From a virus: DNA of 21,889 bases. Position 1 is the first letter of the stretch. Each line of letters opens with the position of its first letter. The position numbers were made by a program, and so were the translations under genes. Location of the stretch: positions 1 through 21,889 of IMG/VR virus record IMGVR_UViG_3300009034_000229; one strand, given 5' to 3'. The notes below the pieces were generated by a model, which was not told the DNA's origin, did no database searches, and worked only from the letters and a program-made list of their open reading frames with translations. Shown here one piece after another: positions 1 to 21,889 of the stretch.

Positions 1-30
1 ACACGACCCAAGACACCCAAGGCCCCATCA

Positions 31-876
31 ATGCCGGCCCCACCGAGCAAGAAACAGCGGACTCGGAAGACATTCTCTGTGGAGCCCTGGACCGGGAGTG
101 GACAAGGTGAGAAAATTGTTATCTACGGCGGATCGGGAGTTGGCAAGACGACTCTTGCGGCGATGGCCCTTAACCCTCGGTTCATCGGAGTGGATGATGG
201 AGGGCGAAAGATTCGGGACCCGCGAACCAATGAGCCGATCTTGCACATCGCTGGGGCTGAGAGTTTTGAAGATGTACGGGACGCTCTCCATCAAAATGAC
301 CTGTTCCCCAATGGAAGTACATGTGTTATTGACACGTTTACTGTCCTTGAAACGCTCGCTGAACCATTCATGTTTGATACTATTAAGCATGAGAAGGGTC
401 AGACCGTAACCTCAATCGAAGGATACGGCTACGGCAAAGGTTACACACATCTGTTTGAGACTATGCGATTCATTCTTCAGGATTGTGATAGCCTTGTTCG
501 TCGGGGAGTGAACGTCATTCTGATCTGTCAACGAGCCGCTATCAAACGGGCCAATCCAGGCGGAGTAGACTTTCTTCAAGATGGTCCCAAACTCTCACAC
601 CCAACCTCGGAGAAGAATTCCGTCCGCCTTCATGTGTGTGAATGGGCCGATCATGTTGTTCGGATTGATTACTTCAACACACAGATCAGAGCCGACAAGG
701 ATGCGAAGGTCGGTAAGATTGTGGGTGACACAGAACGAGCTATCTTCACTATGCCCGAGCCTCACTTCTTTGCCAAGACTCGCACACTGACGGAGCCGGT
801 GATCGCTTTCAGTGATCCTACTGATGATTCACTATGGCGAATGTTGTTCCCCGAGCAGTATGCAAATGAGCAGTGA
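31..876 (+). CDS. RecA-like ATPase, Sak4/AAA_24 type (phage recombination)
   Basis: A 281-residue P-loop ATPase. Walker A is at residues 33-40 (GGSGVGKT), followed by T41. A Walker B-like strand ends at D101 (CVID). A further hydrophobic strand NVILICQ at 161-167 fits the polar strand after Walker B in RecA-like folds. Proteins of this layout in phages (AAA_24, Sak4) help recombination and replication by acting on single-stranded DNA together with an SSB. A putative SSB-like gene six genes downstream (1979-2860) supports that role. The ATG at 31 has a weak AAGG at 19-22. However, the frame stays open to base 1 and the first residues are rich in P and K, so the true start may lie outside the window. 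The family-level call is firm; the Sak4 subtype is an inference from motifs and context. Confidence 0.8.
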   Translation: MPAPPSKKQRTRKTFSVEPWTGSGQGEKIVIYGGSGVGKTTLAAMALNPRFIGVDDGGRKIRDPRTNEPILHIAGAESFEDVRDALHQNDLFPNGSTCVIDTFTVLETLAEPFMFDTIKHEKGQTVTSIEGYGYGKGYTHLFETMRFILQDCDSLVRRGVNVILICQRAAIKRANPGGVDFLQDGPKLSHPTSEKNSVRLHVCEWADHVVRIDYFNTQIRADKDAKVGKIVGDTERAIFTMPEPHFFAKTRTLTEPVIAFSDPTDDSLWRMLFPEQYANEQ

Positions 877-1066
877 TCGTAAAACAATAACCTTCCAGGA
901 AATGTTTGCCCTTGCAGGGCGGAAAACTCTCTTTGAGAAAGTCTGGGAGAGCACAACTCTGAAAGATGAATTGCGGGTTATTGCATTGTTTTATCGGGTT
1001 ATGGGATTGGAGCAGAATCCAGAATATTGTACCTTTATGGCGAAGCACGGGATTGAAATCGATTGA
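866..1066 (+). CDS. small helical protein, unknown function
   Basis: A 66-residue protein beginning MSSDRKTITF. I chose the ATG at 866 because it overlaps the stop of the ATPase gene (ATG 866-868, stop 874-876), a typical translational coupling. An earlier in-frame start at 812 would lie deep inside the ATPase gene. The sequence looks mostly alpha-helical and has no recognisable domain. Its first bases resemble the start of the next gene (see the repeat at 867-1110), so the two may share an origin or a start-site module. Confidence 0.65.
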   Translation: MSSDRKTITFQEMFALAGRKTLFEKVWESTTLKDELRVIALFYRVMGLEQNPEYCTFMAKHGIEID

Positions 1067-1110
1067 GCAGTGATCGAAATAAACGGTGCCCTTGCAAATC
1101 AGGGCGGAAA
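867..1110. repeat. two-part direct repeat at the starts of two adjacent small genes
   Basis: The 13-mer TGAGCAGTGATCG occurs at 867-879 and again at 1064-1076. Each copy is followed by TGCCCTTGCA and GGGCGGAAA: contiguous at 907-925 in the first copy, and separated by the five bases AATCA at 1087-1110 in the second. Each copy therefore holds a small GCCCT/AGGGC hairpin. The first copy opens the gene at 866 and the second opens the SEC-C gene at 1063. This looks like remains of a tandem duplication, though convergence on a start-site signal is possible. Confidence 0.5.
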
Positions 1111-1224
1111 TTCAAACATTGCTGCGGTGCAACAAAGCAGCAGAAGGAATGGTGGAGAAACCAACGAGATCATCACGATGGTAGCTTTTTCATCAAGAGA
1201 ACAGTCAGAGGGCTTCGACCCTGA
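1063..1224 (+). CDS. 53-residue SEC-C zinc-finger protein
   Basis: A short reading frame that starts at TTG 1063, overlapping the stop of the previous gene (TGA 1064-1066), and ends at TGA 1222-1224. Residues 8-22 read RCPCKSGRKFKHCCG. This is a clear SEC-C motif, with zinc ligands C9, C11, C20 and C21 in the CxC...CC form. SEC-C is the zinc finger known from the SecA C-terminus and from many small or multidomain bacterial proteins, where it mediates protein binding. The rest is basic, with a KEWW segment. An earlier start is impossible because the frame has a stop at 1054-1056. The TTG start is unusual but matches the ATG of the gene at 866 position for position. The motif is seen directly; its partner is unknown. 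SecB or the ribosome are possibilities only by analogy. Confidence 0.75.
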   Translation: MSSDRNKRCPCKSGRKFKHCCGATKQQKEWWRNQRDHHDGSFFIKRTVRGLRP

Positions 1225-1232
1225 AAGGAAGG
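1225..1232 (+). promoter_or_regulatory. ribosome binding site that fixes the GroES start
   Basis: AAGGAAGG lies five bases before the ATG at 1238 and directly after the stop of the SEC-C gene (1222-1224). It is the strongest Shine-Dalgarno motif in this stretch. It argues that the co-chaperonin starts at 1238 rather than at GTG 1070 or ATG 1178 in the same frame. Confidence 0.7.
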
Positions 1233-1237
1233 TTTTT

Positions 1238-1552
1238 ATGCCACAGCGTATTAAAGGGAAAATACAACCACGGGGCGGTCTTGTGGTTGTTCGTCAGCAC
1301 GAAAAGACGGATGATGTGACAGAAGGCGGAATCATGATCCCTGGAAACGTCGGGATGGCAGGGATCATTTTTGCAACTGTAATGGAAGTCGGTCCTGGTC
1401 GTCTCATAGACAGCGGGGCTCGTGTGGAAATTGAATTGCAGAAAGGTGATACCGTAATGATTAAGAGTGACAGAGCTATGCCTCTGTCGATTGAAGATCG
1501 GGATATATTCCTGATTAACGAAACGGACATATTGGCCCGTATCATTGAGTAG
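1238..1552 (+). CDS. groES: GroES-like co-chaperonin
   Basis: A 104-residue protein of normal GroES length (about 95-105). The pattern follows the Cpn10 family: an N-terminal strand with GLVVVRQ at 14-20, a mobile loop with GGIMIP at 30-35 (I-M-I is the hydrophobic tripeptide that docks on GroEL), the VMEVGPGR segment, a KGDTVMI segment, and a C-terminal SETD-like turn (NETDILARI). GroES caps the GroEL folding chamber in the cytoplasm. A phage version, as with T4 gp31, usually adapts host GroEL to fold virion or replication proteins. No GroEL gene is in the window, so host GroEL is the presumed partner. It sits between recombination genes in a tightly packed operon. The start at 1238 is supported by a strong RBS, and the longer frame upstream is explained by the SEC-C gene in another frame. 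Confidence 0.88.
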   Translation: MPQRIKGKIQPRGGLVVVRQHEKTDDVTEGGIMIPGNVGMAGIIFATVMEVGPGRLIDSGARVEIELQKGDTVMIKSDRAMPLSIEDRDIFLINETDILARIIE

Positions 1553-1562
1553 GAGAACAGAA

Positions 1563-1757
1563 ATGTCGAGATCGAAGACGAAGGTGACAGCAAATCAAGT
1601 ACGTAGCATCGTGGCTCAGTACAACAAAGGTGGACCGGGCAATGGCCTTGTGGCAATTGCCGAACGGCTAGAGTTGGGCGTCCAGATCATCCGTCGTGTG
1701 CTGGTTGAGGCCGGCGTGAAGATTCGCGGTAAAGGTCGGCCCTGTCTCGCTAAGTAA
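1563..1757 (+). CDS. small helix-turn-helix DNA-binding protein
   Basis: A 64-residue basic protein. A helix-turn-helix spans about residues 29-52: AIAERLELG, then a turn, then VQIIRRVLVEAG, followed by a basic IRGKGRP tail. This resembles the homeodomain-like HTH at the C-terminus of serine recombinases and in many transposase or MerR-like small proteins. No catalytic domain is present, so a regulator or DNA-architectural role is the likely reading. The ATG at 1563 has AGGAG at 1551-1555. The frame also contains an upstream TTG at 1545, which would overlap the GroES gene and has no RBS. It could be a transcription regulator of the early operon; its target is unknown. Confidence 0.65.
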   Translation: MSRSKTKVTANQVRSIVAQYNKGGPGNGLVAIAERLELGVQIIRRVLVEAGVKIRGKGRPCLAK

Positions 1758-1768
1758 GGGAGTTTAGT

Positions 1769-1966
1769 ATGTTATGGGAAGTCGAAGCACACATAGAATA
1801 CCCTCTTACTGCTGATGTGAAGGATGAAGATGTACGTGTGTTGGTCGCAGCAGATAACCTCCTGAAAGCAGTGGAAATGGTTATTTGGCGTTGTAAATTG
1901 AGTGGTAACGCTTGCGTGACAATTAAGACTGCGTTTCCATCTGATATTACCCACATTCTTGAATAA
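1769..1966 (+). CDS. hypothetical protein
   Basis: A 65-residue protein preceded by AGGGAG seven bases before the ATG. It has an alternating beta/alpha pattern: an N-terminal strand (LWEVEAHIEYPL), then an acidic segment, then helix VLVAADNLLKAVEMVIWRC, then strand ACVTIKTAF. The shape of a small alpha/beta protein is visible but I do not recognise a family. It is spaced 11-12 bases from both neighbours on the same strand, so it belongs to the same operon. Confidence 0.6.
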   Translation: MLWEVEAHIEYPLTADVKDEDVRVLVAADNLLKAVEMVIWRCKLSGNACVTIKTAFPSDITHILE

Positions 1967-1978
1967 CGGAGACTCTAA

Positions 1979-2860
1979 ATGCCACAAATTGACAGACCTG
2001 GAACCTTTCGCGGTATCCCACAGGAATGGGGCGTCAGCGAGAGTAGAAATGGCTTCCCACAATTCGTCGTGAGGCTCAAAGCCACGGAACTCTACGACGA
2101 AGCGGGCGAGTACGGCGACAATGACCCGGATACTTGGATTCCGTGGGCTGAGTACAATCGGGAAATCACCGGCTTCCTCGTTTTGTTCGGCGACAAGGGC
2201 GAAACTTTCCATGTCGAGGGCCTTCAAGCAGCCCTTGGTTGGGATGGATCGAGCTTTGCCGGCCTCAACGACAACGATTGGTCCGAGAATGTGATCCAGT
2301 TCCGCGTCGAATCCCAGGAATACGAAGGGGTGACGCGGTTGAAAGTCGTTGCGGTTAATGCTCAGGACGCTGATCCTGGCCGCACAATTAAAAAACTGGA
2401 CGCGAAAAGGATCAAGGCCCTCGATGCTAAATTCAAGGGCCTCCTGGGAGCAAAGGTAGCCCCTAAATCGGCCAAGCCCACGGCTCCGGCCAAGCCTACA
2501 GCCCCTGCAAAGCCGGCTGCCCCGAAGTCAGCGGACCCTACCCCGGCTGCCGAGGATGTCCCCGCTACTACCCCGGCCTCGGATGCTGGCACACCGGCGA
2601 GCCCCCCTGCCCCAAAGCGAAAGGGCAGTAAGAGCAAGAAGGCGAAGCCTACGGCTGATGCCTGCACCAAGGAACAGGCTTGGGAAACAGTACACAAGCT
2701 GAGGGCTGAGAGTGTCACTGACGAAGCTCTCGCTGATGCTTGGCTTGCTGCATGTGCTGAGGTTGCACCCGATGAATCAGACGATGAAAAGTTCACCCCA
2801 GAGCAGTGGGCTCAGATTCGTGACAAGACGCTAGGTCAGATTGAGCATCTTCCATTCTAA
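1979..2860 (+). CDS. putative single-stranded DNA-binding protein
   Basis: A 293-residue protein with three parts. Residues 1 to about 135 are a mixed beta domain rich in aromatic residues and glycine. Residues about 155-230 are a low-complexity A/P/K linker with repeated KPTAPA units. Residues about 230-293 form an acidic helical tail ending in EHLPF. The layout (folded N-domain, long disordered linker, terminal L-P-F tip) parallels bacterial SSB, whose acidic tail ends in D-I-P-F and recruits partner proteins. The tip resemblance is visible, but an OB fold is not proven. Context supports it: Sak4-type ATPases are commonly encoded near phage SSB genes, and the primase-helicase follows. ACGGAGA lies seven bases before the ATG. 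It could instead be another recombination accessory protein. Confidence 0.5.
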   Translation: MPQIDRPGTFRGIPQEWGVSESRNGFPQFVVRLKATELYDEAGEYGDNDPDTWIPWAEYNREITGFLVLFGDKGETFHVEGLQAALGWDGSSFAGLNDNDWSENVIQFRVESQEYEGVTRLKVVAVNAQDADPGRTIKKLDAKRIKALDAKFKGLLGAKVAPKSAKPTAPAKPTAPAKPAAPKSADPTPAAEDVPATTPASDAGTPASPPAPKRKGSKSKKAKPTADACTKEQAWETVHKLRAESVTDEALADAWLAACAEVAPDESDDEKFTPEQWAQIRDKTLGQIEHLPF

Positions 2861-2993
2861 TCTAGCCGACTAATAATATCGTCCCGGAGAGAGGGCTGTT
2901 CTATATCGAGGGATTCGGCACCTGGGATTGTAAAATATATGCCAGGTCCCCGCATCTCTCCCCTTTCTCCGGGGCGGCGTAAGCGAGGCCGCT
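2861..2993 (+). promoter_or_regulatory. 133-bp gap with structured leader before the primase gene
   Basis: The only sizeable gene-free stretch on the plus strand. It holds the long inverted repeat at 2879-2977 and the primase RBS (GAGG at 2985-2988). An AT-rich patch, TAAAATATAT at 2931-2940, lies in the loop. No -35/-10 pair with good spacing stands out, so I do not call a promoter. An origin, a leader that controls primase-helicase expression, or a processing site are all possible. Confidence 0.5.
2879..2977 (+). repeat. 17-bp imperfect inverted repeat with nested inner hairpin
   Basis: Bases 2879-2895 pair with 2961-2977 over 17 consecutive positions. The core 13 (CCCGGAGAGAGGG with CCCTTTCTCCGGG) contain one G-T pair, and the outer four contain two more. 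Inside the 65-base loop, ACCTGG (2920-2925) pairs with CCAGGT (2942-2947), extended by two G-C pairs after a bulged C. The mismatches are G-U wobbles only on the plus-strand RNA and would be A-C on the other strand, which points to an RNA structure in the plus transcript. No U-tract follows, so it is not a standard terminator. Confidence 0.65.
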
Positions 2994-5258
2994 ATGTCCT
3001 CAGACTTTGCAGAGCTACACGCCCTGTATCGTAGCAACGTGTACCCTGCAATGGTGGATGTGCTTGCAAAGCAACTCGGTGTAAGTAGTGAATCGCTGCT
3101 CCGACTCGGGATCGGCTGGAAGATTGTAGATTCTTGCTGGACGTTTCCCGAGCGTGACGCCGATGGACAGATCATCGGAATCATCCGTCGATTCTTGGAT
3201 GGTCAAAAGTATTGTGAGAAAGGCTCAAAGCGTGGACTCTCGTTTGAAGCAACAGCTATTGAGACTGGCTACGACAGTTCCCGACAACGCTGGCAACGAG
3301 TCAGTGAAAAATCTCCCTGTCCGATTTGTCTCAAACCCGATTGGTGCGGTTGCGATGCTGCTCCTAGACCCCGGTTTGTTCGTTGTATGCGGGTTAAAGA
3401 AGGATCAGTGTATGCAGATAAAGGTGGCGGTTATATCCATGAACTTGTACCCGGTGCCTTTGTACCAACCGGCCACAGGGGTAGTCCACTGCCCCATTCT
3501 GAACTGCCAGTTGTTATTGTTGAGGGAGTAACCGATGTTGCCGTGGCAATGGACCTTGGGTTTGTGGCTGTGGGTCGCCCATCCGCACAGGGCGGGCTCG
3601 GTCAACTCGTTCATCTCCTGCACGGACGGAATGCAGCCGTCATCGGCGAGAACGATGCCGGTGCTGGTCAAAAAGGCATGGAAAAAGCCTTCGAGGTACT
3701 TCGGGGAGAGATTCCGGAAGTCGTCAAGGTACTCCCACCCACCGATGCCAAGGACCTTCGAGATTGGGCACAGAAATATAATCTCACGCAACAAGACCTT
3801 CTCCACGCTATCGAGCAAGGCAATCGAGACACCGCAAGCAGTATCTTAGAATCAAAAGCACCTCTCCACATTGCAGAATTATGGCTACGAACCGAACAGA
3901 CGTTAGACGGAATTCCAATACTCCGAAAATATCGTGGCGAATGGTTCCGCTACAATGACCAGCATTACGAACCATTGGACCCGGATGCAGATATACGTGG
4001 ACGCCTATACGCATTTCTCAAAGGAATGTCGATCAAGAAATTTAATACGAAGGGTGAGTGTTCTATTGAACCCTACGAAGTAACCCGATCTAAAGTCACT
4101 GACATTATAGATGCCCTCAACATGAGTTGTCCCGTGGCCAGCGATCCCCCCTGCTGGCTCGATGAGCGTGAGCAGCCGGACCCGGTGAATATTATCTGTT
4201 TCTCGAATGGGATACTCGATGTGAATGCCTACGCAAAGGGGAATACAAAGTTGCTGTCTCCTACTCCTTACCTATTTTCCCTTTCTTCATCTCCATACCC
4301 CTTCGATCCCACGGCTCAGTGCCCACAGTGGCTGAAATTCCTCGGAGAAATCTTCGATGATGATTCCAAACGAATCGCCTTGTTGCAAGAGTGGTTTGGT
4401 TATAATATGGTGGCAGATACATCACAAGAGAAACTTATGCTCTTTATCGGCCGACCAGCATCGGGCAAATCGACTACGTTGGAAGTTCTTCAAGCTGTTC
4501 TGGGTAAAGATCAATGTGCCAAATCCTCCTTTAAGCACTTGTGCAGTGACTTCGGATTACAGCCCCTTATGGGCAATAAACTGGCCGTTATCCTACCTGA
4601 TGCCCATGTCCCACGGCAAGTAGATGCTACCCAAGCTCTTGAAACCATTAAATCGATTGTTGGACGTGACGGCGTAACTATCAATCGAAAGTATCTACCT
4701 CAACTCCCTGATTGTAAACTATCCTGTCGATTTACAATCGCGGTCAATGAACTCCCTGAGCTTCCAGATCATGCAAGGTCCCTGGAACGCCGACTCAACC
4801 TCCTACACTTCCCGGTTACGTTTGAGGGTCGAGAAGATCGGACCCTGAAAGAACGCCTCCCGAGAGAAGCAGCCGGCATTGCTATTTGGGCTCTTAAAGG
4901 ACTTCGACGCCTCAGAAAACAAGGTGAGTTTACAGTCCCCGATTCATCAGGGACCGTGATGGACGAATTCAGACGTTTCCTCACGCCCATTGCGGAGTTC
5001 ATCGATGAATGTTGTGAACTCGGTGACTATCGGACGATGAAACGACAGATGTACGATGCTTGGAATGCTTGGGCGAAGGATCATGGCTTACGACCCGGTG
5101 CTCAGTCCCGCTTCGGGCAGAGATTCCTGGCTCAGTTGCCCTCGATCACGCGGATACGTGAAAGAACCGGCAATGTCCGTCCGTGGGTCTATCAGGGTGT
5201 GCGACTCACTGCTTACACACGAGAGAAATATCTTGGTCAGCCAAATGGAGGTAGCTAA
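2994..5258 (+). CDS. TOPRIM primase / superfamily 3 (D5/P4-type) helicase
   Basis: A 754-residue replication protein. The N-terminal part has a short zinc-binding cluster at 109-119 (CPICLKPDWCGC). A TOPRIM fold follows, with E177-G-V-T-D181 and later D221 in GENDAGAG, the metal-binding acidic residues of primases. Residues about 290-470 match the D5_N-type linker seen before viral helicases. The helicase has Walker A at 486-494 (GRPASGKST), a Walker B-like KLAVILPDAH, a sensor strand FTIAVNELPEL and an arginine-finger-like RSLERRL. The C-terminal 100 residues look like a winged helix. It should unwind the fork and lay primers for phage DNA replication. The ATG at 2994 has GAGG five bases upstream. 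The primase-helicase assignment is firm from motifs. Confidence 0.9.
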   Translation: MSSDFAELHALYRSNVYPAMVDVLAKQLGVSSESLLRLGIGWKIVDSCWTFPERDADGQIIGIIRRFLDGQKYCEKGSKRGLSFEATAIETGYDSSRQRWQRVSEKSPCPICLKPDWCGCDAAPRPRFVRCMRVKEGSVYADKGGGYIHELVPGAFVPTGHRGSPLPHSELPVVIVEGVTDVAVAMDLGFVAVGRPSAQGGLGQLVHLLHGRNAAVIGENDAGAGQKGMEKAFEVLRGEIPEVVKVLPPTDAKDLRDWAQKYNLTQQDLLHAIEQGNRDTASSILESKAPLHIAELWLRTEQTLDGIPILRKYRGEWFRYNDQHYEPLDPDADIRGRLYAFLKGMSIKKFNTKGECSIEPYEVTRSKVTDIIDALNMSCPVASDPPCWLDEREQPDPVNIICFSNGILDVNAYAKGNTKLLSPTPYLFSLSSSPYPFDPTAQCPQWLKFLGEIFDDDSKRIALLQEWFGYNMVADTSQEKLMLFIGRPASGKSTTLEVLQAVLGKDQCAKSSFKHLCSDFGLQPLMGNKLAVILPDAHVPRQVDATQALETIKSIVGRDGVTINRKYLPQLPDCKLSCRFTIAVNELPELPDHARSLERRLNLLHFPVTFEGREDRTLKERLPREAAGIAIWALKGLRRLRKQGEFTVPDSSGTVMDEFRRFLTPIAEFIDECCELGDYRTMKRQMYDAWNAWAKDHGLRPGAQSRFGQRFLAQLPSITRIRERTGNVRPWVYQGVRLTAYTREKYLGQPNGGS

Positions 5259-5450
5259 ATGGCCGGAAAAGGCGATAGCTATCGACCCGTGGATCGGGAA
5301 AAGTTCAACAAGAACTTCGAGCGGATTTTTGGAACTTGTGATGAACCTAAACAGGGACAGTGTGACAATTTTGGATGCGGAGCTTTTGGGTTGTGCCCTG
5401 AGTGCCAAGCAGAGAACGACGAGAAGCCAAAGGGGAAACAAGATGGGTGA
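5259..5450 (+). CDS. small cysteine-rich (zinc-ribbon-like) protein
   Basis: A 63-residue protein whose ATG directly follows the primase stop, with GGAGG seven bases upstream. It begins MAGKGDSYRPVDREKFNKNF, an N-terminal pattern I associate with a widespread family of small phage proteins of unknown function. Cysteines C27, C35, C40, C46 and C49 include a CPEC pair and could hold one zinc ion. The C-terminus is charged. Its position between primase-helicase and nucleotide-metabolism genes suggests a replication accessory role, but this is context only. Confidence 0.7.
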   Translation: MAGKGDSYRPVDREKFNKNFERIFGTCDEPKQGQCDNFGCGAFGLCPECQAENDEKPKGKQDG

Positions 5451-5724
5451 CTTTTTCGATGCCACTGTCGGTCGAATGATAAAATCTCGAAAGGCCCGTG
5501 TCACTCTCAAACCCGAGGCTCGGGCTGCCGTCAAAGAAAAATTAGGCTGCACAGATGAGGAACTAGACGAGGCCCTGAAGAAGATGGGCGAGCAGATGAC
5601 CGAGCAAGCTCATAAGGATATGGATTATCTCCATAAACGAGGACAAGCGAAACAAATCGCAGACCTGGGTGCTTTGATTGCTATGCGAAAGAAGGAGAAA
5701 GCCAATGACCCAAATGCAAAGTAG
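5443..5724 (+). CDS. hypothetical charged helical protein
   Basis: A 93-residue protein starting MGDFFDATVGRM. I chose the ATG at 5443 because AAGGGG lies upstream and the start overlaps the stop of the previous gene by eight bases. The same frame is open much further upstream, but there it lies within the primase gene. The sequence is highly charged and helical (KEKLGCTDEELDEALKKM) and could form coiled coils. No family recognised. It overlaps the start of the next gene by 20 bases. Confidence 0.6.
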   Translation: MGDFFDATVGRMIKSRKARVTLKPEARAAVKEKLGCTDEELDEALKKMGEQMTEQAHKDMDYLHKRGQAKQIADLGALIAMRKKEKANDPNAK

Positions 5725-6829
5725 CGGAGAGGAACGTACTTTCGAGAGCGGTGCCGTCCGTGATGGTGGGAAGAAACCCATGCTTCAACTAATCTCCCCA
5801 CATGCTCACATGCGGCTTGGTGAATGGCTTCGATTTGCCTGCCAGGATCGACAGCCAAAACCATACCCTCCAAGAAATTGGGAAAAGGGGATGCCCTTCA
5901 GTGAAACAATCGGGGCATTGGAGCGGCATATTCAAAAGCTCAAATTAGGTATGCGGGATGAGGATCACGTTGCGGCCATGCTATTCGGTGCTATGGTACT
6001 TGCTCATCAACAAGAAGAAATCAAAGCCGGCCGCATGGACCCGGCTCTCGACGACATGCCGCATTACGAGGATCAACCTCGACCGTGGCCACGTATACTG
6101 CCTCCGGCCAACAAGCCTGGGCCTCCGATTACAGAACGTATGTGCCCTAAATGTGATGCCCATCTCAGACAAGAACAGTACGAAACTGGTTTGGAGTTCT
6201 TCTGCGTTTATTGCGAGTGGAATTCTCTCGATCCTGAGCCGTATCACGGCGATGAGCCAGATAATTGGCGAAATGCAGACCCCACAGATCAAGAATACAT
6301 GGAGTATGCCAGAAATTTATTCGACGCCATGAAGTTCTTAGCTCCCGACCACGTTAAACTAGATGTGTTGAGGGCAGCGTGTGATTGCCCTGATTGTCCG
6401 GTTCATCGGTCTATAGTTATTGAGCCTGCTACCTTCTACGTCTGCGGCCCGATGCGGGGTCTTCCATTCCTCAACTTCCCGGCCTTCGATGGGGCAAGGA
6501 AATTCGGCGAATCTCTTGGGTACAACATCATCAGCCCAGCAGACATGGACCGGATGTACGGAATCGATCCGATTAAAGACCCGGCCTCTCCGAAACGAAT
6601 CCGTGACGCGACTCCCGATTTCGTAAAAAGCGTGGTGCGACGAGACGTAGAAATAATTCTTCGTCTCAATAAAGAACGGGGTGATGGCCTCGCCCTTCTT
6701 CCTGGTTGGCAAAAGAGTGTTGGTGGGATGGCAGAGGTTCGATTGGCCTACTGGCTCGGTCTCAAGTTTGTCGATGCCCGCGATTGGGCACCAATTGATA
6801 TGGATGCTGAATTGGAGATGCAAGTATGA
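5705..6829 (+). CDS. fusion: dATP/dGTP diphosphohydrolase-like domain + zinc ribbon + DUF4406
   Basis: A 374-residue three-part protein. Residues about 11-120 match the dATP/dGTP diphosphohydrolase N-terminal family (DUF5664, related to phage MazZ): RDGGKKP at 19-25, N58-W59-E-K-G, E73-R-H75, and D85-E-D-H88, the acidic and histidine positions expected for a MazG-like all-alpha pyrophosphohydrolase. Residues 147-170 are a CPKC...CVYC zinc ribbon, with a further C226-x-C228-x2-C231 cluster. Residues about 244-360 match DUF4406, a nucleoside 2-deoxyribosyltransferase-like fold: YVCGPMRG at 245-252, D314 in RRDVEIIL, and a GGMAEVRLAYWLG helix. The parts suggest hydrolysis of a dNTP followed by base exchange or handling of the product; this order is my inference. 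ATG 5705 has AAGGAG upstream; an earlier in-frame start at 5678 lies within the preceding gene. Confidence 0.8.
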   Translation: MTQMQSSGEERTFESGAVRDGGKKPMLQLISPHAHMRLGEWLRFACQDRQPKPYPPRNWEKGMPFSETIGALERHIQKLKLGMRDEDHVAAMLFGAMVLAHQQEEIKAGRMDPALDDMPHYEDQPRPWPRILPPANKPGPPITERMCPKCDAHLRQEQYETGLEFFCVYCEWNSLDPEPYHGDEPDNWRNADPTDQEYMEYARNLFDAMKFLAPDHVKLDVLRAACDCPDCPVHRSIVIEPATFYVCGPMRGLPFLNFPAFDGARKFGESLGYNIISPADMDRMYGIDPIKDPASPKRIRDATPDFVKSVVRRDVEIILRLNKERGDGLALLPGWQKSVGGMAEVRLAYWLGLKFVDARDWAPIDMDAELEMQV

Positions 6830-7551
6830 CTGCCGCCCACACACATAAACGCTTCTTCATAGGTTTCGACCGCCATACTCCCGAACACGATCCGGTAGTG
6901 GATGAAATCGCCCTGGCCTTTATTCACGATTTCAAGCCACACATTCGAGTAGCCGGTGGAGATTGGCAGACAGTCGATCAGATATCGAAGTTCAAGAATG
7001 ATTCAAAAACTGCATTAAAGGCTGATTTCCAGGCTAATGAAGCGGCCTTGGCAGCCTACGGAATCACTCACTACCTCGAAGGAAATCACGAGGAACGACT
7101 TCGGCGAGTGGGATTGGTGGAAGAAAATGTCCGTTCGATGTACGATCTGAAAGAGCATTTGCACCTAGTCAAGCAGCGAATCAAGCTGCTTCCCTACCAT
7201 CCGGAAAAGGGCGTTCTCAAGATCGGGGAACTCAAGATTCTCCACGGTTTCTTTGCGAATGAATATATGGCGAAGAAAACGGCAATGATATACGGTACGT
7301 GTGTGTTCGGTCACGCTCATAGATTTCAGACATTTCAATCTAAGCAGGCGTTCTACGACCGAGTGGGATTTGCGATTGGAATGCTCGGTCAAGTTCGTCC
7401 AAGCTGGGTTGAGCATCGAGCCCCGTTAGGGTGGGCTCAAGGATTTGCATTTGGCTACTTGCATAGGAATGGCCACTTTGATCTTTATCCTGTCCGGATC
7501 ATTGACGGCCGAGTGACAATCAACGGGCGGGTGTATACGGGAGGTAAATGA
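6826..7551 (+). CDS. calcineurin-like metallophosphoesterase
   Basis: A 241-residue protein with the full metallophosphoesterase signature in order: D15-R-H17, G45-D46, G86-N-H88-E89, H140 and G162-H163-A-H165. These residues hold two metal ions and hydrolyse phosphomonoesters or diesters. Some phage relatives act on DNA, others on nucleotides. The substrate cannot be told from the sequence. It begins at an ATGA overlap with the nucleotide-enzyme fusion and ends in a TGATG overlap with a MazG-like gene, so a role in the same nucleotide pathway is plausible. No signal peptide, so it should act in the cytoplasm. Confidence 0.85.
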   Translation: MTAAHTHKRFFIGFDRHTPEHDPVVDEIALAFIHDFKPHIRVAGGDWQTVDQISKFKNDSKTALKADFQANEAALAAYGITHYLEGNHEERLRRVGLVEENVRSMYDLKEHLHLVKQRIKLLPYHPEKGVLKIGELKILHGFFANEYMAKKTAMIYGTCVFGHAHRFQTFQSKQAFYDRVGFAIGMLGQVRPSWVEHRAPLGWAQGFAFGYLHRNGHFDLYPVRIIDGRVTINGRVYTGGK

Positions 7552-7886
7552 TGCCCATTCATCGTGCAATAGTTTACGAACGAATTGATGAAGAACGAGA
7601 TTATCAAGAAAAGTGTCGGCAGGAATGTAACTGGCGACCACAAGATGAATCCCATAAACCCCCAGAATGTTTTCTTGTTTACATTGACCGTTACCTTGAG
7701 CGGGCAAAGGAAGCTCAATTGCTTTCCTATGCAGAAGCGAAGCCCAAAGTATTAGCCCATATTCGCAAGATTGCGGCTTTAGCGGTCGCTTGTTTAGAAC
7801 TTCATGGTTGCCCAAAGCGGGACATGACCGACGTAGCTCGCCGGCCTGATTGGGGTGGACGAGCATTTAAAGGAGAAGACGAATGA
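7551..7886 (+). CDS. MazG-like (dATP/dGTP pyrophosphohydrolase-like) protein
   Basis: A 111-residue helical protein. The pattern ERIDEERDYQ (10-19), then YLERAKEAQ (48-56), then IRKIAALAVACLELHG (71-86) follows a phage family related to MazG-like nucleotide pyrophosphohydrolases (DUF550-like). The second acidic pair of the classical ExxE...ExxD motif is degenerate here, so catalysis is uncertain. Two ATGs lie in tandem at 7548 and 7551. I prefer 7551, since it sits six bases after GGAGG and overlaps the previous stop as TGATG. It neighbours two other probable nucleotide enzymes. Confidence 0.6.
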   Translation: MPIHRAIVYERIDEERDYQEKCRQECNWRPQDESHKPPECFLVYIDRYLERAKEAQLLSYAEAKPKVLAHIRKIAALAVACLELHGCPKRDMTDVARRPDWGGRAFKGEDE

Positions 7887-8365
7887 GAACACTGCTAGTT
7901 GCATTGCTGCTGGTTAGTGTGCTGGCGGGGTGTGGCAGCCCCCTGATCGACACCTGGGCAGATCGCGGTATCCAGGGTGTCGGCAACAGCCGGCACAATG
8001 TTTTGGAGTTTCGTGACAAGCTCCAAAAGGTCCTCCGAGATCGGAAGGATGATGAGATTGACGGGCTATTTCGTGAGATTCTTCGCGTCAGTAACGGTGA
8101 AATCGACGGCGTAAAGCTCGATGAACAGTGGCTCAAGGAACACAAGAATTCGTTTAAACTCCTGATGAAGTTGTGGGATGCGGATCAGAAGAACTTGGAC
8201 AAGGCAACGGCTGATGCCCTCGCTAATCTCGATTCAATTATCGAGATCTTTGAACAGATCAAACGTCTCCGTCGAGCGTGGGGTGATGTCGATCAGTTGC
8301 AGGTCCAGGTAAATCAATTGACCGCCCTGGTCCAACAACTTATCAACAGACAGAGAGGAAACTGA
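7883..8365 (+). CDS. phage lipoprotein with helical/coiled-coil body
   Basis: A 160-residue protein with a lipoprotein signal: basic MR, a hydrophobic stretch to residue 13, and lipobox L14-A-G-C17. After cleavage the cysteine would be lipidated and the protein held on the periplasmic face of a membrane. The rest is helical with a predicted coiled-coil C-terminus (QLQVQVNQLTALVQQLINR at about 139-157). A lipoprotein near a holin-like gene suggests a spanin-like outer membrane subunit, but it is longer than usual o-spanins and no inner membrane partner is evident. A superinfection-exclusion lipoprotein is another option. The start is an ATGA overlap with the MazG-like gene. Confidence 0.75.
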   Translation: MRTLLVALLLVSVLAGCGSPLIDTWADRGIQGVGNSRHNVLEFRDKLQKVLRDRKDDEIDGLFREILRVSNGEIDGVKLDEQWLKEHKNSFKLLMKLWDADQKNLDKATADALANLDSIIEIFEQIKRLRRAWGDVDQLQVQVNQLTALVQQLINRQRGN

Positions 8366-8367
8366 CA

Positions 8368-8868
8368 ATGACAGACATGCCCAACTATGATGCATCGGAT
8401 ATGCCTAATGGCGATCCCCCGCCGGCTCCCCCGGAGATCAACAAAACTCCTGCGGAAAATGCCGCTGCTGATTCAAATACCGAGCATGATGAAGAATATT
8501 ACGAAAAAGTGGCTGCGAATGATAGGGCAATGACGGCCGAAGTCGCGGCCCACGAAGACGAGCGAGCAGCACAACAATATGAAGATGATTCTGACCCCGA
8601 TCCATCTTCTGTGGACATCGACGAGATCATCGAAACCGCTGTCGGCGTCTCGATGGAAGCCTTCACACGTCGGCACCCGACTACGGCTCGATACCTTATC
8701 AGGCGACTCGGGGACCCTCTTGAGTTCACGATCAAGGCATTGAAGGAAGACGAGCTTTATCAGCAACTCATCGCCGACACTGAGGAAGCACTCGATGTTC
8801 GCAAAGCTATTCAAGTGATCGTCAGTGTCGCCCTCAGTGTGGCCGAGCGACTTCTGGTTACACTGTAA
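8368..8868 (+). CDS. acidic hypothetical protein
   Basis: A 166-residue protein. The first about 80 residues are acidic, proline-rich and probably disordered (PNGDPPPAPPEINKTPAEN). The C-terminal half is helical and ends with a hydrophobic helix AIQVIVSVALSVAERLLVTL. GAGGAAA precedes the ATG, and it lies two bases after the lipoprotein stop. No family recognised. Its place between the lipoprotein and the holin-like gene hints at a lysis or envelope-linked role. Confidence 0.65.
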   Translation: MTDMPNYDASDMPNGDPPPAPPEINKTPAENAAADSNTEHDEEYYEKVAANDRAMTAEVAAHEDERAAQQYEDDSDPDPSSVDIDEIIETAVGVSMEAFTRRHPTTARYLIRRLGDPLEFTIKALKEDELYQQLIADTEEALDVRKAIQVIVSVALSVAERLLVTL

Positions 8869-8880
8869 AGGAGAAAGTTC

Positions 8881-9129
8881 GTGGCATACTCTAAGAAAGT
8901 TCGGGACTTTTTGAAGGGAAAGAAAACCTACCTTACGGCCGTTACCGCTATTCTCACGGCTTTGGTAGCGTGGTCAAGTGACAGTATTAGTGCAACCGAA
9001 TTGGTTGTGGCTCTTTTTGTGGCCTTCCAGACAATGTTTATTAGAGCCGGTATGAATAAAGAAACGGAAAAAATCCGTGATGAAATCGTTAAAACTGCGG
9101 ACGATATAATTAACGACTGTGCCCCGTAA
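8881..9129 (+). CDS. holin-like small membrane protein
   Basis: An 82-residue protein with a GTG start and AAGGAG seven bases upstream. It has a basic N-terminus (KKVRDFLKGKKTYLT), two hydrophobic segments (about 18-31 and 37-54, split by a short SSDSISATE turn) and a charged C-terminal helix. This matches a frequent phage small membrane protein type often annotated as holin. Holins collect in the inner membrane and open it to trigger lysis. No endolysin is recognisable next to it, so the role is not proven. The stop overlaps the next start as TAATG. Confidence 0.65.
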   Translation: MAYSKKVRDFLKGKKTYLTAVTAILTALVAWSSDSISATELVVALFVAFQTMFIRAGMNKETEKIRDEIVKTADDIINDCAP

Positions 9130-9521
9130 TGAACCGATACACCAAAGACTTTCGATGGATCAAGATTCGCACTGACTTGATCCTGTTCGCCCAGGCACAT
9201 TGCGAATCTCGTGCCTGTGAGCGAGCATTCACAACGGGTAAGGTAGTGGTACTCGGTGGGTTTTCCTCCATCCCACCGAGTACCAACCCCGGTTGGATTC
9301 TGCTAGTAACTTCGATACATAAACGTACTTGGATCATTGGCGTAGAGGCAGACGACATACAACATCGCTATCATGTGCGTGAACTCGACAAAATACCGTG
9401 GGCGAAATGGGCCGGGGGATGGGCTTCTACCCTTCTACGGCCATCTTTGTTAAATGGGGACAAGCCTTCGGCTGCTTTGTTTGCTTGCCGGCAAGCACAG
9501 GAGAAGGCCAATGGTAGATGA
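9129..9521 (+). CDS. hypothetical protein containing a perfect hairpin
   Basis: A 130-residue protein, moderately basic, with a beta strand pattern (GKVVVLGG, GWILLVTSIHKRTWIIGVEADD) and a tryptophan-rich patch (IPWAKWAGGW). I do not recognise it. The ATG overlaps the previous stop as TAATG, consistent with translational coupling. The coding sequence around residues 40-53 is the strong 14-bp inverted repeat at 9247-9285. The 3' end overlaps the next gene by 11 bases. Confidence 0.55.
   Translation: MNRYTKDFRWIKIRTDLILFAQAHCESRACERAFTTGKVVVLGGFSSIPPSTNPGWILLVTSIHKRTWIIGVEADDIQHRYHVRELDKIPWAKWAGGWASTLLRPSLLNGDKPSAALFACRQAQEKANGR
9247..9285. repeat. perfect 14-bp inverted repeat, 11-base loop
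   Basis: TGGTACTCGGTGGG at 9247-9260 is the exact reverse complement of 9272-9285. The loop between them is TTTTCCTCCAT. It is the longest perfect inverted repeat I found in the window. No T-tract follows on the plus strand and no run of T follows on the minus strand, so it lacks the second half of an intrinsic terminator. It could be an operator, an RNA structure or a recombination or origin site. Confidence 0.7.
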
Positions 9522-9714
9522 ACTCGTCGATTGGGTCACCCTGGCCCATGCTGCGAAAATAATCGAGAAAGAGACCGGGCACAAGATCACCCGGCAGACT
9601 GTATATAATTGGGCGAGGCGAGGTTGGCTTCGAGTTGGAAAGTTCCGTCCCATACGGACTACCCGACGATGGATACTTGCCTGTTTAAACGAACATTATC
9701 GGAGTGGGAGATGA
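9511..9714 (+). CDS. small helix-turn-helix (excisionase/MerR-like) protein
   Basis: A 67-residue protein: VTLAHAAKIIEKETGHKITRQTVYNWARRGWLRVG spans about residues 9-43 and matches the winged HTH of excisionase-like and MerR-like small DNA-binding proteins (HTH_17 type). R-T-T-R-R at about 48-52 could be the wing. The ATG at 9511 has AGGAG ten bases upstream; the frame extends further upstream inside the previous gene but without a suitable start. It may regulate the switch between early and late genes, given its place near the end of the plus-strand unit; that is inference. Confidence 0.7.
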   Translation: MVDELVDWVTLAHAAKIIEKETGHKITRQTVYNWARRGWLRVGKFRPIRTTRRWILACLNEHYRSGR

Positions 9715-10097
9715 TGAATCCACCACACCTACACATGATAATCAGTCGAAGGATGATAATTATACTGCACGATCAGTGTGAAATGGCAATCGGAAAGAAA
9801 ACGCTCACCTTCCATCAGCTTGAAGCCTTAACCCATAGCAATGGATTCCTCTTGTGGAACCATCGAGGGTCCTGGGGTATTGTATCCAATTCCCACTTAG
9901 CCGAATGGCTACGGAACATAGAATTGTTCAAACAACAGAAAAAGCAATACCCCCGTCTGGTATTAAAAGTCCCTACGATAGACTTCCGAAGCACCATCCC
10001 TGTGCCGGATCGAGTAGCGAAGGTCCTCCGATCACAGAAGGCTTCCCAGCAACTTGACAAGACCGGCCCCGGCCCCGGCCCCACCGCCGGCGGCTAA
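9711..10097 (+). CDS. hypothetical protein, last plus-strand gene
   Basis: A 128-residue protein starting MMNPPHLHMI. The ATG at 9711 overlaps the stop of the HTH gene, with GGAG six bases upstream; ATG 9714 is also possible. The middle has a WNHRGSWGIVSNSHLAEWLRN segment. The C-terminus is a low-complexity GPGPGPTAGG tail encoded by CCGGCC repeats. The last 66 bases overlap the 3' end of the minus-strand gene that ends at 10032. No family recognised. Confidence 0.55.
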   Translation: MMNPPHLHMIISRRMIIILHDQCEMAIGKKTLTFHQLEALTHSNGFLLWNHRGSWGIVSNSHLAEWLRNIELFKQQKKQYPRLVLKVPTIDFRSTIPVPDRVAKVLRSQKASQQLDKTGPGPGPTAGG

Positions 10098-10268
10098 ACC
10101 GATCAGCAGCCACTTGAATCTCTCAAATCGCTTCACGATCCCACTGTGAGCCCCGCAGTTGTGATCGTGCAGGGCGAAGGCTTCATCTAGGATACGGGGC
10201 AGACTTCTGCTCAAGTAAAGTTCGATCTGCTCGCCCACTTCCCGTCGTTGATCGTCAGTTAAAGCCAT
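10032..10268 (-). CDS. small membrane protein, holin-like candidate
   Basis: A 78-residue protein. The N-terminal half is soluble and helical and includes HDHNCGAH (residues 34-41), with possible metal or disulfide-forming residues. The C-terminal half is a single hydrophobic segment (about 53-78) with a glycine/alanine-rich stretch GGGAGAGAG. It lies one base after the stop of the 1630-residue virion gene and would be the last gene of the late unit. A small membrane protein at the end of a late unit could serve lysis. Its gene runs into the convergent plus-strand gene over 66 bases. Confidence 0.6.
   Translation of the reverse strand: MALTDDQRREVGEQIELYLSRSLPRILDEAFALHDHNCGAHSGIVKRFERFKWLLIGLAAGGGAGAGAGLVKLLGSLL
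10063..10093. repeat. CCGGCC tandem repeat plus 10-bp palindrome in convergent overlap
   Basis: Three CCGGCC units run from 10063 to 10080, and the self-complementary CCGCCGGCGG is at 10084-10093. The stretch codes on both strands: G-P-G-P-G-P on the plus strand and a G/A-rich membrane segment on the minus strand. It is where the two transcription units meet. It lacks a T-tract, so it is not a standard bidirectional terminator. Confidence 0.5.
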
Positions 10269-10269
10269 T

Positions 10270-13200
10270 TTATCGCTGCTTTCTGCGTCTTACCCCTCGT
10301 TTACGAAGTTTTGTAGGTTTCTTTTCCCGGGTTGCACTTACCATGAATCCCAGACTTTTCGCCCAACCATCCCACCCATCGATATAACCTAATTGCCAAT
10401 CAATCATTGATTGCATTTGAATCGGTGTCGCTTGTTTTGCCTGCCAAAGAAGAAACGACGGTGTTTGCTCCCATTCAAGCGGGCCTCCACCAAACGCCTC
10501 CCATTTAACTACCTCGCCCTTACGGAATAGATCACCAATGGAAGTAAACTTCCGACCCCGCCAGTCTTCTCCGGTTATGGCATCCAAAGCCATACGAGTG
10601 AGAACACTTCCCTTCCCCTTTGCAGCCCGCCAAGGGTCCACAGTAAACTTTGCCGGATCACGGAAATGCCCGAGGAAATTAAAATATTTACGTTTCCCAT
10701 CTTCACCCCCAAGTCCACGATAAATGGGTGTTACATCAATATCCATCCACTTGAGATTCCCGGCCTTCCATGCTTTCTGATATCGGGACCAGAAAGTTTC
10801 GTCATCCCATGCTGAGAGTAGAAGGTTAGAGAGAATAATGATTCCAACCCCCTTCAGAGCAATTCGACCCCACATGGCTCGATGGACTTTTCCCATCTCT
10901 CCCTTTGCAAATGCAGCCGTCATGGAACGGATATTGGATTCTGTCCAGTCTGGTGCCAAAGCAAGCAATTGAAATATATGTTGTGCGGTTGGATTCCGGC
11001 CTCGCCGTCGTAGATTTAATCCACCGAAGTCATGATTCATTTCCCTGGCAACTGCATGTGCAATTTCCCGATGAGAAATTCTGCCATCTGCAAGTTTAGA
11101 CTCATTAGCTTTCACACGGGCTCGATAGTCCAAAAGGGCTGCTTGGACTTTTAAATACGGTCCAAGTTTATGGAACAAAAAATCAAGCTGATGGTCCCGC
11201 CATCTTAGGAGAGTGTCCTTTACGGCCCCGACCATTGGAACTTTATCTATAGCTTTTCCGATTAATGTTTGTTGTTCGGCATAAGATCGTTGATAGTCCT
11301 GTTCCCGACCTACTGTCATTCCCTCGTGGATCAACAATGTTAATTCCGGATCAAAGTTCTCTATTGCTGCCTTACCTGCGTAATATGCAGATCGAGGATT
11401 GATACCCCGAGAAGCAAGCATAAAGGATCGAAGATATGCTTGATGATGAAAAGCACTAAAGAATAGAATTTGTTGCTTAATAATGGCATTATACTTGGAA
11501 AGCGTTCCAACTCCAGGAAGTTCACGAATTGCCGAAGACCCCAAAGCATTGTTGAGATATGTAGCGAGCTTTTTCTCGGCATATATGGGGACTCGATGAA
11601 ATAGATTCCCATCCGGATCAATGAATACACCCGCCCCATAAGCTTTACCTTCTTCAGCTTTCCCAGCCCAAGTCCACTTTTGAAAGTTAGGGTTCTTGAC
11701 CAGCTTCCATCCACGTCCAGGACTTGTCGTGGCAAACAGCCCGCCTTTTATGCCGAGTTCCAGAAGATTGCGATCAATAATCACTTGAGCGATTTGTCGT
11801 CGAGCGACTTCTTGGGCCTCGATTACCCCTGTGACTTCCAGTTCAAGGCCCATCTCCCAACCTGCAAGGATCGAACCAAGGGTTCGTTGTCGCTGTCGTC
11901 CGGTCATGGTTGCAAATTTCGCTTGTAATGCTTTTCCCTTTTTCCCGGCCCACTTCCATATACGGGCAGCATAGTTTTCATGGAAGTTATTGATAATTTC
12001 ATTGTCTTTGGCAAACTGACTCAATACCTGATTTTCTTGGATAGTTCGCTCAACGAATTCAATCTGCTCCGGAGACATCTCAGCCACACGCTTAATCTGA
12101 GCTTGCTTATCGGCCGGCATCGCGGCTATTCGAGCATTAGACCAATCGACTGGATTATTCTTCATATCGATATAGAGAAGCATCGCATCATTTACTTGGG
12201 CAAGTGTCTCGCCTTTCCGAACCAAAGCTTTCAAAGCTTCCCGTTTCTTCTCAGCTAAAACTGCCGCTGTATGATCGGCTACATCACGGTCCCCAGCCCA
12301 TTTGTCTGTGAGAGCGTATGGAGAATCCTGTCCCGGTTCCCGAATATCAGGGAGGTCTTCGACATCAGGGATCGATTCTAAGAGATCGGGCGGTAACATT
12401 GCTTCAGATTCACGAGCCTTGTTTGTATCGCTTCGACGAGCAACTTCCATTGAAACGTCAGGGGGCACACCTTCTTGCAATATAGGCGGTACATCAAGCA
12501 AAGTGCGACCGATTTCGTAAAACTCATTTGCCGCAGCCTGATGAACGGCCGGGTCCTTCATCAACGAGTTCTCAACCTGGGCCTCGCTCAAGTCTCCCTC
12601 CGAGACCACTGTAACAGCATCAGCAAGTTCAGTTCCCTTGTATAGAGCAAGATTGTAAATATTCAAATGGGAGATTACGTCGGCGTTTCGTTGAATAAAA
12701 TCAAACGACCGAGCATAGGTTTCAGCCGTCTCCCCTGGAAGACCGACGATAAAGTTAGCGACCAAGCTGATATCAGCCTCGCGGAGCTTCGCCACGGCAT
12801 CATCAATTAGCTTCTCATTCGCCGGCTTCTTCATCTGTTTGAGGATCGGATCGTTGTAGGACTCGATCCCGAGTTCCACATACCTGATACCAGCTTCCTT
12901 GAGGAACTCCGGAGTGAATTTCTGCATCTGAGCCGCTGTCGTCTGAACTACAAAACCCTGGAAGTCGGGATTACGTTCCTTTACCCGTTTAAACACCTCA
13001 GTCAAATATGTATGATTTTCAGCTTGGCCGAATGTCTTATCGTCCAGATAGACTAACTCAGCATCAAGATCGACAATCGCATCGACTTGTTGATCGATAG
13101 TTTCTTGGGAAGTTTCTTCCAGTGTGCCAGGAACCGTGCAAAATGCACATTTATGAGTGCAACCCTTCGACATAGTGAGCCGGGGCATTGCTCGCGTACC

Positions 13201-15162
13201 AGCGAAGTGTCGATAATTGTAACCTTCCGCAGTTTCTTGCCCTTCGACCTCAGCCCAATCCTCGATAGAATCATATTGCTCTACATGCTCTGCAACAATA
13301 TCACTTATATCTGCATATCCACCCAGAATAGTTCGACCTTTATAACGTTCTGTGAAATCTTGCACAAGTGGTTTATTAGCATCAAGAACACTGAATGCTA
13401 TCTGCCCATACCCAGCTTGATTGGCAAATTCTACTGCTTCATCTTGATTCCGAACGATATATACATCAGCATTCGGAAACGCATGAGCCGCCCGTACTAT
13501 CCACTGCGGAACTTCCCAGAAATCATCAGGACGTTCATAACCCTGTCGAGTCTCGTAGAGTTTGTCATGATAAGCATCGGCGTTAGAACTTTCTTCTCCG
13601 ACAGGAGCGAGTCCAGCTTCCTTCCTTACTTCGGCTTGAGCGGCAACAACTTCAGCTTCAAGAGCAACTTCTTTTGCAGGAGCAACCTCCGCTCTAGCGG
13701 GCTGTGCTCGTTGGACCAGGGGTGATGCAAACTGCACGAGCAGAACCCGATCTGCATTGTCGGCGGCTGATGTTTGCCGTACATGGATATTCTCATATCC
13801 AAGCGGCATTGCTGTGCCCTCCCGATGAACGGCCGCCCCTCGGGCATAGGAGTCTTGAGGACCCGTTACGGCAGACCCCGGACTCTTAACAGCAAAATCA
13901 AGATTCTGCCGAGGAAGTTCCGCCGTGGTGGGCTGCCGGCGAGGCATTCCAGCTTCCGGCCCTATAGGAACATTAGGGATAGGATTGCCGTCATCGTCTA
14001 CGAACACAGCCCCTTCTCCCGGTCGCTGAGGACCGAGACGATTCGATATAGACTGAGCCGAAGCAAAGGCCCCACCAAGTAAAAGGACCTGGGCTGCTCC
14101 CATTTGTCCGGCTGCATGAGCCCGACTCAGGAATTCACTTTGATCTATCTCCGGCGTAATCCCCAGAACTTTATTCGTGGCATCTTGGCCAATCTGGGCA
14201 AGGAATTCCTCGACATATCCTTGTGGGACATCGGCAAGCACACGTCCGAGAGCCTTCTTAGAGAACTTTTCCAACCATATTCGGGCTCCCCGCCATCCAT
14301 CTTTCGCCAGCACACGTCGAAGACCAGGAGCATTACGTAGTAGACCACTTGCCAAGTGAGACGCTGCCGCCCACCCAAACATTTCAGTAGCAGTTTCGAT
14401 CAGGCCATTACTAACCGCAGCCGTCCACTCATTAAGCATTCCAATATCTTGACCTTCAAGCCGTCGCTGGGCAACCTCACCAAAAGTCTGCCCGGCTGCT
14501 GAAACTCCGAACATACCAGCAATCGGAGCAGCCTTCGCCAGCCGTTGAGCCCAAGTTAAACCCGAGCCGGCACCTCCGACACCCCCCAACAAAGAGAACA
14601 TTGTAGTACCGACGATTTGTCCCAAAGCCCCACTCGCCCCTCCGGTTGGAGCGAGGATTCGATTCGTCTCGTTTAAATGCTTCTGCCACTTTCCGATTGC
14701 ATCATCAGAAATCTGAATCGTATCCGCAACTTTCGCCCCGGTAGCCACGATCCCACCGATACTCTGAAGGAAAGTATTCGCTATATTATTCTGGAAATTA
14801 TGCCACGCACTTGCTTTCGACCGCCGGGCTCGCATCTCATAAAAACGATCTTTGGGGATCGCCCCTTCTCGTGTAAGATAAAATGCTTCCGGTTGTTCAC
14901 CGACCATCTGACGGTAGGCGTCCTGAATTGCTACCTGCTCATTGGCAGTGAGTCGCTGGGCTCCCCGTGCATCTCGCTCAGTTTGATACTGCTGTATGCG
15001 AGCCGATGCCTGCCGCATGAAATTATCGGGCGTCACATTTCGCAGGTCGATGGGCTCGGTTCGCTGCTGAAGCATATCCTGTGCTGACCATACTTGCGGA
15101 AGGTCAGGCTTCATTGGTTTCGCTGGTTTCTGAAACTCTGCCGGTGTCCAGGTCTGGGGCAT
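10270..15162 (-). CDS. 1630-residue polyvalent virion protein with embedded radical SAM domain
   Basis: The largest gene. Residues 1 to about 530 look like an internal virion protein: helical, with hydrophobic glycine/alanine-rich segments at about 167-210 and 348-370, then an A/E-rich linker. Residues about 552-616 form a Rossmann-like segment ending in ILGGY, as in the B12-binding part of some radical SAM proteins but without the cobalamin DxHxxG motif. A radical SAM core follows: C668-T-H-K-C672-A-F-C675, G765-I-E-S768 and N803-F-I-V-G-L-P-G-E-T812. Residues about 1000-1630 are helical, with a membrane-like segment at about 1438-1454 and a very basic tail; they resemble the C-terminal part of large phage polyvalent proteins. 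The start overlaps the previous stop (TAATG). Packaging in the virion and ejection into the host are inferred from context and domain style. Confidence 0.75.
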   Translation of the reverse strand: MPQTWTPAEFQKPAKPMKPDLPQVWSAQDMLQQRTEPIDLRNVTPDNFMRQASARIQQYQTERDARGAQRLTANEQVAIQDAYRQMVGEQPEAFYLTREGAIPKDRFYEMRARRSKASAWHNFQNNIANTFLQSIGGIVATGAKVADTIQISDDAIGKWQKHLNETNRILAPTGGASGALGQIVGTTMFSLLGGVGGAGSGLTWAQRLAKAAPIAGMFGVSAAGQTFGEVAQRRLEGQDIGMLNEWTAAVSNGLIETATEMFGWAAASHLASGLLRNAPGLRRVLAKDGWRGARIWLEKFSKKALGRVLADVPQGYVEEFLAQIGQDATNKVLGITPEIDQSEFLSRAHAAGQMGAAQVLLLGGAFASAQSISNRLGPQRPGEGAVFVDDDGNPIPNVPIGPEAGMPRRQPTTAELPRQNLDFAVKSPGSAVTGPQDSYARGAAVHREGTAMPLGYENIHVRQTSAADNADRVLLVQFASPLVQRAQPARAEVAPAKEVALEAEVVAAQAEVRKEAGLAPVGEESSNADAYHDKLYETRQGYERPDDFWEVPQWIVRAAHAFPNADVYIVRNQDEAVEFANQAGYGQIAFSVLDANKPLVQDFTERYKGRTILGGYADISDIVAEHVEQYDSIEDWAEVEGQETAEGYNYRHFAGTRAMPRLTMSKGCTHKCAFCTVPGTLEETSQETIDQQVDAIVDLDAELVYLDDKTFGQAENHTYLTEVFKRVKERNPDFQGFVVQTTAAQMQKFTPEFLKEAGIRYVELGIESYNDPILKQMKKPANEKLIDDAVAKLREADISLVANFIVGLPGETAETYARSFDFIQRNADVISHLNIYNLALYKGTELADAVTVVSEGDLSEAQVENSLMKDPAVHQAAANEFYEIGRTLLDVPPILQEGVPPDVSMEVARRSDTNKARESEAMLPPDLLESIPDVEDLPDIREPGQDSPYALTDKWAGDRDVADHTAAVLAEKKREALKALVRKGETLAQVNDAMLLYIDMKNNPVDWSNARIAAMPADKQAQIKRVAEMSPEQIEFVERTIQENQVLSQFAKDNEIINNFHENYAARIWKWAGKKGKALQAKFATMTGRQRQRTLGSILAGWEMGLELEVTGVIEAQEVARRQIAQVIIDRNLLELGIKGGLFATTSPGRGWKLVKNPNFQKWTWAGKAEEGKAYGAGVFIDPDGNLFHRVPIYAEKKLATYLNNALGSSAIRELPGVGTLSKYNAIIKQQILFFSAFHHQAYLRSFMLASRGINPRSAYYAGKAAIENFDPELTLLIHEGMTVGREQDYQRSYAEQQTLIGKAIDKVPMVGAVKDTLLRWRDHQLDFLFHKLGPYLKVQAALLDYRARVKANESKLADGRISHREIAHAVAREMNHDFGGLNLRRRGRNPTAQHIFQLLALAPDWTESNIRSMTAAFAKGEMGKVHRAMWGRIALKGVGIIILSNLLLSAWDDETFWSRYQKAWKAGNLKWMDIDVTPIYRGLGGEDGKRKYFNFLGHFRDPAKFTVDPWRAAKGKGSVLTRMALDAITGEDWRGRKFTSIGDLFRKGEVVKWEAFGGGPLEWEQTPSFLLWQAKQATPIQMQSMIDWQLGYIDGWDGWAKSLGFMVSATREKKPTKLRKRGVRRRKQR
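12583..13185 (-). other. radical SAM core domain (about residues 660-860 of the 1630-residue protein)
   Basis: The CxxxCxxC cluster-binding motif is encoded at 13138-13161. The C-terminal side keeps the E-L-G-I-E-S (strand 4-type SAM-binding) and glycine-rich NFIVGLPGET motifs in the right order and spacing. Radical SAM enzymes use a 4Fe-4S cluster to cut S-adenosylmethionine and start radical chemistry such as methylthiolation, methylation or rearrangement. All key residues appear intact, so activity is plausible. The substrate is unknown. Confidence 0.85.
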
Positions 15163-15998
15163 TAGCGAACCTCCGTGAATTTACTACCATCCCATCGGCC
15201 CACTCGACCATCAGGAGCCTGATAAACTGTACCCACAACCCACTCTGATTGTCGAGCCGGCAAAGGTACTGGTGCTGTTGGTGCAACCACGGGTCCTCGT
15301 ACGGCTCCGGTAGCCGCAGAACCCTGAAGACCCGCTTGAATCTCACCCCACTCCTGATCTTGCTGTTTACGAAGGGTATCATATTCGACTCTCACAGCCC
15401 GAAGTTGCTTCCCGAGAGCCGCCACTCGATGAGTCTCCTGCCTCTGCAATTCTGGAACTATCTTCCCTTCGTCATCGAGAACATCATAAGGCGTAGTAAT
15501 TTCTTTTTCTAATCCCCGCATTCGAGCTTCTATTGGCTTCAATTCTCGATTCCAACGATCCTTCCAAAAGCCAATCTGCTGTGCAGTGCTTACAGGTTTC
15601 GGTCTTGGAACAGCTTCAGCAACAGTTCGACCGGCTGCAATATTAAGTTTCATTCGAGCTTTTTCCCCCTCACTCAATCCGGGTATAAGTTCCAACTGTT
15701 CAAGCTGCTGTTGCTCTCGGGTAGCCCGAACCATTTCAGTAACAATCGGACCCGGTATCGCCGCAGCCCGTGTTGGAGTACGGGCCGCACGACTCATCGC
15801 CGCTCGTTGTAGAGCGAAAGCCCGATCAGAGGCTTGAAGCCGTGCAGCCGTTTCAGCAAAACGGGCCTGTGTTCCCAGAATCATTTGAGTGAAAGCAATA
15901 TCACCGGCTTCCTGTTGCCGACGGGCCGCACCCGCCCCAGCCGCTTGAGCTAGAGCCGTAAGCTCACGAATCGGACTATAATCAATTCGGATAGCCAT
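15162..15998 (-). CDS. probable internal virion protein, coiled coil
   Basis: A 278-residue protein. The N-terminal half is alanine/arginine/glutamine-rich helix (residues about 15-110), followed by a P-rich break, a charged helix with repeated RGLEKEI and QLRAVRVEYDTLRKQQDQEW segments, then a flexible V/A/P linker and a short C-terminal beta module (VYQAPDGRVGRWDGSKFTEV). Small terminal beta modules of the W-D-G-S type occur in phage structural proteins. Its place between the other internal-type proteins suggests an ejected or core protein. Both ends use 1-base TAATG overlaps, so it is translated with its neighbours. No named family. Confidence 0.55.
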   Translation of the reverse strand: MAIRIDYSPIRELTALAQAAGAGAARRQQEAGDIAFTQMILGTQARFAETAARLQASDRAFALQRAAMSRAARTPTRAAAIPGPIVTEMVRATREQQQLEQLELIPGLSEGEKARMKLNIAAGRTVAEAVPRPKPVSTAQQIGFWKDRWNRELKPIEARMRGLEKEITTPYDVLDDEGKIVPELQRQETHRVAALGKQLRAVRVEYDTLRKQQDQEWGEIQAGLQGSAATGAVRGPVVAPTAPVPLPARQSEWVVGTVYQAPDGRVGRWDGSKFTEVR

Positions 15999-17152
15999 TA
16001 TAGATTCTCTCTACTGAGTGTCGGCTGTTTCTGCATATACGGCGTACCGGCAGCAGCCGCAGATGTCTTCGCAACTCGTCTATTCAAAGCGTGCCAAAGT
16101 GTCGGTCCCATCGGATATTTCATACCTCGTCGCTGCATGGCCGCTTTATACTCTTGATAGGTAGCAAATTTTTCTTCTTGCGGTGTCACCCCCCCACCAA
16201 TACCTGCACCTTCAAGGCCGACATCTACACCTGCCCCAATTCCCGCCCCTTCTTCCTCGGGTGGGATATCGAGTCCGGTCATTCTTTCCTCTCCGGGAGT
16301 CGTAGGAGCCCCCGGAGTCGTCGTTACTTGCCCCTGTTCACCCAAGAAGACCGACCCACCACCAGCTAAACCAGGAAGGCTCAGGCCCGTTGCCCGGCCT
16401 GTTTCAACGTCCCATCCTCGTGCGGCCCCTGTAGGTCCAAGATCAAGACCCGCACCGCTCGGTGCAGGATAGTAAGCCGCTGCGGGTTGAGCACCCCCGC
16501 CGCCGGCTCCGGGAGCTAGACCGCCACCAGCACCGCCGGCCCCACCGGCCCCACCATCCCCGTATTGAAACGGCTGCCCAAAGATATCACGACCTGCTTG
16601 AGCCTGCGGGCCGAGTACTGTAGCAGTCCTCTTAGCCGCAGCCGTCTCACTTGCTGCCGCAGCTTGAATCAACGAAGCATACAGACCCATATCAGGGCCG
16701 ACATCTTCACGCCGCTCCATCACTCCTGCCTTCAGGGCACCAAGCTGCATCTCGGCACCGGCTCGCTGCGTTAATACGCCGGCCTTTGCAGCAGCAGTAC
16801 GTTCCTCAGCCTCTTGAGTGGCCCGCTCGGCCGTTGCAGCAATCCCTCGTCGTTCAGCCTGACGAACTGTAGTCGCACCGAGACCCCGACTAATGAGGTC
16901 CTGCTCGGCAGCAGCAGTGGCTTTCTTCGCCTGCTCTGTGATCCGAGTACGGGCTGCTTCACCCGTCTGACTCATCAAGTCCATCGCCGCACCAAATGTA
17001 CCCTGTTCCGCGATCTGTTTAGTCAGACCCTCCATGTGAGTCATCAGGGCTTCGTAACGCTGAAGATTAGCCTCGTTCGCTTCCTCTTGCTTCTTCCGAA
17101 GACGCTTTAAAATTTCGTTAATATCAATAGTGCCGGTGACTTCGAGTGGCAT
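15998..17152 (-). CDS. probable internal virion protein, Ala/Gly-rich
   Basis: A 384-residue protein. Residues about 1-155 are long alanine-rich helices with heptad-like spacing (KRLRKKQEEANEANLQRYE, TAAAEQDLISRG). Residues about 195-330 are glycine/proline-rich and probably disordered, with GGAGGAGGAGGG and PGAPTTPGEE runs. The C-terminal 50 residues are basic with YQEYKAAMQRRGMKYPMGP. AAGGA precedes the ATG. The design fits a minor virion or ejection protein of a short-tailed phage, by analogy to the internal proteins of T7-like phages that follow the tail genes. No enzyme motif is visible. Confidence 0.55.
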   Translation of the reverse strand: MPLEVTGTIDINEILKRLRKKQEEANEANLQRYEALMTHMEGLTKQIAEQGTFGAAMDLMSQTGEAARTRITEQAKKATAAAEQDLISRGLGATTVRQAERRGIAATAERATQEAEERTAAAKAGVLTQRAGAEMQLGALKAGVMERREDVGPDMGLYASLIQAAAASETAAAKRTATVLGPQAQAGRDIFGQPFQYGDGGAGGAGGAGGGLAPGAGGGGAQPAAAYYPAPSGAGLDLGPTGAARGWDVETGRATGLSLPGLAGGGSVFLGEQGQVTTTPGAPTTPGEERMTGLDIPPEEEGAGIGAGVDVGLEGAGIGGGVTPQEEKFATYQEYKAAMQRRGMKYPMGPTLWHALNRRVAKTSAAAAGTPYMQKQPTLSRENL

Positions 17153-17162
17153 GATTCCGTCC

Positions 17163-18833
17163 TTATGCTGAGGCCAACAATCCGATTGCTTCTAATTGTG
17201 CTAACAGTGTATTGAACTTTGTTGTTATATCCGCTAGAGTTCCGTCTGCATCTACAATATGAGCTTGTTGGACAACAGGCGTTGCATTCCAAAATCCAAT
17301 TTTCTGACCGACAGCAGTTCCCAACTTTGTTCCCGTGGTTGTATTAAAGGCTATATCAACGGCATCGGCAAGAGTAACAAGTGCCGTCCCAATTCGTAAT
17401 ACTTCTGCGAGTGTTTGTGGAGTGGTTCCCGATGCCCCCGCCGAAGTTGTTTTGAAAATAATTACTCCGGGTGTTGCGTTACCCGTTGATTTCCCACCAG
17501 CAATGATGAAATCGCCCGCCGCATTGTTCGTCCCCGAACCGCCTGCTACCTGAACCGTGACATCTCCGGGCGATACGGCCACGACTCCGTATCCGATATA
17601 GACATCATCTACATACCCAATTGCACTCGCTGATCCGAATATACCCTGATGGCTTGCTGTTGGCGTACAACTTGCACCAATCGCAATAGAACTAGCAATA
17701 GCACCACCAGCCGCCCCCGGCGTACAATTACTCCCAATGAATGTATTATACGACCCCGAAAGCGGATTAGGAAGATAACCGGCTCCCTGTCCGATACAAG
17801 TATTTCTGTCACCGCTTACATTCTTACCGGCCCCGCTACCGATACACACATTGCTGGTTGCAGTACCCTGAATATTAAAAGCAGCATTGGGACCAACACC
17901 TGTATTTACAGAACCCGTATTACCGAGGGGAGACTGACCGGCTTGAGTGCCGACGTATGTATTATAATTCCCTGTTGCACCACGACAGGCCGAAGACCCC
18001 AATCCAAAATTGTATGATCCTGTAGTACCATAACCCGCATATGCACCAAGAAATGTATTATGAATCCCGGCCACAATACTAAAACCAGCATTGTACCCGA
18101 TTCCTATATTATTATCTCCTGTGCAAGAAGGACCAGCGGATATACCCAAAAATAAAGATTTTGTTGTTGGTACATGAAAAATTGTAGAACCATCGAGTTC
18201 TATAATAGCCGTTTCATCTGTGAGATTTATATTGACAGCTTGAAATCCAGCATTCAATATCCAGGGATCACCCGACGCATCAATTTGAACGGGAGTCGCA
18301 TAACCCGTTAGACTTCTGAAAAAGTCGCTAACAAAAATATCACTTTGGAATTCAGCAGCCAAAATCCAGGGGTCACCCGACGCATCTATAAATTTAGCAT
18401 TATCCGTACTTGATGAAAATATATCGGTTACGATACCGTTTGCACCGAGACTCAGTGGGGTATCCAGCGTCACCCAGCTTTCGGCATTATCCCACTTTAA
18501 TGTAGCATCTTGGCCGTCCCCAAGAATCAAACCACTGGTATCGCTATCTATTGTAACATTACCTGTGGTAAGGAAATTGGCAGTTGCCGCTGTCCAATCG
18601 ATATGTTCGTTGGCTACATAATTAGGCAGCAAATCGTGATCGGCTGTAAGACCTGTAGAATCTTGACTCAATCCGCTGCCCGCTTGGAGATTTAGAACAA
18701 TTATACCACCGCTATCAACATTGAGAGCCCCACTAAACATCAGGGACATAGCCCCGCCAAATCGTTGGGCATTACGCCGATCTCGAATAGCTTCTCGCGG
18801 AGTACGAGTTATGCGTGCAAGGCCACGGGGCAT
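17163..18833 (-). CDS. tail fiber / adhesin with YadA-head-like repeats
   Basis: A 556-residue protein. Residues 1-30 are basic and may attach to the tail. Residues about 150-193 contain a duplicated DASGDPWIL. Residues about 228-400 are serial repeats with N-T-x-x-G-x-x-A-G spacing (HNTFLGAYAGYG, YNTYVGTQAG, RNTCIGQGAGY), the pattern of the left-handed beta-roll head of YadA-like trimeric adhesins. The last about 55 residues (GTKLGTAVGQKIGFWNATP, then a LAQLEAIGLL helix) match a C-terminal module often seen in environmental phage fibers and probably promote trimerisation. It should bind host surface structures. The start overlaps the stop of the nozzle gene (TAATG). Confidence 0.75.
   Translation of the reverse strand: MPRGLARITRTPREAIRDRRNAQRFGGAMSLMFSGALNVDSGGIIVLNLQAGSGLSQDSTGLTADHDLLPNYVANEHIDWTAATANFLTTGNVTIDSDTSGLILGDGQDATLKWDNAESWVTLDTPLSLGANGIVTDIFSSSTDNAKFIDASGDPWILAAEFQSDIFVSDFFRSLTGYATPVQIDASGDPWILNAGFQAVNINLTDETAIIELDGSTIFHVPTTKSLFLGISAGPSCTGDNNIGIGYNAGFSIVAGIHNTFLGAYAGYGTTGSYNFGLGSSACRGATGNYNTYVGTQAGQSPLGNTGSVNTGVGPNAAFNIQGTATSNVCIGSGAGKNVSGDRNTCIGQGAGYLPNPLSGSYNTFIGSNCTPGAAGGAIASSIAIGASCTPTASHQGIFGSASAIGYVDDVYIGYGVVAVSPGDVTVQVAGGSGTNNAAGDFIIAGGKSTGNATPGVIIFKTTSAGASGTTPQTLAEVLRIGTALVTLADAVDIAFNTTTGTKLGTAVGQKIGFWNATPVVQQAHIVDADGTLADITTKFNTLLAQLEAIGLLASA
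17634..18152 (-). repeat. protein-level repeats, beta-roll region of the fiber
   Basis: Repeats of roughly 15-25 residues with G-x-x-A and N-T-x-x-G motifs, encoding residues about 228-400 of the fiber. At DNA level they are diverged, so they are visible mainly in the translation. Two cysteines per few repeats are unusual for a phage fiber (C237, C283, C330, C346, C370, C389). Confidence 0.65.
18255..18386 (-). repeat. 21-bp direct repeat encoding a duplicated motif
   Basis: CCAGGGATCACCCGACGCAT at 18261-18280 recurs with one change (A to G) at 18366-18385; the match covers 20 of 21 bases. Units are 105 bases (35 codons) apart. They encode two copies of DASGDPWIL in the fiber. The high identity suggests recent duplication or a gene-conversion tract. 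Confidence 0.6.
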
Positions 18834-21328
18834 TACAGTCGCCCTTTTCGAGTTTTACCTGTCAACTTTATAAGGCCGGTCATCGATTCCAATGCCCAAG
18901 TACGAGCACTTGTCGAGGCATTCGCCAGTGCAATGATAATGGAATTACCATTCACTCGCTGACGAATAGAGGAATTCCGTCCAGCTTGCAAAGTCCGTGA
19001 TACCAATGGAGTGAGATCATCGAATGCGGCTTGAGCGGATTCATTTGCATAGATTGAAAGCGAAATAGGGTCCGAATCTTCGGCAAGGATAATAGTGAGT
19101 TCCGTCAATCGAATATTTGCTAAGTCGCCCGCTGCAATAATCGGAGTGAATATAACTGAACTTGTAATCGCCGTACTATCATCGGTCGATGATTCCGATA
19201 TATAACGAAGGCGTGAATCAAAGCCTCCAAGTATCATGGCTCGATCATCGGGGTCATCAGCATCATAAGTCCACACAGCCGTAGGTCCAAAGCCCAAAGG
19301 AAACTCATCAGCCCAAAGACTATCTGTTCGTTGATCCCAATAGAAATGATACCCTGCTTCATCTGGTTGATTTGATGGTGTGACATATATATGAACGCCG
19401 TTACTTATATTGTCCCACAAAAGACGAATTCGATGAGTATCGTAATTGAAACCTAAGAAAGTATCGTGCATTCGACGACGACTTATATCCTCGGGTGCCG
19501 CAACTCCGGCCCCCATTCTCCAAAGAGTCGCCGCTCCAAAGAAATATAGGTTCCCAGCAGGGTCCCAAGTAAAGGCATCGGGTCCTGCAATACCCGTTTG
19601 ATAACTGATATTATCAATCACGCCCCCATCAGCCGGATCACCACGCATTATCCAGACTGTATGATCGCCCCCTATTATCATTAAATCATCACTATACGGA
19701 ATTAAGGCGGTGACTATATCGCCGAGTTTGCCCGCATCCGTATTCACCCCGGCAACAGCCATTGTTGCTGAAGTAGTTGCCGGACTATAATCCCAATCAA
19801 GAGGGTCTCCAACGGCTGACATGAACCAATTTTGAGGGTCTGTATGCAGACCACTCATTACGACTCGCCCACGATACAAAGCAATAATATTACATCCAAC
19901 AGCAGCTTTTGAAATGGTTCCCTCAACTGTCGCATCTGGAATTGTTTCGGCAACCGTAATCGTAAAGGCTGGAGCCGCATACGCTATCCCCGCAACCCGA
20001 TAGATGCCGTCATTTAAAGAAGTCCCCGCAACTTCAATATAACTATTAACAGGAAGTAATGCTGATAGATCGCCATCTCCACTGATTGTAAACGTACTTG
20101 CTCCCACATTTACCCCATCAATAGTGTAAGCTGTCGCTGCACTTTCCGTGCTAACTGGCAAACAACCTGCGGTTGCAATCCACGGATCAACATTATGCGT
20201 AAGGGGGTCATACACATTATAATCGAAAGCGATACCATCACAACCATACAAATTTCCAAGACATTCTTGAAGACCTATTCGCCCCGATGTCCGAAACTCT
20301 ACGGCTGCTGTAATAGCTTCTGACGCCCCATCGGCCATTGTTACGTGATATACTCGCCCACCACTTACAGCTACAAGTTTCGTACTTCGACCAGAAGCCG
20401 GCGTTCGCCCCGTGTAAACTGCAAAATCATCGAACCACCAATCTAAATTTACTGCCCATTGCGAAACACCAAAACCGATATAAGTATTCGTATTTAATGT
20501 GGCGGTCGTGGTTTCAAGAACTTTTATATCATCGATCCAGACACTAATATTATCACCAAAAACTCGAACTTCGACAACATGAGATGTGGCCCAAAAATCA
20601 GCCGGATAGCCTAAATCAGTGTCCAAATCTACAGAAGATGTCCCATCGGCCCCCATTGATATTGCAGCATGACCGGCCTCATCGTCCGCAAATGAAAACA
20701 CTCCCGCAAATCCATAATTGTTCCCCGCAATCGGGGGAGAAGACGGATCACCCGCCCGTATGATTGCGGCCATATTTTGAAGCTGCGTGGCTCCCGCATT
20801 TGCGGTATTAGATTGACAGGTCCACCGAACAATATAACTACTTCCCGGTGTGATTGCAGTCTTAATCATTCCAATTCGCGTATTAGTACCCGCCCAATCT
20901 TGCCCATCAATGGCATTATCTTTCACAATGGGTCCATTTACCGTAGTCGCCAATGCTGCAATGCAATTAGGCGGCCAACCCCATTGATTTGTATCAAATA
21001 AATACCAATACGTCGTGGCCAACACTCCATCTGTCTGCGTGAATTGTTCATAAACCAGGGAATCTTCAGGAGTAACTGAACTTGCATCCCAGGCAGTTGT
21101 TACTTGACTAATTGCCTGAATCGGATTCGTACCATTAACAGCAGAACCGCCGATATAGTTAGCGTGACCATCACGCTGACCACCCCGAAGACGATGTTCA
21201 ATTCCATCGAAAGGACGGACATTGACCGCGAATGGCGTTGTCATCTCCGGCTGACGCCGATAGGCCCGAGTCTCATCAATTCCCTTAAATGGGAACTGTA
21301 TCTCTATTGGTTTCCGCTGATCTGGCAT
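18833..21328 (-). CDS. tail nozzle-like (tail tubular protein B-like) protein with lectin-like insertion
   Basis: An 831-residue protein. The parts before and after the insertion read like T7-like tail nozzle proteins: LVAVSGGRVYHVT, DPQNWFMSAVGDPLDWDYSP, LIPYSDDLMIIGGDHTVWIM, AGPDAFTWDPAGNLYFFGAATLWRM. These proteins close the tail tip and carry DNA through. Residues about 89-307 are an extra domain with FSFADDEAGHAAISMGA and WWFDDFAVYTG, like a concanavalin/LamG-type lectin fold. I start it at ATG 21328 because GAGGAAA lies nine bases upstream (GAGG at 21338-21341). The frame's earlier TTG at 21376 would run through the hairpin at 21345-21375 and has no RBS. It binds next to the fiber gene below it. 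Confidence 0.75.
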   Translation of the reverse strand: MPDQRKPIEIQFPFKGIDETRAYRRQPEMTTPFAVNVRPFDGIEHRLRGGQRDGHANYIGGSAVNGTNPIQAISQVTTAWDASSVTPEDSLVYEQFTQTDGVLATTYWYLFDTNQWGWPPNCIAALATTVNGPIVKDNAIDGQDWAGTNTRIGMIKTAITPGSSYIVRWTCQSNTANAGATQLQNMAAIIRAGDPSSPPIAGNNYGFAGVFSFADDEAGHAAISMGADGTSSVDLDTDLGYPADFWATSHVVEVRVFGDNISVWIDDIKVLETTTATLNTNTYIGFGVSQWAVNLDWWFDDFAVYTGRTPASGRSTKLVAVSGGRVYHVTMADGASEAITAAVEFRTSGRIGLQECLGNLYGCDGIAFDYNVYDPLTHNVDPWIATAGCLPVSTESAATAYTIDGVNVGASTFTISGDGDLSALLPVNSYIEVAGTSLNDGIYRVAGIAYAAPAFTITVAETIPDATVEGTISKAAVGCNIIALYRGRVVMSGLHTDPQNWFMSAVGDPLDWDYSPATTSATMAVAGVNTDAGKLGDIVTALIPYSDDLMIIGGDHTVWIMRGDPADGGVIDNISYQTGIAGPDAFTWDPAGNLYFFGAATLWRMGAGVAAPEDISRRRMHDTFLGFNYDTHRIRLLWDNISNGVHIYVTPSNQPDEAGYHFYWDQRTDSLWADEFPLGFGPTAVWTYDADDPDDRAMILGGFDSRLRYISESSTDDSTAITSSVIFTPIIAAGDLANIRLTELTIILAEDSDPISLSIYANESAQAAFDDLTPLVSRTLQAGRNSSIRQRVNGNSIIIALANASTSARTWALESMTGLIKLTGKTRKGRL
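20408..21064 (-). other. lectin-like (LamG/concanavalin-type) insertion in the nozzle gene
   Basis: Encodes about residues 89-307. The nozzle pattern breaks after QAISQVTTAW and resumes at RSTKLVAVSGGRVYHVT. In between are jelly-roll-like strands with an acidic pair (SVWIDDIKV) and the WWFDDFAVYTG close. The boundaries are my estimate from where the nozzle-like pattern stops and restarts. Confidence 0.55.
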
Positions 21329-21337
21329 TGTAAATTT

Positions 21338-21341
21338 CCTC
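21338..21341 (-). promoter_or_regulatory. ribosome binding site of the nozzle gene
   Basis: GAGG on the minus strand (within GAGGAAA), nine bases before the ATG at 21328-21326. It lies just after the tRNA-arm-like hairpin, so folding or processing of that hairpin could change access to this site. Confidence 0.6.
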
Positions 21342-21344
21342 AAT

Positions 21345-21375
21345 CGAGCATGAAGGAATCGAACCTTCATGCTCA
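21345..21375 (-). ncRNA. tRNA acceptor/T-arm minihelix-like hairpin
   Basis: On the minus strand, bases 21375-21364 pair with 21356-21345 in a 12-bp stem (11 Watson-Crick pairs plus one U-G at the base) closed by the 7-base loop TTCGATT. The last five stem pairs and the loop read GAAGGTTCGATTCCTTC, a full T-arm consensus with G53-C61 and loop TTCRANN. A 7 + 5 bp stack with a 7-base loop is the exact geometry of a tRNA minihelix. There is no D-arm, anticodon arm or CCA end, so it is not a tRNA gene. It lies in the 54-base gap between two late genes. No T-tract follows, so it is not a standard terminator. Confidence 0.6.
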
Positions 21376-21382
21376 AGTACTA

Positions 21383-21889
21383 TTAACCAAGATTACGGAA
21401 ACGATCATCGTCATTGTAAGCAGCAAATGACCCGCCATAAATTAGGTCAATACCGAGCAGGATCAATTCTGTCCCGTCACTATTTACATCAAGCGTCAAA
21501 CGAACTCGGTCGCCCGGTCGATATCCGCTACCGCTAATATCGAGAATAGTCTCACGGACCAGTTTACCCGTTGAGGCCACTGCGGTTTCGGCCACAGCCG
21601 TTCGGACTGTTGTAATCTCCGCAACACCGGCTCGATAAATAGATTGAGCAGTAGTCACGCCTATATCCGTCTCATCAGCATGATCGGCTGCGGGCATCAA
21701 ATGGACACGCAAAGCACAAACGTCTAGGCCCTGATCGTAGTCCATCGGAATATTGAAGTCCAAGAATGCTGTTTCGGTATCGGCAAAAGAAATACCATCT
21801 TCCACCCATGTCGGGGCATCACCCGTTACAAGCGGCAAATAGTCATTTGACGCTCGCACATGCCCGTGTAGGGGAAGTTCCTTCTCACG
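21383..21889 (-). CDS. virion structural protein, 5' end outside the window
   Basis: The frame is open to the window edge, so at least 168 residues are visible and the start is not. The GTG at 21859 is an in-frame codon with no reason to be the start; REKELPLHGHVRASNDYLP reads as continuous protein. The sequence is beta-rich with ETAFLDFNIPMDY, LILLGIDLIYGGSF and a short basic-acidic tail (YNDDDRFRNLG). I do not recognise a family. As the first of the late genes in this window, before the nozzle gene, a head-tail or head-decoration role is likely. It is followed by the hairpin at 21345-21375. Confidence 0.6.
   Translation of the reverse strand, partial: REKELPLHGHVRASNDYLPLVTGDAPTWVEDGISFADTETAFLDFNIPMDYDQGLDVCALRVHLMPAADHADETDIGVTTAQSIYRAGVAEITTVRTAVAETAVASTGKLVRETILDISGSGYRPGDRVRLTLDVNSDGTELILLGIDLIYGGSFAAYNDDDRFRNLG

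Follow-up and report, generated by a model that had tools for sequence, protein, structure and literature searches.

The window, by which we mean the whole 21,889-nucleotide stretch analyzed here, carries a gene for a 374-residue protein that joins a DUF5664 domain to a DUF4406 domain. On balance, we read this protein as a two-step deoxynucleotide-dismantling enzyme that would serve to shape or clean the dNTP pool. In the first step, as predicted from the family, DUF5664 would hydrolyze a purine dNTP (or dUTP) to dNMP and pyrophosphate. In the second, suggested by fold, catalytic triad and fusion partner, DUF4406 would cleave the N-glycosidic bond of the dNMP by way of a deoxyribosyl intermediate linked to Glu344, giving base and deoxyribose-5-phosphate. 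With the two steps joined, cellular kinases could not recharge the dNMP, and removal of the dNTP would thus be irreversible. The purpose is the least certain element, and would concern phages in which no 2-aminoadenine pathway was detected.

Architecture and setting of the fusion gene

The gene is a single open frame without breaks from ATG 5705 to TGA 6829 (Table 1), and the AAGGAG that precedes it is probably its ribosome-binding site. Pfam matches PF18909 (dGTP_diPhyd_N, formerly DUF5664) with 43.4 bits against a cut-off of 27 (E 3.6e-11; E 7.7e-14 in a second annotation). PF14359 is matched as two stretches, the better of which spans residues 244-282 (32.6 bits against a cut-off of 22, E 1.1e-7). 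PHROGs concur, assigning phrog_801 (dATP/dGTP pyrophosphohydrolase) and phrog_355 (nucleoside 2-deoxyribosyltransferase). Pfam does not find PF04447 (DUF550) in the protein, unlike in MazZ of the SH-Ab 15497 type; NCBIfam returns no family at E ≤ 0.1, and a PDB sequence search with the protein gives zero matches at E ≤ 10.

Table 1. Positions in the window of the fusion gene, its parts and the gene that follows.
Feature	Positions	Strand	Basis
CDS, 374 aa, DUF5664 (PF18909)–zinc ribbon linker–DUF4406 (PF14359)	5705..6829	+	Pfam, PHROGs
AAGGAG, Shine-Dalgarno-like, 7 nt before ATG 5705	5692..5697	+	Direct sequence reading
DUF5664 / dATP-dGTP diphosphohydrolase domain, residues 19-105, all-helical model	5759..6019	+	PF18909, AlphaFold
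Zinc-ribbon-like CxxC...CxxC, residues 147-170	6143..6214	+	CxxC positions, model strands
Third CxxC, residues 228-231, shortly upstream of C domain	6386..6397	+	Sequence
DUF4406 domain, residues about 241-361, NDT/DNPH1-type fold	6425..6787	+	PF14359, model comparison
Tyr245, predicted catalytic triad	6437..6439	+	45/45 C-domain sequences
Asp314, predicted catalytic triad	6644..6646	+	42/45 C-domain sequences, 16/16 fusions
Glu344, predicted nucleophile	6734..6736	+	45/45 C-domain sequences
Next gene, 241-aa metallo-phosphoesterase; ATG overlaps fusion stop by 4 nt	6826..7551	+	phrog_221, E 8.6e-9

An AlphaFold model resolves two confident domains, with pLDDT values of 96-98 in 10-residue blocks from about residue 31 to 120 and of 86-98 from about 241 to 360; the N domain modeled alone reaches a mean pLDDT of 91.8. 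Within the low-confidence linker between them, the model places two beta strands (153-159 and 162-167), and CxxC pairs start at residues 147 and 167 (CxxC-16-CxxC; positions converted to the 374-residue numbering from a 383-residue frame). A preliminary description of this DNA had proposed a MazZ/DUF5664-like domain tied by a zinc ribbon to a DUF4406 domain, and Pfam, PHROGs and the CxxC motifs bear out both families and the ribbon. The limits it gave were right for the C domain (240-374) and slightly too wide for the N domain (1-125).

Linkers and neighboring genes were compared across 19 entries, namely 17 distinct fusions plus the duplicates L113 and L158, with the fusions of phage Jojan60 and Arthrobacter liuii outside this set. 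A zinc ribbon is present in two of the 19, the second CxxC pair recurring only in L025, and the linker of L004 holds one CxxC alone. The ribbon is thus dispensable and not a general feature of these proteins. A related phosphoesterase lies at most 432 nt downstream in 13 of the 19 entries, six of these 13 being seeds of the profile used. A pathway product such as deoxyribose-5-phosphate might be the substrate of the phosphoesterase in the window, although this is only an idea.

The source record, of about 21.9 kb and classed as linear in IMG/VR, is probably a fragment, and two of its other genes deserve mention. A GroES/Cpn10 homologue (1070-1552, + strand; PF00166, 56 bits) is located between a Sak4-like recombinase and replication genes, and reading of L004 and L025 reveals similar short genes in the same place. 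Among structural-type genes, a 1630-residue protein (10270-15162, − strand) contains a Radical_SAM match at residues 664-823 (E 2.2e-17) with CTHKCAFC at residue 668, and a radical-SAM enzyme within a virion-size protein is unusual. Its counterpart in L004 (1578 aa) aligns with residues 44-372 of the window protein only and is without the CTHKCAFC motif.

Recurrence of the domain pairing

Relatives came from four scans of viral contigs, three of them using the protein or alignments built on it and the fourth using the N domain, and were read with local profiles; one scan of genome contigs contributed the A. liuii fusion. Because these related-locus scans hold the best 80 loci only, the counts below are not population frequencies. 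Fusions with identical last 100 residues were treated as duplicates (L113 of L110; L158 of L156; L024, L027 and L107 of L004; L108 of L025; L109 of L090; L112 of L063).

The meeting of both domains in one protein, for which the preliminary description had proposed a survey, does recur: there are 19 distinct fusions. Thirteen have the order seen in the window (the window itself, L004, L025, L063, L090, L110, L114, L116, L117, L118, L149, L151 and L156), and six are reversed (L164, L148, L165, L141, Jojan60 as L170 and A. liuii as L179). Both Pfam families score above cut-off in 14 of the 19; four (L110, L117, L156 and L179) are identified by phrog_801 and phrog_355 alone, and L141 has a DUF5664 match below cut-off (22.0 against 27 bits). 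Counterparts of the window fusion in other contigs share 41-44% identity, and the protein is therefore not an artefact of assembly or frame. When the whole protein was compared by tblastn with 50,697 phage records, 359 matched and none across more than 80% of the query, so there is no close cultured relative.

Partners of DUF5664 vary. L028 pairs it with another NDT-type domain (PF05014, 28.2 bits, just below the cut-off of 28.8), and L128 with a weak NDT-type match (phrog_355, E 9e-4), a longer piece of which hits no family at E ≤ 0.001. A protein of Cellulophaga phage Calle_1 (L169, 1273-2202), in which DUF5664 (102 bits) precedes a weak NT5C match (18.9 bits, cut-off 24.8), is perhaps another DUF5664 fusion, to a dNMP-consuming enzyme.

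Cultured phages carry the same combination in other forms. Stenotrophomonas virus Jojan60 encodes a protein (UPU15984.1, labeled "purine trans deoxyribosylase") with both Pfam families above cut-off. In the mycobacteriophages, genes 56 and 57 of Aminay adjoin with a 4-nt overlap, genes 88 and 89 of Cosmo are neighbors, and Bobby has the order DUF4406-MazG-DUF5664, with MazG in between. A DUF550 gene of Pseudomonas phage AUS531phi (PF04447 by Pfam) overlaps a gene that its record labels DUF4406. In Boilgate, neighboring genes 50 and 51, which overlap by 4 nt, both lie within the matched region. Across these phages, DUF4406 thus accompanies dNTP pyrophosphohydrolases of three kinds. Mycolicibacterium phage HMC1 was dropped, as its record is unverified and no single frame covers both domains.

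Several database labels in these families appear to be wrong. The phrog_2252 label "endolysin; inhibits RNA polymerase" on DUF5664 domains, as in Aquamicrobium phage P14, is likely an annotation error that has spread. DUF4406-type genes are labeled "deoxycytidylate deaminase" in Microbacterium phage Percival (gene 30; L002 3007-3426) and "MazG-like pyrophosphatase" in Adumb2043 (gene 27; L003 2058-2423), in both cases probably incorrectly.

How tightly the two domains are associated depends on which is taken as the anchor. Around 26 loci found through DUF4406 only (scan rows whose matched query residues start at 143 or later), a local profile detects DUF5664 fused in four, overlapping in four and without a match in 18. 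Pfam added the L149 fusion, bringing the count to 9 of 26, so that every DUF5664 match near these loci is fused or overlapping. Conversely, the best 80 N-domain loci have an NDT-type domain fused in four cases, adjacent in seven and neither in 69, and DUF5664 thus often stands alone. The 11 partners among these 80 were not counted blind, since the L005/L128-, L028- and L055-type profiles were built after the loci had been viewed.

A tree of 101 N domains, built from few columns and showing changes rather than their directions, requires at least eight changes between the fused and separate states, five of them forced by well-supported branches. Together with the occurrence of both domain orders, this indicates that the pairing has been made or lost repeatedly; a fused ancestor followed by losses only may be one such history. 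The closest unfused relative, L111, has an N domain 65% identical to that of the window and shares the gene order (primase, DUF5664, phosphoesterase, lipoprotein-like gene), but it lacks DUF4406; the coupling is therefore dispensable. This absence, like the poor conservation of the linker and zinc ribbon, is what might be expected of a neutral fusion of adjacent genes or of a catalytically dead domain. Such an origin nonetheless appears quite improbable to us, given that all 16 fusions aligned retain the triad and that DUF5664 has been paired again and again, in either order and with several NDT-type partners.

Predicted activities of the two domains

In the N domain (residue numbers are alignment numbers +4), Y54, N58, W59, R74, H75 and H88 are invariant in all 60 sequences compared, and E86 and D87 are kept in at least 90%. 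The domain belongs to an "EDH" subtype, in which a short motif replaces the acidic loop of the Wayne and MazZ proteins, and it is without their GE-x-D-x-E-x-G segment. Comparison with solved MazG enzymes yields weak similarity, the best Foldseek match being MazZ of S-2L (7ody; E 0.6, Z 4.1), and an N-domain profile finds nothing in the PDB at E ≤ 5. Because the subtype differs and the resemblance to the MazG fold is weak, activity can be assigned at the level of the family, from which the N domain would be expected to hydrolyze dNTP to dNMP. The DUF5664 protein of Arthrobacter phage Wayne converts dATP, dGTP and dUTP to dNMPs by itself, with the highest kcat on dATP (PMC12884076).

The activity of the Wayne protein on dUTP would suit a house-cleaning enzyme directed at dUTP or at damaged and non-canonical dNTPs (dITP, 8-oxo-dGTP, 5hmdUTP), with DUF4406 as a DNPH1-like sanitizer, but its preference for dATP speaks against this. 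A PF00692 dUTPase is found in none of 23 records searched, and DNPH1 structures with hmdUMP occur among the fold matches of the C domain, both of which fit such a role. Many phages are without a dUTPase anyway. Taken together, we regard house-cleaning as unlikely, if still worth weighing.

The C domain (model residues 240-363) aligns best by VIA-align with 1t1j (Z 11.8), followed by NDTs (about 8-9), DNPH1 (8.4) and MilB (8.3); the NDT, DNPH1 and MilB alignments span about 95-111 residues, and TIR domains score lower. The best Foldseek E is 5.5e-3, at a probability of 1.00; searched with the full model, the PDB yields nothing at E ≤ 0.001. Sequence comparisons with the PDB give marginal NDT-type matches to a C-domain profile (best E 0.016) and, in a second search, 1t1j as the best NDT-type match at E 0.9, below two D-Ala ligase matches. 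The TIR matches could be taken to mean that the C domain acts on NAD or on defense nucleotides, as a counter-defense enzyme or NAD-type glycohydrolase to which the N domain is accessory, and papers on retrons contain the term nucleoside deoxyribosyltransferase. We find this exceedingly improbable: the TIR matches rank below the best NDT and DNPH1 matches, the partners are dNTP pyrophosphohydrolases, and PADLOC finds nothing for the fusion protein at E ≤ 1. An N-glycosidase in a paper on phage DLP4 is YbiA, which we took as unrelated (PMC6469090).

In a HMMER alignment with a deoxyribosyltransferase of E. faecalis (7m5h), Y245, D314 and E344 coincide with the Tyr, Asp and Glu of that enzyme. 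The preliminary description had staked its reading on catalytic residues being present, and the triad is intact in every fused row (Table 1; the 16 rows leave out L149, L170 and L179, and C-domain rows were taken at a local E ≤ 1e-10). Ser338, six residues before the glutamate, is found in 15 of the 16 fusions, and 7m5h has Asp there; Arg251, six residues after the tyrosine, is found in 14, and Asp12 of the enzyme DmtZ (adenine recognition) is not kept at this position. These two residues resemble those of the dNMP hydrolase DNPH1, for which Rcl numbering gives R19, S87, G89 and E93. Arginine is common at the Tyr+6 position in hydrolases (PMC12884076). Ser338 and Arg251 would thus favor a 5′-monophosphate substrate and hydrolysis, and Pro278, present in all 45 C-domain sequences, leaves transfer possible.

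If DUF4406 were instead an ordinary NDT, the protein might salvage deoxynucleosides produced with the help of the neighboring metallo-phosphoesterase. The NDT fold matches score at least as high as those of DNPH1 and the phosphoesterase follows most entries, but the serine where 7m5h has Asp and the direct fusion to a dNMP-producing domain make this very improbable.

Base exchange, in which DUF5664 would produce dNMP and DUF4406 would move its deoxyribose-5-phosphate to another base, for modified DNA or for salvage, has a precedent in DmtZ, which converts dAMP and the Z base to dZMP (PMC12884076). In an hhalign comparison of DUF4406 with DmtZ of Wayne and Ghobes that is not significant (probability 1.6%, E 0.032), the triad and Pro278 fall on the DmtZ triad and Pro57. 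Pro57 is described as transferase-like, but the P57A mutation abolished neither activity of DmtZ (PMC12884076).

The lack of matches to modified-base genes likewise argues against exchange. PurZ (PF00709) is found in none of 24 virus records, and both Z-DNA controls, Wayne and Ghobes, are positive; it is also found in none of seven cultured phages that carry either the fusion or the two genes as neighbors. The searches covered 26 and 8 records, with Wayne and Ghobes the only scorers, and the 24 include three records without the fusion (L111, L119, L146) and two with other NDT-type partners (L028, L128). The window's record is a 21.9-kb fragment and most of the others may be fragments, which can hide genes. 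Despite this, the PurZ results make a Z-DNA reading unlikely for the fusion-bearing group, and the link to 2-aminoadenine DNA drawn in the preliminary description is not supported. Thymidylate synthase and QueC are each found in 0 of 23 records; as a positive check on these searches, PolA is found in 14 of 23. Base exchange is therefore doubtful in our view, and the same description's coupling of dNTP breakdown to base exchange stands in part: repeated fusions and the triad argue for dNTP breakdown joined to glycosidic-bond chemistry, with hydrolysis the likelier form of the latter. More doubtful still is a single-polypeptide base-swapping machine, in phages without a known modified-base pathway, that transfers the deoxyribose-5-phosphate of dNMP to another base. 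If this were true, the widespread DUF4406 would include a new class of phosphodeoxyribosyltransferase, and a non-canonical nucleotide would be made for phage DNA or salvaged.

Implications and comparison with known systems

Hundreds of the searched phage records contain DUF4406, to which Pfam assigns no function. Searches of open-access PMC papers returned neither an activity for a DUF4406 protein nor a description of its fusion to DUF5664. The fusion to a family whose Wayne member is a proven dNTP pyrophosphohydrolase suggests a job for it, and repeated fusion in both orders predicts dNMP as its substrate class. Examples within reach of the laboratory are the M. smegmatis phages with neighboring pairs and Jojan60 with its fusion. 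Destruction of dNTPs to the free base was described in 2026 in 2-aminoadenine phages (PMC12884076). If the two-step reading is correct, this strategy extends well beyond those phages, and why a phage would irreversibly dismantle DNA precursors becomes a question.

Known proteins share parts of this design. Jojan60 UPU15984.1 unites the same two Pfam families, but in the order DUF4406 then DUF5664, with a DUF5664 of the GED...D..TG..H subtype and a longer N-terminal extension. DUF5664-1 of Wayne shares its Pfam family with the N domain, and its activity has been shown (PMC12884076); it differs in being encoded by a separate gene, in having a "GENLDPEMGTSH" segment where the window protein has "GMRDEDH", and in coming from a PurZ phage. 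MazZ of Acinetobacter phage SH-Ab 15497 (DUF5664-DUF550) also combines an N-terminal PF18909 with a second nucleotide enzyme, but its partner is PF04447, a second pyrophosphohydrolase, and the phage, which has Z-DNA, encodes an adenylosuccinate synthetase. DNPH1/Rcl, MilB and the nucleoside deoxyribosyltransferases share the fold and Tyr-Asp-Glu triad of the C domain; they are, however, single-domain enzymes whose sequence similarity to it is marginal.

The closest parallel in domain logic is the natural DmtZ-DutZ fusion of Wayne, which likewise unites a dNTP diphosphatase and an NDT-superfamily dNMP hydrolase/transferase in one polypeptide (PMC12884076). DmtZ, a member of the NDT family, releases adenine from dAMP; adenine is also the main product that the fusion makes from dATP, and dutZ is the fusion partner of 77 of 85 dmtZ genes (PMC12884076). 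The Y/N/E triad of DmtZ aligns with Y245/D314/E344 in the non-significant hhalign comparison above. DmtZ-DutZ differs in that its phosphatase half is of the dUTPase type rather than DUF5664, its NDT half is not detectably DUF4406 by sequence, and it occurs with PurZ0 in Z-DNA phages. Thus, the domain logic is already known from DmtZ-DutZ, and the DUF5664-DUF4406 composition is new.

Follow-up and report, generated by a model that had tools for sequence, protein, structure and literature searches.

Radical SAM genes are common in phages, and polyvalent proteins and radical SAM enzymes are each well-known kinds of protein. The polyvalent proteins surveyed by Iyer et al. in 2017 (PMC5512222) are giant multidomain proteins of phages and conjugative elements, proposed to be injected together with the DNA, and the virion RNA polymerase of N4 (~3500 aa) is a giant enzyme known to be ejected (PMC8954989, PMC12633501). 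The word "radical" occurs neither in the survey of polyvalent proteins (PMC5512222) nor in a review of ejection proteins (PMC8954989), and a search of open-access papers returned none in which a polyvalent or ejection protein has a radical SAM domain, in agreement with the initial annotation of the locus studied here, which knew of no described case. One paper considered as a prior case (PMC12633501) was set aside because "radical SAM" appears there in a passing remark on the HExxH motif. The explanation we favour for the present locus, and consider reasonably probable, is a podophage-type polyvalent scaffold whose cargo is an undescribed, phage-specific radical SAM enzyme that is probably ejected. 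We class as new the radical SAM subfamily and, with it, a class of giant-protein cargo, each of the parent kinds being already known; the enzymes that giant phage proteins carry as cargo come to include an oxygen-sensitive radical enzyme.

The window, that is, the whole stretch of DNA analysed, is an entire viral record of 21.9 kb and a linear fragment. A single unbroken frame, which the initial annotation had reported without naming its strand, spans 15162 to 10270 of the minus strand and encodes a complete giant protein of polyvalent type (1630 aa), the final gene of the virion module. Radical SAM is the only catalytic domain that Pfam recognises in it, and no polyvalent domain was found by the same search. 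GC content across the frame is unremarkable (0.54 in the N-terminal part, 0.48 in the radical SAM part and 0.47 in the C-terminal part). By hydropathy, aa ~175-375 (14038..14640, minus strand) form a Gly/Ala-rich, weakly hydrophobic N-terminal scaffold segment, within which aa 248-356 give a weak profile match (hhalign E 1.7e-4, probability 49%) to the N-terminal parts of the giants of four contigs syntenic with the window (L047, L055, L058 and L060). The C-terminal half had been described as polyvalent-type, and its homology to the C-terminal end of another phage giant bears this out: aa 1153-1419 (10906..11706, minus strand) align with aa 2778-3035 of the L030 giant (phmmer E 2e-18, blastp E 2e-17), which itself carries a radical SAM domain. 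The strongest hydrophobic segment of the protein, a possible membrane segment by hydropathy, follows at aa 1434-1452 (10807..10863, minus strand). Single-sequence scans with the N-terminal and C-terminal halves found no relatives, a two-sequence profile of the C-terminal half recovered only the L030 contig again, and this half gave no profile match to the C-terminal halves of the four syntenic giants. Neither Pfam nor PHROG matched T7 gp16-type proteins or a lytic transglycosylase in either half, and tblastn of the whole giant against 50,697 phage records returned generic radical SAM matches only.

The radical SAM core lies at aa 664-823 (12694..13173, minus strand). PF04055 (Radical_SAM) scores 64.2 bits here against a cut-off of 29.5 (E 2e-17), and the same family was matched independently on the DNA at 12694-13173 of the minus strand. 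The motif CTHKCAFC spans aa 668-675, with C668, C672 and C675 invariant in all 38 aligned module sequences, and is followed by GIES at 765 and GLPGE at 807. The remainder of the barrel and the C-terminal part of the module, with the motif ISHxNxYNLAxY and a final helix, occupy aa 824-905 (12448..12693, minus strand). An AlphaFold model of aa 468-905, built on the 38-sequence alignment, reached a pLDDT of 89 and a pTM of 0.85, and Foldseek matched it to radical SAM structures with a probability of 1.00. Profile, motif positions and structure comparison therefore all agree with the earlier proposal of a full radical SAM core with these three cysteines, GIES and GLPGE. On the strength of its motif, its curated score and its predicted barrel fold, the module is a member of the radical SAM superfamily, with SAM cleavage as its putative activity.

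Upstream of the core, aa 473-660 (13183..13746, minus strand) form a degenerate cobalamin-binding-like Rossmann domain with the family motifs DFWEVPQW, SVLDxN and GGY. The initial annotation had noticed a Rossmann-like segment without a cobalamin motif at this place; in the model and the alignment the segment is completed to a B12-like domain by a strand at aa 473-477, and DxHxxG is indeed absent from the aligned family. An Ala/Glu-rich insert at aa ~483-527, modelled with low confidence, is specific to the window copy. No histidine of the N-terminal domain is invariant, the best being H652 (63% of sequences). The motif triplet comprises the only conserved cysteines, and auxiliary clusters of the methylthiotransferase type are therefore excluded. 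Motif and curated scores lend no support to cobalamin use by the module; some cobalamin users lack the motif, and binding itself is possible.

Comparison with characterised radical SAM enzymes places the module near several of them and inside none. In the PDB, radical SAM enzymes match both domains, with AprD4 ranking best and MtaB, CysS, MgmA, MiaB and TsrM following. AprD4, a cobalamin-less 1,2-diol dehydratase with a B12 fold (6fd2), is matched over both domains with a TM of 0.60 and 17% identity; however, it is a bacterial biosynthetic enzyme outside virion-type proteins, and the window module scores only 25.7 bits against the AprD4 cut-off of 500. The class B cobalamin-dependent methylases (PhpK, HpnJ, TsrM, CysS and MgmA) likewise have a Rossmann domain followed by the barrel, but the module has neither their DxHxxG motif nor an invariant histidine in the N-terminal domain, and its best NCBIfam match, PhpK, reaches 81.6 bits against a cut-off of 600 (HpnJ, 62 of 578 bits). 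Membership of the curated B12-radical-SAM families was rejected on these scores, which lie far under the cut-offs. With MiaB and RimO the module shares the barrel (TIGR00089, 66 bits; TM 0.45-0.56), whereas the three extra N-terminal cysteines and a match to the TRAM domain are missing; the absence of those cysteines led us to reject a methylthiotransferase identity.

These likenesses bear on what the module might act upon. As the best folds are AprD4, a small-molecule dehydratase, and protein-modifying enzymes of the MgmA/RimO type, the module could modify a host protein such as the ribosome, RNA polymerase or a defence protein, as polyvalent ADP-ribosyltransferases do, or could make a small molecule. 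The occurrence of ART and GNAT domains in the same giants also speaks for such a role. However, the curated families of AprD4 and of the MgmA/RimO-type enzymes are missed by a wide margin, and neither a peptide-binding domain nor an auxiliary cluster was recognised, so that we regard this role as rather unlikely.

Three profile scans located the ~430-aa module at 62 other distinct loci, 61 viral and one bacterial. Forty of these loci have it embedded in an ORF of 1113-4974 aa (33 of them complete) and three in an ORF of 528-710 aa; the other 19 are short, namely 17 complete viral standalone genes (380-439 aa), one cut gene and the bacterial copy. The initial annotation had described the fusion in this one protein. 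The fusion stands but is no isolated case: the module proves to be a mobile, phage-specific one found in dozens of giant proteins. The recurrence also bears on whether an assembly error or a frameshift has joined separate genes. The window is a metagenomic contig and the module is found elsewhere as a standalone gene, which would be in keeping with such an artefact. However, the fusion recurs without a stop in ~40 distinct contigs of different metagenomes, the four syntenic relatives included, and the composition of the frame is ordinary; together these rule against a chimera or gene-joining frameshift, which we consider extremely improbable.

Outside viruses, a pattern-limited scan of 84,980 bacterial and archaeal species genomes, which may miss rare distant bacterial copies, yielded one copy, in Rhizobium smilacinae, and searching 398 Pseudomonadota genomes directly with the profile recovered only that gene. 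This copy (L053:9881-11167) is standalone, with an ABC transporter permease, a class II aldolase-like gene and an aldehyde dehydrogenase as neighbours. Foldseek against predicted viral structures gave a best TM of 0.55 at 16% identity, with no near relative among those proteins. The phylogenetic tree has two sides (support 100/96), one made up of 14 standalone copies and one in which the embedded copies are joined by six others that are shorter or standalone. Across the 38 module sequences 36 alignment columns are invariant, and dN/dS is 0.036 in the one close pair from which it was obtained, synonymous sites being saturated in two other pairs; the invariant columns and this ratio point to strong purifying selection on the enzyme. 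The best reading of these sequence data is that the module represents an undescribed radical SAM subfamily that is phage-specific and almost confined to viruses.

Within the giants, the module sits at widely different places (18-72% of protein length) and keeps varied company. Pfam searches of 17 module-bearing giants recognised DUF7178 in seven, ART-PolyVal and GNAT in five each, NUDIX in two, and LPD38 and RadC in one each; several of these domains are hallmarks of polyvalent proteins (PMC5512222). The relatives thus carry several unrelated catalytic domains per polypeptide, and the window giant shows radical SAM only, its C-terminal half resembling that of L030. The L028 giant resembles the L110 giant, which has no module, on both sides (38% identity over 300-1194 and 59% over 2996-3351), and the L028 module sits directly after the first L110-matching block. 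L058, the closest relative, has the module in common with the window giant and not the flanks, between which no match was detected. As related giants exist without it and L058 holds the same module in different flanks, the module, so far as these alignments tell, behaves as an interchangeable, mobile cargo. Ahead of the window module, a leader at aa 429-472 (13747..13878, minus strand; GSAVTGPQDSYARGA...ENIHVRQTSAADNADR) carries a motif with the consensus GSxITxPxxxY...NxWVR...N that is present in most embedded modules and in no standalone copy. This ~45-aa leader may travel with the module as a site of processing or docking. In the L045 giant (ORF 4667-16329, plus strand), the radical SAM core at aa ~2075-2200 is, by eye, seemingly split by an ADP-ribosyltransferase-like insert of ~110 aa (FYRGS...ATYLTEDP), which comes after the GLAG motif and nests one enzyme in another.

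The proteins described in the polyvalent survey (PMC5512222) compare well with these giants, in that relatives of the window giant carry ART-PolyVal, LPD38, GNAT, NUDIX and RadC domains and the setting among virion genes is alike. They differ in that no radical SAM domain is mentioned there and that the window giant has no polyvalent domain recognised by Pfam.

The setting of the giant was claimed earlier to be that of a virion protein, and the gene order supports this. On the minus strand, a head-closure-like gene, a spike-like gene and two helical genes precede the giant, which comes last, and the order is kept in L058, a contig in which almost every gene is syntenic with the window. The gene at 18833..21376 (minus strand) has an L058 homologue (E 8e-153) that matches PHROG 578, head closure Hc3 (E 4e-8), and is thus annotated as a head-closure (Hc3)-like connector protein. 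The tail-spike-like protein at 17163..18833 (minus strand) matches PHROG 4636 (E 2e-7) and has a homologue in L047. Two possible internal virion proteins follow: a Gly/Ala-rich helical protein of 384 aa (15998..17152, minus strand), with an L058 homologue at the same place (E 6e-43), and, directly upstream of the giant, a 278-aa protein (15162..15998, minus strand), with a weak match to L058 6567-7361 (E 7e-4). A search of phage records with the 847-aa and 384-aa virion genes gave no matches, and no isolate related to L047, L055, L058 and L060 was found among the phages searched. In the window and in all four syntenic contigs the virion module ends with the giant; two of these contigs, L047 and L060, also have a weak terminase match upstream, on the same strand. 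Looking for a portal (PF12236) yielded no match, a result that carries no information because the controls were silent too. The plus strand (1-10097) includes replication and metabolism genes, among them a Sak4-like ATPase, GroES, a D5-type primase, a dATP/dGTP pyrophosphohydrolase and a metallophosphoesterase. The GroES (Cpn10) co-chaperonin at 1070-1552 (plus strand, 56 bits) is present in L058 too, and at 5678-6829 (plus strand) an N-terminal dATP/dGTP diphosphohydrolase domain is fused to a DUF4406/deoxyribosyltransferase-like domain.

Like T7 gp16 and the N4 virion RNA polymerase, the giant is a large protein whose gene closes a podophage-like virion module, behind those of smaller proteins that are possibly internal. 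Unlike them, it contains a radical SAM enzyme, has no transglycosylase or RNA polymerase domain and shows no detectable homology. By analogy with these two and with polyvalent proteins, the giant is probably packaged and ejected. The initial annotation had called it a probable ejected virion protein; gene order and architecture fit this description, and they are the two grounds on which ejection is proposed. Under the preferred reading, the giant would be made with the late virion genes as a scaffold, packed in the head and ejected with the DNA. Once in the host cytoplasm, the radical SAM module would gain, or regain, a [4Fe-4S] cluster through host machinery. With electrons supplied by host flavodoxin or ferredoxin, it would split SAM to give the 5'-deoxyadenosyl radical and, at an early stage of infection, act on a macromolecule of the host or the phage; it is a testable candidate for the modification of such molecules within the first minutes. 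Against this reading stand the probable unfolding of an ejected protein on its way through the tail, so that the Fe–S cluster must be formed anew in the host, and, for the window giant, the single recognisable catalytic domain and the lack of a Pfam polyvalent domain.

The module might instead act in the cell that produces the virions, the giant being made late and perhaps processed, with virion proteins, a metabolite or still unpackaged phage DNA as the target. The 17 complete viral standalone genes need no ejection, two of the standalone copies (L103 and L099) stand beside a D12 DNA methyltransferase gene, and Fe–S enzymes are assembled more easily where they are made. However, fusion in ~40 giants, alongside ART, GNAT and LPD38 domains of the sort seen in proteins for which injection has been proposed (PMC5512222), suggests that delivery is important, and action in the producing cell seems to us the less convincing account, with a low probability.

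A nucleic-acid base would be our first, weak guess at the substrate because the recurrent partner DUF7178 (PF23802) is OGG2-like. The domain occurs in the same protein in 21 of the 40 giants and within 3.3 kb of seven of the 17 standalone viral copies. Its model (pLDDT 90) matches M. jannaschii OGG, an OGG2 N-glycosylase/DNA lyase (3knt), with a TM of 0.54 and a probability of 0.87, at Foldseek E values that are not significant (0.57-0.85). OGG2 chains also rank first when its sequence profile is compared with the PDB (E 0.003-0.004), and a Lys and an Asp are invariant. DUF7178 thus looks like an OGG2-type DNA glycosylase family, which suggests both a function and a partner for an unnamed family that no open-access paper was found to mention.

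These data would allow the radical SAM module and DUF7178 to be a nucleic-acid modification pair, a base being altered by the one and then removed or exchanged, with protection of phage DNA or damage to host DNA or RNA as the outcome. Besides the frequency of the association, the OGG model match, the OGG2 profile matches and the two invariant residues favour such a pair. However, a control scan found DUF7178 in giants without radical SAM, it likewise occurs without radical SAM in cultured phages, and the Foldseek values are as given above; an exclusive partnership was accordingly rejected for a frequent one. As searches found no DUF7178 in the window or in its nearest relatives' giants, and the domain occurs without radical SAM, the link to nucleic acids is weak for the window copy, and we hold the pair to be improbable as an explanation. 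More doubtful still is the wider notion that a virion-delivered radical SAM and OGG2-like glycosylase module constitutes a new class of nucleic-acid-modifying weapon or shield of early infection, the window copy having no fused glycosylase. If true, this would be, as far as we could find, the first radical-chemistry enzyme known to reach the inside of a cell by way of a virus particle.

Besides segments of the 21 giants, DUF7178 occurs at L051:5982-6587, L098:11694-12317 and L048:1466-2113, the first of these being a neighbour of the 393-aa standalone module gene of L051. The standalone copies adjoining the D12 adenine DNA methyltransferase gene lie at L103:9150-9950 and L099:1256-2062. A conserved protein of ~95 aa, of unassigned family, also recurs near standalone copies (L098:11423-11701, L051:7568-7870 and L090:6824-7105).
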